Source: Phreatobacter cathodiphilus
Lineage (GTDB): Bacteria > Pseudomonadota > Alphaproteobacteria > Rhizobiales > Phreatobacteraceae
Assembly (NCBI RefSeq): GCF_003008515.1
Contig: NZ_CP027668.1
Span: 496,001-560,000 of the forward strand
Length of the DNA stretch: 64,000 bases
Direction of reading: 5' to 3'
Shown here: one piece after another, positions 1 through 64,000 of the stretch
How the letters are laid out: every line of letters begins with the position of its first letter
Position numbering within the stretch: the stretch's first letter is position 1
Made by a program: the position numbers and the translations under genes
Notes under the pieces: generated by a model
Database searches by the model: none
What the model was told of the DNA's origin: nothing
Seen by the model: only the letters and a program-made list of their open reading frames with translations

Positions 1-422
1 CCGTCATTCCCTCGGAGGCCTGGGCCAAGGTGACGTTCCGCCTGGTCGGCAAGCAGGATCCGGTGAAGGTGCGCGAGGCCTTCCGCGCCCATATCCGCGC
101 CCAGCTTCCCGCCGATTGCCGCGCCGAGTTCTTCGGTTCGCGCGGCAGCGCCGCCATCGCGCTGCCCTGGGACATGCCGGTCCTCGCCAAGGCCCGCGCC
201 GCCCTGACGGACGAATGGGGGCGCAAGGCGGTGACCATCGGCACCGGCGGCTCGATCCCCATCGTGGGCGCCTTCAAGGAGGATCTCGGCCTCGACACGC
301 TGCTCGTCGGCTTCGGCCTCGAAGACGACCGCGTCCACTCGCCCAACGAGAAATACGACCTGACCTCGTTCCACAAGGGCATCCGCTCCTGGGTCCGCAT
401 CATCGACGCGCTGGCCGGTTGA
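1..422 (+). CDS. M20 family metallopeptidase, C-terminal part (5' end outside window)
   Basis: The open frame enters from the left edge (first full codon at base 3) and stops at TGA 420-422. The visible 139 residues match the end of M20 dipeptidase/deacylase enzymes: dimerisation-domain sequence (VTFRLVGKQDPVKVREAF), then a TIGTGGSIPIV segment and a late VHSPNEKYD motif whose His is a typical metal/active-site residue near the C-terminus. These enzymes hydrolyse dipeptides or N-acyl amino acids in the cytoplasm. The substrate cannot be told from this part. Confidence 0.85.
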   Translation, partial: VIPSEAWAKVTFRLVGKQDPVKVREAFRAHIRAQLPADCRAEFFGSRGSAAIALPWDMPVLAKARAALTDEWGRKAVTIGTGGSIPIVGAFKEDLGLDTLLVGFGLEDDRVHSPNEKYDLTSFHKGIRSWVRIIDALAG

Positions 423-426
423 CCGG

Positions 427-1002
427 TCAGCCCGGGTCACCCGCCGGCGCCCGCCAGGTGCGGATGGCCGGCGCCCGGGCCGGCCCTGTCGCCGTCTCGC
501 CCAGACCATAGGACCGGGCGAGCGTGCCGAGCGCCAGCTTGAGCACGACCTTGCCGGCCCTGAGCGGCCAGCGCCGCTCGCGCTCGGCCTCCTCCAGTCC
601 CTTGAGGAAGCCGCAGACGTCGAGGAGCAGGGAGGCGAAATCCGGTCCGACGGCGGCGATCGCCCGGTCGAGCCGCTGTTTCGCCGCGACCACGACATCC
701 GCATAGTCCGGTCCCGACCCCGCAGGCCGCCCGCCGGAGACCGGCGCCGCCCAGGTGGCGCCGAGCCGCGGCGAGAGGCCCGCCAGTGTGAAGTCGCGAC
801 GGAAGCGCTCGCCGGCCTCGACCTCGGTGGATGACAGGAAGGGCCGGCCCGCCGCATCCTTCCGGCTGGCGAGCCAGCGCAGCGGGCTCTCCGTGAGGTC
901 GATCTCCACCGGCCCCTCCGGCCCCTCCACCAGAGCGCGCTCCTGATGGGCGCGCCGGAAGCGGTCCGCATCGTCGCCGGCCTGGCCTCGCGCACCGGTC
1001 AT
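427..1002 (-). CDS. DUF6456 domain protein
   Basis: 191 residues. A segment starting ESPLRWLASRKDAAGRPFLS and ending LLLDVCGFLKGLEEAERERR / RAGKVVLKLALGTLARSYGL matches the alphaproteobacterial DUF6456 family, of unknown biochemical role. Its ATG overlaps the stop of the upstream HTH gene by 4 bases (ATGA) and has GGAGGG about 8 bases upstream, so the two are co-translated. In many relatives the DnaA-like HTH and DUF6456 are fused in one protein, so the pair probably acts as one regulator. Function is inferred only from this arrangement. Confidence 0.75.
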   Translation of the reverse strand: MTGARGQAGDDADRFRRAHQERALVEGPEGPVEIDLTESPLRWLASRKDAAGRPFLSSTEVEAGERFRRDFTLAGLSPRLGATWAAPVSGGRPAGSGPDYADVVVAAKQRLDRAIAAVGPDFASLLLDVCGFLKGLEEAERERRWPLRAGKVVLKLALGTLARSYGLGETATGPARAPAIRTWRAPAGDPG

Positions 1003-1367
1003 CGGCAGCGCCCTCCGACGGTGACGCGCTCGCGCCGCAGCGGCATCAGGATGGCTTCCAGCCCGGTGAGCTGCCGGTCGAAGGCGGGATCGTCGCGCTC
1101 GTCCTCGATCCGGCGCAGGGCATGACGGAGCGTGGCGCGGTCGCGACCGAAGGCGGCGGCGAGCCGTGTCAGCTCATAGCCGAGCGCGACATGGGCCAGG
1201 TAGATCGCGAGCTGACGCGCCGCCGCCACCTGGGCGCCGCCACGGCTTGCCCCGAAGAGAGCGAGGCGGTCCACCCCGGCGACCCAGGCAGCGAGCGCCG
1301 CGGCGACATCGATCCCGGCCTCTCCGGGCCTCGCGGACCTGGAAGGCGGCGAGAGGTGAGGGGACAT
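999..1367 (-). CDS. DnaA domain IV-like helix-turn-helix protein
   Basis: 122 residues from the ATG at 1367, chosen because GGAGG lies just upstream; an in-frame extension to 1508 has no such site. The central segment RQLAIYLAHVALGYELTRLAAAFGRDRATLRHALRRIEDER resembles the DNA-binding domain IV of DnaA (R..A.YL...G......FGRDR.T..HA..RI) but there is no AAA+ domain, so it is a DNA-binding regulator and not an initiator. It is the first gene of an operon with the DUF6456 gene. Confidence 0.7.
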   Translation of the reverse strand: MSPHLSPPSRSARPGEAGIDVAAALAAWVAGVDRLALFGASRGGAQVAAARQLAIYLAHVALGYELTRLAAAFGRDRATLRHALRRIEDERDDPAFDRQLTGLEAILMPLRRERVTVGGRCR

Positions 1368-1592
1368 CGTTAGGACCTCCGTGAAAAGGACTACAATCCT
1401 TAAGAGCGGGAGGCGCAAGGGTAATAAGTTTTTATTCCTTCGGATGTCAGCAGGCTGTCGGCCCACCGGGAAATCGCGTCTTCGCAGGGACTTAACCCGC
1501 GGGTGCAACCGCCGGGAGGAAGAATCGCGGAAAAGTTGTCCCCATCATTCCCCTGCCCGCCATCCTCGCGCATGGACGCAAGGAGGATCGCG

Positions 1593-2087
1593 ATGACCGG
1601 AACCGGACGAGGGGATTGCCGCATCCGTAGCTGGCGCGCCACCGAGGGACGCTCCGATGCCGATGCCGCCTGCCCTGTGATGCGGGCCAGCGGCCTGTTC
1701 GGTCCGGCGGAGCGTGGCGGCGCCCTGTTGCGCCGGCTGGAGCGGCAGTTGCGCCGCGAGCGTGCTCTGAGCAGGGCGGCAGGCGAGGGTTACGACCTCG
1801 GGCGGCACGTCGCCCTGCTGCGGGCGGTGGCGCAGATGAAGAGGGGCGCCGAAAAGCAGACGACGCCGCCCGGAGATCCGGACGGCGTCGTCGAAGACGG
1901 AGTGGATGAGCTCAGCGGCCCTTGCGGCGGCGCTGCTGGCCGAGGCCCATCTGCTTGGCGAGCTGCGAGCGGGCGGCGGCATAGTTCGGCGCCACCATCG
2001 GGTAGTCGGCCGGCAGGCCCCACTTCTCGCGGTAGTCCTCCGGCGAGAGGTTGTACTGGGTGCGCAGGTGGCGCTTCAGCGACTTGA
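1593..2087 (+). CDS. doubtful small ORF, antisense to the mucR 3' end
   Basis: The ATG at 1593 has a strong AAGGAGG site 7 bases upstream. The first 90 or so residues are basic and helical (LLRRLERQLRRERALSRAAGEG, LLRAVAQMKRG) and look protein-like. The frame then runs through the mucR terminator hairpin and about 175 bases antisense to mucR, where it becomes low-complexity. Either a real small gene whose authentic end is lost, or a chance ORF. No family recognised. Confidence 0.3.
   Translation: MTGTGRGDCRIRSWRATEGRSDADAACPVMRASGLFGPAERGGALLRRLERQLRRERALSRAAGEGYDLGRHVALLRAVAQMKRGAEKQTTPPGDPDGVVEDGVDELSGPCGGAAGRGPSAWRAASGRRHSSAPPSGSRPAGPTSRGSPPARGCTGCAGGASAT
1859..1892 (-). terminator. factor-independent terminator of mucR
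   Basis: A GACGACGCCG...CGGCGTCGTC inverted repeat forms a long GC-rich stem with a short loop; on the minus strand it is followed by TGCTTTTC. It begins 20 bases after the mucR stop. Confidence 0.7.
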
Positions 2088-2331
2088 ACTTCTTGCCGTC
2101 CTCGAGACAGACGATGTAGTCCGGCGTGATCGACTTCTTGATCGGGATCACCGGCTTCAGCGGCTCGGCCGGAGCCTCCACCTTGCCGGTCGTGACGTTG
2201 ACCAGGGCATTGTGGACGTTGTTGATCAGACTGGGAAGGTCGGCGGCGGAGACGGAATTGTTGCTGACGTAAGCCGACACGATATCGGCGGCGAGCTCGA
2301 TATAGTTGTTGGCAGTCGACGAGTCGGCCAT
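1912..2331 (-). CDS. mucR: MucR/Ros family transcriptional regulator
   Basis: 139 residues from the ATG at 2331 (AGAGGA 9 bases upstream); a 39-codon in-frame extension is not protein-like. The N-terminal half (ELAADIVSAYVSNNSVSAADLPSLI) is the oligomerisation region and the C-terminal half carries the degenerate Ros/MucR finger, IVCLEDGKKFKSLKRHL followed by SPEDYREKWGLP. Only one Cys of the classical C2H2 set is present, as in several rhizobial MucR proteins. MucR proteins are H-NS-like silencers that bind AT-rich DNA and control exopolysaccharide, motility and cell-cycle genes. The AT-rich upstream region would suit autoregulation. Confidence 0.93.
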   Translation of the reverse strand: MADSSTANNYIELAADIVSAYVSNNSVSAADLPSLINNVHNALVNVTTGKVEAPAEPLKPVIPIKKSITPDYIVCLEDGKKFKSLKRHLRTQYNLSPEDYREKWGLPADYPMVAPNYAAARSQLAKQMGLGQQRRRKGR

Positions 2332-2756
2332 GGTCACGAAATCCTCTGACAGGCGACGTTGAAGAACCCCGTCGCGGCCCGGAGCGTTGCGCTCGTTTGC
2401 TTGCAGGGCGCCGTCCGATTCAGCCTGTTGGCCCGGGACAACGTCCATGTGGCGCAGATACTGCCGCTGAGCTTGGCTGGCAAGGCCTGAATGGCAGGCT
2501 TTAAGTAAAAAAGTGGATATTGGGGCGGTTCGCTTTCAGCAAATTCAACTGCTACGGCGAAGTATGGTCCCAAAACGAGTAGTTTCCTTCACCATGCAAC
2601 CGCCTCCGTGGGGCAAATCGCCGCGATTCGCCCGCATCGTCCCGGTAGTCGATACATAATGTTACCAATGCCACGGCTCTGCCCTACCAATGAACCACGC
2701 GTTAATACTGCATTGCCGCAAAGTGATTCCGAGGCGCCGCCTCCGCCTTCACCCGA
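2332..2756. other. 425-bp intergenic region between mucR and the oligopeptidase gene
   Basis: No gene seen. Noticeably AT-richer than its neighbours around 2495-2590 and 2645-2720, with runs such as TTTAAGTAAAAAAG. It should hold the divergent promoters of mucR and the oligopeptidase gene and is a plausible MucR autoregulatory target. I could not assign exact -35/-10 boxes. Confidence 0.4.
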
Positions 2757-4892
2757 ATGGATGATCTCATGACGCTCGACGCCAAGGCCGCTCCCGCCCC
2801 CGTGGCCGACCCCCGACCCACCCGGCGCAGCGTGCACGGGGTCGACCTCGTCGACGACTACGCCTGGCTGCGCGCCGCCAACTGGCAGGAGGCGCTGCGT
2901 GATCCCGGCGTGCTGCCGGCGCCCATCCGCGACCACCTCATGGCCGAGAACGCCTATGCCGAGACCGTGCTGGCGCCGGTCAAGCCGCTGATCGAGGCCA
3001 TGGTTCGCGAGATGCGCGGGCGTATCAAGGAAGACGATTCGGCGGTGCCCTCGCCCGACGGCCCCTTCGACTACTACGACCGCTACCGCGAGGGCGGCCA
3101 GCACCCCATCGTCTGCCGCCGCCCGCGCGGCAGCGAGGATGGCGAGCAGGTCATGCTCGACGGCGACGCCCTCGCCGAGGGCCGCGCCTTCTTCGATCTC
3201 GGTGGCGCCACCCACAGCCCGGACCACCGGCTCCTCGCCTGGAGCTACGACGACAAGGGCTCGGAATTCTTCACGCTCAAGGTGCGTGACCTCGCCACCG
3301 GCACCGATCATGCCGACCTCGTCGAGGAGACCGGCGGCGATGCGGTCTGGAGCGCCGACGGTTCGGCGCTCTACTACATCCGCCTGGACGACAACCACCG
3401 CCCGCTCAGGATCTTCCGCCACGTGCTCGGCGAGGACCAGGCGCGCGACGCGCTCGTCTTCGAGGAGAAGGACACCACCGTCTTCGTCGGCATGGGCGAG
3501 ACGACGGCAGGCGGCCTGGCGCTGATCTCCTGCTCGCAGAGCGATTCGACCGAGACCTTTGCGCTCGACCTCACCCGTCCCGACGCCGAGCCCCGCCTGG
3601 TCCTGCCCCGCAGGGAGGACGTGAAGGCCTATCCGGACTACCACCCGTCCTGGCGGGGGGAGCCGACGCTGTTCATCCGCACCAACGACGAGGCCGAGGA
3701 CTACCGCATCGTCGCCGCGCCCCTCGCCGCGCCGCAACGCGAGCGCTGGAGCGAGGTCGTGCCCCACCGCCCAGGCGTGCTCATCCTCTCGGCCCATGTG
3801 TTGAAGGACTGGCTCATCCGCCTGGAGCGCGAGAACGCCCTGCCGCGCATCGTCATCCGCAACCTGACGACATCGGAGGAACACGCCATCGCCTTCGACG
3901 AGGAGGCCTATTCGCTCGGCGTGCTGCCCGGCTACGAATTCGACACCGACACGCTGCGCTTCGTCTATTCGTCGATGACGACGCCGAACGAGACCTGGGA
4001 CTACGACATGCGCGCCCGCACGCGCGTGCTGCGCAAACGCCAGGAGGTCCCCTCCGGCCACGACGCCGCGGACTATGTCACGCGCCGCCTGCTGGCGCCC
4101 GCCGCCGACGGCGAGACCGTCCCCGTCTCGCTGGTCTACCGCCGGGGCACGCCGCTCGACGGCACCGCCCCGGTCCTGCTCTACGGCTACGGCTCCTACG
4201 GCGCCTCCATGCCGGCCTCCTTCTCGACGTCGCGGCTGTCGCTGGTCGACCGCGGCTTCGTCTACGCCATCGCCCATGTGCGCGGCGGCATGGAGAAGGG
4301 CTACCGCTGGTACCGGACGGGAAAGCGCGAGTTCAAGACCAACACCTTCACCGACTTCATCGCCTGCGCCGAACACCTGGTCGCAAAGGGCTTCACCGCG
4401 AAGGGCCGCATCGTCGCCCAGGGCGGCTCGGCCGGCGGCATGCTGATGGGCGCTGTGGCCAACATGCGCCCGGACCTCTTCGCCGGCATCCTCGCCGAGG
4501 TGCCCTTCGTCGACGTCGTCGCCACCATGCTCGACGACACCCTGCCGTTGACCCCGCCGGAATGGCGCGAATGGGGCAATCCCATCGCCGATCCCGAGGC
4601 CTTCCGGCGCATGCTCGCCTATTCGCCCTACGACAATGTCAGGGCGCAGGCCTATCCGCCCATCCTGGCGCTCGCCGGCGTCTCGGACCCCCGCGTCACC
4701 TATTGGGAGCCGGCGAAATGGGTCGCGCGGCTGCGCGCCGCCAAGACCGACGCCCATCCGGTCCTGCTCGTCACCAACATGGATGCGGGCCATGGGGGCG
4801 CCGCCGGCCGCTTCGACCGCCTGGCCGAGGTCGCCCGCTCCTACGCCTTCGCGGTGGCGGTGACCGGCGCGCCGGAGGCGCCCGTTCAGTAG
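2757..4892 (+). CDS. ptrB: oligopeptidase B (S9A prolyl oligopeptidase family)
   Basis: 711 residues, full family length. The N-terminal beta-propeller part (about 50-400) precedes an alpha/beta-hydrolase domain with the serine motif GGSAGG (Ser558), Asp644 in GVSDPRV and His679 in MDAGHGG; HVRGGMEKGYRWY is the usual sequence before the catalytic domain. It cleaves short peptides after basic residues, probably in the cytoplasm since no signal peptide is visible. A second start at 2769 would remove four residues. The 3' end converges with and overlaps the MFS gene by 7 bases. Confidence 0.93.
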   Translation: MDDLMTLDAKAAPAPVADPRPTRRSVHGVDLVDDYAWLRAANWQEALRDPGVLPAPIRDHLMAENAYAETVLAPVKPLIEAMVREMRGRIKEDDSAVPSPDGPFDYYDRYREGGQHPIVCRRPRGSEDGEQVMLDGDALAEGRAFFDLGGATHSPDHRLLAWSYDDKGSEFFTLKVRDLATGTDHADLVEETGGDAVWSADGSALYYIRLDDNHRPLRIFRHVLGEDQARDALVFEEKDTTVFVGMGETTAGGLALISCSQSDSTETFALDLTRPDAEPRLVLPRREDVKAYPDYHPSWRGEPTLFIRTNDEAEDYRIVAAPLAAPQRERWSEVVPHRPGVLILSAHVLKDWLIRLERENALPRIVIRNLTTSEEHAIAFDEEAYSLGVLPGYEFDTDTLRFVYSSMTTPNETWDYDMRARTRVLRKRQEVPSGHDAADYVTRRLLAPAADGETVPVSLVYRRGTPLDGTAPVLLYGYGSYGASMPASFSTSRLSLVDRGFVYAIAHVRGGMEKGYRWYRTGKREFKTNTFTDFIACAEHLVAKGFTAKGRIVAQGGSAGGMLMGAVANMRPDLFAGILAEVPFVDVVATMLDDTLPLTPPEWREWGNPIADPEAFRRMLAYSPYDNVRAQAYPPILALAGVSDPRVTYWEPAKWVARLRAAKTDAHPVLLVTNMDAGHGGAAGRFDRLAEVARSYAFAVAVTGAPEAPVQ

Positions 4893-6034
4893 TCGCGCCG
4901 GCCGCCGAGCTTCAGGGACAGGGCGAGATGGGCGACGCCGACGAGGCCGAGCCCGAGCGCCGCGATGCCGAGGCCCGGCGTGCCGCCGAGACTCTTGGCG
5001 AGGCCGGCGAGGCTCGCCCCCAGCGCCGCGCCGCCATAGATGCAGGCGGCGTTGAGTGACAAAAGCACCTGCATGCGCGCGGGATCGAGGGCGACCAGCC
5101 GCGCCTGCTGCGACACGCCGATAGTCCAGCCGAGCATGCCCCAGAGGAAGAGGATGACGCCGCCGAGCCAGGGGCCCCAGGGGATGAAGGTCAGCGCCGC
5201 CATCATGGGCAGCGGCCCCGTCGCGGCGATCATGAGGGTGCGGTTGGCGCCGATCCGGTCCACCAGGAAACCGCCCAGCGCGTTGCCGGCGACCGAGCCG
5301 ACGCCGTAGACGATGAGCAGGCCGGCAACGAGGCCTGCCCCGCCGCCGGTCTTCTCCTCGATGATCGGCGACAGGAACGTATAGGGGATCCAGGCCGCCC
5401 CCATCACCGTCACCGTCACCAGCACGGCGAGCGCCAGGCGCGGATCGGTCATGGCGCGGGCGAGATCGCCGAGGGTGGCCGGTGCGATGGCGATCCTCGC
5501 CGGCACCCGCAGCCACAATGCGCCGGCCATGACGACGGCCACGGTGGCGATGGCGATGAACAGCCAGGGCCAGCCGATGGTGAAGCCGATATAGCCCGCG
5601 GCGGGAATGCCGATGACCTGCGAGACGGTCAGCCCGGCATAGACTGTGGCCAGCGCCCGGCCGCGCTGCGCTGCCGGTACCGCCATCATCGCGACGCCCG
5701 CCGCGGCCGGCGAATAGAGCCCGGCCCCTGCCGCGAGCACAATGCGGCCGGCATAGAGCACCGCCGGATGGGCGGCGACGGCGGTGATCAGGGCTCCCGC
5801 GGCGATCAGGCCCATGCCGATGACGAGCACGGTGCGGCGGTCCAGCCGGCCGGTGATCGAGGCCCCGAGCGGCGAGCCGATCGCATAGGCGAAGGCATAG
5901 GCGCTGACGATCCAGCCGGCGCCGACCGGCGTCAGGGCGAGATCGCGGCTGATCGGCGTGATGACGCCGATGACGCCGAAGGCGCCGAAGCCGACGATGA
6001 GCATGCCGAGGGACAGGAGGACGAGAAGGGCCAA
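4886..6034 (-). CDS. MFS transporter, drug/arabinose efflux type
   Basis: 382 residues with about twelve hydrophobic segments. The N-terminal half carries GWIVSAYAFAYAIGSPLGASITGRLDRRTVL, the MFS motif A region between TM2 and TM3, typical of DHA1-type exporters (AraJ/YdhP-like). An inner-membrane proton-coupled exporter is likely; the substrate cannot be told. It stands alone, convergent with the peptidase gene. Confidence 0.85.
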   Translation of the reverse strand: MALLVLLSLGMLIVGFGAFGVIGVITPISRDLALTPVGAGWIVSAYAFAYAIGSPLGASITGRLDRRTVLVIGMGLIAAGALITAVAAHPAVLYAGRIVLAAGAGLYSPAAAGVAMMAVPAAQRGRALATVYAGLTVSQVIGIPAAGYIGFTIGWPWLFIAIATVAVVMAGALWLRVPARIAIAPATLGDLARAMTDPRLALAVLVTVTVMGAAWIPYTFLSPIIEEKTGGGAGLVAGLLIVYGVGSVAGNALGGFLVDRIGANRTLMIAATGPLPMMAALTFIPWGPWLGGVILFLWGMLGWTIGVSQQARLVALDPARMQVLLSLNAACIYGGAALGASLAGLAKSLGGTPGLGIAALGLGLVGVAHLALSLKLGGRRDY

Positions 6035-6176
6035 TCGGGGCTCGGGGTTGGAGGCGGCGGCTGTCGCGGGAGGCGCACCCTATACGAAGGCGCCTGCGGT
6101 CACGATGATGTGGATGGTCATAGCCGCCGGCCCGCTGGAACATGGCACGAGGCGACGGGGCACGAGGGGAGGGCGC

Positions 6177-6896
6177 ATGCCGGTATCGCGGTGGAACGGA
6201 CTGTCCCGGCGCATGGCGCTCGGTCTCGCCGCGGCGGCTGCCGCACCCAGGCTGGGCAGCGCCCAGCGCCCCGTTCCCGTCGATGTCGTGCTGGCGCTGG
6301 CGGCCGACGGCTCAGGCTCCATCGACGACGACGAGCTCAGGCTGCAGCGTGACGGCTACGGCCAGGCCTTATCGTCGCCGGAGGTGCTCTCGGTCGTCAC
6401 GAAGGGCATGCACGGCGCCATCGCGGTGATCTACACCGAGTGGGGCGGGCCGACCTCACAGCACGTCATCGTCGACTGGACGCTCATTCGCGACGAGCCC
6501 AGTGCGCGGGGATTTGCCGCCGAGCTCCTTGCCCGGCCGCGGGCGGCGCGCGGATACAACTCCATCTCCGCCGCCATCGACTTCTGCGTGCGCCACATCG
6601 AGACCGGGCCCTATCGGGGCCTCAGGCGCGTCATCGACGTCTCCGGCGACGGGCCGAACATCGGCGGCCGCGCCGTCGAGGCGGCCCGCGACGACGCCGT
6701 GGCCAAGGGCATCACCGTCAACGCCCTGGCGATCCTCAGGCCCGGCGGCCAGGTTCCCGCGCGCCTCGGCCAGCCGCTGCCCGACTATTATCGCGAGGCG
6801 GTGATCGGCGGCCCTGGCGCCTTCGTCGAGGTGGCGGACGCGGACCGCTCCTTCGCCGATGCGGTCAGGCGCAAGATCGTCACCGAGATCGCGTGA
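6177..6896 (+). CDS. DUF1194 von Willebrand factor A-like secreted protein
   Basis: 239 residues from the ATG at 6177, preceded by GAGGGGAGGG. The N-terminus (SRRMALGLAAAAAAPRLGSAQ) is a signal peptide with an arginine pair. The body is a VWA fold with a MIDAS-like ADGSGSID motif at the first strand and RRVIDVSGDGPNIGG further on, as in DUF1194. These proteins are exported and probably bind a divalent metal; the partner is unknown. Confidence 0.85.
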   Translation: MPVSRWNGLSRRMALGLAAAAAAPRLGSAQRPVPVDVVLALAADGSGSIDDDELRLQRDGYGQALSSPEVLSVVTKGMHGAIAVIYTEWGGPTSQHVIVDWTLIRDEPSARGFAAELLARPRAARGYNSISAAIDFCVRHIETGPYRGLRRVIDVSGDGPNIGGRAVEAARDDAVAKGITVNALAILRPGGQVPARLGQPLPDYYREAVIGGPGAFVEVADADRSFADAVRRKIVTEIA

Positions 6897-6904
6897 GGCG
6901 TGCC

Positions 6905-6995
6905 GTTCCGTCATCCCTGGCGAGCCCGAAAGGAAGATGCGAAAGCATCCCGCTTTCGCTCAATCCTCTGAGGCCGAGGGATGGGGGCCAGGGGT
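6905..6995. repeat. GC-rich intergenic repeat (CGTCATCCCTGGCGAG... type)
   Basis: The stretch reads GTCATCCCTGGCGAGCCCGAAAGG, then GAGGCCGAGGGATGGGGGCC: the two ends are partly complementary. A related sequence occurs at 23530-23575 (GGCGAGGCCGAAGGCCGAGGG). It looks like a dispersed palindromic element of the host genome. Confidence 0.45.
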
Positions 6996-7022
6996 GGCGC
7001 GGCGCCGCGGGAGGGGCGGCCT

Positions 7023-7337
7023 TCACTCACAGAGGCATTCGTATTGCCGCTCGCTGCGCGCCTGGCCGGTGCCGCCGCCCCAGGCCGTCACGCAGACGTT
7101 CGACCAGCTCGGACGCAGGTTGAAGCCGGGGCGGAGGCCTTCGCCCGCCGTGTTTGCGGCGCAGACGTTGAACATCTGCCGGCTCGGGAGATAGACGCCC
7201 GACTGAACCGGCCGGCGCCCCGCGCCCTGGCAGGCTTGTTCGCAGGAACGGCCGTTCCCCGGCACCCAACTGGTGGCAGCGACGGACGGTGTGGCGAGGG
7301 TACCCAGAACGAGGGCGAGGGCGAGGGCGCGGACCAT
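7023..7337 (-). CDS. small secreted cysteine-containing protein
   Basis: 104 residues. A clear Sec signal peptide (VRALALALVLGTLATPSVAATS) is followed by about 80 residues with six cysteines (SCEQACQG, FNVCAAN, SNVCVT, YECLCE), suggesting disulfides in the periplasm. Tyr/Trp/Arg-rich, no recognised catalytic motif. It stands alone downstream of sodB on the same strand, separated from it by a terminator. Confidence 0.65.
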   Translation of the reverse strand: MVRALALALVLGTLATPSVAATSWVPGNGRSCEQACQGAGRRPVQSGVYLPSRQMFNVCAANTAGEGLRPGFNLRPSWSNVCVTAWGGGTGQARSERQYECLCE

Positions 7338-7422
7338 GGCTGGTTTCCGTTAAGGGAAAGAACGGGCAAGCCGTAACGGAAGGGCATGTCTTCGCCAATG
7401 CGGATGAATGCCTAACCCTAGC

Positions 7423-7451
7423 AAAAACCCCGGCGCGATGGCCGGGGTTTT
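7423..7451. terminator. bidirectional factor-independent terminator
   Basis: AAAACCCCGGC...GCCGGGGTTTT is a perfect 11-bp stem with a short loop and A/T tracts on both sides. It ends sodB transcription on the minus strand. Confidence 0.85.
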
Positions 7452-7479
7452 CCGAAGATCCGAAAGACGATAGGCCCGC

Positions 7480-8079
7480 TCAGGCAGTCGCCTTCTGGAA
7501 CAGCTCGTCGACATACTCCCAATTGACCAGGTGCTCGACGAAGGCCTTGAGGTAGTCGGGGCGGCGATTGCGGTAGTCGATGTAGTAGGAGTGCTCCCAG
7601 ACGTCGACGCCGAGGATCGGCACGCCGCCGTGAACCAGCGGGCTCTCGCCGTTCGGCGTCTTGGTGACGACGATCTTGCCGCCCTGCACCGCGAGCCACG
7701 ACCAGCCCGAGCCGAACTGGGTGACGCCGCCCTGGATGAAGTCTTCCTTCGCCTTCTCGATCGAGCCGAAGGAGTCGATGAGCGCCTTCTCCAGGCCGCC
7801 CGGGATCTTGCCGCCGCCGTTCGGCTTCATCCACTTCCAGAAGTGGATGTGGTTGTAGTGCTGGCCGGCGTTGTTGAAGATGCCGGCATGCTTGCCGAAG
7901 GAGCCCTTGACGATCTCCTCGAGGCTCTTGCCCTCGAATTCCGTACCCTTGATCAGGTTGTTGCCGTTGGTGACATAGGCCTGATGGTGCTTGTCGTGGT
8001 GATACTCCAGCGTCTCCTTCGACATGTAGGGCTGCAGGGCGTCGTAGGCATAGGGCAGGTCGTCGAGGGTGAAAGACAT
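7480..8079 (-). CDS. sodB: superoxide dismutase (Fe/Mn family)
   Basis: 199 residues, usual length. The four metal ligands are visible: His27 in YHHDKHH, His77 in QHYNHIHF, Asp159 and His163 in DVWEHSYY. It converts superoxide to peroxide and oxygen; no signal peptide, so cytoplasmic. The NNAGQHYNH segment favours the iron-type subgroup, but metal use is uncertain from sequence. Single gene with its own terminator. Confidence 0.96.
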   Translation of the reverse strand: MSFTLDDLPYAYDALQPYMSKETLEYHHDKHHQAYVTNGNNLIKGTEFEGKSLEEIVKGSFGKHAGIFNNAGQHYNHIHFWKWMKPNGGGKIPGGLEKALIDSFGSIEKAKEDFIQGGVTQFGSGWSWLAVQGGKIVVTKTPNGESPLVHGGVPILGVDVWEHSYYIDYRNRRPDYLKAFVEHLVNWEYVDELFQKATA

Positions 8080-8306
8080 GATCTCGTCTCCTTAGGGGGC
8101 GCCCGCGTTCGCGCCGTGCGGCAGGCGATCGCACACGAAACAACCCCCCTCACATAGGCCGCCGGGTGCGCGGCGGCAATTGCCCCGCTGCCATGGCGTG
8201 GTGTAGTTGCGAGAATCTGACGACCTGCCTTCTATAGGTCGTTTTTTGTCGGCTCTACGGTAGCCGGGAGCGGACCTCGTCGTCCGCGCGGGTGAAAGGA
8301 CGATCC

Positions 8307-10076
8307 ATGGCCCTCGTGCTGAAGGTGGCGGCTGCGCTGCTGGCGCTGATCGGGGTGGTGACGCTCTACTGGGGCACCAACCCGGCCCTGCTGAGCCTCG
8401 GCAACACGGTGATGATCGTCGGCGCCGTCATCGCCGCCGCCGGCATCGTCCTCTTCGGCCTCGCCGCCGTCGTCGACCAGCTCGGTATGGTCGCGGCGAA
8501 GCTCGACGCTTTGCGCATCGGGCTGGGCGGTTCCGCCCCGCTGCGCGAGGACTTCGCCGAGCCCTTCGACAGGGCTCCGGTCGAGGAGGTCTCACCCGCA
8601 CCCGCAGTGACGGCTGCACCGGCCGTGACGGCCGCACCGGCACCCGCCGTGACGACCGCGCCGGCACCCATCGCCGCGCCGCCTCGCGAGATCGCCCTCG
8701 ACAGGCTGGAAGACGCCTTGATGGCGCCGCCGCCCCCGCCGTCTCCGCCTGTTTCGGCACCGGCCGCGCCGACGCCGCCCTCGCGCCAGAGTTTCGGGTT
8801 GCCGCCGCTGACCGCCCAGGCACCCTTCGCGGCGGCCGCGACCGCCGGACTTGCGGCGGCCGCCGGCCTCGCCTCCGCCACCCCTCCGGTCGAGGCGCGC
8901 GGCGCCGAGAAGGCGCCGGAGCCCACCCCGGTCGTCGAGCCGCCGGTGGTGGAACCGGTGCGGGTCGAGCCCATCGTCGCGTCGCTCCGCCCCGCGCCGC
9001 CGCCGGTGGCCCAGCCGATGGAGGACCTGAGCGACGAGGAGCCCGCCTTCGACGAGGGCAGGGGCGCCGACAAGGCCCCGCCGCGTCCCGAGGACGACCC
9101 GGAACTCGTCCATGCCGTCGAGGACATGAAGGCAGAGGTGAAGGCGGCGGAGGCCGATCTCGCGCCCCAGGCGCCGGCCGACGGCGAGCTCGCCGACCCC
9201 ATGGCCTCGCTCGAGCGCCTGTTGCTCGGCGCCTCGGCGGCCGAGGCCCGCGCTCCCGCCGAGCCGGAGCCGATCCCCTCCCCGCTGCATCGCCCGGAGC
9301 CTGCGGCCGAGATGCCGGAGATCGCGGAGGCTGAGGCTGAGGAGGATGCCGACCAGCGCGACGAGGCCGCGCCGGCCGCGGCCGCAGCCGAGCCGCCGGA
9401 TCTGCCCGATGCCGACGATTTCATGGCACGGCTGCGGGAGACCATCTCCCGGCCCGTCGCCGCCCCGGACATCGTCCCGCCCCGCCGACCCGAGCCGCTG
9501 CGCGAGGTGCAGCCGGAGCCGCAGCCGGAGCCGGCCCAGCTCTCCATCGAGGAGGAACTGGAAAAGGCGCTGCAGGCTTCGCTGGCGAGCCCGCCGCCGC
9601 CTCCGGTCGAGGCGCCTCCGGTCGCGATCGCTCCCGCCGAGCCGCCGCCCGCCGCTCCGGTGGCCCCGCCGGTGGTCGTGACGCCGCGCCGTCCGGAGCT
9701 CGTCCGTCCCGAGCCCCTGCGTGCGGACCCGGAGCCGCCTCCCGCCCCCGCCCCGCGCGAGGACGCCATGGCGGCGCTCGCCCGCGACTTCCCGGAGCTC
9801 AACGACATCCTGGCGCCGAAGAAGCCGGCCGACCCCGCAGCCTCGCTGATGGACGATCTGAAGGACATCTTCGAGCCGAAGCCGACACCGGCGCCGCGTC
9901 AGGAGCCGGTGATCGCCACGCCTCCGCCGCCGCCCGCGCCGCCACTGCTGCGCGAGGGCGTGATCGCCGGGATTTCATTCCGCCTCTATGGCGACGGCAG
10001 CATCGAGGCGGACCTTGCCGAGGGCACCACCCGCTTCGCTTCGCTCAAGGATTTCCGCGCCCACGTCGGCGGCTGA
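8307..10076 (+). CDS. membrane-anchored Pro/Ala/Glu-rich protein of unknown function
   Basis: 589 residues from the ATG at 8307 (GGACGA upstream). Two hydrophobic helices near the N-terminus (KVAAALLALIGVVTLYW and VMIVGAVIAAAGIVLFGLAA) are followed by about 470 residues of Pro/Ala/Glu/Val-rich low-complexity sequence with tandem AVTAAPAPAVT-like units, then a short ordered tail ending in a compact domain (GVIAGISFRLYGDGSIEADL). The disordered middle could span the periplasm or scaffold cytoplasmic partners. Family not recognised. Confidence 0.7.
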   Translation: MALVLKVAAALLALIGVVTLYWGTNPALLSLGNTVMIVGAVIAAAGIVLFGLAAVVDQLGMVAAKLDALRIGLGGSAPLREDFAEPFDRAPVEEVSPAPAVTAAPAVTAAPAPAVTTAPAPIAAPPREIALDRLEDALMAPPPPPSPPVSAPAAPTPPSRQSFGLPPLTAQAPFAAAATAGLAAAAGLASATPPVEARGAEKAPEPTPVVEPPVVEPVRVEPIVASLRPAPPPVAQPMEDLSDEEPAFDEGRGADKAPPRPEDDPELVHAVEDMKAEVKAAEADLAPQAPADGELADPMASLERLLLGASAAEARAPAEPEPIPSPLHRPEPAAEMPEIAEAEAEEDADQRDEAAPAAAAAEPPDLPDADDFMARLRETISRPVAAPDIVPPRRPEPLREVQPEPQPEPAQLSIEEELEKALQASLASPPPPPVEAPPVAIAPAEPPPAAPVAPPVVVTPRRPELVRPEPLRADPEPPPAPAPREDAMAALARDFPELNDILAPKKPADPAASLMDDLKDIFEPKPTPAPRQEPVIATPPPPPAPPLLREGVIAGISFRLYGDGSIEADLAEGTTRFASLKDFRAHVGG

Positions 10077-10094
10077 AGGCCGCCGGTCCCCGCC

Positions 10095-10961
10095 TCAGAC
10101 GTGCGGGCCGGCGGCTGCATAGTCGAAATAGAGCTCGCGCGCCTTGCGACCGAGCGGGCCGGGCTGCAGCGCCCGGTCGTCGATCTTCGTCACCGGCACG
10201 ACCTTGGAATAGTTGCCGGAGGAGAAGATCTCGTCGGCGGTCTCGAAATCGGCATAGCGCAGGCTCTGCTCGACGACCGTGACGCCCGCTTCGCGCAGCA
10301 GGGCGATGGTGCGTTGGCGGGTGATGCCGTTGAGGAACGTGCCGTTGGGGATGGGCGTGTAGACCACGCCGTCCTTGGCCATGAAGATGTTGGAGGTGGC
10401 GGTCTCGGCGACGTTCCCCACCATGTCCATGACGAGGCAATTGTCGAAGCCGCGCGCCTTGGCCTCGCGCAGCGCCCGCCCGTTGTTCGGATAGAGGCAG
10501 CCGGCCTTGGAATCGGTCGGTGCGTTCTCGATGGTCGGGCGGCGGAACTTGGACAGGGTGATGGACATGCCGGTGGGCGCGCCCATCGGCGCTTCGTAGA
10601 GGCAGAGGCAGAACCGCGTCGTCTCCGGGTCGGGCAGGATGGCGCTGGGGCCATCGCCCTCGGCCCAGTACATCGGCTTGACGTAGAGCGGCACCGACCC
10701 GTCGAACTTCTTGGCACCGTCGCGGGCGAGGCCGACGATGCTCTCCGCTCCCATGGTGGGCTTCAGCCCGAGCGCCACGGCCGAGCGGTTCAGGCGCGCC
10801 GCGTGCAGGTCCATGTCGGGCATCTTGCCGTCGAAGATGCGGGCGCCGTCGAAGACGGAGGAGCCGAGCCAGAAGGCGTGGCTGCGCGGCCCGGTCAGCG
10901 GCGGATTGCCCTCGAGCCAATCGCCGTCGACATAGGTCCAGGTTTTCGACCAGCTCGTCAT
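10095..10961 (-). CDS. class IV PLP-dependent aminotransferase (branched-chain/D-amino-acid type)
   Basis: 288 residues from the ATG at 10961 with GGAGGAG just upstream; a 50-codon in-frame extension is not protein-like. Fold-type IV hallmarks: TGPRSHAFWLGSSVFDGARIF at the N-terminus, Lys152 in SKAGCLYPNNGRAL as the PLP lysine, and the cofactor loop VAETATSNIF. Such enzymes transaminate branched-chain or D-amino acids, or act on aminodeoxychorismate. The sequence is closest to the rhizobial ilvE-annotated group, but substrate is uncertain. Confidence 0.85.
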   Translation of the reverse strand: MTSWSKTWTYVDGDWLEGNPPLTGPRSHAFWLGSSVFDGARIFDGKMPDMDLHAARLNRSAVALGLKPTMGAESIVGLARDGAKKFDGSVPLYVKPMYWAEGDGPSAILPDPETTRFCLCLYEAPMGAPTGMSITLSKFRRPTIENAPTDSKAGCLYPNNGRALREAKARGFDNCLVMDMVGNVAETATSNIFMAKDGVVYTPIPNGTFLNGITRQRTIALLREAGVTVVEQSLRYADFETADEIFSSGNYSKVVPVTKIDDRALQPGPLGRKARELYFDYAAAGPHV

Positions 10962-11091
10962 CGCGCATCTCCTCCGGCGGGGGGAGGCGGAATTTAGCGT
11001 GGCAGCGGCCGCCGTCATCATGAATTGTGGTGATCCCTGCCGCGCGAGGATGCGATGGTTCGGCAACGATGACCTTGGGGGAGACGACACC

Positions 11092-11763
11092 ATGCCCGCC
11101 ACCGCCTTCATGTTCGACGCCTACGGCACGCTGTTTGACGTCCATGCCGCCGTGGAGCGCGCCGGCGCGCCGCTGGGGCCCCTCGCCGGGCCGGTCTCCC
11201 AGCTCTGGCGGACCAAGCAGCTCGAATATTCCTGGATCACCACCATGATGGGCGGCTTCGAGGACTTCTGGACCCTCACCGGGCGCGGCCTCGACTTCGC
11301 GCTGGCCCGCCACGGCGTCGCCGACCCCGTCCTGCGGCAGGCGCTGCTCGCCGCCTACGAGACGCTCGACGCCTATCCCGACGTCGCGCCCGCCCTCGGC
11401 CGGCTGAAGGCGGCGGGCAAGACCACCGCCATCTTCACCAACGGCACCCGCGCCATGGTCGACAAGGCCATCGCCGCCGCCGGAATCGGCGCGCTGCTGG
11501 ACGCGGTGGTGACGGTGGAGGACGTCGGCGCCTACAAGCCCGTGCCGGCCGTCTATGCCCATGCGCAAGGAACGCTCGGCGTCCCCTCCGCCGGCGACGT
11601 CGTCTTCGTCTCGTCTAACCGCTGGGACGTGGCGGGCGCCGCCCGCTTCGGCTTCGTGCCGGTCTGGGTCAACCGCACCGGCATGCCCAACGAATATCCC
11701 GGCGCCGACCCGGTGGCGACCTTGCCCGATCTCGCGGGACTGCAGCCGACGCTCGTCGCCTGA
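11092..11763 (+). CDS. haloacid dehalogenase, type II (HAD superfamily)
   Basis: 223 residues. HAD motifs in order: nucleophile Asp9 in MFDAYGTLFD, TNGT (motif II), Lys in VGAYKPVPAVY (motif III) and VSSNRWDVAGAARFGF (motif IV). The full set fits (S)-2-haloacid dehalogenases, which swap a halogen for hydroxyl; many family members act on other small substrates. GGGGGA lies about 10 bases before the ATG. It ends immediately before the convergent sufE-like gene. Confidence 0.88.
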   Translation: MPATAFMFDAYGTLFDVHAAVERAGAPLGPLAGPVSQLWRTKQLEYSWITTMMGGFEDFWTLTGRGLDFALARHGVADPVLRQALLAAYETLDAYPDVAPALGRLKAAGKTTAIFTNGTRAMVDKAIAAAGIGALLDAVVTVEDVGAYKPVPAVYAHAQGTLGVPSAGDVVFVSSNRWDVAGAARFGFVPVWVNRTGMPNEYPGADPVATLPDLAGLQPTLVA

Positions 11764-12201
11764 TCAGGCGGACATCGCTGCCGCCGCGTCGCGGCGGATG
11801 CGGTCGATCATCGAGCGCACGCCGTTGGAGCGCTGCGGGGTAAGGTGCTGCTCGAGGCCGAAGGAGCGAAACAGGTCGAAGGCGTCGTCCCTCGCCACCT
11901 CGCGGGCCGGGCGGCCGGAATAGAAGGCGAGGGTCAGGGCGACCAGGCCCTTGACGATGTGGGCGTCGCTCTCGCCCTCGAACCGCATGATCGCATCGGG
12001 GCCGGGCCGCTCGACATGGGTGACGAGCCAGACGTTGCTGGCGCAGCCCTTCACCCGGTTCTCCTCGCTGCGCTGCTCGGGCGCGAGCGGCGGCAGGGCC
12101 TTGCCGATGTCGATGAGGTAGCGGTAGCGCTCCTCCCAGTCGTCGATCAGGGCGAAGGCTTCTTTGATCTCGTCGATGGCGGGCGCGGCAAGCTGGCTCA
12201 T
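11764..12201 (-). CDS. sufE: SufE-like Fe-S assembly sulfur acceptor
   Basis: 145 residues. SufE signature: DDWEERYRYLIDIGKALPP at the N-terminus and NRVKGCASNVWL, where Cys53 accepts sulfur from the SufS desulfurase. It stimulates cysteine desulfurase and passes persulfide to the Suf scaffold in the cytoplasm. Not next to other suf genes here. Start chosen at the family's usual MSQL position. Confidence 0.9.
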   Translation of the reverse strand: MSQLAAPAIDEIKEAFALIDDWEERYRYLIDIGKALPPLAPEQRSEENRVKGCASNVWLVTHVERPGPDAIMRFEGESDAHIVKGLVALTLAFYSGRPAREVARDDAFDLFRSFGLEQHLTPQRSNGVRSMIDRIRRDAAAAMSA

Positions 12202-12248
12202 GCCCGGGATATAGGACGGGGCGGCGCCGAAACAAAGCGCCGCGCGCG

Positions 12249-12596
12249 TCAGGCCGGCCGGCGCGGCGGCAGCGGCGCCCGCTTCGGCGCGGCACCCGGG
12301 GGAACCGCCAGGCCGCCGAACGGCACCTGCAGGTCGGCCGGCACCAGCGTGTCCCGGGCGGCAGGCACGGCCTCGCCGATGACCTCGCGCTGCACGGTCT
12401 CGGTGACGGCGCCGACGCCGCGGGCGCAGGTCTCGGCATTGTCGCGGCAGAGCTGGACGGCACCGCGGATCACCGCGTTCGCCACCTGCCCGCCGGACGG
12501 CAGCTCGCTCGTCGCCGAGGGCGGCAGAGGCGCCGACGGGGGCAGCACATAGAAGACGAGGCCGAGCCAGAAGGCGGCCTTGAAGAGGAATGACAT
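12249..12596 (-). CDS. DUF5330-type small membrane-anchored protein
   Basis: 115 residues from the ATG at 12596. One N-terminal membrane helix (FLFKAAFWLGLVFYVLPP), then a helical core with two cysteines (LCRDNAETCARG) and a Pro-rich, basic tail. This arrangement matches small alphaproteobacterial DUF5330 proteins, of unknown function, often near sufE as here. It lies 47 bases upstream of sufE on the same strand and may share its promoter. Confidence 0.65.
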   Translation of the reverse strand: MSFLFKAAFWLGLVFYVLPPSAPLPPSATSELPSGGQVANAVIRGAVQLCRDNAETCARGVGAVTETVQREVIGEAVPAARDTLVPADLQVPFGGLAVPPGAAPKRAPLPPRRPA

Positions 12597-12927
12597 GACG
12601 CCGTTTCCGGTCGCTGGAGCCCTGTATCCGGGCGGTCGTTGTCGCCTCGAGGGCACCGCTCCGGTCGTGGCCGATCATCGGCGCAACCTGTGAACACGGC
12701 CTTGGCGGAGAGGGTGAATCCGCCGGAAACCCGCCTGAATCTCGGTTAAGGTTTATGCAAATTGTCGGGATCGTCCGGGCCGGTTGCCGGCAAGCCTTTC
12801 TTCACCATGAAGGACGAAACGCAAATACCGTCCATCGCCCGTGCCGGCAGGCGCGCCGACTTAGCGTTTCCTTCATGCGGGGCTGCAATCCTGAGTGCAT
12901 TGAGAACGGCGGACGCCGCGTTTCGGG
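12597..12927. other. 331-bp divergent intergenic region
   Basis: No gene supported. The centre is AT-richer (12745-12770, with TTAAGGTTTATGCAAATT) and must hold the divergent promoters for the DUF5330/sufE genes and the sensor kinase. A short ORF from 12762 has no good ribosome site. Confidence 0.4.
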
Positions 12928-14742
12928 GTGAGTGCGTTGCGTGAAAGCGCGTTGATCGGTTCGGTGAGATCCTATCTCGACGGTCTGGTTCATCCGGCCG
13001 CGACCGTGGATCCCGTCGTGTTCGCCCGCCACAGGGCCTTCATCGCCACCCGCCTGATTCCGGGCCTGGTCGCCCTCTCGGCCTTGCCGCTCTTCCTCGC
13101 CTTCCAGGGCGTCCCCGGCCTCGTCGAGACCATCGCCTTCGGCTGGCTGGTGCTGCCCATCGCCATCGCCACCTTCCTGTCGCGCACCGGCGCCTACCAG
13201 CAGGCGCACCTGTTCTCGGCGGCGGCCCTGACCGGCATCGTCTCGATCATCGCCTTGCTGTCCGGTGGTCTCTCCTCCTTCATCGTCATCTGGTTCGCCC
13301 TCGTGCCGGCGGAAGCGGTCCTGTCGGGATCGCGCCGGGTCGTGCACAGCGCCGGCGCCATGGTCGTCGGCGCCGTCGGCCTCATCGGCGCCCTCCAGCT
13401 CGGCGGCGTGCTGACGCCTTCGGGCCTCGGCTCCACCCAGCTCGCCGTGGCCGGGTTCGCCTCCGCCTTCGCCGCCGTGGTCTATGCCGTCGGCCTCGCG
13501 CTCTCCGCCGTGATGGTGAGCCGTGCGGGCGAGGAGGTCCATTCCGTCGGCGAGCAGCGCTACCGGCTCCTCGCCGAGAACATGACCGACCTCATCACCT
13601 GCCACAGCCGCAACGGCGCGGTGGTCTTCGCCTCGCCCGCCGCCGAGCGGGTCGTCGGCGTGCCCTCCTACGGCCTGCACGGCCAGAGCCTGTTCGACCG
13701 CGTCCATGTCGCCGACCGTCCGGCCTATCTCAACGCCCTGTCCATCGCCGCCTCCCGCCAGATCGAGGCATCGGCCGAGTTCCGGCTGCGCCGCGAGGAC
13801 GTGGCGGAGGGGCAGACCGGCTTCATCTGGATGGAGATGCGCTGCCGCCCGCTCGCCGGTGCCGGCGGCGACGGCCAGCAGGTGGTCTCGGTCCTGCGCG
13901 ACGTTTCCGAGCGCAAGCGGCACGAGGCCGCCGTCGAGGCTGCCCGCGACGAGGCCGACCGGGCGAACGAGGCCCGCGGCCGCTTCCTCGCCAATGTCAG
14001 CCACGAGCTGCGCACGCCGCTGAACGCCATCAACGGCTTCTCCGAGATGCTGATGCACGAGGAGGCCATGCGCCTCGACCAGGCGCGCCGCCACGAATAT
14101 GCGACGCTCATCCGCGATTCCGGCGAGCACCTGCTCAACCTCGTCAACTCGATCCTCGACATGTCGAAGATCGAGAGCGGTCATTTCGAGATCACGCCCG
14201 AGCCCTTCGCCCTGCCGCCGCTGATCGCCCAGTGCGTGCAGATGATGAACCTGAAGGCGAGCGGCGCCGGCGTGACGCTGAGCGCAGAGGTTCCCGAGGG
14301 CGTCGAAGAGGTGGTGGGCGACAAGCGCGCCTACCGGCAGATCCTGCTCAACCTCGTCTCCAACGCCGTCAAGTTCACCAAGCCCGGCGGCTCGGTGACC
14401 ATCGGCCTGCGCCGCGACGGCTCCTGGCTGTCGCTCTCGGTGACGGATACCGGCATCGGCATCGCCGCCAAGGACCTGCCGCGCATCGGCAGCCCCTTCT
14501 TCCAAGCGCGCTCGAGCTATGACCGGCCCTATGACGGCACCGGCCTCGGCCTGTCGGTGGTCAAGGGCCTGGCGGAACTGCATGGCGGCCGCTTCGAGAT
14601 CACGTCGCAGCTCGGCCGGGGCACCCGGGTGACGCTGCGCATGCCGATGGACTGCGAGACCCACGGCCAGGTGGCGTCGCTGCCGCTGGCCCCCGCCACG
14701 CCCCCGGCGGAGACGATCCAGGAGGGACGGAAAATTGCGTGA
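12928..14742 (+). CDS. PAS-domain sensor histidine kinase, DivJ/PleC-like
   Basis: 604 residues from a GTG. Six or so membrane helices (about 45-205), a PAS domain (about 215-335), the HisKA dimerisation helix with phospho-acceptor His359 (FLANVSHELRTPLNAI), then the ATPase domain with N box NLVSNAVKF, G1 DTGIGI and G2 GTGLGLSVVKGL. The architecture is that of alphaproteobacterial cell-cycle kinases acting on DivK/PleD, a likely but unproven role. Its stop overlaps the start of the next gene, which is therefore co-expressed. Confidence 0.88.
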   Translation: MSALRESALIGSVRSYLDGLVHPAATVDPVVFARHRAFIATRLIPGLVALSALPLFLAFQGVPGLVETIAFGWLVLPIAIATFLSRTGAYQQAHLFSAAALTGIVSIIALLSGGLSSFIVIWFALVPAEAVLSGSRRVVHSAGAMVVGAVGLIGALQLGGVLTPSGLGSTQLAVAGFASAFAAVVYAVGLALSAVMVSRAGEEVHSVGEQRYRLLAENMTDLITCHSRNGAVVFASPAAERVVGVPSYGLHGQSLFDRVHVADRPAYLNALSIAASRQIEASAEFRLRREDVAEGQTGFIWMEMRCRPLAGAGGDGQQVVSVLRDVSERKRHEAAVEAARDEADRANEARGRFLANVSHELRTPLNAINGFSEMLMHEEAMRLDQARRHEYATLIRDSGEHLLNLVNSILDMSKIESGHFEITPEPFALPPLIAQCVQMMNLKASGAGVTLSAEVPEGVEEVVGDKRAYRQILLNLVSNAVKFTKPGGSVTIGLRRDGSWLSLSVTDTGIGIAAKDLPRIGSPFFQARSSYDRPYDGTGLGLSVVKGLAELHGGRFEITSQLGRGTRVTLRMPMDCETHGQVASLPLAPATPPAETIQEGRKIA

Positions 14743-15457
14743 CGCGACCTATGACGACGAGGACCTGCGTCCCCGCCGCGGGCGTTCCTCCATGGAGATG
14801 GACGACGAGGCGCCGCGCGCCTCCGTCTGGAGCCAGATCATGGGCCGTAGCCCGGGCGACCGCCTCGCCCTGGCCCTGATGGGCTTCGTCGCGGCCGGCA
14901 TCGTCGGCAACGCCCTGCTGCGCCAGACCGGCCCCCATCCCGCGCCGCTCTTCGCCGCCGCCGTGATCCAGCCGGCTCCCGCCCCTGCGCCGCGCCCCGC
15001 CGACGTGCAGCAGACCGCCAGCATCGCGCAGCGGCCGAGCGAGCCGCAGCCGGTCGCCGCAGCCCCTGCCGCCGCGGCGCGCAGCAAATCCGACATCGTC
15101 GCCGACGTGCAGCGCGAATTGCAGCGGCGCCGCCTCTATGACGGCGCCGTCGACGGGGTTTCCGGCCCGAAGACCGAGGCGGCCATCCGCCGCTTCGAGA
15201 CGGAGGCGCGCCTCGCCGCCACCGGCGAGGCCACCGAAGCGCTGCTCGCCCGCCTGCGCCGCGGCCAGCCGGCGGCGGCCCGGCCCGCTGCGGCGGCTCC
15301 CCAGGCGGCGGCGAGGCCGCCCCTGGGGCCGCAGACCATCGCCGACCTCATCTCCCGCGATCCGCGCGCCGTGCCGGCGCCGCGCCCCGCTCCGGCGCCC
15401 CGCGAGCGCTCCATCGGCGACCTCATCGCCGCCGAGAGTTCCGGCGCCCGCCGCTGA
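14735..15457 (+). CDS. membrane-anchored peptidoglycan-binding domain protein
   Basis: 240 residues from TTG 14735, chosen because GGAGGG lies 8 bases upstream. One membrane helix (LALALMGFVAAGIVGNALL), a Pro/Ala-rich periplasmic stretch, then a PG_binding_1 domain (DIVADVQRELQRRRLYDGAVDGVSG, residues about 118-170) and another Ala/Pro-rich tail. It overlaps both the kinase stop and the next start, so the three genes form a tight operon. Probably cell-envelope attachment. Confidence 0.78.
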   Translation: MRDATYDDEDLRPRRGRSSMEMDDEAPRASVWSQIMGRSPGDRLALALMGFVAAGIVGNALLRQTGPHPAPLFAAAVIQPAPAPAPRPADVQQTASIAQRPSEPQPVAAAPAAAARSKSDIVADVQRELQRRRLYDGAVDGVSGPKTEAAIRRFETEARLAATGEATEALLARLRRGQPAAARPAAAAPQAAARPPLGPQTIADLISRDPRAVPAPRPAPAPRERSIGDLIAAESSGARR

Positions 15458-15807
15458 TGCGGGTCACCTCGGACTTCTGGGTCTCCGCCTTCATCCGCCG
15501 CGTCGGCCTCGAAGGCGGCTTCGCCACGCTCCGCCGCCGGGGCAATGCCGAGGCCGGCGCCATCGCCGTCACGGTGTCGCGCGCCGCCGACCGGCTGGTC
15601 GCCCTCTATCTGCAGGCACCGCAATCGGCCTTCGACGACGGTCGCCCGACCGACCGGCTCTTCGTGCCGGCCTGGCCGGAGGTCTTCGTCGAGGAGATGA
15701 GGGTGGCCGAAAAGCTGGAGCGCGAGACCCGCTTCGATCCGGATCTGTGGATCGTCGACGTGGACGACCGTGACGGCCGCGCCTTCGTCGATCTCGCCCG
15801 GACCTGA
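15457..15807 (+). CDS. DUF1491 family protein
   Basis: 116 residues. RVTSDFWVSAFIRRV at the start, GNAEAGAIAV and the end DLWIVDVDDRDGRAFVDL match DUF1491, an alphaproteobacterial family without assigned function. ATG overlaps the previous stop (TGATG), giving translational coupling to the peptidoglycan-binding protein gene. Confidence 0.85.
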   Translation: MRVTSDFWVSAFIRRVGLEGGFATLRRRGNAEAGAIAVTVSRAADRLVALYLQAPQSAFDDGRPTDRLFVPAWPEVFVEEMRVAEKLERETRFDPDLWIVDVDDRDGRAFVDLART

Positions 15808-15813
15808 CCGGCC

Positions 15814-16914
15814 TCAGGAGCCCTTCGGCAACCGCGTCGCGGCCGGTCGCGCCGCCGGGGATCGCTGCGCCGGGCGCGCGGCCGAGGTCGACGCCTGGCG
15901 CGCCCCGACACGGTCCGAGGCGTCGGGCGCCAGCACCGGCTGGTGTCGGGCAGGCCTGGCCGGAGCGGCGGGGGCGACCTCCTGGAAAGACCGGACCAGC
16001 GTCACCGCCACGCCGCGGGGCACGGCGTCGTAGAGCGCGGCGAGGGCGCCGATTCGCTCCACCGAGGTGCCGATGGCCTCGTGGGCGAAGAGCAGGATGC
16101 GCGTCGTCGCCTCGCGGCCGAGGTCGAGGGCGCGAGCGACCACCACCAGCGGCTCACCGCCGGGATCGCCGGTGATGCGCGCCGCGGTGGCGCGGTCGAG
16201 GCCGAGGGCGCGGGCGACGGCGTCGCCGAGGGCGCCGTCGCGACGGGACAGGGCGGCGACCTCGATCTCCCGGCCGCGCTCCTGCGTCGGAGCGCCGCCG
16301 CGCGGCCCGAGGCCCGGCGGCAGGGCGGGCTGCGACATGGCGAGGTCGGCGAGCATGGTTTCGCGCTGGGCCGTGGAGGCGGCGAGGAAGCGACGGCCGA
16401 GGTCGGTGGGAGAAGCCAGGAGAGGCTCGCGCAGGGACGGGGCCGGGCGGCCGACGCGGGCGGCGAGGGCCGCCTTCACGGCGGGCTCGTCCATGGCCTC
16501 CAGCGCCACCAGGGCGGCGAGGCCGATATCCTCGCGCTCGGCCACGGCCAGCGCCTTCTCCGGATCGCCGGAGCGCACGGCGAGGAAGAGATCGTCGTCC
16601 GACAGGGCGCGACAATGGGTCAGGATCGGCCGCGCCACCGCTCCGCTGTCGGCGGCCAGCCGCCGGGCGACGACGGCCGGGGTCTGCCGGTGGCGGGCGA
16701 GCTTGGCGGCGACGACGGCGCGGTCGGCCTCGCTCGCCTTCGGCAGGAGGTTGACCACCAGTTCGCCGAACCGGGTGACCTCCGCCGCGGGATGGGAGCG
16801 TTCGGCGACAAACTGGTCGACGATCACCCGCAGCAGGGTCGGCCTGACGTCGATGCCGTTCGATCGCGCGAGGCCGATCAATCGCTGGACGCTGGGGAGA
16901 CTCTGGGACGTCAT
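15814..16914 (-). CDS. DUF2336 domain protein
   Basis: 366 residues from ATG 16914; a TTG at 16956 would add 14. The whole length is short helical repeats (LARHRQTPAVVARRLAADSG, LFLAVRSGDPEKALAVAEREDIG), as in DUF2336 proteins, which are HEAT-like and common in alphaproteobacteria. The last 50 residues are Ala/Pro/Arg-rich and disordered. Role unknown; convergent with the DUF1491 gene. Confidence 0.8.
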   Translation of the reverse strand: MTSQSLPSVQRLIGLARSNGIDVRPTLLRVIVDQFVAERSHPAAEVTRFGELVVNLLPKASEADRAVVAAKLARHRQTPAVVARRLAADSGAVARPILTHCRALSDDDLFLAVRSGDPEKALAVAEREDIGLAALVALEAMDEPAVKAALAARVGRPAPSLREPLLASPTDLGRRFLAASTAQRETMLADLAMSQPALPPGLGPRGGAPTQERGREIEVAALSRRDGALGDAVARALGLDRATAARITGDPGGEPLVVVARALDLGREATTRILLFAHEAIGTSVERIGALAALYDAVPRGVAVTLVRSFQEVAPAAPARPARHQPVLAPDASDRVGARQASTSAARPAQRSPAARPAATRLPKGS

Positions 16915-16970
16915 GAAAGGGCGGCGACCGGAGGGCGGAGGAACGGTTGCCGACAATACGAACGAACTCG

Positions 16971-16985
16971 TTAGCAGTCCGTTAG
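16971..16985. promoter_or_regulatory. possible CtrA-like box upstream of the DUF2336 gene
   Basis: TTAGCAGTCCGTTAG has two TTAG half sites seven bases apart, close to the CtrA consensus TTAA-N7-TTAA. It sits about 60 bases upstream of the DUF2336 start. Motif match only. Confidence 0.3.
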
Positions 16986-16998
16986 TGGAAAGACCGCG

Positions 16999-17667
16999 TT
17001 AACGATTGCGGCCCGCGAGCAGCGCCGGATCGTCCGGCCATGGATAGAGCCGGCGGCCGGTGAAATGCGGTCCCGGCGCGTGGCGGAGCGCCGCCGGCGC
17101 ATCCCCGGGAAGCGCCGCGCCGGGGTCGCGGGAACTCTCCAGAACGAGGGCGGCGGAGGGCCGGTCGGAGCTGCCGGTCGGCGCCGGCCGGGTGCGGGTG
17201 AGCAGCCGGGCGCGCCCGACGCCCCACTCCGCCAGCAGCGGCTGCCCGCCGTCCGCCAGCCAGTCGGCCACCGCCTGCAGCGCGCCGCCCGCGCCGTCGA
17301 AGCGCAGCACGGTCAGCCAGTCGGCGGCCAGCGGCTCATCCGCAGCTCTCGGCGCGCCGACATAGGGCGTGCGGATGCTGGGGAGGCCGACCATGAAGGC
17401 CGGCAGGTGCGGATCGGCGGCGGCGACCCGCCGGTAGCGGGCGAAGGAGGCGCTTTCGAACACCGACCAGCCCGGCGCCTGATAGACGTCGACGATCCCG
17501 AGTCCGCCGCGCACCGCCCGGTAGGAGGTGCAGGTGGAAAAGCCCGCCTCGTAGAGATGGGGGGCGTGGACGTTGGCGTACCAGTCGCAGAAGGTCGCGA
17601 GTGCGCCCTCCGGCAGGTCGATCTCGACCACGTAGAGAAGCGGGACTTCTGCGAGGGGCTCTGCCAT
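16999..17667 (-). CDS. unrecognised protein, probable dimeric alpha/beta-barrel fold
   Basis: 222 residues. The N-terminal half (LLYVVEIDLPEGALATFCDWYANVHAPHLYEAGF, then a YQAPGWSVFESASFARYRR segment) resembles ferredoxin-like dimeric alpha/beta-barrel proteins such as EthD/DUF4286-type, which bind or modify small molecules. A second similar half begins near ADWLTVLRFDG, suggesting internal duplication. No catalytic residues identifiable. Stands alone. Confidence 0.6.
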   Translation of the reverse strand: MAEPLAEVPLLYVVEIDLPEGALATFCDWYANVHAPHLYEAGFSTCTSYRAVRGGLGIVDVYQAPGWSVFESASFARYRRVAAADPHLPAFMVGLPSIRTPYVGAPRAADEPLAADWLTVLRFDGAGGALQAVADWLADGGQPLLAEWGVGRARLLTRTRPAPTGSSDRPSAALVLESSRDPGAALPGDAPAALRHAPGPHFTGRRLYPWPDDPALLAGRNR

Positions 17668-17767
17668 GGCGGATCCGGGTTCCGGTGCTCCGGCCGATCC
17701 GGCCTTCAGGCGGCCTGCGGGTCAAGCGGGAGAGGGGCGGGGCAGCCGTGCCACGACGCGATGGCGG

Positions 17768-17784
17768 GTAACCGGTCGTTAACC
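17768..17784 (+). promoter_or_regulatory. possible CtrA-like box upstream of small gene
   Basis: GTAA-N7-TTAACC differs from the CtrA consensus TTAA-N7-TTAA in one base. It lies about 90 bases before the ATG of the 66-codon gene. Motif match only. Confidence 0.3.
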
Positions 17785-17870
17785 ATGAGCGCTGTTAAGT
17801 CGGCCCTGCGCGTCGGCGGATTGTCGCCGGGCATGGCCGCATTGGAGGGCAGGCGCAAAAGGAGGACGAG

Positions 17871-18071
17871 ATGGGTGCAGTGCTTCGCTTTCCGCTCGAA
17901 CGACGGCGCCTGCTGCGCCCGGCCGCAGACGATCCGGGGGCAAGCGGCCAGATCCTGGTGCTCCCCGTGGTGCGCGTCGAGCGCCACGACCTTCCCGCGC
18001 CGCCGGTCCTCACCGTCGATCCGCCCCTCAAGGGCGGCGACCGGCCGAAGCGTGGGCGCAGGAGCGCCTGA
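17871..18071 (+). CDS. small basic protein, 66 residues, unknown
   Basis: AAAAGGAGG lies 6 bases before the ATG, one of the best ribosome sites in the window, so I accept this short gene. The product is Arg- and Pro-rich (LRFPLERRRLLRPAADD; end KGGDRPKRGRRSA) without membrane helix or known domain. Confidence 0.55.
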   Translation: MGAVLRFPLERRRLLRPAADDPGASGQILVLPVVRVERHDLPAPPVLTVDPPLKGGDRPKRGRRSA

Positions 18072-18101
18072 ACCGATCCCGAGAACGGGCCGCTCCCTCT
18101 G

Positions 18102-18941
18102 ATGGAAGGCCTCGGCATGCCTCTGGCGCGCCCGTCCCGACTGCCGGCCCCCGCCCGGCTCGCCCTCGCCGCGGCGGCGCTCCTCCTCGCCGCCTGCGCG
18201 CCGCAGGGCGACCTCGGCCGTCCCGCGCCCAACGTCCTCAACGACGAGATCATGCCCTGGGCCGGCGGCCATGCCGCCCGCCTGCGCGACGAGCCGGTCT
18301 CGGGCTACGCCTTCACCGACGCCGAGCGCGAGATGCGGCAGATGGGCTACGGCCTGATGATGCCGACCCACCCCCTCGACCGCTGGAACCAGTTCTGGGC
18401 CGAGCTCAGGCGCACCCGCATCGGCGATCCCGTCCGCTACGATCCCGACCCGCGTGGCTATTGCCGCACCCTCGAGCGGGAGGCCTACCGCTCGTCCCGG
18501 GCGCGCTTCATCCGGATGACGGACGACATGCGCGCCGACCGCCAGCGCATCCGCCCCTTCTGCGAGAAGGCGCGGGAGGTGCTCGAGGCCGACCGGGTGC
18601 GCGAGGGTGCGCTCGGCTATATTCCGACGCTGACCCCCGTCCAGGTCCGTTCGGCGCGCGACCGCATCGCCGAGAACCGCACCATCATCGCCTGGGTGCG
18701 CCACGGCCTGCGCCAGCATGCCGACGCCTATCGCTGCGCCCTCAACACCCAGATCGTCGCGACGCCGGAACACGACGCGGTGATGGCCGAGCGCGAGTTG
18801 CGCGGCCTCGAAGAGGACATCCGCGAGTTCGACCGGCTCTGCGCCGTGCTGCCGGCGCGCGGCTCCATCGGCGTCGAACAGGCGCCGCCGCGCTACTACC
18901 CGCGTTCGCCGCCGCCGGAAGAGGTGATCATCAGCAAGTAG
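18102..18941 (+). CDS. putative outer-membrane lipoprotein, unknown family
   Basis: 279 residues. Signal peptide ending in the lipobox LLAAC (Cys about residue 33) indicates lipidation. The mature part is charged, helical and has scattered Cys (YCRTLERE, PFCEKAREV, YRCALNTQ, LCAVLP), with a Pro/Tyr-rich end. An ATG at 18117 is an alternative start. No known domain. Confidence 0.7.
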   Translation: MEGLGMPLARPSRLPAPARLALAAAALLLAACAPQGDLGRPAPNVLNDEIMPWAGGHAARLRDEPVSGYAFTDAEREMRQMGYGLMMPTHPLDRWNQFWAELRRTRIGDPVRYDPDPRGYCRTLEREAYRSSRARFIRMTDDMRADRQRIRPFCEKAREVLEADRVREGALGYIPTLTPVQVRSARDRIAENRTIIAWVRHGLRQHADAYRCALNTQIVATPEHDAVMAERELRGLEEDIREFDRLCAVLPARGSIGVEQAPPRYYPRSPPPEEVIISK

Positions 18942-18950
18942 GGGCGGCCC

Positions 18951-19559
18951 TCACTGCGTCGTGGGCGCCTGTTCCGGCGTCAGGATCTCGCACAGCGACT
19001 GCGCCGCGAGCTGCTCGCGGACGATCGGCGCGAGGCTCGGCTGCACCGCCAGCGCCCGGATCAGCACGAAACCCTCGGTGGTCGGCGACACGAGGATGAG
19101 GTTGTCGGCCGCCGTCTCGTCCTCGTCGGTGGAGAGCTCGCGCCGCTGCGCCTGGGTCACCACGAAGAGGTCGAGGGTGCGCCGCGTCGCCGCCCGGTCG
19201 TTGATGGCGCCGAAGGCGATGCCGGTGGCGGTGTAGAGCGCGATGGCGGTGTAGTGCGGCGTCACCGGCGCCCGGACGTGGAGCGGCCCCGCCGAGAGGT
19301 CGAAGCGGCACACGGCCGTCTCGAAGGCGGGGTCGGCGAGCGGCAGCACCACGGCGCCGCGCCCGGAGAGGGTGGTCAGCCGGTTCACCTCGGTGACGCC
19401 GGCGAGCCGGGACCGGGCATCGTCGGGGGCGAGGCGCGGCAGGGCGAAGACCGACAGGATGTGCACCGCGACGCCGAGCAGCAGGCCGGCGACGACCCAG
19501 GGCAGCACCCCGAGGAGGCGACGCAGCCGCCGCAGGGCGATGTCGGCGAGGCGCATCAT
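18951..19559 (-). CDS. DUF1254 domain membrane protein
   Basis: 202 residues from ATG 19559. One N-terminal membrane helix (LPWVVAGLLLGVAVHILSVFALP), then a beta-rich domain with FDLSAGPLHVRAPVTPHYTAIALYT typical of DUF1254. In many bacteria DUF1254 and DUF1214 form one protein; here they are two genes overlapping by 4 bases, DUF1214 first. Membrane-anchored, function unknown. Confidence 0.82.
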   Translation of the reverse strand: MMRLADIALRRLRRLLGVLPWVVAGLLLGVAVHILSVFALPRLAPDDARSRLAGVTEVNRLTTLSGRGAVVLPLADPAFETAVCRFDLSAGPLHVRAPVTPHYTAIALYTATGIAFGAINDRAATRRTLDLFVVTQAQRRELSTDEDETAADNLILVSPTTEGFVLIRALAVQPSLAPIVREQLAAQSLCEILTPEQAPTTQ

Positions 19560-20128
19560 GGGCAGCTCACCCGGCTGATGGTGGGCAGCACGGTGGCGGC
19601 GGAGATCGTCGTGGCGACCGGCGTGTCGTAGAGGCGGAGGATGAGACGCAGGTCCGGCACGCCCCCCGACGGCAGCCAATTGCCGGGCCGCGCCTCCGGC
19701 GCCACGACGACGTCCGTCGCCACCTCCGACTGCCGCACGATCTCGTAGCTGGTGAAGCCCTGACGCAGGCCCTCTTCCACGACGGGCGCGAAATCCGCGC
19801 GGGCCGCCGCCAGCGTCCAGAACCGGGCCGGCGGCACGCTTCCCGTGACGCGATAGGTGCAGCGTCCGTCGATGGCGGCGCCCGTGCTGTCCTGGTCGGC
19901 GACGAGGGCGAGGCCGTCGGCGAGAGCCAGCGGCAGGGTGCCGAGCCGGGCCGTCACCGCCCGGGCATAGGGATCGGCCTCGGGCGTTCCCGCCTTCGGC
20001 GTCGCGAGCCAGGGGCCGATGCGCAGCGTGCCGGCCCCGGTGCTCCGGCCGACCGACAGGGCGGTCAGCCCGAGGCCCGTCACCGCGCCGATGCCGAGCG
20101 CCAGGAGGAGGCCGGGAAGCGCACGCAT
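19556..20128 (-). CDS. DUF1214 domain membrane protein
   Basis: 190 residues with an N-terminal helix (LLLALGIGAVTGLGLTALSVG). The rest, including DGRCTYRVTGSVPPARFWTLAA and GNWLPSGGVPDLRLILRLYDTP, fits DUF1214. First gene of the coupled DUF1214/DUF1254 pair; begins 33 bases after the PBP1A gene ends on the same strand, so could be in its operon. Confidence 0.82.
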   Translation of the reverse strand: MRALPGLLLALGIGAVTGLGLTALSVGRSTGAGTLRIGPWLATPKAGTPEADPYARAVTARLGTLPLALADGLALVADQDSTGAAIDGRCTYRVTGSVPPARFWTLAAARADFAPVVEEGLRQGFTSYEIVRQSEVATDVVVAPEARPGNWLPSGGVPDLRLILRLYDTPVATTISAATVLPTISRVSCP

Positions 20129-20161
20129 GTCAGCAATGGTCCCCCACGGCGGGCCGGCCGG

Positions 20162-22432
20162 TCAGCGCAGCACCGATCCCGCCGGCCGTGCCGACAGGGG
20201 ACCGGTGCGCAGGGTGTCCGCGGCGTCCCGCAGCAGCGTGTCGATGCGGCCGAGCACCTCCAGTGAGGAGCGTGACAGGATCTGCGGCCGGTCGGGCACG
20301 CCGGCCATCGGCGTCTGGGTGCCGGCGGGAACGCCCGGCACCGGCTGCGGCCCGATCGTCAGGCCATGGATCGGCTTGCGCTCGAGGCCCTGATGCGCCG
20401 CGGTCATGATCTGCGAGAAGGTCATGGCGGGCAGCGAGCCGCCGGTCATGCGGTTGGTCGGGGAATAGTCGTCGTTGCCGTACCAGACGCCGGTGACGAA
20501 TTGGCTCGAATAGCCGACGAACAGCGCGTCGCGGTAGGAGTTGGTCGTGCCGGTCTTGCCGCCCACCTGCACGCCTTGGACCTGCGCCCGCCGGCCCGTG
20601 CCGGACTCGACGACGCCCACCAGGATGCCGTTCATGTCGGTCGCCACCTGTGTGGAAAACACCCGCCGGCGCTGCGGCATGTCGCGGTCGGCGCGCCAGA
20701 CGAGCTCGCCGGAGGAGTTCCGGATCTCGACTGCGGCGTGCGGCTGCACGCTGAGGCCCCCCGAGGCGAAGGTCGCATAGGAGGTGGTGAGCTCGACCAG
20801 CGTCACCTCGGCCGCCCCGATGGGCAGGGGGGCGGAATCGGTCAGCGGGCGGGTGATGCCCATCTCCCGGGCCGTGGCGATGATCTTCTGCCGGCCGACG
20901 CGGCTGTCGCCGCGGCCCATCTGCTGGGTGAGGATGACCGGGATCGAGTTGATGGAGCGGACCAGCGCCGAGGTGACGGTGGTGGCGCCGGAGAAGCTGC
21001 GGCCGTAGTTCTGCGGGCACCAGTTGCCGAGACAGATGGGACGATCGACCACCACCGAGCGGCCGTTGATGAGGCCCTCGCGCATCGCCGTGCCGTAGAC
21101 GATCGGCTTGAACGAGGAGCCCGGCTGGCGCATGGCCTCGGTGGCGCGGTTGAACTGGCTGGCGCCGTAGTCGCGGCCGCCGACGATGGCGCGCACCGTG
21201 CCGTCCACCTCCATCACCACCGCCGCCGCCTGGCTGGCGCCGTAGTCGGAGCCGTACTGGCGGATGATCGCCTCGACGGAGAGCTCGGCCTGTTTCTGGA
21301 TGGTGAGGTCGAGGCCGGTGCGCACCGTCAGCACCCGGTCCACCAGCGAGGGCGTCGCCGCCACCAGACGCTTCACGTCCTCGAAGGCGTAGTCGAGGTA
21401 ATAGTTCGGCACCGCCTCGTCCTGGCGGTCCACGGGGGTCGCGGGGTTGCGGCGGGCGCCGAACACCTGGCCCTCGGTCATGAAGCCGGCCTCGACCAGG
21501 TTGTCGAGCACGGTATTGGCCCGGGCCCGGGCCGCCGGCAGGTTGACGTGCGGGGCGAAGCGCGTCGGCGCCTTGAACAGGCCGGCCAGGAGAGCGGCCT
21601 CGGCCAGCGTCACGTCGCGCACCGACTTGCCGAAATAATATTCCGAGGCCGCCTCCGCCCCGAAGGCGCCTCCGCCCATATAGGCCCGGTCGAGATAGGT
21701 CTTCAGGATCTCGTTCTTGGTCGCCCGCGACTCCAGCCACAGGGCGAGGAAGGCTTCCTTGATCTTGCGCTCGATGGAGCGCTCGTTGGTGAGGAACAGG
21801 TTCTTGGCGAGCTGCTGGGTCAGGGTCGAGCCGCCCTGCACGACGCCGCCGGCGCGGGCATTGGTGGCGATGGCGCGCAGCGTGCCGATCAGGTCGATGC
21901 CGTAGTGCTCGTAGAAGCGGCGGTCCTCGGTCGCCAGCACCGCCTTGATGAGATGGTCCGGGAATTCCTCCAGCGGCACCGAATCGTTGTGGCGGATGCC
22001 GCGGCGGCCGACCTCGTTGCCGTAGCGGTCTTGGAAGACGACGGAGAGCTCGGAGCGCTTGCGCCAGTCGTCCTCGGTCTCGCGGAAGGCTGGCATGGCG
22101 AGCATGAGCAGCACCACGAGGCCGCCGGTGCCGAGAGTCATGCCCTCCGAGGCGATCTCCGCGCCGACCCGCTTCCAGCCATAGACCTGCACCCGGTCGG
22201 CGAGGTCGGCGAGCCTCTCCCAGCCACGGCCGATCGCCCCGGCGAGGCGCCAGGCCCCGTCGTTCAACCGGGCGTCGAGGTCGAGGAGGACGCGCTTCAG
22301 GGCGCTGCCCCACCCGCCGCTGGGAGTGAGATCGCTCAAGCCGGGCACCCCTTTCGGGCAAGCTCTTGACGATTGGCTTACCATATCGGAGATCGGCAGG
22401 GCGAGCCAACGGCGCCGCACTGCGTCCACCAT
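20162..22432 (-). CDS. penicillin-binding protein 1A-type transglycosylase/transpeptidase
   Basis: 756 residues; the ATG at 22384 would give 740 and is equally possible. One membrane helix (about 98-115) is followed by the glycosyltransferase GT51 domain ([27 protein letters not shown]) and the transpeptidase domain with SxxK in QPGSSFKP, SxN in RSINS and KTGTT. It polymerises and crosslinks peptidoglycan in the periplasm. Divergent from the YcgN-type gene. Confidence 0.94.
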
Positions 22433-22500
22433 TCTCTGCCAACAGGGTTACCGGGCGCGCTCCTCAACCCCCTCCGCGCCGCCGCCAGGAGACCCCGCCG

Positions 22501-22992
22501 ATGGTCGACGACGTTGCAGGCGAGACAGCGCCCTTCTGGCGGGTGAAATCGCTCGAGGCCATGAGCGAGGCGGAGTGGGAGAGCCTGTGCGACGGCTGCG
22601 CCCGTTGCTGCCTCAACAAGCTCGAGGACGAGGACACCGGCGAGATCCACTTCACCTCCGTCGCCTGCACCCTGCTCGACGGCGAGGCCTGCCGCTGCCG
22701 CGACTATCCCGGCCGGCAGGAGAAGGTGCCGGACTGCGTGCGCCTGACCCCGGAAGAGGTGCGCTCGCTCTCCTGGCTGCCGCCGACCTGCGCCTACCGG
22801 CTCGTGGCCGAGGGCCGCGATCTCTACTGGTGGCATCCGCTGGTCTCCGGCGATCCGGACACGGTCCACGTCGCCGGCGCCTCGGTGCGCGGCCGCATCA
22901 CCGCCTGGGAGCATGAGCTGACCGAGCTTCAGGAGCTCGAACACCATCTGGCCGAATGGCCGAATCAGGATGTCGCCCCCGCCGGGTCATGA
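22501..22992 (+). CDS. YcgN/UPF0260 cysteine-cluster protein
   Basis: 163 residues from ATG 22501 (AGGAGA upstream). The cysteine cluster is [12 protein letters not shown] ... [15 protein letters not shown] and DCVRL, as in UPF0260/zinc- or iron-binding YkgJ-like proteins of unknown function. Trp/charged-rich C-terminal half typical of the family. Confidence 0.88.
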
Positions 22993-23025
22993 TCGGTTCC
23001 GGCACCTTGAGGGGAGGGAACCGCC

Positions 23026-23463
23026 ATGACTGACGAGACGCCGGGCCACGTCGATCCGACCAAGGACCGCTTTGCCCTGTTCAAGGACCTGCCACGCGAT
23101 GAGCCGGTCCACATGCTCAACCTCGTGAAGCTGAAGCCTGAGGCGACCTATGCGGACGGTCGCACCGCCACGGGCCGCGAGGCCTACGCCGCCTATGGCC
23201 GCGACAGCGGGCCGGTCTTCCGCCGCCTCGGCGGCCGCATCGTCTGGTCGGGCCGGCCGGACCTCACCCTGATCGGGCCGGAGGCGGAGCGCTGGGACAT
23301 CGCCTTCATCGCCGAATATCCCTCCGGCCAGGCCTTCATCGACATGATCCGCGACCCGGTCTACCGCGAGGCGGTGAAGCACCGGCAGGCGGCGGTGGCC
23401 ACCTCCCGCCTCATCCGCATGGCGCCGGGCAAGCCGGGCGAGGGATTCGGCGAGGAGGGGTGA
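23026..23463 (+). CDS. DUF1330 domain protein
   Basis: 145 residues with GGGGAGGG just before the ATG. DEPVHMLNLVKLKPEATYADG, the GR(E)AYAAYG.D.G and RWDIAFIAEYPSGQAFIDMIRDPVYREAVKHRQAA segments are the DUF1330 pattern, a small dimeric alpha/beta-barrel family. Function unknown. Confidence 0.82.
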   Translation: MTDETPGHVDPTKDRFALFKDLPRDEPVHMLNLVKLKPEATYADGRTATGREAYAAYGRDSGPVFRRLGGRIVWSGRPDLTLIGPEAERWDIAFIAEYPSGQAFIDMIRDPVYREAVKHRQAAVATSRLIRMAPGKPGEGFGEEG

Positions 23464-23632
23464 GGGGGAGTGGCGGCTCCGTTCCGCTCGCCGACCGAGC
23501 CTCCACGTCATCTCGCCCGCCTAACGTCCGCACCGGTCACCCCCGGCGAGGCCGAAGGCCGAGGGAAGGGGGTCCAGTAGGGAACGAGCGCCTACCTGGA
23601 GGCTGCGGCGTGAGAGGGCGGGGCCCTCTCCC

Positions 23633-23661
23633 GTCATGCCCGGGACAAGCCCGGGCATGAC
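23633..23661. repeat. dispersed palindrome (GTCATGCCCGGG... type)
   Basis: A 12-base perfect inverted repeat GTCATGCCCGGG/CCCGGGCATGAC around a 5-base loop. This sequence type is widespread between genes in rhizobial genomes; it may act as a terminator or REP-like element. Confidence 0.65.
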
Positions 23662-23722
23662 GTGATGGCGTGCGGAGGATTGTCGATGCCGCTCCGCGCC
23701 CTCATCGACGTCGGCGCGCCCC

Positions 23723-24157
23723 TCAGGCGACCCGTCGCCGCGCCTTCACCGGCGCCGCCGGCGCGGGCTTGTGGTCGCCGAGCTCCTCGATGATCGGGCA
23801 GGTGTTCCGCGGGCCGGTCTCGCAGGAGCCGACCAGCGCCTTCAGCGTGCCGATCATGTCGGCGAGCTTGCGCGCCTGCTCCTCCATCTCCTTCAGATGG
23901 GTGCGGGCGATGGCCCGGACGTCGGCATTGGACCGGCCGGTATCCGTCCACAATGCCAGCAGCGAGCGGATCTGCTCGATGGAGAAGCCGAGGTCGCGGG
24001 CCCGCCGGACGAAGGAGAGGCGGTGGACGTCCTCCTCGCCATAGTCGCGGTAGCCGCTGTCGCGCCGGCCCGCCGCCGGCAGCAGCGCGATGGATTCGTA
24101 GTAGCGGATCATCTTGGCGGAGACGCCGGAGGCGGCGGAGGCCTGGCCGATGTTCAT
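23723..24157 (-). CDS. cueR: Cu(I)-responsive MerR-family regulator
   Basis: 144 residues from ATG 24157 (GAGGGAAA upstream). MerR HTH at the N-terminus (MNIGQASAASGVSAKMIRYYESIALL), long dimerisation helix, and the metal loop with Cys112 and Cys120 (GSCETGPRNTC), the same positions as in E. coli CueR. It senses monovalent copper and distorts its own promoter spacer to activate copA. Divergent from copA with the operator between. Confidence 0.92.
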   Translation of the reverse strand: MNIGQASAASGVSAKMIRYYESIALLPAAGRRDSGYRDYGEEDVHRLSFVRRARDLGFSIEQIRSLLALWTDTGRSNADVRAIARTHLKEMEEQARKLADMIGTLKALVGSCETGPRNTCPIIEELGDHKPAPAAPVKARRRVA

Positions 24158-24229
24158 GCGCTTTCCCTCGCGGTGCTCTGGATCAATGCGGGGCGCCGCG
24201 GGTTCGGTCCATGACGGCCCATCGCCCGC

Positions 24230-24257
24230 TTGACCTTCCAATGATGGGAAGGATTAC
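24230..24257 (+). promoter_or_regulatory. CueR operator and copA promoter
   Basis: TTGACC (-35) overlaps the dyad ACCTTCC-N7-GGAAGG(AT). A -10-like ATTACA/TACAGC lies after an overlong spacer of about 19 bases, as expected for MerR-type promoters. It is 31-58 bases before the copA ATG. Confidence 0.75.
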
Positions 24258-24287
24258 AGCTCGCCGCAAGAGTGAAGGAGACCGGTC

Positions 24288-26705
24288 ATGACCGTTCACG
24301 ATTCCAAGGCGTCCGGCGGCTGCTGCGGCGGCAAGCACCACGACCACGATCATCACGACCACGCCCACCACGGCCACGCCCACCACGACCAAGGCCATCC
24401 GGCGCCGGCCGACGGCAAGGTGATCGACCCCGTCTGCGGCATGACGGTCGACCCGGCGACGACGCCGCACAAGACCACCCTGCACGGCGTCGAGCACTAT
24501 TTCTGCTCCGCCGGCTGCGTCACCAAGTTCCGCGCCGACCCTGAGCGCTATCTCGACCCGGCGAGCGCGCCGCCCGCCGAGGCCGTGCCGGAAGGCACGA
24601 TGTTCACCTGCCCGATGCATCCGGAGGTCCAGCAGGTCGGCCCCGGCTCCTGCCCGATCTGCGGCATGGCCCTCGAACCGATGGTGGTGACGGCCGATGC
24701 CGGCCCGAACGAGGAGCTGATCGACATGACCCGCCGGTTCTGGGCGGGCCTCGTGCTCACCCTGCCGGTCTTCGTGCTGGAGATGGGCGGCCATCTCTTT
24801 GGCTGGAACCCGCTGCCGCACGGCTGGTCGAGCTGGGTGCAGCTCGCCCTCGCCACGCCCGTCGTGCTCTGGGCCGGCTGGCCTTTCTTCGTCCGCGGCT
24901 GGCAGTCGGTGGTCACCGGCCATCTCAACATGTTCACCCTGATCGCCATCGGCACCGGCGTCGCCTGGACCTATTCGGTGGTGGCGACGCTGGCGCCCGG
25001 CCTGTTCCCCGCCGCGTTCCGCGACCATCACGGCGAGGTTGCGGTCTATTTCGAGGCGGCGGCGGTGATCACCGTCCTCGTCCTGCTCGGCCAGGTGCTG
25101 GAACTGAGGGCCCGCGACGCCACCTCCGGCGCCATCCGCGCCCTGCTGGATCTCGCCCCAAAGACTGCCCGCCGCATCGCCGCCGACGGCGCGGAGGCCG
25201 AGGTGCCGCTGGAGGAGGTGCAGGTCGGCGACCATCTGCGCGTCCGGCCTGGCGAGAAGGTGCCGGTCGATGGCCGCGTCACCGAGGGCCGCTCGGCGGT
25301 CGACGAGAGCATGGTGACCGGCGAGAGCATGCCGGTGACCAAGGAGCCGGGCGACCGCGCCATCGGCGGCACGCTCAACCGCTCGGGCGGCCTCGTGATA
25401 GCAGCCGAGAAGGTCGGCCGCGACACGCTGCTCGCCCAGATCGTCCAGATGGTGGCCACCGCCCAGCGGTCGCGGGCGCCGATCCAGCGCCTCGCCGACA
25501 GGGTCGCCGGCTGGTTCGTGCCGGTGGTCCTGGCGGTGGCGGTCGTCGCCTTCGCCGCCTGGGCGCTGTTCGGCCCGCCGCCGCAGCTCGCCTTCGCCCT
25601 GGTCGCCGCGGTCTCGGTGCTGATCATCGCCTGCCCCTGCGCCCTCGGCCTCGCCACGCCCATGTCGATCATGGTCGGCGTCGGCCGCGGCGCCGAGGCC
25701 GGCGTGCTGATCCGCGACGCCGCGGCGCTGGAGCGGATGGAGTCGGTCGACACCCTCATCGTCGACAAGACCGGTACGCTGACCGAGGGCCGGCCGGCGG
25801 TGACCGCCGTCGTCACGACCGACGGCTTCGAGGAGGACGAGGTGCTGCGCCTCGCCGCGGCCGTCGAGAAGCCCTCCGAACATCCGCTGGCCGAGGCGGT
25901 GGTCCGCGAGGCCGAGGCCCGCGCCATCGCCGTTCCAAAGGTGCTCGGCTTCGATTCTCCCGCCGGCAAGGGCGCCTACGGCATGGTGGAGAGGAAGCGC
26001 GTCACCCTCGGCTCAGCCGCCTTCCTGAAGGACCTGTCCGTCGACGTCTCGGCCCTTGCCCCGCTCGCCGACGAGCTGCGGCGCGACGGCGCCACCGTCA
26101 TCTTCGCCGCCGTCAACGGCAAGCTCGCCGGCATCATCGCCATCGCCGACCCGGTGAAGGAGACGACGCCGGCCGCGCTCAAGGCACTGGCGGAAGAGGG
26201 CATCCGCATCGTCATGCTGACCGGCGACAACCGCATCACCGCCGAGGCGGTGGCCCGCCAGCTCGGCATCGCCGCGGTGGAGGCCGACGTGCTGCCCGAG
26301 GGCAAGGCGGCCGTAGTGGAGCGCTACCGGGCCGAGGGCCGCGTCGTAGCTATGGCCGGCGACGGCGTCAACGACGCGCCGGCGCTGGCCGCCGCCGATG
26401 TCGGCATCGCCATGGGCACCGGCACCGACGTCGCCATGGAGAGCGCCGGCATCACCCTGGTGAAGGGCGATCTCCTCGGCCTCGTCCGGGCCCGGCGGCT
26501 CTCCGAGGCGACCATGTCGAACATCCGCCAGAACCTCGTCTTCGCCTTCGCCTACAACGCCCTCGGCGTGCCGGTGGCGGCGGGCCTTCTCTATCCCGCC
26601 TTCGGCCTGCTGCTCTCGCCGATGATCGCTGCCGCCGCCATGTCGCTGTCCTCCGTCAGCGTCATCGGCAACGCGCTGCGGCTCCGGGCGGCGAAGCTGG
26701 GGTGA
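24288..26705 (+). CDS. copA: copper-exporting P1B-type ATPase with YHS and heavy-metal-binding domains
   Basis: 805 residues. The N-terminus is a His-rich tail (about 16-36), then a YHS domain ([10 protein letters not shown] ... [11 protein letters not shown]), then a heavy-metal-binding domain (TCPMHPEV ... [12 protein letters not shown]) in place of the usual GMxCxxC domains. Core motifs: membrane CPC ([12 protein letters not shown], about residue 450), DKTGTLT with the phosphorylated Asp near 492, HP motif [10 protein letters not shown] and GDGVND. About eight membrane helices. It pumps Cu(I) out of the cytoplasm and is controlled by the divergent cueR. Confidence 0.95.
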
Positions 26706-26813
26706 CGGCGGCGACGCGGCGCCCACCGCCCGTCGGATCACGGCTCCGTGAGGGAACGATTCCCAGGCCCGCCGGTTGTTCGTCCATCAGTTCGACCACC
26801 GAGGAGAAGTTTG

Positions 26814-27005
26814 ATGGGTAGCACCGGCGACAAGATCAAGGGCATGGCCAACGAGGCCATGGGCAACGCCAAGCAGGGCGTCGGCAAGGCCATGGACGAC
26901 AAGGAAATGCAGGCCAAGGGCAAGATGCAGGAAATCAAGGGCGAGGCCCAGCAGGCCAAGGGCGACGCCAAGGACGCCGTGAAGAACGTCGTCGACAAGG
27001 CCTGA
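26814..27005 (+). CDS. CsbD-family stress protein
   Basis: 63 residues, GAGGAG upstream of ATG 26814. Low-complexity Lys/Ala/Gly/Met/Glu sequence (DKIKGMANEAMGNAKQGVGKA; KMQEIKGEAQQAKGDA) is the CsbD signature. These small hydrophilic proteins accumulate in general stress; molecular role unknown. Lies just upstream of the GTA promoter. Confidence 0.88.
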   Translation: MGSTGDKIKGMANEAMGNAKQGVGKAMDDKEMQAKGKMQEIKGEAQQAKGDAKDAVKNVVDKA

Positions 27006-27044
27006 CTTGCGACGGAAAATAAATCGATTCTGAGAAAATAAGCC

Positions 27045-27073
27045 TTGACAGCGTAACGCTGGTCGGCTAGGTT
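27045..27073 (+). promoter_or_regulatory. sigma70-like promoter of the GTA locus
   Basis: TTGACA (27045-27050), a 17-base spacer and TAGGTT (27068-27073) make one of the best sigma70-type promoters in the window. A start about 7 bases after the -10 would fall at or next to the A of ATG 27080, giving a leaderless transcript. Confidence 0.6.
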
Positions 27074-27079
27074 TTCGTC

Positions 27080-27157
27080 ATGTTCGAGAATTGCGCCCGG
27101 CGGGGAAACCCCGGCCGGGCGTTTTTCGTCCGGCCCGCCGACGGAGGCCCGCCTTGA
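27080..27157 (+). CDS. possible 25-codon leader peptide overlapping a terminator
   Basis: An ATG at the predicted transcription start opens a 25-residue frame (MFENCARRGNPGR...) whose TGA overlaps the TTG start of the small terminase gene (TTGA). It has no ribosome site, consistent only with leaderless translation. The terminator hairpin lies inside the frame, so ribosomes on it would prevent hairpin formation. No homologue is known to me; inferred from layout. Confidence 0.35.
   Translation: MFENCARRGNPGRAFFVRPADGGPP
27094..27126 (+). terminator. terminator-like hairpin in the GTA leader
   Basis: CGCCCGGC-GGGG / AAA / CCCC-GGCCGGGCG forms a 12-bp stem with one bulged G, directly followed by TTTTT. 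It would end transcription some 45 bases after the promoter start, before any structural gene. Confidence 0.65.
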
Positions 27158-27630
27158 CCCCTGCCAACCGCTCCAGCCCCGAGACGGCGGCGCTCGCCCC
27201 TCCCGCCACCCGGCGGGGCGCGGCCGCCACCGTCGCCGCCGCGCTGCCGGGCCCGGCACCGACCGTGCCCGCAACCGCTCCCGCCGCGCCCGAGCCCTCC
27301 CATGCCGGCAAGCCCTGCCCTGGGCTCGCGGAGTGTCCCGAGCGGCCGCGTCTGGTGCGCCGCCTCTTCGCCGCCGCCGAGCGCGAGATCGAGGCGGTGG
27401 AAGCGAGCCTCGGCGGCCCCTCGGCCACCGCCGCCCGCCGCCTCGGCGCGCTCGCCGCCACCCTCGACCGCCTCGCCACCCTCGACCGCAAGGCCCTCGC
27501 CGTCCGCGACAATGCCGGAGAAGCCGATGCCGCCGTCACCGCGCCTGTGGACGCCGACGCCTGGGCTGAGGCGCTTGCGGCGGAACTTGATCCGGGCAAG
27601 CCCGGACCGGATCGCGGCCCTCGAGCCTGA
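27154..27630 (+). CDS. GTA gp1-like small terminase subunit candidate
   Basis: 158 residues from TTG 27154, chosen because GGAGG lies 7 bases upstream; translation would overlap the leader stop. The N-terminal half is Ala/Pro/Arg-rich; the C-terminal half (RPRLVRRLFAAAEREIEAVEASLGG ... LATLDRLATLDRKALAV) is the helical pattern of the gene before the large terminase in alphaproteobacterial GTA clusters. Its end overlaps the terminase start. Small terminases recognise or hold DNA for packaging; identification rests mainly on position. Confidence 0.65.
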   Translation: MTPANRSSPETAALAPPATRRGAAATVAAALPGPAPTVPATAPAAPEPSHAGKPCPGLAECPERPRLVRRLFAAAEREIEAVEASLGGPSATAARRLGALAATLDRLATLDRKALAVRDNAGEADAAVTAPVDADAWAEALAAELDPGKPGPDRGPRA

Positions 27631-28870
27631 GAAGATCGCCCGTCTCCGCGCCTTCTGGCCCGCCTTCGCACGCCCCGAACAGATGCCGCCGCGCGGCGGC
27701 TGGCGAGTCTGGGCCTTCGTCGGCGGCCGCGGCGCCGGCAAGACCCGCGCCGGCGCCGAATGGGTGCACGGCATCGTCCACGGCCGCGACGGCTTCGGCC
27801 CTAAGGCCGGCCGCATCGCCCTCGTCGGCGAGACCATCGACCAGGTCCGCGAGGTCATGGTGGAGGGGGTCTCGGGGCTGAGAGCCTGCGGCTTTCCGGC
27901 CGAGCGGCCCCGCTTCGAGCCCTCGCGCCGCCGCCTCGTCTGGCCCAACGGCGCCGTCGCCCACGGTTTCTCCTCGGAGGATCCGGAGGCGCTGCGCGGT
28001 CCGCAATTCGACGCCGCCTGGGCCGACGAGACCGGCAAATGGGTGCAGGCCGAGGCGACCTGGGACATGCTCAGCTTCGCGCTCCGCCTCGGCGAGCGGC
28101 CGCGCGCCATGGTGACGACGACGCCGCGGGCGACGCCGCTCATGCGCCGCCTGCTCGCCGATGCGGACACGGTGGTGACGCGCTCGGCCACCGCGGCGAA
28201 CGCCGCCAATCTCGCGCCGGGCATCGTCAAGGCGCTGATGGCGCGCTACGCCGGCACCCGGCTCGGCCGGCAGGAACTCGACGGCGAACTGATCGACGAC
28301 CGCGAGGGGGCGCTGTTCTCCCGCGAGGCCATCGAGGCCCAAAGGGTGGGTGCGGCGCCGACGCTGAAGCGGATCGCCGTGGCGGTCGATCCTCCCGCCT
28401 CCCACCGCAAGGGGGCGGATGCCTGCGGCATCGTCGCCTGCGGCATCGACGCGGAGGGCACCGTCTACGTGCTGGCGGATGTGAGTGCCGAGGGGCTCAA
28501 ACCGCACGAATGGGCGGGGAGGGCGGCGACGCTCTACCGCAGGCTCGACGCCGACGCGCTCGTCGTCGAGGTCAACCAGGGCGGCGACATGGTGGCCGCG
28601 GTGATCGGCGAGGTGGCGCCCGACGTGCCGGTGACGCCGGTCAGGGCGGCGCGCTCCAAGCACCTGCGCGCCGAGCCGGTCGCCGCCCTCTATGCGCAGG
28701 GTCGCGTCCGCCACGCCGGGCGGTTCCCGGCGCTGGAGGACGAGCTCGCCGATTTCGGCCCCGACGGCTTGTCGAACGGCCGCAGCCCCGACCGGCTCGA
28801 CGCGCTGGTCTGGGCGGTGACGCATCTGGCGCTCAGGCCTCGGGCGGAAGCGCGGGTGAGGGGGCTTTAG
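27527..28870 (+). CDS. GTA gp2, large terminase subunit (packaging ATPase/nuclease)
   Basis: 447 residues from ATG 27527 (GGAGAAG upstream; 27512 possible); the long upstream extension is a shadow of gp1. Walker A is VGGRGAGKT (residues 65-73), Walker B FDAAWADETG, and nuclease acidic residues are in VAVDPPAS and VVEVNQGGD. TerL pumps DNA into the capsid and cuts it. In GTAs it packages host DNA fragments. Followed by a gap with two palindromic repeats and by an accessory cassette. Confidence 0.93.
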   Translation: MPPSPRLWTPTPGLRRLRRNLIRASPDRIAALEPEKIARLRAFWPAFARPEQMPPRGGWRVWAFVGGRGAGKTRAGAEWVHGIVHGRDGFGPKAGRIALVGETIDQVREVMVEGVSGLRACGFPAERPRFEPSRRRLVWPNGAVAHGFSSEDPEALRGPQFDAAWADETGKWVQAEATWDMLSFALRLGERPRAMVTTTPRATPLMRRLLADADTVVTRSATAANAANLAPGIVKALMARYAGTRLGRQELDGELIDDREGALFSREAIEAQRVGAAPTLKRIAVAVDPPASHRKGADACGIVACGIDAEGTVYVLADVSAEGLKPHEWAGRAATLYRRLDADALVVEVNQGGDMVAAVIGEVAPDVPVTPVRAARSKHLRAEPVAALYAQGRVRHAGRFPALEDELADFGPDGLSNGRSPDRLDALVWAVTHLALRPRAEARVRGL

Positions 28871-29191
28871 GGGCTTGTCCCCATCGCTCCGAGATGTCGG
28901 GAATGCCCCACCCCGACCCTCCCCTCTGGCGAGGGGGGATCGGCATCGCCGTCCTGCGATAGACTCGCTGACGCAGTACGCGCGCTGACGAACCCGATGG
29001 CGATCGCGGGTCGGGCCTGGCCCGACGGCGCCAAACCTACGCGACGCCATAGTCTCCCTCCCCTCGGCAGAGGGGAGGGTGCGGGTGAGGCTTCAAGCGC
29101 GCCTCGCCAATCGCCTGCTGACACGTGCCGCGCCGACCGCTGCCCTCCGGCGCCCTTCTGCCCCCCTGCATCGGCCCGCTTCGGAGGCCTC
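28871..29191. repeat. gap of 321 bases with two GC-rich palindromes
   Basis: No gene supported. Palindromic elements at about 28906-28943 (CCGACCCTCCCCTCTGGCGAGGGGG...) and 29054-29090 (CTCCCTCCCCTCGGCAGAGGGGAGGG) belong to the same family as those at 45190, 45301, 52036 and 55583. Confidence 0.6.
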
Positions 29192-29617
29192 ATGACACCG
29201 CAGCCTTCTGGGCGTGCCGGGGGGGGGGACCCCCGCAGCGCGATTGCCCCTGTGCGCCTGTGGCGCGCTATCGCGGATCTTCGTTGGGACATCCTCGTCC
29301 TCAAGACGGCGCTGCGCTTGCACCGTCGCTACGACCCCGACCAGCCGCGCGTCCCGGCCGGGAGCCCGGACGGCGGCCAGTGGACCAACGGCGGCGGCTC
29401 ATCGCCGCGCGAGATGACGATGCGCCGCGGCACGCCGTTGTCTCAGGCCACGCCGGCGCAACTCGCAGTAATCGCGGTTCTGCAGGCAAGAGCAGATGCT
29501 ATCGTAGCAAGAGTCAGGCTGCGCGACCCCACTTGGCCAGGTCCGAAGAGCCTCACGGCTACCGTTGAGGGGCAGATCGAGCATTGGAGGGACGTCGCGG
29601 CGAGAGCTGAAGCCTGA
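29192..29617 (+). CDS. protein with DPDQPRVPAGSPDGGQW motif, possibly the front of a polymorphic toxin
   Basis: 141 residues, GGAGG upstream of ATG 29192. An N-terminal Arg-rich stretch precedes YDPDQPRVPAGSPDGGQWTNGG, a linker that in rhizobial proteins usually joins an N-terminal carrier part to a variable C-terminal toxin-like domain. The tail (ATPAQLAVIAVLQARADAIVARV) is helical. The frame stops at TGA 29615-29617 and continues open to 29929 with a zinc-binding toxin-like domain, so the two may once have been one gene. Confidence 0.6.
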   Translation: MTPQPSGRAGGGDPRSAIAPVRLWRAIADLRWDILVLKTALRLHRRYDPDQPRVPAGSPDGGQWTNGGGSSPREMTMRRGTPLSQATPAQLAVIAVLQARADAIVARVRLRDPTWPGPKSLTATVEGQIEHWRDVAARAEA

Positions 29618-29626
29618 GAAGCTGAG

Positions 29627-29929
29627 TTGATCCGATACGGCGTTAACGGCCCAGGGCGCTTTGCAGTGGAATCGTTTCCCGCACCCGTTGATCGGGCGCT
29701 AAACCGCCCCGAACGTGAACGGTTGCAGTTTTTCGGCGATCGTGACGGGTGTCACACTTGCGGAGTTAGGCATCCTGGGGGACTTTTTGAGCGCTGGATC
29801 GCCGATCATCAACGGAATACAGCCCTCAACCCACCAGGCCAGCCGCAGGAAATTTTCCCACAATGTGCGGCGTGTAGTGCGGCTCAAGGTGGCTATGTCC
29901 GAGGAATTCAGCGTCGCGGAGGCTTCTGA
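29627..29929 (+). CDS. zinc-binding, HNH-like toxin domain candidate
   Basis: About 100 residues from TTG 29627 with no good ribosome site, in the same frame as the previous gene and separated from it by one TGA. Paired cysteines CHTC and CAAC flank an ADHQRNTALNPPGQPQ segment with a DH pair, ending QGG. This CxxC-DH-CxxC-QGG layout recurs in C-terminal toxin domains of polymorphic toxins and suggests an HNH-type nuclease. Its stop overlaps the next ATG (TGATG). Activity is inference. Confidence 0.5.
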   Translation: MIRYGVNGPGRFAVESFPAPVDRALNRPERERLQFFGDRDGCHTCGVRHPGGLFERWIADHQRNTALNPPGQPQEIFPQCAACSAAQGGYVRGIQRRGGF

Positions 29930-30300
29930 TGCAGACCGCAAGAGTATGCCCGCCCAATCCCGTCCTGTTCCTCGAAGATGCTGCCGGCGGCGAGCCGCCG
30001 ATCTTCCAGCCTGACGACTTCGCCCGCCAGGCCTGCGCCACGGCCACCACCATCAGTTTCCTGCTCAGTGGAGACCCGGAATTTGAGACGGAAGTCGTCA
30101 TCGGCTCCCGCGCCGAGGTCGATCCCGGTCGTGAGCCGAAATTCGTCAAGGAGATCCCCACCCCGTCACGCCTCATCCGAGTCGTTGAAGTCGACGACAC
30201 CGAGGTCTTCGCCGTTGCTGTCCCGGACGCGACGACGCGGGTCAGCCTCTGGTTCAGCCGGCCTGTTTGGTCGGACAAGGTGATCATCGGCCTCGGCTGA
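29929..30300 (+). CDS. immunity-like protein, copy 1 of a tandem pair
   Basis: 123 acidic residues starting directly on the toxin-like gene's stop. Ends WSDKVIIGLG and contains VDPGREPKFV and SLWFSRPVW; the next gene repeats the pattern NxxLFxED ... VDPGRPPDF ... SIWLSHPEW-PDKVIIGLD. Position right after a toxin-like domain plus tandem duplication suggest an immunity protein. Family not recognised. Confidence 0.55.
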   Translation: MQTARVCPPNPVLFLEDAAGGEPPIFQPDDFARQACATATTISFLLSGDPEFETEVVIGSRAEVDPGREPKFVKEIPTPSRLIRVVEVDDTEVFAVAVPDATTRVSLWFSRPVWSDKVIIGLG

Positions 30301-30363
30301 ATTCGCCACCCGCGGTTCGATATGGACTGGAGGCCGAGAAGCACACGACAGAGGACCCCCGGA

Positions 30364-30732
30364 ATGAAGCGAAGCGTCTCGACGTCCCCGATCAACTCGA
30401 TCCTCTTCATTGAGGATCGCCCCGCCTCGAACATTCCGGTTGTCGACCCGCCGACCGCGCCCGCCTGGGCCACGCCCGACTGCATCATCGTCAAGGCCTA
30501 TCCCGAACAGGATGGCCCGACCGACGTGCTCCTCGGTGACCACACCGATGTTGATCCGGGCCGTCCGCCGGACTTCACCTCGATGCTCAGGACCCCCGGT
30601 GGTCGCGTTCTGGTCAGGGACGTCCTGGATGAGGTGGTTGTCACCATGCCGTCGGCCAGAGACCTGACCCGCATCTCGATCTGGCTGAGCCATCCCGAAT
30701 GGCCCGACAAGGTCATCATCGGCCTCGACTGA
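30364..30732 (+). CDS. immunity-like protein, copy 2 (paralogue of the previous gene)
   Basis: 122 residues from ATG 30364, chosen because its N-terminus (SPINSILFIED) lines up with that of the paralogue (PPNPVLFLED). Conserved C-terminus WPDKVIIGLD. Same remarks on role as for the neighbour; extra immunity copies often accompany toxin loci. Confidence 0.55.
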   Translation: MKRSVSTSPINSILFIEDRPASNIPVVDPPTAPAWATPDCIIVKAYPEQDGPTDVLLGDHTDVDPGRPPDFTSMLRTPGGRVLVRDVLDEVVVTMPSARDLTRISIWLSHPEWPDKVIIGLD

Positions 30733-30764
30733 CTCCTTCACCCCGCCCCCACGCGGAGCCCCCC

Positions 30765-31550
30765 ATGTCCTTCCTCTCCCGTCTCCTCGGCGCTCCCGAG
30801 GCGAAGCGGTCGCGCACGGCCGCCCTCGTCGCGCTGTCGCCGCTCGGCCGGCCCGCCTGGTCCTCGCCCGAGCCGAAGCGCTTCCATGGCGAGGCGCTGG
30901 CGAAGAACCCGGTCGCCGCCCGCGCCGTCGCCCGCGTCGCCCGCGCCGCAGCCGAGATCCCCTTCCAGTTCACGGAGGGAGGGTCGGATGCCTCTGCCCA
31001 TCCGGCGGCGCTGCTGATCGAGCGCCCCAACGAGGGCCAGGACCGCGTGGCGCTTGCCGAGATGCTGGCGACGCACCTGCTCCTCACCGGCAATGCCTAT
31101 GTCGAGGCGGTGAGCGTCGAGGGCCGGGTGCGCGAGCTGCACGTTCTGCGCCCTGACCGCATGCGCCTCGTGCCCGGCGGCGACGGCCGGCCCGCGGCCT
31201 ACGATTATGAGGTGGACGGCCGGTCGCTGCGCTTCGGGCAGGAGGGCGCGGTGCCGCCGGTCCTCCACCTCACCCTGCCGCATCCCTTCGACGACCATTT
31301 CGGCCTGGCGCCGCTGGCCGCGGCCGCGGCCGCCATCGACATCCACAACGCCGCCACCGCCTGGACCAAGGCGCTGCTCGACAATGCCGCGCGGCCGTCG
31401 GGGGCCCTCGTCTATTCCGGCGGCGACGGCACCCTGTCCGAGGACCAGTACGAGCGGCTGAAGGCCGAACTCGCCGACAGCTTCTCGGGAAGCCGCAATG
31501 CCGGCCGCCCCCTGCTGCTGGAGGGCGGGCTCGACTGGAAGCAATTGTGA
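30765..31550 (+). pseudogene. GTA gp3 portal protein, N-terminal part (interrupted by mobile element)
   Basis: Codes for the first 259 portal residues, then three element-derived codons and TGA 31548. The HK97-type portal pattern is clear: N-terminal SFLSRLLGAP, LAKNPVAARAVARVARAAAEIPF, LIERPNEGQDRV.LAEML.THLLLTGNAYVEAV and the end LLLEGGLDWK. The family is expected to continue with a SPKDMDF segment, found 13.2 kb away at 44788. As it stands the product lacks the C-terminal third and should not form a working portal unless the element excises. Confidence 0.92.
31536..31541 (+). repeat. left copy of 6-bp repeat (attL core)
   Basis: TGGAAG, coding Trp-Lys of the portal, occurs here and at 44782-44787. 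Everything between is foreign to the portal. Likely crossover region of the serine recombinase. Confidence 0.75.
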
Positions 31551-31591
31551 TCCAAAGACTCCGAGGGTATTGATGCCCCGACGAGGATCAC

Positions 31592-33160
31592 ATGCACCAG
31601 ACCACGCCCCGACCCAAGGCCTACAGCTATCTGCGCTTCTCGACGGTGGAGCAGGGCAAAGGCGACAGCTATCGTCGCCAGACGGCCCTTGCCGAAGACT
31701 TTTGCCGGGTACGCGGACTCGACCTTGACCGCACCACCACCTTCGAGGACCTGGGAGTTTCGGCCTACTCCGGCAAGAACCGTCGCAAGGGAGCCCTGAG
31801 AGCCTTTCTTGATGCGGTCGAGGAGGAGATCATCCCGGAGGGAAGTTACCTGCTGGTCGAGAGCCTAGACCGGGTGTCCCGCGAGGCAATCCTCGATGCT
31901 CAGGCGACATTCCTGCAAATCGTCAACGCCGGGATCACTCTTGTGACCTTGAAGGGCACTCCTCGCGAGTACTCCCGGGCCACTGTGAACGCGAACCCTA
32001 CCGACCTATTGATCAGCCTGCTGGAGATGATCCGGGCGAACGAGGAAAGCGAGACGAAGTCCCAACGGATCAAGGCGGACTGGAACAGGAAGCGCCAAAG
32101 GGCCCTTGATGGCGAGGCGATCACCTCTCTAGTCCCCGCTTGGCTGGAGCGGTCGGGTAAGGATTTCAAGGTGATTGAGGAGCGCGCCGCCATTGTTCGG
32201 CGCATCTTCTCACTTACCCTTGAAGGAAAGGGGCAGCATGCGATCACCTCGCTGTTCAACAAGGAAGGGATCAAGCCGTTCGGAAGCGCAAAGTGGTGGC
32301 ACCGGAGCTACGTCCGTCTGGTGCTGCGAAGCCCTGCGGTCATCGGCACGTTCGTTCCCCATCGAATGGTCGAGGGCAAACGCATCCCGTTGGAGCCCAT
32401 CCGGAACTATTTCCCGGCAGTCATCGACGTAGAGACCTACGAAGCCGTCCGGGCGCTTGATCAGCCGAGGGCATCACCACCCCGCACCATCGCCTCGATG
32501 TTTTCCGGCTTGGTTCGCTGCGAGGAATGCGGAGGCCCGATGGTCCGAGCGCGGAAGGGTCAGCCCCCGAAACCGTTCTACTACGTGTTCGTCTGCCACA
32601 ACGCGAAGCTCGGCCAGTCCTGTGAATGCAGGACCGTCCGTCAGTCCGTACTTGAGGACGCCCTGAGAGCCGACTTTGTGAGGTTCATTGAGGAAGCCCC
32701 GACCCATGATGATGACCTCACAGCGCAGTTGGAGGCGGTCGAGGATGCCTTGAGTGAAATGCAGGGACGGGCCGCGAGGTTGGTCGAGGCAATCTCTCAA
32801 CGCCCGCTAGCGCAACTGGTTGATCGGCTTGCAGAGGTGAACGAAGGCGTAGCCGAATTGAAGGAGAAGCAGGCAGAGCTGACCGCTGCGTTCCGAGACA
32901 CCGCTCGACCAGTGATGCTCAAGCGGCTCGCTGACCTATCAGACCTACTGGAAAGCCAAGACAGCGAGGTCACCCCCCGAATCCAAGTGCAGTTGCGCCA
33001 GGTTCTGGACCACATCGTTGTCCACTTCGACCGTGAGGCGTCCCGACGTAAGCCCCGAGGCTACATAGAGTTCGTGTGGAAGGGGGGCGGCAGGTCATAT
33101 CTTGACTGGGGGCCGGTGTTCTATGCCGCGTCGATGCGTGACAGGCGAGCAAATCGCTGA
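31592..33160 (+). CDS. large serine recombinase (site-specific integrase)
   Basis: 522 residues, GAGGA before the ATG. Resolvase catalytic domain with nucleophile Ser17 in YLRFSTVEQ and conserved ESLDRVSR; a Recombinase domain (about 165-280) with HAITSLFNKEGIKPFG; a zinc ribbon CEECGG...CHN..LGQSCEC (about 312-345); and a coiled-coil (about 370-440). This is the full architecture of integrases that insert and, with a directionality factor, excise phages and islands. Its place just inside the left end marks it as the element's own integrase. No obvious directionality factor is recognised nearby. Confidence 0.95.
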   Translation: MHQTTPRPKAYSYLRFSTVEQGKGDSYRRQTALAEDFCRVRGLDLDRTTTFEDLGVSAYSGKNRRKGALRAFLDAVEEEIIPEGSYLLVESLDRVSREAILDAQATFLQIVNAGITLVTLKGTPREYSRATVNANPTDLLISLLEMIRANEESETKSQRIKADWNRKRQRALDGEAITSLVPAWLERSGKDFKVIEERAAIVRRIFSLTLEGKGQHAITSLFNKEGIKPFGSAKWWHRSYVRLVLRSPAVIGTFVPHRMVEGKRIPLEPIRNYFPAVIDVETYEAVRALDQPRASPPRTIASMFSGLVRCEECGGPMVRARKGQPPKPFYYVFVCHNAKLGQSCECRTVRQSVLEDALRADFVRFIEEAPTHDDDLTAQLEAVEDALSEMQGRAARLVEAISQRPLAQLVDRLAEVNEGVAELKEKQAELTAAFRDTARPVMLKRLADLSDLLESQDSEVTPRIQVQLRQVLDHIVVHFDREASRRKPRGYIEFVWKGGGRSYLDWGPVFYAASMRDRRANR

Positions 33161-33184
33161 CTACCCTTGTCCCGTAGTACGGCG

Positions 33185-34459
33185 CTAGCGTTTGGATGTC
33201 CTTTTGTGGCTAAAAACCGAATCCAACGGCGGCGGTGGCTCTGCATCAGACGCCGCTAATCGCCGAATGTCCGAAATGTACTCGGCGCTGATCCCACCGA
33301 AATCAATGTTAGCGATACTCAGGCGACTTTCCGGATGTTCGATCCCATCCAAATCACGCATAGAATCATAGTGGTATAAGGCCTGACGAAGTACGAGATT
33401 ATAGTCGTAACGGGATTTCTCTCGAGCGTGAAATTTGCGTATCTCCTCTTGGTACTGAAAGAATTCTTGTGCGTGGCGATGCATTAGTAGGCGGGCAGTA
33501 CGAGCGACCGGCTCTGGTGCCCGTTCACCGCCAAAGGCAACAAAAGATAGAGCCCTAGCAAACCGGAGTTTCTGTTTTTCGTCGGCCTGAACAACAGCCT
33601 GGGTCACGAACGCAGGCAAGTCTTTGATGGAGCGATACCGGAAGGGTGTTCGGGGGAAACCCCTTGACAAGTACCGGCCATAAAGCCCCCTCGGAAATAG
33701 ATCAAGAAATGTATCATAATCTTTAGTAACGTCAATTATTGTGGGAGCGAGCCGCGACGACAGTCCGTTTATAAAGTACCCGAAAAATACGTCTTTTGTT
33801 TCTTCCTTATTTAAAATATCATCGTCGATTGCGGCAATAAAACTCTGGAGTCTGTCGAAAGAGACCTTAACTGCAAAACGGCGCAGCCATTCATTGGCCG
33901 TTTTGTTTAAGCTTAAGTCAATCGGGTGGGGCGGAGCGGCTACTTGCCGACTGTGCCTCACAGCAGTTCGGAAACGTGAAATCCAGTAAGGCGAACTGCT
34001 CGGCGGTGTTTCAAACAACCCCCAAAACAAGCGTTTCAGTTCGTCGGCCTGCCAGTTTCGGGACCGCTCTTCCAATGCACCGGACTCAGCTTCGCTAAGG
34101 AGTTTGGTCAAGTCTCGGAAAACCGGACTATCATGTGCGTCAGCGGGCCAAAGAAACTGAAGGTTGCGCGGAGCTAGATCTCCGCTGATGACTTGGAAGG
34201 CGTTATTGATCCAAACCGGAATAGGGCATGGATCGCCTATCCGCAATTGAATCGGTTTCATGGACACTGGAAGAGATTCGATATTGTATTCGTCAGGGTC
34301 AACCAAGTCAATAAACTGAATGACTCTAAGGCTTGTATCGCTCTCTGGCACGAAAAGCGAATTGTAGTCTGGGTGGGTCACAATAGGCACGCCGATGCCG
34401 CTGGCTGTCTTAGTGAGCTTTATATATCCATAAACTACACCGCTCTCGATACGTTTCAT
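33185..34459 (-). CDS. unrecognised 424-residue protein, second gene of a two-gene operon
   Basis: 424 residues; starts in a 4-base overlap (ATGA) with the preceding gene, which suggests a stoichiometric complex or toxin/antitoxin-like unit. The sequence is soluble, rich in Arg, Asp, Phe and Leu, with no membrane helix and no motif I can assign (segments such as SRNWQADELKRLFWGLFE and SRYDYNLVLRQALYHYDSM look helical). The C-terminus ends basic (HKRTSKR). GC is clearly lower than the host genes, consistent with recent acquisition. A defence role is a guess from context. Confidence 0.7.
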   Translation of the reverse strand: MKRIESGVVYGYIKLTKTASGIGVPIVTHPDYNSLFVPESDTSLRVIQFIDLVDPDEYNIESLPVSMKPIQLRIGDPCPIPVWINNAFQVISGDLAPRNLQFLWPADAHDSPVFRDLTKLLSEAESGALEERSRNWQADELKRLFWGLFETPPSSSPYWISRFRTAVRHSRQVAAPPHPIDLSLNKTANEWLRRFAVKVSFDRLQSFIAAIDDDILNKEETKDVFFGYFINGLSSRLAPTIIDVTKDYDTFLDLFPRGLYGRYLSRGFPRTPFRYRSIKDLPAFVTQAVVQADEKQKLRFARALSFVAFGGERAPEPVARTARLLMHRHAQEFFQYQEEIRKFHAREKSRYDYNLVLRQALYHYDSMRDLDGIEHPESRLSIANIDFGGISAEYISDIRRLAASDAEPPPPLDSVFSHKRTSKR

Positions 34460-35241
34460 ATTACGATGCCGTTCTTTTTGTATATCGCGGCGACGTGCTC
34501 ATATATGGAATGATAGTAATTTTCAACGTTAAGTGGGTGAATAGGGTACGTTCTGATTGTTTTAGTTATCTTTCGGATGGCCTTTATTAGCTCATTGTCC
34601 CTAGCGTATTCATCAGGCATGACGACGCCGAGTATATCCTCTGAAGAAAGAGGGATATCTTGATCAATCTGAATTTCGATTGTGGCGGCGCGGTCATCGG
34701 TTTTTGCAGAGCCGTTGTCCTGCATCAATCGCGATACAGCCAAAACTTCTTGATGACGCGGACCAAGTGAATGCGTGGTGCTGATATCATCTAAGCTGTT
34801 CGGTTTACGTTGAAAATAGCGTTTCGGTTCACCAAAATAAAAAGAAATAAGCCTTCCAACCTGAGCCGGATCAATGCCGCAGTCGAACCGTTCTAGATCG
34901 AAAACCGTGACGTAGGCAGGCAGGCGACCTGACGCGAATGCGCCCGAGTCAAACGGGAAAATGCGCTTTATTGGCGGTAATTCGCTGAACCGAATGACAA
35001 ATACAAGAGGTAACTGCCAGAACGAGGCCTCTCCGTCGAAGCGAACCTTGTAGGCTGGCCTACCCACGAAAAGGTAGCAGAGTTTTTCCCCATGGAAAAC
35101 ATTGCAAGGGGTAGCCAAAATTTTCCCTCCCCCGACGATGTCAAAGATGTTCTTCGATAGCGTCGAGTGGGTCCAAGGTAGGTTGGTGGCAGTCCCGAAG
35201 TTTCCTGAGGCGAGCAAATCGCCCAGCCTGACCGCTTTCAT
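34456..35241 (-). CDS. unrecognised 261-residue protein, first gene of a two-gene operon
   Basis: 261 residues with GGAGG 7 bases before ATG 35241. Mixed alpha/beta sequence: CNVFHGEKLCYLFVGRPAYK and WQLPLVFVIRF, FPFDSGAFASGRLP, then a C-terminal helical part (NELIKAIRKITKTIRTYP). No family recognised. The compact YLFVGRP.Y and FPFDSGAF segments would fit a small catalytic or nucleotide-binding core but I cannot name one. AT-richer than the chromosome. Confidence 0.7.
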   Translation of the reverse strand: MKAVRLGDLLASGNFGTATNLPWTHSTLSKNIFDIVGGGKILATPCNVFHGEKLCYLFVGRPAYKVRFDGEASFWQLPLVFVIRFSELPPIKRIFPFDSGAFASGRLPAYVTVFDLERFDCGIDPAQVGRLISFYFGEPKRYFQRKPNSLDDISTTHSLGPRHQEVLAVSRLMQDNGSAKTDDRAATIEIQIDQDIPLSSEDILGVVMPDEYARDNELIKAIRKITKTIRTYPIHPLNVENYYHSIYEHVAAIYKKNGIVI

Positions 35242-35403
35242 ATAAAACCTCCGATTGAGCCAAAATGATCCATGTCGCCGCGGATGTGGTCAAGGGTCAA
35301 ACATTTCCCCTGCTTCCCTTGAGGACCCTCGGTGACGGCGTGTGATTGGGGTTGCGTATTCGTCAGAAAAGAACATAACAGGAACATTAGCTCGGAGAAA
35401 GCA

Positions 35404-35628
35404 ATGACCCAGCCACGCCACAGGGACCGCGAAATCGTGTCCGAAGCGATCACCGAAGCCGACATCGATGAGGTGCTTCAGGAGTTCGGTGGCGACACCC
35501 GGCAGGCAGTTCGGGCGCTGCTGGAGGACATAGCCGTCCTTGCCCTCGATCGGGCCAGGGCAATCTCCACCGGCTTCGTTCGTGGCCAGCGTTTCCATGG
35601 TGCCATCGACACCCTCAAGCTGCCCTGA
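35404..35628 (+). CDS. small acidic/helical protein, unknown
   Basis: 74 residues from ATG 35404 with GGAGAA upstream; the 24-codon extension to 35332 lacks a ribosome site. REIVSEAITEADIDEVLQEFGGDTRQAVRALLEDIAVLA is helical. Stop overlaps the next ATG (TGATG). Divergent from the unknown operon. No family recognised. Confidence 0.6.
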   Translation: MTQPRHRDREIVSEAITEADIDEVLQEFGGDTRQAVRALLEDIAVLALDRARAISTGFVRGQRFHGAIDTLKLP

Positions 35629-35858
35629 TGCCCCGCAATGTCACTGTGGCGGGAGCCAAGGCGGAGGGCGTGAGGGGCGCGTGGGTCCGTTGCCGGGCTG
35701 ATGGCTGCCGGAACTTCGCCTACCTGACTTGGGAAGCGATGAGGCTGACACCCGCTGACATGATCGATGACGTACAGTGGCGACTCCGCATCCGTTGCTC
35801 GGTCTGCGGCAGCAGGGAGGTATCCATCCGCCCTTACTGGGTCGAGCCTTCCTCCTAG
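35628..35858 (+). CDS. small zinc-ribbon protein
   Basis: 76 residues, translationally coupled to the previous gene. VRCRADGCRNFAYLTW and RIRCSVCGSREVSI give C-x4-C and C-x2-C pairs, a likely zinc ribbon. Overlaps the convergent HNH gene end by 4 bases. Might bind DNA or RNA; function unknown. Confidence 0.6.
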   Translation: MPRNVTVAGAKAEGVRGAWVRCRADGCRNFAYLTWEAMRLTPADMIDDVQWRLRIRCSVCGSREVSIRPYWVEPSS

Positions 35859-36757
35859 GTTGCTCTGAAGACCTCCCTGCGATGGAACTCTAGAGCAGCT
35901 GGAGAGGGCCAGACGGATGATCTTGAAGGAGTCCTTAGGCGCCTGTCGGCGAGCGATGCATAAGGTGATTTGGCCAATCGAGGGCTTACCTCCACCTTCA
36001 GTTCAGGGGAGACGGAGATAAGTCCGTCGTCGAAGAGGCGATGAAGATCCACTCTCAGACAAAGGCCATTCTGTGGGTGGTCGCTCAATGGGCTTACATA
36101 CGGCTGGATATGCGCGGCTTCCAGAAGTTGAGGGAGGCCAGTGCCGCTGACCGCACACTTGCCACCGTAGTTCTCGATTACAGCCTGCCGAAACGCAGCC
36201 TGGCCGGGGCGGTCTTTGCGGCTTGCGAGAATGCGGTTCGCTTGGCCATCCACCAGTGTGAAAGGGCGGCTGGGCCTCAAGAACCCTTCCATGATAGGCG
36301 ATAGCGGGTCCGGTCCGTCGAAGGTTTTGTACTTCACCACCTCGTTCGGAAACGTGACGCCGTAATCCTCAGCCCTAACGTAGCTGTCTTCGTCGAGGGT
36401 CACCAACCCACTAAGTTCGATACAGCCGATCACCGGGTCTTCGATGGGCCGATATGTGACCGACCGCTTCGTGGCAAACCCCGCAATCTTCTCGACCAGT
36501 TCCGACGCGCTGCTGACACCATTGCCCAACCCGTATGCCGCCCAAGCGTCCGCGGCCCTGCGGTCTCGGTAGCCCTCGAAGTTTCCAAAGCCGCCAATCC
36601 TTCTGACCGGGGCCTTCAGCATGAAGTACAGCCGGTCACCGCGTTTGAGGGACCGGACTCCCCATGGCGTTGGAGTCCAGAAATTCACGAGAGGGCCGAA
36701 TCTCCCCTCGTGCATCTGGCGGAACCAACCTAGGTCTGTGGGAGCAATTGCGAACAT
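35855..36757 (-). CDS. HNH endonuclease family protein
   Basis: 300 residues. The C-terminal half is an HNH_2-type domain: FRQAVIENYGGKCAVSGTG, EAAHIQPY, and the conserved NGLCLRVDLHRLFDDGLISV. The N-terminal 150 residues (FWTPTPWGVRSLKRGDRLYFMLK; GGFGNFEGYR) form a PUA/EVE-like sensing module often fused to such nucleases and thought to read modified bases. Candidate modification-dependent restriction enzyme, by inference. Confidence 0.85.
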   Translation of the reverse strand: MFAIAPTDLGWFRQMHEGRFGPLVNFWTPTPWGVRSLKRGDRLYFMLKAPVRRIGGFGNFEGYRDRRAADAWAAYGLGNGVSSASELVEKIAGFATKRSVTYRPIEDPVIGCIELSGLVTLDEDSYVRAEDYGVTFPNEVVKYKTFDGPDPLSPIMEGFLRPSRPFTLVDGQANRILASRKDRPGQAAFRQAVIENYGGKCAVSGTGLPQLLEAAHIQPYVSPLSDHPQNGLCLRVDLHRLFDDGLISVSPELKVEVSPRLAKSPYASLADRRLRTPSRSSVWPSPAALEFHRREVFRAT

Positions 36758-36858
36758 GACTGGCAGTCATCCGAGATGGTGTACAAGGCCAAAATCTATC
36801 GCCCGGCGTCCTTGCCTATGTCGAGGCGATAGCTGATCAGCACAAGCCTGAGGTCCCC

Positions 36859-37512
36859 ATGTGGAACATCTACAGCCTAACGAAGGGCCAGCAGGCGATC
36901 ATCGAGCTGTCCCGGGCGCTTATCGACCGCACGGGCAATCTTCCCCCCATGCCAGGCATCTTCCCGGACTACCCGGCTCCTATCGTGAGGAACTGTGTGG
37001 ACGGTCGGGAGCTAGCCTTAATCCGCTGGGGTATGCCTTCGCCGCAGTTTGCCTTGAAGGGGAGTACTGCGGACCCGGGCGTCACGAACGTCAGGAACGT
37101 GGCATCCCCGCATTGGCGTCGGTGGCTCGGCCTGGAGCATCGCTGTCTCGTCCCATGGACGAGCTTCTCGGAGTACGGGACGACGCCCGAGGGTAAAAAG
37201 GCCCCGGTGTGGTTCGCGCTCTCTGAGGACCGCCCTCTGGCGTTCTTTGCGGGCATCTGGACGACATGGACCAGCACAAGGAAGACTAAGGAGGGCGAGG
37301 TGACCGCAGAACTCTTCGGCTTCCTGACGTGCGAGCCGAATGCCGAGGTTGGAGCCGTTCACCCGAAGGCCATGCCGGTCATCTTGAGGGAGCCTGAGGA
37401 GCTTAAGGTCTGAATGTGTGCGCCGTGGGAACAGGCGAGGGGGCTCCAGAGGCCGCTGCTGGACGGGGCGCTGCAAGTCATTGGCAGTGGCGCAAACGCC
37501 AGCGAGCGCTGA
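36859..37512 (+). pseudogene. SRAP (YedK/HMCES-like) abasic-site protein, broken
   Basis: The frame gives 184 residues to TGA 37411-37413, then continues open for 32 codons that read as the normal family C-terminus (APWEQARGLQRPLLDGALQVI). One TGG-to-TGA change would explain it. The N-terminus is MWNIYSLTKGQ where the family has MCN: catalytic Cys2, which crosslinks to abasic sites, is Trp (TGG for TGC/TGT). Other family parts remain (LIRWGMPS, HRCLVPWTSFSEY, FAGIW, PKAMPVIL). SRAP genes often accompany mobile elements and the SOS response. Likely inactive for crosslinking. Confidence 0.8.
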
Positions 37513-37672
37513 GAACTCTAGTGCAAGGCGCTGAAATTTTTCTAATTCACAAGGGATCACGGCTTCTTATGCTCAGCTTCGTTTAAAAAGCTCAAACCAG
37601 CCAGCGTTTCAGACAAAGTGACCATAGGTCCAGGCTGTCGTGTAGTGGGACAGCCTCCAGACCGTTTCCATC

Positions 37673-38335
37673 CTAAAGGCCGGCTGCCGCACGGCAACTA
37701 GCGTGAAATCGGGAGAGGCTCGGCGAGTGAGTCATAGCTGTCTGCAAAACTTGGGGTCGAGCAAGCTCTCTCGAAATATTGCTGTAAGCGCGGTGCTCTT
37801 TTTGCATTCTAATTCGCTTATGAGAAAGAATACGTCGAAGCCGATTTTCACAGTTTAAAGTCGCTTTGCGATCAACATCTCTTTCGGCGTAAATAGGTAA
37901 TATCCAGCATTCAATTGTGTGAACAGAAATTGCAAAAATTACAGGTTTATTTAGTGCTTCTAATCTATTGGCTCCTATTTTCTCGATGCATGTATCGATA
38001 AGTTCTTTGGAGAATTGTGCGCAGTCTCGTTGTCCGCCGTCCTCATCAACTCGAATGTTTATGTTGGTATGTGAGCAGCAGTCGCTATCAAGGTGAATTA
38101 CGATAAAATCGTTGGCTTCTGCAGCTGTCTCCAAAAGCTCGGAGCAGCATTTCTCAAGGACGAGTTCCCAGCCCGCGTGCGGAGCCTGCCATCTTTGATG
38201 CGTTGCATCGCGCATTGGTTGAACGGGGTTGACCTGAATCTGCCATTCTTGATCGCCGAAGACCCCATGCAGCACATTTGTCAGGACGGACTGATCGGTG
38301 ACGCCCTCGGTAAAAAGCGCAAACGTCTTAATCAT
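37673..38335 (-). CDS. TOPRIM-fold-like partner of the AAA ATPase
   Basis: 220 residues; ATG overlaps the ATPase stop by 4 bases. FALFTEGVTDQSVL (Glu10) and FIVIHLDSDC (Asp83, Asp85) are the spaced acidic motifs of TOPRIM-like nucleases such as OLD/RloB/DUF4276/DUF4435 relatives. VISVHTIECWILPI follows, as in DUF4276-type proteins. With the upstream ATPase it forms a two-gene system of the OLD/PARIS class. I cannot say which subfamily. Confidence 0.7.
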   Translation of the reverse strand: MIKTFALFTEGVTDQSVLTNVLHGVFGDQEWQIQVNPVQPMRDATHQRWQAPHAGWELVLEKCCSELLETAAEANDFIVIHLDSDCCSHTNINIRVDEDGGQRDCAQFSKELIDTCIEKIGANRLEALNKPVIFAISVHTIECWILPIYAERDVDRKATLNCENRLRRILSHKRIRMQKEHRAYSNISRELARPQVLQTAMTHSPSLSRFHASCRAAAGL

Positions 38336-39576
38336 ATCGGTGCCAGCCCACCCAGTAGGCCGTCCAGGTAGTAGCTGGAGAGCTTGCGTGGCCTACCACT
38401 ATCGGTCAACGCGGGGGCGCTCACCTGGTTGATCCGGGTCTCCCCGAACGGACCTCTGGAGACGACGAAGAGCCGGTTCGCTGTGTCTGAGATATCAAGT
38501 CCATCAAGCACGGCCGGGCTATGCGTCGTGATAAATAACTGCTTTCGCCGTCGCTTTGCGGCTTTCGACATCGCGGTCATGAGCGCCTGGCAGAGGCGCG
38601 GATTTAATGACGTCTCGACATTGTCAATTGCGAAGATGCTTGGGGTCAGTCGAGAATAGACCAAGGAAAAATAAAACAATAGATAAAGAAATCCTTCATT
38701 GGCGCTACTTAACTCAAGATATTTGGTGTTTATTGAAAAAAATGTGTCCTTTAGTGCAATCGTTGTTGACGAATTTGATTGTATCAGATCGAAGTCGTCA
38801 AACCACTCAAGCATTCTCATGTCATTTTTGATTTCTGTGATGTCGTCTGCGAAGTCGCGCTGCATTACTTCGAGTAGCTTAAGAAGGCCTTCGCCATGCC
38901 GACCGAGCGGCTCGATTTGCCCTTCGGATTGGTAGAGTTGTAAGGATGAGTTCTCAGGTGAATACACAACAAAATTTGCCAAGGCCTCATGGCTCGGGAG
39001 CAATCGCAGCCACGAGCGGAGAAGGCTTTGGATTAAAGGATTTTCTTTATCGGCTTCCACCGAGATTTTAACTCGAAATCCACCATCTATCTTCTCGAAA
39101 GGCGCATCTTTCATCTTCTTGAATATAGAAAGAAGAAGCTCCTCGCTATTTTTTTTCTTCAATGTCGCGCTAGCTTGAATTTTTGAATAGTTCTGCAGCA
39201 GCTCTGTGAAGCTTATTTCTTTGGGGGCGCGACCATGATAATAGCACTCCCAGCGTCCATATGGCTCATTGTTATGATTAAACTCACAGGTGACTGTCCC
39301 TTCGTTCTGGTATTTGGCAGAAATCAGTATCGGTTTATTCTGCCCCTCGTCATTAAAGGCTGAGCGCATGTGTTCGGGGCGGGATACGCGCAGTCCGCGA
39401 GAAGATAGAAATTCATTATCCAGTCTATCTGCGCGAGCGGCACCAACGAGAGAGATAGCCTCGAGGACGTTGCTTTTTCCGGCGCCATTTGCGCCTATAA
39501 AGACATTAACTCGGCCTAGCGATATCGCCGAGTCGACTATTGATTTGTAGTTTCTGATGCGAAGGGTTTTCAGCAC
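38332..39576 (-). CDS. AAA family (OLD/AAA15-21-like) ATPase
   Basis: 414 residues from GTG 39576. Walker A GANGAGKS (28-35) after LKTLRIRNYKSIV, a mid signature region (LSSANEGFLYLL), Walker B with IFAIDNVETSLNP (Asn where DE is usual) and the H-switch ITTHSPAVLDGL. This is the SMC/OLD-type ATPase seen in defence pairs with TOPRIM or RloB-like partners. First gene of the operon; AT-rich compared with the host. Confidence 0.88.
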   Translation of the reverse strand: MLKTLRIRNYKSIVDSAISLGRVNVFIGANGAGKSNVLEAISLVGAARADRLDNEFLSSRGLRVSRPEHMRSAFNDEGQNKPILISAKYQNEGTVTCEFNHNNEPYGRWECYYHGRAPKEISFTELLQNYSKIQASATLKKKNSEELLLSIFKKMKDAPFEKIDGGFRVKISVEADKENPLIQSLLRSWLRLLPSHEALANFVVYSPENSSLQLYQSEGQIEPLGRHGEGLLKLLEVMQRDFADDITEIKNDMRMLEWFDDFDLIQSNSSTTIALKDTFFSINTKYLELSSANEGFLYLLFYFSLVYSRLTPSIFAIDNVETSLNPRLCQALMTAMSKAAKRRRKQLFITTHSPAVLDGLDISDTANRLFVVSRGPFGETRINQVSAPALTDSGRPRKLSSYYLDGLLGGLAPI

Positions 39577-39905
39577 GTTCTGGCAATCTTTGACTGCGGC
39601 GGGGTGCTCAGTGATAACACAACGGTTGGGAGCGAGTCAGATTCTAACTTCGCTGGCATAGATCACACCTGCTTGGCCTTGAGACGTCTCTCCAGCGGCG
39701 GTCGTGCCAAGCTTGAAAGTGGGCCTCCTGAGCATGCCTGCATCCCGGATGTTTAGAGCAACTATGCGAGCCGGCGTCGATCTAGCCGCACGACCGATAT
39801 TCCCCCCTCCCGGGGTGCCTCATGTCAGGTGCTCGGCTGTGTCTGGATGATGTGCGTTTCAGTTGGCACGCTGGATTTAGGTTCCTGTGCGTCCTCTTTA
39901 GGCTC
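39577..39905. other. 329-bp intergenic region, nothing coding seen
   Basis: Between the ATPase start and the resolvase stop. Short frames lack ribosome sites and protein-like composition. Should include the ATPase promoter; exact boxes not assigned. Confidence 0.4.
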
Positions 39906-40478
39906 TCACCCTACCGCAGTGACGCTCCTTTCCTTCGCCGGGCTGATGATGCGGTAAACCGAGGCCCTGCCGATGTTGAGCCGGCGGGCAATCTCGGTTG
40001 CTCCAAGGCCAGCCGCCTGCATCTCTTTGACTGCTGCCATATCGATGCTGGCAGGGCGCCCCTTGTAGACACCGGCCGCCTTGGCCTTCGCGATGCCTTC
40101 CATCTGACGTTCCCGCCGTAGGTTGGTCTCGAACTCAGCGAACACCCCCAACATGTCGAGAAACGCCTTGCCAGCGGCCGTTGAGGTGTCGATCGGCTGA
40201 TCCGTGGCTCGTAGGCTGCCACCCTTAGCCCTGACCTGCCGCACGATGTCCTGGAGGTCCGCGATGGAACGGGCGAGGCGGTCAACGCGGGTGACCATGA
40301 GCACGTCCCCATGGCGCATGAAGTCGAGGATGGTTTGTAGCTCGGTCCTTCCATCCACGGTGCTCCCCGACTTCTTCTCCTGACGGATGATGTCGCAGCC
40401 GGCCTTGTTGAGGGCTTCGATCTGGATGGTCAGGTCTTGGTCAGTCGTGCTGACGCGGGCGTACCCGTAGATGGCCAT
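39906..40478 (-). CDS. small serine recombinase (resolvase/invertase family)
   Basis: 190 residues. Catalytic Ser10 in YGYARVSTTDQ, conserved TRVDRLARS and the C-terminal HTH (AAVKEMQAAGLGATEIARRLNIGRASVYRI). This is the Tn3 resolvase/Hin-Pin invertase type. It acts on short inverted or direct sites near its gene. No terminal inverted repeats or transposase seen, so it is probably an independent resolution or inversion gene within the island. Confidence 0.93.
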   Translation of the reverse strand: MAIYGYARVSTTDQDLTIQIEALNKAGCDIIRQEKKSGSTVDGRTELQTILDFMRHGDVLMVTRVDRLARSIADLQDIVRQVRAKGGSLRATDQPIDTSTAAGKAFLDMLGVFAEFETNLRRERQMEGIAKAKAAGVYKGRPASIDMAAVKEMQAAGLGATEIARRLNIGRASVYRIISPAKERSVTAVG

Positions 40479-40917
40479 GCGTATGCTCCGGTGTCTCGTT
40501 TGAATCTAGACTCGGTAGCTATGGCGTCTTGGAAATCAGACGTCAACCCAAATGGGACGCCCATGGCGTCTCGGGGTTGTGCCTCGCATGGGTATACCCC
40601 GGAGAGACAATCCCACGCTTTCTGGCACGCATGCGGATAGCGGTGTCCCCACCCGCCCAGATATCCCCCACTCAAGATAGAGCGAACGCCGAGGTTGGCC
40701 TCGCCTGTCCGTTTTGGGACCGCCTAGATCCACTAGCCAAGAGACCTACTGGCTCGCGGCTCCGCGCTCCCACTGCGTCGAAGTTTGATACCCCCCACTC
40801 AAGCTAACGGTCGTCATGCCGTGGCGGCCTTCCATCCAGTTGCTGGCCTGTCTCAACCGCCTTGGTGTCTTTCCCGAGGCTCAATAGCTGCGTCCATGTA
40901 GGCGCTAAAGGAATCCC
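40479..40917. other. 439-bp region without supported gene, holding 20-bp direct repeats
   Basis: No convincing ORF. An imperfect 20-base direct repeat GATAYCCCCCACTCAAGMTA occurs at 40660-40679 and 40787-40806. It lies upstream of the resolvase, so may be a target or regulatory repeat. Confidence 0.4.
40660..40806. repeat. imperfect 20-bp direct repeat pair
   Basis: GATATCCCCCACTCAAGATA (40660-40679) and GATACCCCCCACTCAAGCTA (40787-40806): 18 of 20 bases identical, 127 bases apart. Confidence 0.7.
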
Positions 40918-41229
40918 ATGTCTTCCGCCCTCAACTCCGTCATCTGCCCGAACTCCGCTCGTTCGGCCGCCGCTGTCGACATCAGCTTCTGCGATGAGTT
41001 CAGCGCCCAGAACTTCCGTAGCATGCCGGTCGGAGCGTGGGCCTTCGCCAGTCAGAAACGCGGCGCGCCCTTTGCAGTTCTTCGTCATCCTGAGGATGGA
41101 TGGGTGGCGTTCGGTCTCCGCGGGACCAAGGGTCCGAGAAGCTTTAAGGAAGCTCCGCGCACGTGGTCGTTCCTGCGCTCCGCAGTTGCCGGAGAAAAGA
41201 TCACCGTCGCAATGAGTCACGCCGACTGA
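40918..41229 (+). CDS. unknown small protein, 103 residues
   Basis: AAAGGAA lies just before ATG 40918. Contains a compact middle (FRSMPVGAWAFASQKRGAPFAVLRHPEDGWVAFGLRG) that reads like a small beta-rich domain. No family recognised. First gene of the replication-like module that continues with the zinc-finger, helicase and RNase H genes. Confidence 0.55.
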   Translation: MSSALNSVICPNSARSAAAVDISFCDEFSAQNFRSMPVGAWAFASQKRGAPFAVLRHPEDGWVAFGLRGTKGPRSFKEAPRTWSFLRSAVAGEKITVAMSHAD

Positions 41230-41279
41230 TTGCAGGCACTGCCTATCGACTTCTCCATTGAACCGCGCCTGTCCCTTAG

Positions 41280-41984
41280 GGGGCGGGCGCAACTCTCTGC
41301 CGTCTGACAAATCTCAGAAAGTTCACGACTATTTGCCGTGCACTCGGATGCGGTGCCCGAACGACCCGCTATGGGCGCTACTGCAACACCCACAAGTCCC
41401 GCCTTCGACGCCATGGAGACGTTGAACAAGAAGCCATCACCAAGACCGACCTCAAGCCATATCTCGACCTCATCGAACGAAGGAGACTGACCAATCCCGC
41501 CAACCCCTTCTGGACCGCCCTCCAAGAGCGCTGGAGTAGTGTCTGCAAAGACGCGGAAGCCACCATCGCCTTCCTGTCGACCAGGGCTGGCCTCAGGTCC
41601 GACCTCCAATCCGCCAAAGAGGTCCTGAGGCTGCAATCATCCTGCGACCCTCGGGCCGTCATCGACACCACCATGGCCATGTTCATGATGCTGGAGATGG
41701 AGCCTCGCCGGTTCAGGACTGATGAAGCCTTCAGTCACCAACTCGTAAGGCGGGTGAGGGGGCTGACCGAGACCAATGCAGGACGCTGGTTCGACCACCG
41801 TTCCGGCAAGGTGAAGAGAGCCTATCGCGACCTCCCACCCCGTACAGCCAGAATCATGGCCAGCATTCTCGCCAAGGCTCTCGGTGGAGGTGGTCTCACC
41901 CTCGCCAAGCTCGAAAAGCGGGACCAGGAGGACCGTCATCGGTCTCGCCATGCTCTCGCAGACGGAGCCGCGACGCTGACCTGA
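41280..41984 (+). CDS. zinc-finger protein, start codon uncertain
   Basis: The frame is open from after TAG 41277-41279. Protein-like sequence begins near 41313 (RKFTTICRALGCGARTTRYG) and includes CRALGC...YCNTHKSRLRRHGD, a zinc motif common in phage and HNH-like proteins, then about 170 helical residues (FWTALQERWSSVCKD; FSHQLVRRVRGLTE). The first in-frame ATG is only at 41673, well inside the homologous-looking part; no ATG/GTG/TTG with a ribosome site precedes 41313. Either a non-standard start (CTG 41304) or a lost start. Confidence 0.55.
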   Translation, partial: GAGATLCRLTNLRKFTTICRALGCGARTTRYGRYCNTHKSRLRRHGDVEQEAITKTDLKPYLDLIERRRLTNPANPFWTALQERWSSVCKDAEATIAFLSTRAGLRSDLQSAKEVLRLQSSCDPRAVIDTTMAMFMMLEMEPRRFRTDEAFSHQLVRRVRGLTETNAGRWFDHRSGKVKRAYRDLPPRTARIMASILAKALGGGGLTLAKLEKRDQEDRHRSRHALADGAATLT

Positions 41985-41997
41985 GCCTGACCAAAAA

Positions 41998-42040
41998 GCC
42001 CCCGTGATGCATCAATCTTCTGCATTGCGGGGGCGTTTCT
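41998..42040 (+). terminator. terminator hairpin, first of a near-identical pair
   Basis: GCCCCCGTGATGCA...TGCATTGCGGGGGC followed by GTTTCTT. Same stem sequence as at 42094-42135. Confidence 0.75.
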
Positions 42041-42093
42041 TCCGTCCGGTCTGACCACCGGGCTGGAGCCCCTGACCATCCCCAATCCCAATC

Positions 42094-42135
42094 GCCCCCG
42101 TGATGCCAAAGAGAACGGCATTGCGGGGGCTTTTT
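42094..42135 (+). terminator. terminator hairpin, second of the pair
   Basis: GCCCCCGTGATGCC...GGCATTGCGGGGGC directly followed by TTTTT. Ends 18 bases before the helicase-like gene. Confidence 0.8.
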
Positions 42136-42153
42136 CATTTCTGGACCCCTCGA

Positions 42154-44046
42154 ATGACCATCAACTCCAACATCACCATCGACGCCCTTGAAGCCGCATT
42201 CTGGGCAGCCCTAGACCTCCAGTCTGCTGACCGTGGCCGGTCCATCACCGCCTTCGACCGTTCTGTAGCAGCCACCATTCTGGATGCTGGCAGGCAGGCC
42301 ATGCAGGACCGTGCTTCCGACCACGCAATGTACCGGGTGGTCTCGGCCCCGACAGGCTCGGGAAAGTCCTCCTTCGCCTTCGGTCTCATCGCAGCGCTGG
42401 TGGAAACCCAGACGGATGCCTCGGCCGTCTTCCTCTGCCAGACCATCGACCAGAGCGAGGAGACCTACCGTGAACTCGTCAAGCTGATCGGGGCTGAAAG
42501 GCTCGCCATCTGGACGGGAGCCCATGATCGTTCTCGGACAGATGAGTGGAGCATGGCCAACTATGGGTTCGTGCCGCTGGCTCGGTTCAGCAAGGACGAC
42601 CTCGACGCCTATCCCGTGATCATCGCGACCCATGCCCTCTACAAGGGTGTCGATGGCGCGAAGGCCCAGACCTTCCGCGGTGTGCCCCGGACCCTGACCA
42701 TCATCGATGAGCGGCCGGATGAGGTTGCACTGTTCGACATCGATCAGGGGGATGTCCGCAAGGTCCGTGACTGGATCATGCGGGAGTTCGGTGAGGAGAG
42801 CGCAGCCTTCATCGCCGTCACCGACCTCGACAGATACCTTGAGGCGGTCTGGAACGCTCCTCGCACTGGCATGGGAAGCTACAAGGCGCTCAAGCTCTCC
42901 AGCCAGTCGTGGTTCAACTCCGTCGAGGCTGACTTCCTCGGTCGGAATGATGAGGTGGAGGAGGTGGTCCGCAATGTCATCGGGTTCGCCCGGGCGCTTG
43001 CCACCGGCTACGCCTTCATGTCCCGCTTCGACAGTCCGAAGGGCGGCTGCTTCGTGGGTTACCGGCTTGCCATGCCGGTGGTTCCGGGGACAGTGCTGCT
43101 GGATGCCACAAGCGACATCGACGGGGTCACCCCGCTGGTGTCGTGGCGGAGCCAGGTGCCTTCGCCGAAGGTGTCCTTCGACAACCTCACGGTGACCCTC
43201 CTAGCTCCTCCAAGGCTCGGCAAAGGGCGCGGGAGGAACATCAAGGACATCACTCGGAGCGCGAAGACGGCCGAGCCCTATGCCGCGTGGATCAAGGAGA
43301 CTGTCATCGCGAGGACTGAGCCAGGAGAAAGCGTTCTGGTCATCGCCCATAAGGCGCTCTTCGACCATCGCTACCTGCCCGGAAATGACAGCTTCGGTGA
43401 TGATGCTGTTGTCTGGCAGGGCCGGAAGGTCGCCTTCAGCCACTGGGGGACTGGCATTGGATCAAACCGCTGGAAGCACGCCACCAGCGTCTTCCTGTTC
43501 GGTGAGTTCTATGCACCCCGCCGGGTGTTCGTCGGCCAGTACCACGGGCTCGTGGACCAGCCCGCCAGCACATCGGCCTTGGCCTCCATCAGGGGACCTC
43601 GGACGAACCATAAGCACTTCAAGGCGCTGGAGGAAGGCCACCTCCTGCGCTGGATGAAGCAACTCGCCATGCGCGGCAACGCCCGCAACATCTCCGAAGA
43701 AGGGGTGTGCGGTCGGCAGAGGCTGTTCATCACGACGGACTTCGACCGCTTTTTGCGCCATCGGGCCAACCTGTTTCCGGGGGCGGAGCTTGTGATCGAC
43801 CCGTCGGTGATGGGTGGCGAGACCAAGGCCCGGGGCGCTGAGGCTATCGCTGCTCTCCTGCTGTCCACTGATGACGACCTGCTCACGTCAGTCCAGGTGA
43901 TGGAGCGTACAGGCGTCGACCTTGGCAAGCATGGGGCCCGTCTCATGGCGAGCCCCGCTCTGCAGGTGGCTATGCGGGACGCCGGTTGGTCGTTCAACCC
44001 CGGTCGGGGCAGGGGCAACACAAGCAACTTCGCTCGCCTCGGCTGA
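42154..44046 (+). CDS. SF2 (DEAD/DEAH-like) helicase-like protein
   Basis: 630 residues from ATG 42154. Walker A APTGSGKSS (65-73), VFLCQTIDQSEETY, PVIIATHALYKG (motif Ib/II region) and TIIDERPDE (motif II, DER in place of DEAH). The C-terminal half has VLVIAHKALFDHRYLP and a small tail (VMERTGVDLGKHGARLM). No nuclease motif is seen. Resembles helicases of phages and plasmids. Probably replication or repair of the element; follows two terminators so must have its own promoter or be read through. Confidence 0.75.
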   Translation: MTINSNITIDALEAAFWAALDLQSADRGRSITAFDRSVAATILDAGRQAMQDRASDHAMYRVVSAPTGSGKSSFAFGLIAALVETQTDASAVFLCQTIDQSEETYRELVKLIGAERLAIWTGAHDRSRTDEWSMANYGFVPLARFSKDDLDAYPVIIATHALYKGVDGAKAQTFRGVPRTLTIIDERPDEVALFDIDQGDVRKVRDWIMREFGEESAAFIAVTDLDRYLEAVWNAPRTGMGSYKALKLSSQSWFNSVEADFLGRNDEVEEVVRNVIGFARALATGYAFMSRFDSPKGGCFVGYRLAMPVVPGTVLLDATSDIDGVTPLVSWRSQVPSPKVSFDNLTVTLLAPPRLGKGRGRNIKDITRSAKTAEPYAAWIKETVIARTEPGESVLVIAHKALFDHRYLPGNDSFGDDAVVWQGRKVAFSHWGTGIGSNRWKHATSVFLFGEFYAPRRVFVGQYHGLVDQPASTSALASIRGPRTNHKHFKALEEGHLLRWMKQLAMRGNARNISEEGVCGRQRLFITTDFDRFLRHRANLFPGAELVIDPSVMGGETKARGAEAIAALLLSTDDDLLTSVQVMERTGVDLGKHGARLMASPALQVAMRDAGWSFNPGRGRGNTSNFARLG

Positions 44047-44134
44047 CGGCCGCGCCCGCATCTCCCTTTCACAACAACAACGGCCGCGCTGGCAGACCCG
44101 CCAGCGTGGTCCTCATCATTTCAAAGGAACCATC

Positions 44135-44623
44135 ATGACCATTCACATCATCGCTCCGCCGCTGCCGCAGACGCCTCATATCGTTGTCGCGACCGACGGC
44201 GCATGTCTTGGCAACCCCGGACCCGGAGGCTGGGCTTTCGTCTATGCCGGCGGAGGGCAGCAGGCCCAAAGGTCCGGCCACGAGGCCGACACCACCAACA
44301 ATCGTATGGAAGCCCGCGCAATCATCGAGGCGCTGATGCACCTTCCGCCTGGCGAGCGTGCCTGCATCCTGTCCGACAGCGAGCTGACCGTGAAGGGGCT
44401 CAACGAATGGCGGCAGGGGTGGAAGGCTCGTTGCTGGAGGAAGTCGAACGGAAAGCCGGTAGCCAACCGCGACCTCTGGCTCCGGCTAGATGAACTCGCG
44501 TCGGTCATGGGTGACGCTGTGAGCTTCCATTGGGTGCGGGGACATGCAGGCCATCCGCTTAACGAGGAGGCTGACGGGCTGGCCAACGCTGCAGCCGCAG
44601 AGGCGGCGGTGTTGGCGCTCTAG
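44135..44623 (+). CDS. rnhA: ribonuclease HI
   Basis: 162 residues, AAAGGAA upstream of ATG. The four catalytic acids are present: Asp21 in ATDGACLGNPGPGGW, Glu59 in NNRMEARA, Asp81 in LSDSELTVKG and Asp147 in NEEADGLA. It cuts RNA in RNA/DNA hybrids. An extra, element-borne copy fits a replication module with the helicase-like gene 88 bases upstream. Confidence 0.93.
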   Translation: MTIHIIAPPLPQTPHIVVATDGACLGNPGPGGWAFVYAGGGQQAQRSGHEADTTNNRMEARAIIEALMHLPPGERACILSDSELTVKGLNEWRQGWKARCWRKSNGKPVANRDLWLRLDELASVMGDAVSFHWVRGHAGHPLNEEADGLANAAAAEAAVLAL

Positions 44624-44742
44624 AGTAACTCAGAGGCAAAGGCGCCCGTCTTTCATCAGAGGGTGGGCACTTTTGTCGCTCATTTTTGTGCTGGAGGAGA
44701 GGGCGTTAGCGGACGCTGGTGGGACATATCCATCGTGCCATG

Positions 44743-44756
44743 CCAAAACGTTTTGG
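44743..44756. repeat. 14-bp perfect palindrome at the right end of the element
   Basis: CCAAAACGTTTTGG, followed by CAATTG. CAATTG also occurs at the left end right after TGGAAG. Possible recombinase, directionality-factor or regulator binding site. Confidence 0.55.
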
Positions 44757-44781
44757 CAATTGGGTGTGTCCTGTTAATAGT

Positions 44782-44787
44782 TGGAAG
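44782..44787 (+). repeat. right copy of 6-bp repeat (attR core)
   Basis: TGGAAG, in frame with the portal 3' part. Pairs with 31536-31541. Confidence 0.75.
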
Positions 44788-45162
44788 GCGCTGTCGCTGT
44801 CGCCGAAGGACATGGACTTCATGGAGGCCAAGCACGGCGCCGCCCGCGAGATCGCACTCGCCTTCGGCGTGCCGCCGCTGGTCCTCGGCATTCCGGGCGA
44901 CGCCACCTACGCCAATTACCAGGAGGCCAACCGCGCCTTCCACCGCGACACGGCTCTGCCGCTCGCCAGGCGGATCATCGGCGCGCTGACCGGCTGGCTG
45001 GTACCGGAGGGAACGCTCCACGCGACCCCCGACGAGGACGCCATCGGCGCCCTCCACGCCGAACGCGAGAGCCTGTGGCGGCGCATCGGCGCGGCGGGGT
45101 TCCTGTCGGACGGCGAGAAGCGCGAGGCGCTGGGTTATCCGCGGGAGCGGCCGGCGGTGTGA
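44782..45162 (+). pseudogene. GTA gp3 portal protein, C-terminal part
   Basis: Reads WKALSLSPKDMDFMEAKHGAAREIALAFGVPPLVLGIPGDATYANYQEANRAF..., the normal C-terminal third of HK97/GTA portal proteins, ending TGA 45160-45162. No own start or ribosome site. Fused to 30765-31541 it gives about 382 residues, the expected portal length. Confidence 0.93.
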
Positions 45163-45189
45163 GTGGGACGGAAGTGGGCGGTACGCATG

Positions 45190-45341
45190 CCCCTCACCCT
45201 TCCCTCTCCCCGCCCGCGGGGAGAGGGGGCAACAGCGTCGCGGCTCGTCGGCAACGTCGGTGCTTGGCATCCTCGTCTTCAAAGAGGCCCGTCGTCGAAG
45301 TCCCCCTCTCCCCGCCTGCGGGGAGAGGGAAGGGTGAGGGG
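45190..45341. repeat. pair of facing GC-rich palindromes
   Basis: CCCCTCACCCTTCCCTCTCC..GGGGAGAGGG (45190-45230) and a reversed relative (45301-45341, ending AGAGGGAAGGGTGAGGGG) face each other across about 70 bases and could also pair together into one long stem. Same family as at 52036 and 55583. Confidence 0.7.
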
Positions 45342-45378
45342 CAAGGGACTGCTTCATCCACCCCCCGAAAGGACCGCC

Positions 45379-45603
45379 ATGCTGCCCCAGGGTGCCGAAC
45401 CGGTCGTGCGCGCCTTCGTCGAGCGCGCCGACATCGCGGCGCTCTCACTGTTCATGTGGGCCGCCGTCACGACGGGGCTCCTCGTCTGGACGCTCAAGGA
45501 ACTCGCAGCCGCCAACCGCCGCTTCGACGCCTTCGTGCGCGAGCTCGCCCGCTTCAACGAGCGGGCCGGCCGCCGCCGGTCGCATGACGGGGAGGAGGCA
45601 TGA
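45379..45603 (+). CDS. small membrane protein in GTA locus (gp3.5 position)
   Basis: 74 residues; AAAGGA before ATG 45379. One membrane helix (IAALSLFMWAAVTTGLLVWTL) and a basic tail. It occupies the place of the small ORF between portal and prohead protease in GTA clusters. Function unknown. Confidence 0.65.
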   Translation: MLPQGAEPVVRAFVERADIAALSLFMWAAVTTGLLVWTLKELAAANRRFDAFVRELARFNERAGRRRSHDGEEA

Positions 45604-45724
45604 TCCCTCTCGTCTCGGATGCCGTTGACCGCCCGTTGACCCTGTCGCCAAGGCCGCGGCCGGCCTTAACGCCCCGCCAAGGACGGCACGGCCAGCATGG
45701 GCCGCGCGCAGGGAGCCCGCCGTC

Positions 45725-46255
45725 ATGCTGCCGAGAGCCTTCCTCCTCTTCATGGTGCCGATCGCCGGCCTCGCCGTGCTGCGGCCCGACGCTTTCGAGA
45801 CGCTGCTCGGCTTCGCCGTCCATCGCGCCCCGCCGGCCGCCACCGCCACCCCCGCCGCCGTCCCGGCCGGCGGCAACGGCGGCTATCCGGCCAAGCGCCT
45901 CTATGCCGGCCGCGACGGCCATGTCCGCGCCCGCGCCCGGGCCGACGGCCGCGCCTTCGACGTGCTGGTCGACACCGGCGCCACCATCGTCGCCTTGACC
46001 TGGGCGACCGGCCTCGATCTCGGCCTCGTCCGGCCGGGCATGGCCATGGACGCGCCCATGCAGACGGCCAACGGCCGCGTCATGGGCAAGCGCGTCACCA
46101 TTCCGCGCCTCGAGGTGGAGGGGCTCGCCGTCGCCGCCGTCGACGCCGTGGTGCTGCCGCAGGGCGCGCTGGCGGTGAACCTCCTCGGCATGAGCTACCT
46201 GTCGAAGCTGCGCCGTTTCGAATTCGCCCAGAACACCCTGCTTCTGGAGCAATAG
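45725..46255 (+). CDS. retropepsin-like aspartic protease (TIGR02281 type)
   Basis: 176 residues with an N-terminal membrane helix (FLLFMVPIAGLAVL). The catalytic motif VDTGATIVALT and LLGMSYLSKLRRFEF fit the clan AA, TIGR02281 family. Such proteases are periplasmic or membrane-anchored. Unusual within a GTA cluster, possibly simply a host gene nested there. Confidence 0.82.
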   Translation: MLPRAFLLFMVPIAGLAVLRPDAFETLLGFAVHRAPPAATATPAAVPAGGNGGYPAKRLYAGRDGHVRARARADGRAFDVLVDTGATIVALTWATGLDLGLVRPGMAMDAPMQTANGRVMGKRVTIPRLEVEGLAVAAVDAVVLPQGALAVNLLGMSYLSKLRRFEFAQNTLLLEQ

Positions 46256-46293
46256 CCGCCCTCCCGCGGGAGGGCATTCCGCGGGACATCGCC

Positions 46294-46491
46294 ATGATCC
46301 AGACCCTTCTCCACCGGCTGCGGCCGGAACGGACGCCCACGCCCGCCGTCGACCCGATCCGCCGCTTCGTCGAGACGCTCGCCAGGCTCGAGGAGCGCCG
46401 CCCGCCGCCGCCGCGGGGCGGGGGCGGGCGCATCAGCGCCCTCGATCTCGTCGCCGCGCCCTTTGCCCGTTCGCCGCGGAGCCCGTCATGA
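46294..46491 (+). CDS. small basic protein before prohead protease
   Basis: 65 residues, stop overlapping the protease ATG by 4 bases. Arg/Pro-rich (LLHRLRPERTPTPAVDPIRRFVETLARLEERR). No family recognised. Coupling to the protease supports reality. Confidence 0.5.
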   Translation: MIQTLLHRLRPERTPTPAVDPIRRFVETLARLEERRPPPPRGGGGRISALDLVAAPFARSPRSPS

Positions 46492-46946
46492 GCCCCGCCA
46501 CGGCCTATCCCCCGGCGCGGCTCGACCCCGTGACCGGCATCTTCACCGGCTACGCCTCACTCTTCGGCATTCCCGACGCGCAGAACGACGTGGTCGAGCG
46601 CGGCGCCTTCTCGGCCTCGCTGCTGCGCCGCGGCACTGCCGGCATCCGCATGCTGTGGCAGCACGACCCGGCCGAGCCCATCGGCACCTGGCTGTCTCTC
46701 GCGGAGGACCCGGTCGGCCTGCGCGTCACCGGTCGGCTGGTGACCCTCACCGCGCGGGGCCGCGAGGCACGCGACCTGCTCGCGGCCGGCGCCGTCGACG
46801 GCCTCTCCATCGGCTTCAAGGCGGTGCGCGCCGAGCGCCGCCGCCGCGACGGACCGCGACGGCTCATCGAGGTCGATCTCTGGGAGGTCTCGGTCGTCAC
46901 CTTCCCGGCGCTCGCCGGGGCGCGGGTGACGCGGGTCGCGGCCTGA
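46488..46946 (+). CDS. GTA gp4, HK97-type prohead protease
   Basis: 152 residues. FTGYASLFGIPDAQNDVVERGAF, MLWQHDPAEPIGTW (catalytic His) and AGAVDGLSIGFKAV (catalytic Ser) are the S78 protease hallmarks. It cleaves the capsid delta domain during maturation. Confidence 0.93.
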   Translation: MSPATAYPPARLDPVTGIFTGYASLFGIPDAQNDVVERGAFSASLLRRGTAGIRMLWQHDPAEPIGTWLSLAEDPVGLRVTGRLVTLTARGREARDLLAAGAVDGLSIGFKAVRAERRRRDGPRRLIEVDLWEVSVVTFPALAGARVTRVAA

Positions 46947-46979
46947 CCCGAACCATCTGCCACTGGTCACCTCCCTGAG

Positions 46980-47003
46980 CCCCGCCTTCGCGCGGGGTTT
47001 TTT
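46980..47003 (+). terminator. internal terminator hairpin before the capsid gene
   Basis: CCCCGC-CTTCGC-GCGGGG directly followed by TTTTTT. Lies between prohead protease and capsid genes on the same strand. Confidence 0.75.
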
Positions 47004-47036
47004 GCGTTTCTCCACCCCCAAGACCCCGAGGACCCC

Positions 47037-48293
47037 ATGCCCGAGATCCACTGCGACGCCTCCCCCGAGATCAAGACCATCCTGCCGCACGAGGCGCAGG
47101 TGACCCATCATGAGGTCATGCGCCTGTTCGAGACCTTCAAGGAGGCCAACGACACCCGCCTCGCCGAGATCGAGCGGCGCGCGAGCGACGTCCTCACCGA
47201 GGAGAAGCTTGCCCGCCTCGACAGGGCGCTCGACGAGCGGCTCGCCCGCCTCGACCGCCTGGCGCTGGAGGCGCGCCGGCCGGCCCTCGCCCCCGAGCGT
47301 CGTGACGGACGGGCCGGCGCCAGCGAGCACAAGGCCGCCTTCGAGGCCTATATCCGCTCCGGCGAGACCACCGGCCTCAGGACGCTGGAGACCCGCGCCC
47401 TGTCGGTCGGCTCGGGCCCCGACGGCGGCTATCTCGCCCCGCCGGAGATCGAGGCGACGGTGACGCAGCGCCTTTCGGCGCTCTCGCCGATCCGCGCCAT
47501 CGCCGGCATCCGCCAGGTGTCGGGCGCCACCTTCAAGCGGCCCTTCGCCCGCACCGGCCCGGCCACCGGTTGGGTCGGCGAGGCGGCGGCGCGCGCGCAG
47601 ACCGACAGTCCCGTGCTCGCCGAGCAGGTCTTCCCGGCCATGGAGCTCTACGCCATGCCGGCGGCGACCCAGACCCTCATCGACGACGCGGCGGTGGATA
47701 TCGAGAGCTGGATCGCCGGCGAGGTCGAGACCGTCTTCGCCGAGCAGGAGGGTGCCGCCTTCGTCTCCGGCAACGGCGTCAACAAGCCGACCGGCTTCCT
47801 CACCCAGACCCTCGTCGCCAACGGCGCCTGGGAATGGGGCAAGATCGGCTTCACCGTGACCGGCGAGGCCGCCGCCTTCCCCGAGGACGACCCGGCCGAC
47901 GTGCTCTTCGACCTGATCTATGCGCTGAAGGCGGGGTTCCGGCAGAACGGCCGCTTCGTCATGAACCGCAAGACCCAGGCGGTGGTGCGCAAGATGAAGG
48001 ACGGCTCGGGCGCCTATGTCTGGTCGCCGCCGGCCCAGGCCGGCGGGGCGGCCGGCCTCTTCACCTTCCCCGTCACCGAGGCCGAGGACATGCCGGACAT
48101 CGGCGCCGGCACCACGCCCATCGCCTTCGGCGACTTCCGCCGCGGCTATCTCGTGGTCGACCGGCTCGGCCTGCGCATCCTGCGCGACCCCTATTCGGCC
48201 AAGCCCTACGTGCTGTTCTACACGACCAAGCGCGTCGGCGGCGGGGTGGCGGACTACGACGCCATCAAGCTCCTGAAGGTGGCGGCGAGCTGA
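47037..48293 (+). CDS. GTA gp5, HK97-family major capsid protein
   Basis: 418 residues. N-terminal coiled delta domain (about 20-95, rich in ERRASDVLTEEKLARLDRALDERL), then the HK97 fold (LSVGSGPDGGYLAPPEI; FVSGNGVNKPTGFLTQ; YDAIKLLKV end). The delta domain would be removed by gp4. Capsid of the GTA particle. Confidence 0.94.
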   Translation: MPEIHCDASPEIKTILPHEAQVTHHEVMRLFETFKEANDTRLAEIERRASDVLTEEKLARLDRALDERLARLDRLALEARRPALAPERRDGRAGASEHKAAFEAYIRSGETTGLRTLETRALSVGSGPDGGYLAPPEIEATVTQRLSALSPIRAIAGIRQVSGATFKRPFARTGPATGWVGEAAARAQTDSPVLAEQVFPAMELYAMPAATQTLIDDAAVDIESWIAGEVETVFAEQEGAAFVSGNGVNKPTGFLTQTLVANGAWEWGKIGFTVTGEAAAFPEDDPADVLFDLIYALKAGFRQNGRFVMNRKTQAVVRKMKDGSGAYVWSPPAQAGGAAGLFTFPVTEAEDMPDIGAGTTPIAFGDFRRGYLVVDRLGLRILRDPYSAKPYVLFYTTKRVGGGVADYDAIKLLKVAAS

Positions 48294-48366
48294 TCCGGCA
48301 TCGGCCGGACTGATCCGGCCCGGCAGGCCGGCTAGGCTTTAAGGCCTCGGCCTGCCGGAGGCTGCC

Positions 48367-48704
48367 ATGCTTATCGGGACGCGGGTTCTGACGCTGACGA
48401 CGGCCACCGGCGACCTGCCGGTGCCGGTGAGCATCTTCGTGCCTGCCGAGGAGGGCGGCGCTTGGCAGTGCCGCTACGAGATCGGCTGGCCGGATGCGCT
48501 CCGGGAGAGTGCTGCCTCAGGGTTCGACGCGTTGCAGGCGCTGCATCTGGCGATGCAGAAGATCGCCGTCGAACTCTACGCGAGTGTGACGCCCATCGGG
48601 AGGGTCGCCTGTCGTGGCCGGGGCAGGGCGCCGGCTACGGCTTCCCGATGCCCAAGGGCGGCCGCGACCTCCTCGTCGGATACGACAAGGAATTCGACGC
48701 CTGA
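48367..48704 (+). pseudogene. DUF6968-like gene with 2-bp frameshift
   Basis: The first 74 codons (MLIGTRVLTLTTATGDLPVPVSIFVP; WQCRYEIGWPDALRESAASG; LAMQKIAVELYAS) match the DUF6968 pattern. After AGTGTGAC at 48584-48590 the family sequence continues in another frame (REGRLSWPGQGAGYGFPM... to TGA 48702-48704). Removing one GT from the GTGT at 48584-48587 restores one frame of 111 codons. Pseudogene or sequencing error. Confidence 0.7.
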
Positions 48705-48709
48705 CAGCC

Positions 48710-49564
48710 TCAGTTCCCGCCGCGGTCGATCCGTGCCCAGGGCGGCAGGCCCTGCCGCTCGGGAGCGCGCGGCGGAGGAAGGGTGGCGACGCGGGGATTG
48801 GCGGGCGCGCGGCTCTCGCCGGTCGCCACCGCCCCGCGGATCCAGGACGCGATGGGCACCACCGGCATGGCCACCGTCAGCGAGCCGCAGCCCCGCGTCT
48901 CCGGCGGCCCGGAGACGAGGCTGACGACGCCGACGACGCTGCCGCCGGCGAGCGCCGGCCCGCCGGAATCGCCCTGGCAGGCCGAGGGGCCGAAGCCGCG
49001 AGCGAGCATCTGCATGTCGCCGAGGGCCGTATAGCCGGAGGGCGAGCGCTGCAGCACCGGCAGGGTCACCCGCCGGAGCTGGCCGGCGCTCCTCATGCTG
49101 TCGAGCTGCTGGCGGCCGAAGCCGGCGATGGTGACGCGGCTGCCCGGGGCGGGATCCCGCCCGCCGATCCGCGCCGGCGCGAAACCGGCCGGCGGCAGGT
49201 CGCGCATGGTCAGCACCGCGACGTCGATGGGCGCCGTCGCGCCCGTCGGGCCACGCACGCCCGGATGACCCGCGGCGGCGACCACCGGCGTCAGGGCGAT
49301 GATGCGGCCCTGGCGGATGAAGGCGACGACCGCGAGCCGGGCGCCGGCGACGCAATGGGCGGCGGTCAGCACGCTGCGCCGGCCGATCAGCGTGCCGGTG
49401 CAGCCGTTGGCGTCGCCCGTGACGATCAGCACCGAGGAGCGGGCGAGGGCATCGCCCGGTCCGACGGCACTGCCGCCGATGATCGCCCCGGCCGGCGTCG
49501 CGGCGAGGCCGGCCGCCAGTGCGGCGCCGGCCAGAAGCGAACGTGCGGGAGACAGGACACGCAT
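48710..49564 (-). CDS. trypsin-like serine protease, secreted (second of a pair)
   Basis: 284 residues with signal peptide (SLLAGAALAAGLAATPAGA). Catalytic triad: His in VLTAAHC, Asp in APIDVAVLT, Ser in CQGDSGGPAL. Pro-rich tail. Its ATG overlaps the stop of the other protease (TGATG), so the pair is co-translated. On the strand opposite to the GTA genes. Confidence 0.9.
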   Translation of the reverse strand: MRVLSPARSLLAGAALAAGLAATPAGAIIGGSAVGPGDALARSSVLIVTGDANGCTGTLIGRRSVLTAAHCVAGARLAVVAFIRQGRIIALTPVVAAAGHPGVRGPTGATAPIDVAVLTMRDLPPAGFAPARIGGRDPAPGSRVTIAGFGRQQLDSMRSAGQLRRVTLPVLQRSPSGYTALGDMQMLARGFGPSACQGDSGGPALAGGSVVGVVSLVSGPPETRGCGSLTVAMPVVPIASWIRGAVATGESRAPANPRVATLPPPRAPERQGLPPWARIDRGGN

Positions 49565-50307
49565 CAGGAACCTCCAAGGCCGCGAACGGCTTCCTCGATC
49601 CAACGCCGGTGGGGGGCGACGGGCACCGTGCCCGTCAGGGCGCCGCAGCGGGCGGCGCCGCGCCCGGTCGTCCAGCTCACGATACCCGATACGACGGGAC
49701 GCCCCGCTTCGGATGCATAGACGGGCCCGCCGGAATCGCCCGTACAGGCGCCGAGCGCCGCCCCCGCCGGCCCGGTGAGCCGCACCTGGTAGGTCGAGGG
49801 GCGCCCGGTGACCGTCAGGGCGGCCGAGCGCAGGGTGCCGGCGCTGCGCGCGTCGCCCTCCGCCGAGGGGCCGAAGCCGACCAGCCGGATCGGCGCGCCG
49901 GCCGCAGGCAGGGCGCCGCCGGCGAGCGCCGCCGGCCGGCGGCCGTGGCCGATGGGCTGCGCCGTGCGGATCACCGCGAGGTCCACCGCCGTGCGCCGCG
50001 CCTGCCAGTCGGCGCGGCGGTAGGCCGGATGCACGCGACGGTCGACGATCTCGTTGATCAGCGGCTGCCGCCCGGGGCCGAAGATGAGAATGGCGATGCG
50101 GCCGGCGCCCTCGACGCAGTGGGCGGCGGTCAGCACCAGCCTGTCGCCCAGCACCGCGCCGGTGCAGAAGCCCTGGCCGCCCGTGATGATCACCGTCTGG
50201 GCGGCGACAGGGTCGCCGTCCGCGACCGGCGCACCGCCGATCACCGCCGCAGCCGGCGTCGCACCGGCGAGAGCGAGCGCCGCCAGCGCCCGGAAAGTCC
50301 AATGCAC
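49564..50307 (-). CDS. trypsin-like serine protease, secreted (first of a pair)
   Basis: 247 residues with signal peptide (WTFRALAALALAGATPAAA) and propeptide-like VIGGAPV. Triad: His in VLTAAHC, Asp in TAVDLAVIR, Ser in CTGDSGGPVY. First gene of a two-protease operon nested between capsid and head-tail connector genes. Confidence 0.9.
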   Translation of the reverse strand: MHWTFRALAALALAGATPAAAVIGGAPVADGDPVAAQTVIITGGQGFCTGAVLGDRLVLTAAHCVEGAGRIAILIFGPGRQPLINEIVDRRVHPAYRRADWQARRTAVDLAVIRTAQPIGHGRRPAALAGGALPAAGAPIRLVGFGPSAEGDARSAGTLRSAALTVTGRPSTYQVRLTGPAGAALGACTGDSGGPVYASEAGRPVVSGIVSWTTGRGAARCGALTGTVPVAPHRRWIEEAVRGLGGS

Positions 50308-50451
50308 GTCGTCACCTCGGTTCGGGGTCGGGTCCGAGAAGGCCCGTGCCCGTCGCCCGTGTCAACACGAAGGCGGCGGGCGGCGACCACACGCCGTCGT
50401 GAACCGCGACGCCCGTCACCGCCACGCATCACCAGCACCCGCGAGGCCCCG

Positions 50452-51024
50452 ATGAGCCTGATCCTCACCTCCCCCCCGGCCGCCGAGCCGCTCTCCCTCG
50501 CCGAGCTCAAGGCTTTCCTGCGGGTCGACGGCACCGAGGAGGACGGGCTGATCGGCTCGGTCGCGAGTGCCGCCCGAGCCCATCTCGAGGCGATGACGGG
50601 GCGCGCCTTCGTCACCCAGGGCTGGCGCATCCTGCGCGACGCCTGGCCGCCGACGGGGCTCCTCGCCCTGCCGCTCGGGCCGGTGCAGAGCCTCGACGCC
50701 GTCACCGTCACCACGGCGGAGGGTGCGGTTTCCGTGCCCACCGACCGCTTCCGCCTCGACGGCACCGCCGTGCCGCCGCGTCTCGCCTGGCGGGTGGGGG
50801 AGGTGCCGCAGCCCGCCCCGCGGCTCGCCGGCATCGCGCTCGACGTCACGGCCGGCTTCGGCCCGCCGGAGGACGTGCCGGCACCGCTCCTGCAGGCGCT
50901 GCGGCTCCTCGCCGCCTACTGGTTCGAGAACCGCTCGCTGGTCACCGTCGGTCACGAGGTCGCGGTCATGCCGCGCATGGTCCAAGACCTCGTCGCCCCC
51001 TTCGTCGCGCGGAGGGTGGCATGA
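50452..51024 (+). CDS. GTA gp6, head-tail connector (adaptor) protein
   Basis: 190 residues. SLILTSPPAAEPLSLAELKAFLRVDGTEEDGLIGSVASAARAHLEAMTGRA is the head-tail connector (gp6/DUF3199-like) pattern, with an ASYWFENRS-like LLAAYWFENRSLV near the end. It bridges portal and head closure protein. Stop overlaps the next start by 4 bases. Confidence 0.9.
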   Translation: MSLILTSPPAAEPLSLAELKAFLRVDGTEEDGLIGSVASAARAHLEAMTGRAFVTQGWRILRDAWPPTGLLALPLGPVQSLDAVTVTTAEGAVSVPTDRFRLDGTAVPPRLAWRVGEVPQPAPRLAGIALDVTAGFGPPEDVPAPLLQALRLLAAYWFENRSLVTVGHEVAVMPRMVQDLVAPFVARRVA

Positions 51025-51341
51025 ACCCTGGAGCCTTCCGCCACCGCCTCTATGTCGAGGCGCCCTACGAGCTGCCGGACGGCGCCGGCGGCGTCACCCG
51101 CGCCTACGAGACCCTCGCCCTCGTCTGGGGGCTGATCGAACCGCTCGGCGGCACCGAGGCGATGAGCCAGGAGCGCCTCGCCCAGCGGCTCACCCACCGC
51201 ATCACCATCCGGGCCTTCACCGGCCTGACGGGCGCCCACCGGCTTCGCAAGGGCGCCCGGATCTTCGAGATCCGCGCCATCCGCGAGGACCTGCCGGCGC
51301 GTCGCCTCATGACCCTTCACTGCGAGGAGATCGCCCCATGA
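51021..51341 (+). CDS. GTA gp7, phage head closure protein
   Basis: 106 residues. FRHRLYVEAPYELPDGAGGVTRAYETLALVWGLIEP and HRITIR are typical of the SPP1 gp16/HK97 gp7-type head closure family. ATGA overlap with gp6. Confidence 0.9.
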   Translation: MNPGAFRHRLYVEAPYELPDGAGGVTRAYETLALVWGLIEPLGGTEAMSQERLAQRLTHRITIRAFTGLTGAHRLRKGARIFEIRAIREDLPARRLMTLHCEEIAP

Positions 51342-51613
51342 AGCCCTCCGTCACCGTCGCCTTTGGCGGCCTCTCCGCCGATGCCCGCCTGCCGGGCTGG
51401 ACGACGCCCTTTCTCGTCCGCCTCGCCGACCGGTTCCGGGTCGAGGCCGCCAATGGCGGGCCGCCGGTGCGCCTCGTCCGCCGCGACGGCGGCGGCCTGG
51501 CCCTCGTCGACGCCGCTGACGAGGCTTTCGCCCGCGAGTTCGGCACGCAGGGCCGGCCCGCCGCGCCGCGGCTGGGGCCCGCCGCCGACCGCGTCCGCGC
51601 AGGGAGCCTGTGA
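51338..51613 (+). CDS. small GTA-cluster protein, unknown
   Basis: 91 residues, overlapping both neighbours by a few bases. Hydrophilic, Arg/Asp-rich (LVRLADRFRVEAANGGPPVRLVRRDGGGLALVD). No known domain. Tight overlap supports reality. Confidence 0.6.
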   Translation: MKPSVTVAFGGLSADARLPGWTTPFLVRLADRFRVEAANGGPPVRLVRRDGGGLALVDAADEAFAREFGTQGRPAAPRLGPAADRVRAGSL

Positions 51614-52020
51614 TGGCTCCCGCCTCGCTCGCCCTCCGCCGGGCGCTGCGCGACGGGCTTCTCGCCCACGCCCCGCTGGTCGCGGCCCTCGGCGGGCCGA
51701 AGATCTGGGACGAACCGCCGCGCGACGCCGCCTTTCCCTATGTGACGCTCGGCGAGGCCCGCGTCACCGACTGGTCGACCGGCTCGTCCTCCGGCCACGA
51801 ACATGCCCTCACCTTGCACGTCTGGTCGCGCCAGGGCGGCCAGACCGAGGCGCAGGTGGTGGCGGGCGAGATCGTCGCTGCGCTCGAGCAGGTGCCGCTC
51901 AGCCCCGCCGGCCACCGCCTCGTCAACCTGCGCTTCGCCACCGCCGACATCCGCCGCGAGGACGATGGCCGCACCTTCCACGGCGTGGTCCGCTTCCGCG
52001 CGGTCACCGAGCCGGGGTGA
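51613..52020 (+). CDS. GTA gp8, tail terminator (DUF3168)
   Basis: 135 residues from ATG 51613 (TGATG overlap). SLALRRALRDGLLAHAPLVAALGGPKIWDEPPRDAAFPYVTLGE is the DUF3168 start; HALTLHVWSRQGGQTEAQVV the middle. Caps the tail tube. Confidence 0.9.
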   Translation: MAPASLALRRALRDGLLAHAPLVAALGGPKIWDEPPRDAAFPYVTLGEARVTDWSTGSSSGHEHALTLHVWSRQGGQTEAQVVAGEIVAALEQVPLSPAGHRLVNLRFATADIRREDDGRTFHGVVRFRAVTEPG

Positions 52021-52035
52021 GGACAACGAGGCGCC

Positions 52036-52078
52036 GCTCACCCTAACCCTCTGCCCGCCAGCGGGGAGAGGGAAGGGA
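52036..52078. repeat. GC-rich intergenic palindrome
   Basis: GCTCACCCTAACCCTCTGCCCGCCAGCGGGGAGAGGGAAGGG, related to the repeats at 45190 and 55583. Confidence 0.6.
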
Positions 52079-52132
52079 CGGGCATCGCCTGTCGCTCCCC
52101 GCCAACGCCGACCAACCCACAAGGAGATCGCC

Positions 52133-52540
52133 ATGGCCGCCCAGAAGGGGAAGGACCTGCTCGTCAAGATCGCCGACGGCGCCGGCTTCGTCACCGTCGC
52201 GGGCCTGCGCTCGCGCCAGCTTCGCTTCAACGCCGAGACCGTCGACGTCACCCATGCCGAGAGCGCCGGGCGCTGGCGCGAGCTCCTCGGCGGCACCGGC
52301 GTCAAGCGCGCCGCCGTTTCCGGCTCCGGCATCTTCCGCGACGAGGCCTCCGACGCGCTGATGCGCCAGGTCTTCTTCGACGGGGCGGTGCGCGACTTCC
52401 AGGTCGTCGTGCCGGATTTCGGCACCGTCGAGGGCGCCTTCCAGATCACCGCGCTGGAATTTGCCGGCAACCACAACGGCGAGGTCACCTACGACCTGGC
52501 GCTGGAGAGCGCCGGCCCGCTCGCCTTCACCGCCGCCTGA
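52133..52540 (+). CDS. GTA gp9, major tail (tube) protein
   Basis: 135 residues, AAGGAG upstream. AQKGKDLLVKIADGAGFVTVAGLRSRQLRFNAETVDVTHAES matches the TP901-1-type tail tube family; YDLALESAGPLAF is the end. Polymerises into the tail tube. Confidence 0.92.
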   Translation: MAAQKGKDLLVKIADGAGFVTVAGLRSRQLRFNAETVDVTHAESAGRWRELLGGTGVKRAAVSGSGIFRDEASDALMRQVFFDGAVRDFQVVVPDFGTVEGAFQITALEFAGNHNGEVTYDLALESAGPLAFTAA

Positions 52541-52557
52541 GCCGAGGGAGAAAACCC

Positions 52558-52959
52558 ATGCCCAATGCGAGACGCGGCGAGATCGAGGCCGAGATCGGCG
52601 GCAGCCGCCGCCGCCTGGTGCTGACCCTGGGGGCCCTCGCCGAGCTCGAGGCCCATTTCGAGGCGGGCGACCTCGTCGAGCTCGCCGAGCGCTTCGGCAC
52701 CGGCCGGCTGGCGGCGCGCGACCTCGTCGCCGTCATCGCCGCAGGCCTGCGCGGCGCCGGCGAGACCATCACCGACCACGAGGTGTCGCGCCTCGCGGTC
52801 GCCGGCGGCGCCGCCGCCTATGCGCGCATCGTCTCCGACCTGCTCACCGCCACCTTCGGGGGCGGGGAGCCTGTTCCGGCCGCCGCAGGGGAGGGAGGGC
52901 AGGCGGCGCCCGGCGGCCCTTTCGCCGGTCCGCCGAGCCCCTTCCCTGGGACGAGGTGA
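52558..52959 (+). CDS. GTA gp10-like protein
   Basis: 133 residues. RRGEIEAEIGGSRRRLVLTLGALAELEAHFEAGDLVELAERF is the GTA gp10 (tail assembly chaperone N-terminal) family; Gly/Pro-rich tail. Stop overlaps the start of the next gene. Confidence 0.88.
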   Translation: MPNARRGEIEAEIGGSRRRLVLTLGALAELEAHFEAGDLVELAERFGTGRLAARDLVAVIAAGLRGAGETITDHEVSRLAVAGGAAAYARIVSDLLTATFGGGEPVPAAAGEGGQAAPGGPFAGPPSPFPGTR

Positions 52960-53117
52960 TGCGCCTCGCCCTCGGCGTCGTCGGCTGGACGCCCGCGGCC
53001 TTCTGGGGCGCGACCCCGCGCGAGCTCGCCGCCGCCATCGAGGGCCGGCTCGGGCGGACGGGCGGTGCGGTGGACCGCCCGACCCTCGACCGGCTGATGG
53101 CCGCCTATCCGGACTGA
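52959..53117 (+). CDS. phage tail assembly chaperone (gp10a)
   Basis: 52 residues from ATG 52959 (TGATG overlap; GTG 52956 possible). WTPAAFWGATPRELAAAIEG is the TAC_1 signature. Family members are often translated as an extension of gp10 by a frameshift; the overlap here would allow that, and the PLPWDEVM residues upstream belong to the family in this frame. Confidence 0.82.
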   Translation: MRLALGVVGWTPAAFWGATPRELAAAIEGRLGRTGGAVDRPTLDRLMAAYPD

Positions 53118-53127
53118 GGAGTTTCCC

Positions 53128-53718
53128 ATGACCACCGTCGACACGCTTTCCGTCGAGATCACCGCCGACACCTCCGCCTTCCGCCGCGAGATCGGCGAGG
53201 CCGACAAGCTGGCGCGCGGCTTCGGCACCTCCATGAGCCGCGCCTTCGCCAATGCGGTGGTGAAGGGCCAGGATCTCGGCTCGGTGATCTCGACCCTCGG
53301 CCAGCAGCTCTCGGCCATGGCCCTGCGCGCGGCGATCCGCCCCGTCACGGACGGGCTCTTCTCGTCGTTCCAGGACCTGCTGATGGGCTTTCGCGGGCTC
53401 GGCGCCGGCGTCACCGCGGAGGCGGGGCCGCTCTCCGGCCTGGTGCCCATGGCACGGGGCGGCGTCATCGCCGCGCCGACCTATTTTCCCATGCCGGGCG
53501 GACGCACCGGCCTGATGGGCGAGAGCGGCGCGGAGGCGGTGATGCCGCTCGCCCGCACCGCCGACGGACGGCTCGGCGTCGCCGCCGGCGGGGCCGGCGG
53601 GCGCCCCGCGGTGGTGGTCAACGTCACCGCCACGGATGCGGCGAGCTTCCGCCGCTCCGAGGCCGAGGTGACCGCCATGCTCGCGAGGGCCGTGGCGCGC
53701 GGGCGCCGCGGCCTGTGA
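53128..53718 (+). CDS. GTA gp11, tail tape measure protein
   Basis: 196 residues. TTVDTLSVEITADTSAFRREIGEADKLARGFG and a Gly-rich membrane-like middle, ending with a helical part. Sets tail length and crosses the envelope; short here, as in GTAs. Confidence 0.86.
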   Translation: MTTVDTLSVEITADTSAFRREIGEADKLARGFGTSMSRAFANAVVKGQDLGSVISTLGQQLSAMALRAAIRPVTDGLFSSFQDLLMGFRGLGAGVTAEAGPLSGLVPMARGGVIAAPTYFPMPGGRTGLMGESGAEAVMPLARTADGRLGVAAGGAGGRPAVVVNVTATDAASFRRSEAEVTAMLARAVARGRRGL

Positions 53719-53722
53719 CGGC

Positions 53723-53965
53723 TCAGGCCGCCTTCTCCATCACCGCGACGATCTCGTCGAGCAGGTGCAGGCGCTCCTTCTTCAGCTCCTCCGCGGCGTC
53801 GTCGGAGGCCGGCGCCACCTGGGCGTCGATGCGGTGAATCTCGCGATTGACGGCGTGATAGCGGTCAGCGAGCCGGGCGAAATGGGCATCCGTCTGCTTC
53901 AGTTTCGAGATCAGCCCCGCCTTCTCGGGGAATTCGGCGGCGAGTTCGTGGGGGGTGTGGCTCAC
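53723..53965 (-). CDS. DUF465 (YdcH-like) protein on the opposite strand
   Basis: 80 residues from GTG 53965 with AGGAGA upstream. SHTPHELAAEFPEKAGLISKLKQTDAHFARLADRYHAVNREIHRI is the DUF465 coiled-coil pattern. Host-type gene reading against the GTA genes between gp11 and gp12. Confidence 0.86.
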   Translation of the reverse strand: MSHTPHELAAEFPEKAGLISKLKQTDAHFARLADRYHAVNREIHRIDAQVAPASDDAAEELKKERLHLLDEIVAVMEKAA

Positions 53966-54048
53966 GCGATGGGTCTCCTGTTGCGTTCGCCGCACCATCG
54001 CCCGGCGCACCGCCGCCGGCCTTGTTCAGGATCAAGCGGAGACCCGCC

Positions 54049-54675
54049 ATGCAGGCCTTTCACGAGGTGACCTTCCCGCTCGACGTGGCGCTCGGCGCCT
54101 CCGGCGGCCCGGAGCGGCGCACCGACGTCGTCCTGCTCGGCTCGGGCCGCGAGGAGCGCAACGCCCGCTGGGCACATTCACGCCGCCGCTACGACGCCGG
54201 CTATGGGGTGAAGAGCCTCGCCGGCCTGCAGGCGGTGGTCGCCTTCTTCGAGGAGCGGCGCGGCCGCCTCCACGGCTTCCGCTTCCGCGACCGGCTGGAT
54301 CACGCCTCCTCCCAGCCCGGCGCGGCGCCGTCCCCCGCCGATCAGCCGATCGGCACGGGCGACGGCGAGACGTCGGGATTCGCCCTCGCCAAGACCTACG
54401 GCCTCGGCCCCGGTGCCTATGTCAGGCCCATCGCCAAGCCGGTGGCCGGCACGGTGCGGGTGGCGGTGGCCGGCGTCGAGACGGCGGCGTTCACGCTCGA
54501 TGCGACGACCGGGCTGGTGACGCTCGCCGCCCCGCCCCCCGACGGCGCGGCCGTGACGGCGGGCTTCCTCTTCGACGTGCCCGTGCGCTTCGACACCGAC
54601 CGGCTCGACGTCAACCTCACCTCCTTCGCGGCGGGGGAGATCCCCTCCATCCCGCTGGTCGAGATCAGGGTGTGA
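54049..54675 (+). CDS. GTA gp12, distal tail protein (TIGR02217)
   Basis: 208 residues. AFHEVTFPLDVALGASGGPERRTDVVLLGSGREERNARWAHSRRRYDAGYGVKSL, cut here into its two conserved parts, and FFEERRGRLHGFRFRD are the TIGR02217 signature. Forms the distal tail ring. Confidence 0.93.
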   Translation: MQAFHEVTFPLDVALGASGGPERRTDVVLLGSGREERNARWAHSRRRYDAGYGVKSLAGLQAVVAFFEERRGRLHGFRFRDRLDHASSQPGAAPSPADQPIGTGDGETSGFALAKTYGLGPGAYVRPIAKPVAGTVRVAVAGVETAAFTLDATTGLVTLAAPPPDGAAVTAGFLFDVPVRFDTDRLDVNLTSFAAGEIPSIPLVEIRV

Positions 54676-54678
54676 ACC

Positions 54679-55569
54679 ATGCGCGCCATTCCTCCCGCCC
54701 TGCAGGCTCGCCTCGACGCCGGCTGCACCACCCTCGCCACATGCTGGATCCTCCGGCGCCGCGACGGGGTGGTCCTCGGCTTCACCGATCATGACGGCGA
54801 CCTCGTCGTCGCCGGCGTCACCTGCCGGGCCGCCAGCGGCTTCGACGCCACCGCGGCCGCCGAGAAGCTGGGCTTCGCCGCCGGCACCGCCGAGATCGCC
54901 GGCGCCCTGGTGGACGAGGCCGTCTCCGCCGCCGACATCCGCGCCGGGCGCTATGACGGCGCCAGGGTCGAGGTCCATTGCGTCGACTGGACCGATCCGG
55001 CGCTCGCCGTTCTGTTGCGGGTGATGATGCTCGGCGCCGTCACCCGCGAGGGGCCCGCCTTCCGCGCCGAGCTCCGCTCGCTCGCCGCCGCCCTCGACGT
55101 CGAGCGCGGCCGGCTGTTCACACCGCGCTGCGGAGCCGATCTCGGCGATGCCCGCTGCGGCGTCGACCTCGCCGCGCCCGGCCGCTACGGCGCCGGAACC
55201 GTGGTCCGCCTGGCCGAAGAGGCGCCCGTCATCGCCGGCCTTGCCGGGCTCTCGGCGGACGACCTCGTCGGCGGCCGGCTCACCGTCGCGAGCGGGGCGG
55301 CCGCGGGCTTCGCCGTCGAGATCGCCGCGGCGACGGTGGTGACCGACGGGATGAAGCTCACCCTCTGGCAGATGCCGCCGGAAGCGCTCGCCGTCGATGA
55401 CGCCGTCGCCGTCACCGTCGGCTGCGACAAGGCCTTCGCCACCTGCCGCGACCGCTTCGCCAATGCCGCCAACTTCCGCGGCTTCCCGCATATGCCGGGG
55501 ATCGACCGCATCGTCTCCGTGCCGCTGCCCGGCGAGGGCGGCCACGACGGGGCGGTGTCGGGGCGGTAG
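54679..55569 (+). CDS. GTA gp13, baseplate hub (DUF2163/TIGR02218)
   Basis: 296 residues. LDAGCTTLATCWILRRRDGVVLGFTDHDGDL starts DUF2163; the end FATCRDRFANAANFRGFPHMPGID is the Phage_BR0599 domain with paired cysteines. Tail-hub protein. Confidence 0.93.
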   Translation: MRAIPPALQARLDAGCTTLATCWILRRRDGVVLGFTDHDGDLVVAGVTCRAASGFDATAAAEKLGFAAGTAEIAGALVDEAVSAADIRAGRYDGARVEVHCVDWTDPALAVLLRVMMLGAVTREGPAFRAELRSLAAALDVERGRLFTPRCGADLGDARCGVDLAAPGRYGAGTVVRLAEEAPVIAGLAGLSADDLVGGRLTVASGAAAGFAVEIAAATVVTDGMKLTLWQMPPEALAVDDAVAVTVGCDKAFATCRDRFANAANFRGFPHMPGIDRIVSVPLPGEGGHDGAVSGR

Positions 55570-55582
55570 CCCCGTCGCATCG

Positions 55583-55697
55583 GCCCCTCACCCCGACCCT
55601 CTCCCCGCAGGCGGAGAGAGGGGGACTTCGACGTCCTGTCCGCCTCTCTCCATGGCCCGTCAGGCTCCACGTCACCTCTCCCCGCCGGGGTGAGGTG
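55583..55697. repeat. two GC-rich intergenic palindromes
   Basis: CCCCTCACCCCGACCCTCTC..GGCGGAGAGAGGGGGAC (55583-55624) and CACCTC...GAGGTG (55673-55697), in the gap before gp14. Confidence 0.6.
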
Positions 55698-55806
55698 AAG
55701 CGGCAACGTCTCTGCGCCCGCTTCAGACGCGCGGTCAGAGGGCGGAGGGCGAGGGTCGTCTCGTGTTCCCGCGCCCAGCCCAGCCCACGACACCCCGGAT
55801 CACCCC

Positions 55807-56250
55807 ATGCCGACACGCTCCGCCATCGTCGCCGCCGCGCGCGGCTGGCTCGGCACGCCCTACCGCCACCAGGCCTCCCTCCATGGCATCGGCTGCGACT
55901 GCCTCGGCCTCGTCCGCGGGGTCTGGCGGCAGGTGATCGGCCCGGAACCGGTCTTCGTGCCGCCCTACACGCCCGACTGGGCTGAGGCCCACGGCCACGA
56001 GACGCTGGCGGAAGCCGCGCGGCGCCACCTCGTCGAGGTGGATGCGGGGGAGGCGCGGCCCGGCGACGTCGTCCTGTTCCGCTGGCGCGACGGCTTTCCC
56101 GCCAAGCACTGCGCCATCCTCACGGGGCCGACGACGCTGATCCACGCCCATGACGGCGCGGCGGTGGCCGAGATCGTCTTCCAGCCCTGGTGGCGCCGAC
56201 GCCTCGCCTACGCCTTCGCCTTTCCGCACCTCGCGCCGGAGACCGCCTGA
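55807..56250 (+). CDS. GTA gp14, NlpC/P60 cell-wall peptidase
   Basis: 147 residues. Cys32 in GIGCDCLGLVRGVW is the nucleophile; KHCAIL supplies His. Cuts peptidoglycan during delivery. Stop overlaps the gp15 ATG. Confidence 0.92.
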   Translation: MPTRSAIVAAARGWLGTPYRHQASLHGIGCDCLGLVRGVWRQVIGPEPVFVPPYTPDWAEAHGHETLAEAARRHLVEVDAGEARPGDVVLFRWRDGFPAKHCAILTGPTTLIHAHDGAAVAEIVFQPWWRRRLAYAFAFPHLAPETA

Positions 56251-59200
56251 TGGCCGCCCTCGTCCTCTCGCTTGCCGGCGCCACGCTCGGCGGCAGTTTC
56301 GGCGCCGCCGGCGTCGTGGCCGGCCGCCTCGCCGGGGCGCTGGCCGGCGCTGTGATCGACCGGGCCCTGTTTGGCGCCCGCCCGCCGGACGGGCCGCGGC
56401 TGAAGGATCTCGACGTCCTCTCTTCCACCGAGGGCGCGCCGATCCCGCGCGTCTACGGGCGCATGCGCGTCGCCGGCCAGGTCGTCTGGGCGACGAAGCT
56501 GACTGAACAGGCCGCCGGCGGCGGCAAGGGGGCCTCGCGCGGGCGCAGCTACAGCTACACCGCCAATTTCGCCGTCGGGCTCTGCGAGGGGCCGATCGCG
56601 GGCGTCGGCCGCATCTGGGCCGACGGCAAGGAGCTCGACCAGGCGGGGCTGACCATCCGCGTCCACCGCGGCACCGAGGACCAGCCGGCCGATCCGCTCA
56701 TCGTCGCCAAGGAGGGCGCCGGCGATACGCCGGCCTATCGCGGCCTGGCCTACGTGGTCTTCGAGAATCTGCCGCTGGACGATTTCGGCAGCCGCATCCC
56801 GCAGCTCACCTGCGAGGTGATCCGGCCGGTCGGGGCGCTGGAGGAGATGGTCCGCGCCCTCGTCGTCATCCCCGGCGCCACCGAATTCGGCTACGAACCG
56901 GCGGTCCACGTTCGCGACTACGGCTACGGCCGCTCGGCGCCCGAGACGCGCCACACGACCCGCGACGGCTCCGATTTCACCGTGGCGCTGGACGAGGCGC
57001 AGGCGCTCTGCCCGAACCTCGAATCGGTCTCTCTGGTGGTGGCCTGGTTCGGCGACGACCTCCGGGCGGGCCGGTGCACCATCCGTCCCGCCGTGGAGCG
57101 GCGCGACAAGGAGGTTGCGGGCCTCGTCTGGGAGGCGGCCGGCGAGACGCGCGCCACCGCCCGGCTGGTCAGCGAAGTGGACGGACGCCCGTCCTATGGC
57201 GGCTCGCCCTCCGATGCCACGGTCGTCCGCGCCATCCGCGACCTCGGCGCGCGCGGGCTGAAGGTGACGCTGATCCCCTTCGTCATGATGGACGTGCCGG
57301 CGGAGAACGCGCTGCCCGATCCCTGGACCGGGGCCGACGGCCAGCCGCCGCACCCCTGGCGCGGCCGCATCACCTGCACCCCGGCGCCCGGCCGTCCAGG
57401 GTCCACCGACGGCGCCGCGGCGGCGGCGGAGGAGGTGGCGGACTTCCTCGGCACGGCGGCTGCGTCCGACTTCACCGTGGCCGGTGACGCGGTCGCCTAT
57501 GCCGGCCCGGAAGAGTGGCGCTATCGCCGCTTCGTCCTGCACCTCGCCGCCCTCGCCAAGGCCGCCGGCGGCGTCGACGCCTTCCTCCTGGGCTCCGAGA
57601 TGGTGGGTCTGACGCGGGTGCGCGGCGCCGCCGGCCATCCCTTCGTCCAGGGGCTCGCCGATCTTGCCGGAGAGGTGAGGGCGCTGCTGCCCGACGCCAT
57701 CCTCTCCTATGCCGCCGACTGGACCGAATATGGCGGCCAGGCCCGCGGCGTCGACCTCGACTTCCCCCTCGACCCGCTCTGGGCCCATGCGGACATCGGC
57801 GCGGTCGGCATCGACTGGTACGCCCCGCTCGCCGACCGGCGCGACGACACGCCGGGCACGCCCTACGGCGTCGCGGCACTGGCGGAAGGCTTTGCCGGCG
57901 GCGAGGGCTTCGACTGGTACTATGCCTCCGACCTCGACCGCGCCGCCGGAACCCGCACGCCGATCACCGACGGGCTCGGCAAGCCCTGGGTCTTCCGCCA
58001 GAAGGACCTCGTTTCCTGGTGGTCGGAGGAGCACCGGCCGCGCCTCGGCGGCGTCGAGACGGCGCCGACCGCCTGGGTGCCCCGGTCGAAGCCGGTCTGG
58101 CTCACCGAACTCGGCTTTCCCGCCGTCGACCGCGGCGCCAACCGCCCCTCGGTCTTCCCCGACCCGAAGTCGAGCGAGAGCGGCCTGCCGCCCTTCTCCT
58201 CCGGCGACCGCGACGACCTGATCCAGCGCCGCGCCCTGGAGGCCGTGCTCTCCCGCCTCGACCCGGCCTTCGGCGGCACGGCGGAAGCGAACCCCGTCTC
58301 GCCGGCCTATGGCGGGCCCATGGTCGACCCGGCGCGCATCGCGCTCTGGGCTTTCGACGCCCGGCCCTGGCCGGCTTTTCCGCGCGCCGGCGACGTCTGG
58401 GCCGACGGCGCCAACTGGGAGACCGGCCACTGGCTCAACGGCCGGCTCGGCTCGGCCCCGGTCGGCGACCTCATGCGGGCCGTTCTCGGCGAGTACGGCG
58501 TCGCCGCCGTCGAGGCGGGAGAGGTGGAGGGTGTGCTCGACGGTTTCTCCATCGACCGGCCGATGAGCGCCCGCGACGCGCTGGAGGGCATCGCCCGCGC
58601 CTTCGGCGTCGAGGCGGTGGAACGCGGCGAGGGTCTCGTCCTGCTGGGCCGCGCCGGGCCGCCGGTGGCGAGCCTCGAAGCGGATGGCCTGGTCGACGAG
58701 GAGGAGCGCCATCCGCTCTCGGTGACGCGCTCCGAGACGGCCGACCTGCCGGCGGAGCTCTCCATCGCCTTCGCCGAGACCGACGCCGACTTCCGCGCCA
58801 CCGCCGTCACCAGCCGGCGCATCGTCGGCGGGGCGGACCGCGTCTCGGGCCTGTCGCTGTCGGCAGCCGCCGACCCCGGCGAGATGGCGCTGCGCGGCGA
58901 GGCGCTGCTGCACCGGCTCTGGGCCGCCCGCGATAAGGCGACCTTCGCCCTGCCGCCCTCGGCGCTGCGCCTCGAACCCGGGGACGCCGTCACCATGTCC
59001 GGTCAGGAGGGCCCCGCCGCGTTCCGCCTCACCACCCTCGAGGGTGGCCTGATGCGCCGCGCCGAGGCCGAGAGCTTGGCCCCGCCGGTCCGGGCGCGGC
59101 GGCCGCGATCGGCGCGGCGCGGCTATGAGGGGCCGGCGGCAACCGGCGCGCCGGCCGTCGCCATCCTCGCCCTGCCGCCGCTGACCGAGGCCGAACCGGT

Positions 59201-60080
59201 ACCGCTAGCCTTCTGCGCCGTCAGCGCCGATCCCTGGCGCGGTCCCTACACGGTCTGGCGCGGCGGCGAGGGCCTCGGTGACGAGGCCGTCGGCACGCTG
59301 CAGCGACCCTCGCTGATGGGCCGCACCCTGACCGCGCTCGCCGCCGGCGATCCCTGGCGCTGGGACCGCCACGCCTCCGTCACGGTGGAACTCGTCACCG
59401 GGGCGCTCGCCGGCCAGCCGGAGGCGGCGGTGCTCGGCGGCGCCAACGGTCTGGCGCTTCGCCATCCCGCCGGCGGCTGGGAGGTGCTGCAGTTCCGCGA
59501 CGCGGCCCTGGTGGCCGAGCGGAGTTGGGTGCTCTCCCGGCTCATCCGCGGCCAGCGCGGCACCGAGCATCTCACCGGTCCCGTGCCGGCGGGGGCAAGC
59601 GTCGTCCTGCTCGACGGGCCGCTGGTGTCCCTCGGCAGCGGGCTCGACCTCGTGGGACGGCCCTTCCGCTGGCGCATCGGCTCCTCCGTCCTGCTCGCCG
59701 CCGATCCCGCCATGGCCGAGGTGGAGGCCGCCGCCGACATGACCGCGCTCACCCCCTTCGCGCCGGTGCATGCGAGGGCGCGGCGCGAGGCGGCGGGAAT
59801 CCGCATCTCATGGGCCCGCCGCACCCGCCTCGGCGGCGACGGCTGGGACATGGCGGAGGTCGGCCTCGGCGAGGCGGCCGAACGCTATCGCCTCACCATC
59901 CGCGCCGCCGACGGGGCGCCGATCCGCGACGTGGAGACCACGGCGCCGTCCCACCTCTACCCCGCCGCCGACGAGGCCGCCGATTTCGGCGCGCCGCAGT
60001 CGGTCCTCCGCCTCACCGTCGCGCAGGTCTCGGCGGTGGCCGGACCCGGCCATCCGCTCGACGCCGTCCTCGCCGTCTGA
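56250..60080 (+). CDS. GTA gp15, large tail fibre/host-recognition protein
   Basis: 1276 residues, by far the longest gene here. N-terminal VLSLAGATLGGSFGAAGVVAGRLAGALAGAVID glycine-rich helix, LSSTEGAPIPRVYGRMRVAGQVVWATKL, a GTA TIM-barrel-like part (about 400-760; LGSEMVGLTRVRG; VWLTELGFPAVDRG), then a tail-associated domain. The megatron of GTAs, attaching to the recipient surface. Overlaps the gp14 stop by 1 base. Confidence 0.94.
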   Translation: MAALVLSLAGATLGGSFGAAGVVAGRLAGALAGAVIDRALFGARPPDGPRLKDLDVLSSTEGAPIPRVYGRMRVAGQVVWATKLTEQAAGGGKGASRGRSYSYTANFAVGLCEGPIAGVGRIWADGKELDQAGLTIRVHRGTEDQPADPLIVAKEGAGDTPAYRGLAYVVFENLPLDDFGSRIPQLTCEVIRPVGALEEMVRALVVIPGATEFGYEPAVHVRDYGYGRSAPETRHTTRDGSDFTVALDEAQALCPNLESVSLVVAWFGDDLRAGRCTIRPAVERRDKEVAGLVWEAAGETRATARLVSEVDGRPSYGGSPSDATVVRAIRDLGARGLKVTLIPFVMMDVPAENALPDPWTGADGQPPHPWRGRITCTPAPGRPGSTDGAAAAAEEVADFLGTAAASDFTVAGDAVAYAGPEEWRYRRFVLHLAALAKAAGGVDAFLLGSEMVGLTRVRGAAGHPFVQGLADLAGEVRALLPDAILSYAADWTEYGGQARGVDLDFPLDPLWAHADIGAVGIDWYAPLADRRDDTPGTPYGVAALAEGFAGGEGFDWYYASDLDRAAGTRTPITDGLGKPWVFRQKDLVSWWSEEHRPRLGGVETAPTAWVPRSKPVWLTELGFPAVDRGANRPSVFPDPKSSESGLPPFSSGDRDDLIQRRALEAVLSRLDPAFGGTAEANPVSPAYGGPMVDPARIALWAFDARPWPAFPRAGDVWADGANWETGHWLNGRLGSAPVGDLMRAVLGEYGVAAVEAGEVEGVLDGFSIDRPMSARDALEGIARAFGVEAVERGEGLVLLGRAGPPVASLEADGLVDEEERHPLSVTRSETADLPAELSIAFAETDADFRATAVTSRRIVGGADRVSGLSLSAAADPGEMALRGEALLHRLWAARDKATFALPPSALRLEPGDAVTMSGQEGPAAFRLTTLEGGLMRRAEAESLAPPVRARRPRSARRGYEGPAATGAPAVAILALPPLTEAEPVPLAFCAVSADPWRGPYTVWRGGEGLGDEAVGTLQRPSLMGRTLTALAAGDPWRWDRHASVTVELVTGALAGQPEAAVLGGANGLALRHPAGGWEVLQFRDAALVAERSWVLSRLIRGQRGTEHLTGPVPAGASVVLLDGPLVSLGSGLDLVGRPFRWRIGSSVLLAADPAMAEVEAAADMTALTPFAPVHARARREAAGIRISWARRTRLGGDGWDMAEVGLGEAAERYRLTIRAADGAPIRDVETTAPSHLYPAADEAADFGAPQSVLRLTVAQVSAVAGPGHPLDAVLAV

Positions 60081-60120
60081 CCGCCGACGCTTCACCTTCA
60101 CCCCAGCACAGGAGCCGCAT

Positions 60121-60339
60121 ATGTCCGACCTCTCCACCCTCAAGCCGATCCTCGCCAGCCGCACCGTCTGGTCGAGCCTCGTCGGCCTCTTCTGCCTCCT
60201 CGCCTCCGTCTTCGGTGTCGAGACCCAGCTCATCGACCAGGGCGCGCTCACCGAGGCGCTGCTCCAGGCCGCCACCGGCGTGAGCTTCGCCGGCGCCATC
60301 GTCTTCCGGGTGATGGCCAGCACGAAGCTGACACGGTGA
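60121..60339 (+). CDS. holin-like two-helix membrane protein after gp15
   Basis: 72 residues. Two hydrophobic segments (VWSSLVGLFCLLASVFGV and AATGVSFAGAIVFRVMAS) and a short basic end, as in small phage proteins placed next to lysins. Candidate for the pore that lets the GTA exit; no endolysin next to it. Confidence 0.55.
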   Translation: MSDLSTLKPILASRTVWSSLVGLFCLLASVFGVETQLIDQGALTEALLQAATGVSFAGAIVFRVMASTKLTR

Positions 60340-60427
60340 CGCGCTCACGCCATCCTGAACAGCCATTCATCCGGGGTTCAGACCGCGCCACTAGCGTGAC
60401 CGGCTCATCGGCCTGCGACAGTCCCTC

Positions 60428-60730
60428 ATGCCCCTTGCACGCACATCCGCGCTCGCGTTCGCCCTGGCGGTTTCCGCCGGGCCGGCGCTCGCGCAGATGG
60501 CGTGCCTGTCGCCGGCCGAGCGGCGCTCCGCCATCGCCGACGGCCAGGCCATCCCGCTCTCCCAGGCGCAGCGCGCGCTGCGCGCCGAGCATCGCGGCGA
60601 GGTCATCAATGCGCGGCTCTGCCGTGCCGGCAACCAGCTCGTCTACCTGCTGACAGTCGTCGCCCGCCATGGCAAGGTCGTGCGCGTGCGCATCGACGCG
60701 ACGAACGGTCAGATCGTCCAGGTGCGCTAG
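60428..60730 (+). CDS. periplasmic PepSY-type protein, FeuN-like by position
   Basis: 100 residues with signal peptide (ARTSALAFALAVSAGPALAQ). A PepSY-like end (RAEHRGEVINARLCRAGNQLVYLLTVVARHGKVVRVRIDATNGQIVQVR, given in parts). In rhizobia a small periplasmic inhibitor, FeuN, precedes feuPQ; the position here fits. 30 bases before the regulator gene. Confidence 0.72.
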   Translation: MPLARTSALAFALAVSAGPALAQMACLSPAERRSAIADGQAIPLSQAQRALRAEHRGEVINARLCRAGNQLVYLLTVVARHGKVVRVRIDATNGQIVQVR

Positions 60731-60760
60731 CCTTCGGGCCAGATTTCAGGAGACCTTCCC

Positions 60761-61441
60761 TTGCGCCTGCTCGTCGTCGAGGACGATCCGGATCTCAACC
60801 GGCAGATCACCACCGCTTTGACCGATGCCGGCTATGTCGTCGACAGGGCCTTCGACGGCGAGGAGGGCTACTATCTCGGCGACAGCGAGCCCTACGACGC
60901 CGTCGTGCTCGACATCGGCCTGCCGAAGATGGACGGCATCTCCGTGCTCGAGCAGTGGCGCCGCTCCGGCCGCACCATGCCGGTGCTGATTCTCACCGCC
61001 CGCGACCGCTGGTCCGACAAGGTGCAGGGCTTCGACGCCGGCGCCGACGACTATGTCGCCAAGCCTTTCCACATGGAGGAGGTGCTGGCCCGCCTGCGCG
61101 CCCTGCTGCGCCGCGTCGCCGGCCAGGCCACCAACGATTTCAACTGCGGCCCGGTGCGCCTCGACGCCCGCGCCGGCCGTGTCACCGTCGACGGCAATCC
61201 GGTGAAGCTGACCTCGCACGAGTACCGCCTGCTGGCCTATCTCATGCACCAGCAGGGCAAGGTCGTCTCGCGGACGGAGCTGGTCGAGCACATCTACGAT
61301 CAGGATTTCGATCGCGATTCCAACACGATCGAGGTCTTCATCGGCCGTCTGCGCAAGAAGCTCGGCGTCGAGGTGATCCAGACGGTGAGGGGCCTCGGTT
61401 ATATCCTCCAGCCGCCGACGCAGCCCGCCGCGAGCCCCTGA
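60761..61441 (+). CDS. feuP: OmpR/PhoP-family response regulator (FeuP-like)
   Basis: 226 residues from TTG 60761 (CAGGAGA upstream). Receiver with Asp51 phosphorylation site (VVLDIGLPKMDG), KPF motif, and the winged HTH (LTSHEYRLLAYLMHQQGKVVSRTELVEHIYD). Pairs with the following kinase. In rhizobia FeuP controls envelope and glucan-export genes; gene name by similarity and context. Confidence 0.88.
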   Translation: MRLLVVEDDPDLNRQITTALTDAGYVVDRAFDGEEGYYLGDSEPYDAVVLDIGLPKMDGISVLEQWRRSGRTMPVLILTARDRWSDKVQGFDAGADDYVAKPFHMEEVLARLRALLRRVAGQATNDFNCGPVRLDARAGRVTVDGNPVKLTSHEYRLLAYLMHQQGKVVSRTELVEHIYDQDFDRDSNTIEVFIGRLRKKLGVEVIQTVRGLGYILQPPTQPAASP

Positions 61442-61442
61442 C

Positions 61443-62831
61443 GTGGCCGCCGCGCCCCGCGCGCCGTCGCTGGCGCGGCGCCTCTTCCTCCTCGCGCTCA
61501 CTTTCGCGGTGGTGCTGCTGACCGTCACCGGCATCGTCCTGGCGGCCGTCAACCGCACGGCCGTCGAGCGCGGCTTCGACCGCCGCATCCAGGTCTATGT
61601 GAAGCTGCTCATCGCCGACATCGCGGGCGCGGTGGACGACACCTCCATCGTCATCGGCGCCAATCTCGGCGAGCCGCTGTTCGAACTGCCGCAATCCGGC
61701 TGGTACTGGCAGATCCTGCGCACCGATGCGGGCCGCAACGAGGTGCGCGCCTCGCGCTCCCTCTTCGACGGGCGGCTGCCGACCCTCGGCCCGGAGGCCG
61801 CCGCCGACGGGCCCACCCGCTCGCGCGAGGGCTATATCGAGGCGCCGAACGGCGTTCGCCTGCGCGCCGTCGAGCGGGTCGTCGAGCTCGGCGAGGACGG
61901 CGACTTCACCATCGTCGTCGCCGGCCCGGCCGACGACATCCTATCGACCGTGCGCGGCTTCAACCTCATCCTCGTGGCGACCTTGATCATGCTCGCCGTC
62001 GGCATGGGCGTCTCGGCCCTCCTGCAGGTGCGCGTCGGCCTCGCGCCGCTGCAGCGCCTCGTCGGCGGGCTCACCGCCATCCGTGCCGGCGAACAGGAGC
62101 ACCTGGAGGGCGACTTTCCCGTCGAGATCGCGCCGCTGGCGCGCGAGGTCAACGCGCTGATCGATTCCAATCGCGAGATCGTCGAGCGCTCGCGCACCCA
62201 TGTCGGCAATCTCGCCCACGCCCTGAAGACGCCGCTCTCGGTCATCCAGAACGAGGCCGCCGGCCGCGACGACGCCCTCGCCCTCAAGGTCGCCGAGCAG
62301 ACGCAGGTCATGCGCGACCAGGTCAACCACCACCTCGACCGGGCGCGCGCCGCGGCCCGCGCCCGCGTCGCCACCACCGTGGTGCCGGTGGCCGACGTCG
62401 TCGGCAGCCTCGCCCGCACCATGCAGAAGGTCCATCGCGACCGCGACCTCGAGGTGGCCTGCGCCGTGCCGCAGGAGGTGATGTTCCGCGGCGAGCGCAA
62501 CGATCTCGAGGAAATGGTCGGCAATCTCGTCGACAACGCCTGCAAATGGGCCAGCGGCCGGGTCGTCGTCACCGCCGAGCGCGAACAGAGCCCGACCTCG
62601 GCCGACCGCGCCTTCTTCTCCATCACCGTGGACGACGACGGCCCGGGCCTGACGCCCGAGGAACGCGAGTCGGTCGGCCGGCGCGGCCGCCGCCTCGACG
62701 AGACCAAGCCGGGCTCCGGCCTCGGCCTGTCCATCGTCGCCGAGCTTGCCGGCCTCTACGAGGGGAGCCTGCGCCTCGACGCCGCCCCGACCGGGGGCCT
62801 GAGGGCGGTGCTGCGGCTTCCGGCGGTGTGA
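61443..62831 (+). CDS. feuQ: sensor histidine kinase (FeuQ/PhoQ-like)
   Basis: 462 residues from GTG 61443. Two membrane helices flank a periplasmic loop (about 45-170); HisKA with His259 (VGNLAHALKTPLS); ATPase boxes NLVDNACKW, DDDGPG and GSGLGLSIVAEL. One base after the regulator stop. Autophosphorylates and passes phosphate to the upstream regulator. Confidence 0.88.
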   Translation: MAAAPRAPSLARRLFLLALTFAVVLLTVTGIVLAAVNRTAVERGFDRRIQVYVKLLIADIAGAVDDTSIVIGANLGEPLFELPQSGWYWQILRTDAGRNEVRASRSLFDGRLPTLGPEAAADGPTRSREGYIEAPNGVRLRAVERVVELGEDGDFTIVVAGPADDILSTVRGFNLILVATLIMLAVGMGVSALLQVRVGLAPLQRLVGGLTAIRAGEQEHLEGDFPVEIAPLAREVNALIDSNREIVERSRTHVGNLAHALKTPLSVIQNEAAGRDDALALKVAEQTQVMRDQVNHHLDRARAAARARVATTVVPVADVVGSLARTMQKVHRDRDLEVACAVPQEVMFRGERNDLEEMVGNLVDNACKWASGRVVVTAEREQSPTSADRAFFSITVDDDGPGLTPEERESVGRRGRRLDETKPGSGLGLSIVAELAGLYEGSLRLDAAPTGGLRAVLRLPAV

Positions 62832-62972
62832 GGGGGCGTCGCCGCCACCTCACCTCCTGGATCCCCTTCCCCTCTCCCCGGCGGTATCGCGCCCGCTTTT
62901 TGCCGCATTCGGCTGGACATTGGCGCCGTCCTCATCCCGCCGGCCCGAGCCGGCATCAAACGGGTTCCATCC

Positions 62973-63419
62973 ATGCGCCTCCGTCTCGTCGCCGCCACCG
63001 TCCTGATCGGCCTCACCGTCGCCGGCTGCGAAACCCGCGAGCAGTCGGGCACCGCCGTCGGCGCCGTGGCCGGCGCCCTCATCGGCTCGCAGTTCGGCGG
63101 TGGCCCGGGCGAGCGCCTCGCCGCCGGTCTCGCCGGCGCCGCCATCGGCGGCCTGATCGGCAATGCCATCGGCCGCGACCTCGACGCCCAGGACCGCCAG
63201 CGGGCCTACGAGGCCGAGCGCGTCGTCTGGGTCGAGGGCCGCCGCTCCGAATGGCGCTCGGAGAAGGCCTACGGCTATGTCGAGCCGGGCCGCACCTATT
63301 ACCGCGGCGCCGCCTATTGCCGCGAATACACCCACACGATCTATGTCGGCGGCCGGCCGCAGACCGCCGTGGGCACCGCCTGCCGCAACCCGGACGGGAG
63401 CTGGACGCCGGTCGGCTGA
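62973..63419 (+). CDS. glycine-zipper lipoprotein (17-kDa surface-antigen-like)
   Basis: 148 residues. Lipobox VAGC near residue 19, then glycine zipper repeats (GTAVGAVAGALIGSQFGGG; GLAGAAIGGLIGNAIGRDL) and a C-terminal domain with YCREYTHTIYVGG. Typical outer-membrane lipoprotein. Confidence 0.88.
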   Translation: MRLRLVAATVLIGLTVAGCETREQSGTAVGAVAGALIGSQFGGGPGERLAAGLAGAAIGGLIGNAIGRDLDAQDRQRAYEAERVVWVEGRRSEWRSEKAYGYVEPGRTYYRGAAYCREYTHTIYVGGRPQTAVGTACRNPDGSWTPVG

Positions 63420-63467
63420 GCCGCACGGCCACCACTTCTTAACGTCGGCGGGTTACTTTCGGGCACG

Positions 63468-64000
63468 ATGACCGAGGCCGCCGTCAACCGACCGGACAGC
63501 GTCGCCGCTCCCTCGTCCATGGAGCGGTTGCGCGCCTATCTGTCCGCGCTCCCCGACTCCGCCAAACAGCTCCTCTCCAGCGAGATCGCCAAGGCGAAAG
63601 CGCGAGGCGAGGAGGTGCCCGGCGGCGACATGATCGTCGCTGCCCTCGGTCTCGCACCGGCCCCGGCCGCGCCGGCCAAGATGCCGCCTGCCGAAGAGGC
63701 CCGGCGCGAGGATGCCGCACCGCGCCTGCTGTTCCGCCCGCTCGAGCCCTTCCTCATCGACGAGCGGCTGGAGACCAAGGTGCGCGGCCGCATCATGCGT
63801 GCCTCGCTGCCGGCGATCTGGACCTTCCTGAAGCGTGACCTCAAGCCCGACGAGGCGGCCGCGCTGGAGCAGGTCTGCCGCCGGGCGGAGGTCGACGGCG
63901 ACGAGGTGCCGGTCGCCGCCGCCATCGCCGATTTCCTGCCGAAATTCAGCGTGGCCGCCTATGCCGCGCTGGAACAGGCCGGTTCCGGCGAGCTGGAGCG
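63468..64000 (+). CDS. unknown protein cut by window end
   Basis: Open from ATG 63468 to the edge, at least 177 residues. Helical, Ala/Glu-rich, with LRAYLSALPDSAKQLLSSEIAKAKARG at the start and RLLFRPLEPFLIDERLETKVRGRI in the middle; seems conserved-looking but I cannot name the family. Confidence 0.7.
   Translation, partial: MTEAAVNRPDSVAAPSSMERLRAYLSALPDSAKQLLSSEIAKAKARGEEVPGGDMIVAALGLAPAPAAPAKMPPAEEARREDAAPRLLFRPLEPFLIDERLETKVRGRIMRASLPAIWTFLKRDLKPDEAAALEQVCRRAEVDGDEVPVAAAIADFLPKFSVAAYAALEQAGSGELE

Follow-up and report, generated by a model that had tools for sequence, protein, structure and literature searches.

A predicted antiterminator-loading promoter with a leader terminator ahead of the gene transfer agent cluster of Phreatobacter cathodiphilus

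The stretch of DNA analysed here (hereafter the window) covers 64,000 nucleotides, positions 496001-560000 of the 4.49-Mb single-contig genome of Phreatobacter cathodiphilus, and holds a true RcGTA-type gene transfer agent (GTA) cluster with genes for the large terminase (TerL), portal, aspartyl protease, HK97-type capsid, DUF2460, BR0599 and NlpC proteins and a GTA_TIM protein. TerL, the second gene of the cluster (27584..28870, forward strand, start codon not fixed), was identified by the Pfam domains Terminase_6N and Terminase_6C, and its nearest named relatives come from a Phreatobacter metagenome-assembled genome (95% identity) and the isolate PHREA1 (89%), within the order Hyphomicrobiales. 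The preceding gene, g1 (27154..27630, forward strand, TTG start), matched nothing in Pfam or PHROG and is a putative small terminase based on its position ahead of TerL. By eye, g1 lacks the helix-turn-helix-like N-terminus of relatives such as the one at locus L044, and displays an Ala/Pro-rich stretch instead. A GGAGG Shine-Dalgarno sequence of its own (27143..27147, forward strand) precedes the TTG in the window and in five relatives, i.e. six of the nine genus members in the scan used. Further downstream, the portal gene lies in two pieces (30699-31550 and 44719-45162), separated by an element of roughly 13 kb (31592-44700) that encodes a large serine recombinase. Both junctions share TGGAAG, the flanks read in frame as GLDWK and ALSLSPKDM, and the portal gene is unbroken in relative L165. 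Given this interruption, the GTA of the window itself is probably silent or inactive unless the element excises, an event which could restore it.

Between csbD and g1, direct reading of the forward strand reveals a near-consensus sigma-70 promoter with a dyad in its spacer, a -10-like hexamer, a TGCG motif and an intrinsic terminator. The promoter described in the initial annotation is present, with a -35 hexamer TTGACA (27045..27050), a 17-nt spacer and a -10 hexamer TAGGTT (27068..27073) that together place the predicted +1 at A27080. Upstream of the -35 lies an A-rich box (27031..27040, consensus TAGGAAAATA), in which positions -49 to -40 reach up to 1.5 bits in a family-level alignment and which is possibly an UP element or a regulator site. 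The spacer is occupied by a 13-bp dyad, CAGCGT-A-ACGCTG (27049..27061; CAGCGTnACGCTG), a putative GafZ-binding element centred at -25, where symmetry is 0.74 compared to at most 0.48 at other centres, with weak pairwise covariation between its bases. Around the start, the hexamer CATGTT (27079..27084, -1 to +5), which includes an ATG at 27080-27082, is a predicted sigma-dependent pause element, and is followed by the elemental-pause motif TGCG (27092..27095, +13 to +16), with a predicted RNA 3' end at the C at +15 (27094). The terminator (27093..27126, +14 to +47) consists of a strong hairpin, GCGCCCGGCGGGGAAACCCCGGCCGGGCGT (27093-27122), and a TTTTT run (27122-27126); the folded leader reaches -43 kcal/mol, with a z-score of -2.8 against dinucleotide shuffles, in line with the full intrinsic terminator that had been proposed. 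A stock promoter scan and a stock terminator scan picked up neither promoter nor hairpin because of their fixed rules. All nine TerL-bearing genomes of the Phreatobacter clade that were searched, this one included, have the same promoter and hairpin ahead of g1 and TerL, which, along with the presence of the promoter across the order, settles the question of a chance occurrence. No known RNA family was found in the leader at Rfam curated thresholds, and the candidate STnc310 (E = 0.2, 19.8 bits vs a gathering score of 40) was dismissed as a chance match.

The conservation of these signals was evaluated by searching for TerL in 61 genomes. TerL was found in 49 of them, and the promoter element was recognized upstream of TerL in 36 loci, or 29 at the family level once the genus was thinned. 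The family-level alignment is rich in information between -49 and +17 and drops to background level past about +20, with TTGAC (nearly) invariant in the -35 hexamer and T-12 and A-11 conserved in the -10 hexamer. A matrix derived from these first loci was then run on an independent set of 77 named loci, with Kaistia, Methylobacterium, Brucella, Rhizobium, Aureimonas, Xanthobacter and Methylocystis among the genera represented. Of these loci, 73 scored above 8, whereas the reverse strand did not exceed 7.0 and shuffled DNA did not exceed -0.5; in two of the four missed loci, the element lies further upstream. As a guard against circularity, sites were also located from positions -49 to -7 only, i.e. 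blind to the start region, which yielded 71 non-Phreatobacter sites; A+1 was then present in 70 of these and T+5 likewise in 70, while positions +2 to +4 vary. Pooling the blind-located sites with the first set provided 97 distinct promoters, among which A+1 and T+5 occur jointly in 91. A TGYG motif with its Y at +15 or +16 is found in 74 of the 97 leaders, whereas control windows placed further downstream contain it in 0-5 of 97. These genomes are related rather than independent, so that simple binomial p-values for such counts are inflated by relatedness.

Within the genus, the hairpin stem is nearly invariant (both sides changed in two of 13 pairs), and the U-tract is broken in three Phreatobacter relatives (L038, L040 and L041). 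Across families, we called a terminator when the hairpin-plus-U-tract score was at least 13 within 200 nt of +1, and obtained calls for 15 of 29 family-level leaders, compared to 0/29 reverse strands, 1/29 upstream regions, none of 29 stretches of g1 coding sequence and 5% of shuffles. Similarly, 34 of 71 independent leaders reached this score, vs one reverse-strand, seven upstream and no coding sequences, and a shuffle mean of 4.3. An intrinsic terminator thus separates the promoter from the first gene both in the window and in roughly half of the loci, far above controls, with the other half displaying no clear terminator by this score. Between families, it is the terminators and not the promoter that vary in sequence and position, a pattern that selection for termination itself would be expected to produce.

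Near the start of the window, on the reverse strand, lie homologues of two Caulobacter GTA regulators: gafZ (427..1002; DUF6456, PF20057, E = 3.6e-43), a putative antiterminator gene, and an overlapping gafY (999..1508; DnaA-type helix-turn-helix, Bac_DnaA_C, E = 3e-8), for which the TTG start used here gives the longest possible frame. GTA cluster, GafY and DUF6456 GafZ are therefore encoded in the same genome. A MucR/Ros regulator gene (PF05443, 1912-2448, reverse strand) adjoins the pair. Among the 61 genomes, GafZ (PF20057) and TerL co-occur in 46, with three encoding TerL only, four GafZ only and eight neither (Fisher p = 2e-5). The promoter element was detected in 40 of the 46 genomes with both genes vs none of the three with TerL but no GafZ (p = 0.005), these three being a small control. 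Of the six genomes with both genes but no element, one (G041) has its promoter split by an insertion; this insertion (locus L246) is roughly 2.3 kb long, lies within the dyad and has a short repeat at both ends. Elsewhere in the class, across 40 TerL-bearing genomes, two GafZ-positive genomes match the element, both from family f64 (scores 47.2 and 6.9), and all genomes lacking GafZ score below -5.9. Several other GafZ-positive genomes yielded no match in the consensus scan, hence the exact consensus is not class-wide. Judging from these alignments and scans, conservation of the promoter signals extends throughout Hyphomicrobiales and reaches one additional family of the class. Four contigs from viral collections also carry the element, with gafZ lying upstream of it, either directly or at a distance of up to a few kilobases. 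Separately, the phage or plasmid copies of GafZ comprised a contig labelled "phage", whose gene list resembles that of a chromosome, and two large replicons.

Antitermination by GafZ through an element in the promoter spacer is already known in Caulobacter, where GafZ acts as an antiterminator, its binding element lies between -35 and -10, and the GTA cluster needs antitermination (Tran and Le 2024, PMC11150451). The locus described here resembles the Caulobacter crescentus promoter PgtaT in its RcGTA-type cluster, its GafY and DUF6456 GafZ, and its inverted repeat between -35 and -10; mutating the Caulobacter repeat abolished GafZ binding (PMC11150451). In Rhodobacter GafA, the GafZ-like C-terminal part is dimeric and binds a fragment that includes the -10, the -35 and the start site. 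The location of the dyad is also that of the Q-binding element of lambda and of the AlpA-binding element. At the PalpB promoter of Pseudomonas aeruginosa, AlpA is associated with a spacer element, a -10-like hexamer and a terminator just downstream (PMC7969949, PMC9371919), the hexamer being CACGAT at -1 to +5, where antitermination was impaired when A+1 or T+5 was altered (PMC9371919). Lambdoid Q proteins at PR' (lambda, 21) similarly combine a spacer element, a pause 16-17 nt from the start and a downstream terminator (PMC6606751), and the -10-like hexamer and TGYG of the present leaders are features of a sigma-dependent promoter-proximal pause at this same lambda pR' distance. These likenesses do not extend to every detail: AlpA controls lysis genes and binds a GGGACG motif unlike the dyad, 21Q binds as two protomers on direct rather than inverted repeats (PMC6606751), and neither a common fold between AlpA and GafZ nor homology between lambdoid Q and GafZ was detected. 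Modeling of GafZ from a single sequence was poor (pLDDT 49). A model from an alignment reached pLDDT 79 and, compared to solved structures, resembled no antiterminator, including Q and AlpA proteins; its matches were sigma-28 (weakly, E above 1) and some phage proteins, two of which are named DUF6456.

Taken together, we consider it probable, by comparison with Caulobacter, AlpA and Q, that this is the late-type promoter of the cluster, with signals like those of a phage late promoter: a Q-type loading promoter at which GafZ allows a sigma-paused RNA polymerase to continue past the leader terminator and subsequent stops. The polymerase would start at A27080, sigma region 2 would re-bind the -10-like hexamer CATGTT, and the complex would stall near +15, where GafZ bound to the dyad could be loaded onto it. 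The GafZ-modified complex would then read through the leader terminator and later stops, and without GafZ most transcripts would be expected to end at about +45 to +48, leaving a short leader RNA. This model differs from the mapped Caulobacter arrangement in several ways. The Caulobacter terminator lies after the first gene and not in the leader, and pausing is not mentioned in the Caulobacter paper (PMC11150451), whereas a pause signature is conserved here. In addition, PgtaT has a degenerate -35 (AATCAT) and needs GafY and IHF, bound upstream, to start, unlike the near-consensus TTGACA of the window, which is nearly invariant among relatives. Since a near-consensus -35 made the Caulobacter promoter independent of GafYZ (PMC11150451), this suggests that control in Hyphomicrobiales may sit mainly at termination and not at initiation.

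The initial annotation had proposed that transcription of the cluster depends either on leaderless translation or on an antiterminator. A 25-codon frame does run from the ATG at 27080 to the TGA at 27155-27157 (27080..27157, forward strand) with the hairpin inside it, and its end overlaps the g1 start (27154) in a TTGA (27154-27157), so that translation beginning at the predicted +1 might open the hairpin and let transcription reach g1. Such a translational attenuator is nevertheless very unlikely, as it would require a start codon and a frame that relatives do not share: only 33 of the 97 aligned GTA promoters have ATG at +1, the others including ACG, ACA, ATC and ACC, and in the nine genus members the frames from +1 span 25, >80, >80, 24, 34, an ATT start, 26, >80 and 23 codons. 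The TTGA overlap is found in the window alone among these nine, and g1 has its own Shine-Dalgarno sequence. Moreover, among the additional genomic copies of the promoter presented below, 25 of 26 keep A+1 and T+5 and only 14 keep ATG. The anticipated conservation of the leader therefore holds for the hairpin, kept in the genus, but not for the frame, whose start, length and overlap vary, and we rejected a leader-peptide attenuator on these grounds. Because A+1 and T+5 are conserved where the ATG is not, and match the pause element, the "ATG" corresponds to A+1 of this element; on this comparative reading, it is a by-product of a CAnnnT hexamer, and the mini-ORF is incidental. Of the two gates originally suggested, it is thus the antiterminator that has strong comparative support.

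Two further explanations were considered. The hairpin could be a mere insulator against stray transcription, or the terminator of the upstream gene, with no controlled bypass. Its position between csbD and g1 fits this, and a terminator ahead of a costly cluster would be plausible without any antitermination. This is improbable given that the hairpin stands downstream of the very promoter it must spare, shortly after a conserved pause signature, and that terminators recur after the promoter at varied positions in about half of the families, with far fewer in the 200 nt upstream. Alternatively, the dyad could be the operator of another dimeric repressor or activator, and the start region could simply tune initiation or escape: GafZ binding is a prediction here, many repressors bind spacer dyads, and a MucR/Ros gene sits beside gafYZ. 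We assign this a similarly low likelihood, as the dyad is placed exactly like the mapped Caulobacter GafZ element, the promoter element tracks GafZ across genomes, and the coupling of dyad, -10-like hexamer, pause and terminator is the layout of Q and AlpA promoters. A loading promoter for GafZ thus remains the reading that we prefer.

Because GTA production kills the producing cell, a gate on the GTA operon matters. If GafZ loading operates as proposed, GafZ antitermination would no longer be confined to one species but would extend to an order with Rhizobium, Brucella and Methylobacterium among its members, and the alignments provide a base-level prediction of the GafZ loading site, with the dyad and a pause at +15/+16, for which the short leader RNA would be a readout. 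In Caulobacter, deleting gafZ lowered a leader reporter without terGTA about fourfold (PMC11150451), which GafZ loading could explain if PgtaT has a similar feature. Work by Korotaev, Niggli and Dehio on the Bartonella BaGTA reportedly concerns, from its title, antitermination of a gene transfer agent that is said to be chimeric and of diverse phage origin. Our coverage of the literature, which is partial and does not include this Bartonella work, yielded no report of the pause signature, of the promoter-proximal terminator or of the order-wide conservation.

Extra copies of the promoter element were detected in Phreatobacter, with two in the genome of the window (L002 and L003) and others in relatives (L094-L113, L133 and L084-L086), two of which have about 10-11. 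These copies mostly lack a terminator, and mostly lie between converging genes, pointing antisense. A tRNA-type promoter was considered for them and discarded, as neither L002 nor L003 contains a tRNA. Where sites are orthologous, identity is usually 76-100% within the element and mostly 55-85% in the adjacent gaps, one hisS site excepted. It is conceivable, though we hold this only tentatively and as rather doubtful, that this promoter, with its dyad, -10-like hexamer and pause motif, has reached up to about eleven additional chromosomal sites per genome by spreading and been selectively kept there, in which case GafZ might launch termination-resistant transcription at many sites during GTA production, or the copies might act as decoys that titrate GafZ. 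In a genome from another family (G046, loci L068 and L093), five exact copies of the dyad were observed; among the loci that were read, two have a short terminator right after the start, with no GTA gene recognized in their vicinity.

Follow-up and report, generated by a model that had tools for sequence, protein, structure and literature searches.

Mobile elements that interrupt a gene and carry a serine recombinase have well-described precedents. In skin/sigK, the fdxN element, and the comK phage A118, a serine recombinase gene is located by one end of the element, and the interrupted reading frame is restored when the element is lost. Regulated excision has been shown for these systems, whereas the island described here is known from sequence alone and interrupts a GTA gene. 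In Acinetobacter, mobile and defence elements are known to insert in comM, and the AbaR islands and defence elements found there (PMC11472951) resemble our island in being cargo or defence islands that interrupt a DNA-exchange gene. They differ in moving mostly by Tn7-like transposition, in belonging to gammaproteobacteria, and in occupying a recipient-side gene. The sr1WO prophages of Wolbachia, an alphaproteobacterium, have a large serine recombinase and lie inside the Mg-chelatase/comM gene (PMC9203015); these are complete prophages with comM as the target, and we liken them to the lineage of our island by recombinase type and target only. Searches of open-access papers turned up no description of an element that integrates site-specifically into a GTA structural gene. 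The element itself is of a familiar kind; what appears to be new is its target, the use of that target by two diverged elements, and the connection with comM recombinases.

The stretch of DNA analysed here (64,000 nucleotides from Phreatobacter cathodiphilus, hereafter the window) is part of a single-contig, complete chromosome of 4.49 Mb. A 13,246 bp island (31536-44781) interrupts the GTA portal gene between the codons for LDW and K. The sequence TGGAAG occurs on the + strand at 31536-31541 and again at 44782-44787, a spacing of 13,246 bp, and both junctions are as described in the initial annotation. The 5' part of the portal gene (30765-31550, + strand) encodes residues 1-259 of 383, after which the island supplies QL and a stop codon. 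In the integrated state, the N-terminal part therefore reads LDWKQL and stops at 31550, two codons beyond the junction. The 3' part (44782-45162, + strand) runs from WK-ALSLSPKDMDF to the stop codon. Joining the flanks in silico at TGGAAG gives one 383-residue frame, MSFLSRL...GGLDWK-ALSLSPKDMDFMEAK...ERPAV. Removal had been expected to restore a single in-frame portal of about 382 residues; the frame is as predicted and the length is one residue greater. GC content is 57% in the island and 71-74% in the flanks.

The initial annotation had staked its proposal in advance on an uninterrupted portal gene in relatives, and intact portals are found in eight congeners with 79-96% identity over 381-383 residues. 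Congener DNA is continuous across the joint (GACTGGAAGGC), and an empty attB is thus present in related species. None of the 11 congeners searched has the island's recombinase. A spare GTA portal was not found in the genome; the other portal match (G000:C1:373631-374395, outside the window) is distant, at only 29% identity. This second portal-like gene is perhaps derived from a prophage.

The left TGGAAG core marks the junction of portal and island and is followed by the recombinase-side arm CAATTGTGATCCAAAGACTCC. The right core marks the return from island to portal, with the far-side arm TCCTGTTAATAGT just before it. From these ends, the attP of the island is predicted to be CCTGTTAATAGT-TGGAAG-CAATTGTGATCC, and the chromosomal attB would be the portal stretch coding for GGLDWKALS. 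Based on the symmetry of the arms, we infer that the central AA dinucleotide is the crossover point, which places the crossover probably within the core, at the AA of CTGGAAGC.

The large serine recombinase of the island (31592-33160, + strand, 522 residues) contains the Pfam domains Resolvase, Recombinase, and zinc ribbon. Its gene begins 50 bp within the left repeat and is therefore located just inside the left end, where it had been placed from the start. Downstream are two cargo proteins of 424 residues (33185-34459, - strand) and 261 residues (34456-35241, - strand), whose reading frames overlap by 4 bp and which have no match in Pfam, NCBIfam, PADLOC, or PHROGs. These are followed by a protein with an HNH endonuclease domain (35855-36757, - strand; PF13391), a possible defence nuclease that matches a PADLOC HNH model with an E-value of 1e-22, and by an SRAP (SOS response associated peptidase) protein (36859-37413, + strand; PF02586). 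A candidate defence pair comes next, consisting of a PDC-M31B-like protein (37673-38335, - strand; PADLOC E 3e-10) and a PDC-M31A-like AAA ATPase (38332-39576, - strand; PADLOC E 1e-67; AAA_21). The remaining matches are a small serine resolvase/invertase of 190 residues (39906-40478, - strand; PF00239 and PF02796), a helicase-like protein of 648 residues (42100-44046, + strand; PF04851 ResIII, E 1.5e-5), and ribonuclease HI (44135-44623, + strand; NCBIfam E 7e-45). The suggestion that the island offers defence genes is borne out to the extent of one PADLOC candidate pair (PDC-M31A/B) and the HNH protein, all of which are candidates only. A PDB search with the recombinase and the M31B-like protein gave nothing useful. 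No virion, packaging, or capsid-hijack gene was recognised among the island's matches in Pfam, NCBIfam, and PHROGs, with two proteins matchless, and no relaxase or type IV secretion gene among those in Pfam and NCBIfam. By these matches, the element is a compact island of cargo genes and neither a prophage nor an ICE.

When GTDB contigs were scanned with the recombinase, one close relative, at 64% identity, was found in Methylobacterium sp. Leaf99 (NZ_LMMU01000001.1). The Leaf99 recombinase gene adjoins the C-terminal part of that strain's GTA portal gene, and the N-terminal part is located 8 kb away, ending at the same GGLDWK. The element is 8,057 bp long and has a CTGGAAG core at each end. 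It follows that the ends of the window island are common to another insertion, as the initial annotation had required of its proposal, with the same codons and the same core. In Leaf99, the two arms are near-perfect inverted copies of each other (TTGTGAACGTAGGACCTCG / TTGTCAACGAAAGACCTCG), and the left arm of the window island (TTGTGATCCAAAGACTCC) is similar to the Leaf99 arm. In an alignment of the two recombinases, the catalytic-type serine in AYSYLRFST is kept in both. The two elements are alike in portal codons, core, recombinase, arms, small resolvase, and the presence of a candidate defence pair, which in Leaf99 is PDC-M19A/B. They differ in size (8.06 versus 13.2 kb), in their unrelated cargo, and in the position of the recombinase gene, which in Leaf99 is found at the other end of the element with respect to the portal. 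A near-palindromic attP would account for the recombinase gene being found on either side. A shared cargo was considered and rejected, as the only proteins common to both elements are the recombinase (64%) and a generic small resolvase (36%). We found no publication on the Leaf99 element.

Because two diverged elements cut it at identical codons, the GTA portal is a genuine attachment site, as first proposed for the window island; the empty sites in congeners agree with this. A chance 6-bp repeat is ruled out by the combination of the congener empty site, the Leaf99 insertion at the same codon, and the step in GC content.

Portal occupation is real but rare. A portal match is present in 229 of 338 genomes in the order sample, a count that includes a few distant prophage portals, and the only portal split at the island site is that of the window's genome. 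The genus of Leaf99 gives a similar picture, with a portal match in 87 of 111 genomes and a single split there, in Leaf99 itself. No further close relatives of the recombinase were found in 398 genomes of the order, 385 of the class, and 397 of the Leaf99 family, and the distant relatives from the order and class searches have no portal piece beside them. Odd portal matches in G331, G087, G168, G073, G053, G056, G019, and others were followed up and proved to be frameshifts, contig ends, or partial matches, leaving no second split portal in the order sample. Viral contigs held no recombinase relatives, whether searched by protein or by a two-row profile. An attL-like DNA pattern had 47 matches in these contigs, two of them with a distant portal match and none with a recombinase relative. 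Among the best matches in phage and plasmid collections, recombinase relatives are all below 40% identity.

The more distant relatives of the recombinase are found predominantly in comM. Thirty of 39 such relatives (31-45% identity) lie beside a piece of comM, which encodes YifB of the Mg-chelatase family. In 28 of these 30, the comM part is at the start of the recombinase and is cut at one Walker-A site, between AAAGGHNLL and ..GPPG, with both orientations represented. Of the other two, L061 has comM at the far end from the recombinase, and L054 is in comM at a different site near the N terminus. In the recombinase tree, the window and Leaf99 proteins form a pair with 100/100 support, with L054 as the sister branch (95/82). 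The portal pair is nested inside a clade of 12 sequences (100/99), and the remaining members, 10 of 10, are all in comM. The comM gene is open in both portal hosts. The alphaproteobacterial comM islands (L113-L124 and others) resemble the window island in their related recombinases, similar attP arms, size of 3.6-16 kb, and, in some cases, candidate defence cargo, with an AbiU-like gene in L116 and a type II methyltransferase in L124. Inverted-repeat arms are common to the portal and comM elements, and comM-element arms such as TTGTCAACAATAGACCT in L122 match those of the portal elements. The comM islands differ in their target, which is a gene for recipient-side DNA processing and not a GTA structural gene. 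Two comM loci merit separate description. In L124, a sister recombinase is located at the second comM site near the N terminus, with part of comM at 18408-18301 and the rest from 12762, and the cargo comprises a DNA methyltransferase and a protein that weakly matches a restriction enzyme. Genome G888 has near-identical recombinase copies (L062 and L073), one in comM and one elsewhere, which suggests a secondary site.

The simplest history is a change of target within the recombinase lineage, from comM to the GTA portal. In Rhodobacter and Bartonella, cells are reported to require ComEC, ComF, and ComM to take up GTA DNA (PMC10883770, PMC6899734). As ComM is thus reported to be needed by GTA recipients, the target of the lineage appears to have shifted from a recipient-side to a donor-side gene of DNA exchange.

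We interpret the element in the window as a cargo-carrying, site-specific integrative island that uses its own large serine recombinase and disables GTA while integrated, with the island as the likely beneficiary, and we assign this reading a probability of roughly 0.7. The integrated island would leave the portal cut off at about residue 260 and separated from its last 120 or so residues, so that no DNA-filled GTA particle would be made while the island is in place. Given the function of portals, DNA packaging should fail because the portal is split. Excision, probably requiring a directionality factor, would return a scarless portal. The benefit would most likely fall to the island, since its host would escape both GTA-linked death and the packaging of its genome, and there would be less local gene exchange able to delete the island. 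Work in Caulobacter reports that death upon GTA induction depends completely on the GTA (PMC9632790) and that lysis requires the core GTA cluster (PMC13236601). A broken portal may for this reason keep both host and island alive, although a portal mutant might still die through lysis genes that are expressed from outside the cluster.

A broader proposal, which we advance tentatively and at clearly less than even odds, is that the lineage is specialised in shutting down gene exchange. Most of its members would act on the recipient side, through two sites in comM, and one branch on the donor side, through the GTA portal. Such islands would carry defence genes and would guard themselves against being deleted by incoming homologous DNA, or against host death linked to GTAs. 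That a single recombinase lineage has targets on both the recipient and the donor side is what suggests a conflict with gene exchange. A plainer account, to which we give about one chance in three, is that portal and comM are merely conserved, non-essential landing sites and that GTA loss is a neutral side effect. Both genes are widely conserved in the order, and the sr1WO recombinases of Wolbachia use the Mg-chelatase gene and, once, an intergenic secondary site (PMC9203015). The portal half-site also mildly resembles that of comM, falling in the top 1% of window positions when scored with a weight matrix of the comM left half-site. This resemblance is weak, and we rejected likeness to comM as the whole reason for the change of target; it would be a mild help rather than a full explanation. 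Many conserved dispensable genes exist, yet this one lineage uses two comM sites and the portal, all of them in a single DNA-exchange pathway, which is suggestive evidence against a passive choice of site.

We also considered whether the island might serve the host as a switch, keeping GTA off and being excised in a subset of cells upon GTA induction, in the manner of skin/sigK, fdxN, or the comK phage. Scarless restoration of the portal is predicted in silico, and large serine recombinases perform this role elsewhere; the window recombinase itself has weak NCBIfam similarity to XisF, far below the family cut-off. Both portal halves remain constrained, with dN/dS of 0.06-0.14 against congeners, similar to the neighbouring terL and prohead protease genes. 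These low values fit a recent insertion and occasional portal use after excision equally well. Long-term retention in the lineage would be expected of a switch, whereas none of the 11 congeners has the island, and its cargo is not preserved in the Leaf99 element, unlike that of fixed developmental elements. Moreover, GTA producers lyse, so that a cell from which the island is excised would leave no descendants and excision would need to be linked solely to production. The absence of the recombinase from congeners and the unconserved cargo make the switch a minor and unlikely rival. The location of the nearest recombinases in comM points to selfish disabling of gene exchange as at least as fitting. 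An assembly artefact or a decayed one-off insertion lacking site-specific recombination is extremely improbable; nothing was found in its favour, the genome is complete in a single contig, a second species with different cargo is cut at the same codon, and the recombinase has an open frame and conserved domains.

If the island does disable GTA while integrated, it represents a natural GTA-off genotype for which matched congeners with an empty site exist, and whether mobile elements and GTAs are in conflict becomes testable. This touches the open question of how lethal GTA production is maintained and what works against it. The predicted attP/attB pairs, with two targets in one lineage, should also be useful for studies of target change in serine recombinases.

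The GTA cluster on either side of the interrupted portal includes the terminase large subunit (27302-28870, + strand) and a region encoding the prohead protease, capsid, and g6-g15 (46488-60080, + strand), and the rest of the cluster matches that of congeners. Two related small ORFs without a known family (29929-30300 and 30322-30732, + strand) lie between terL and the portal, and their homologues vary in number and place among congeners. A gene for a retropepsin-like aspartyl protease (45725-46255, + strand), conserved in six congeners, is located between the portal and the prohead protease. Between the capsid gene and g6, a pair of trypsin-like proteases is encoded antisense to the cluster (48710-49564 and 49564-50307, both - strand). 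This pair is an unexpected cargo for a GTA cluster; it is conserved in seven congeners and occurs at the equivalent place in Leaf99 (L050:4276-5028 and 5025-6032).
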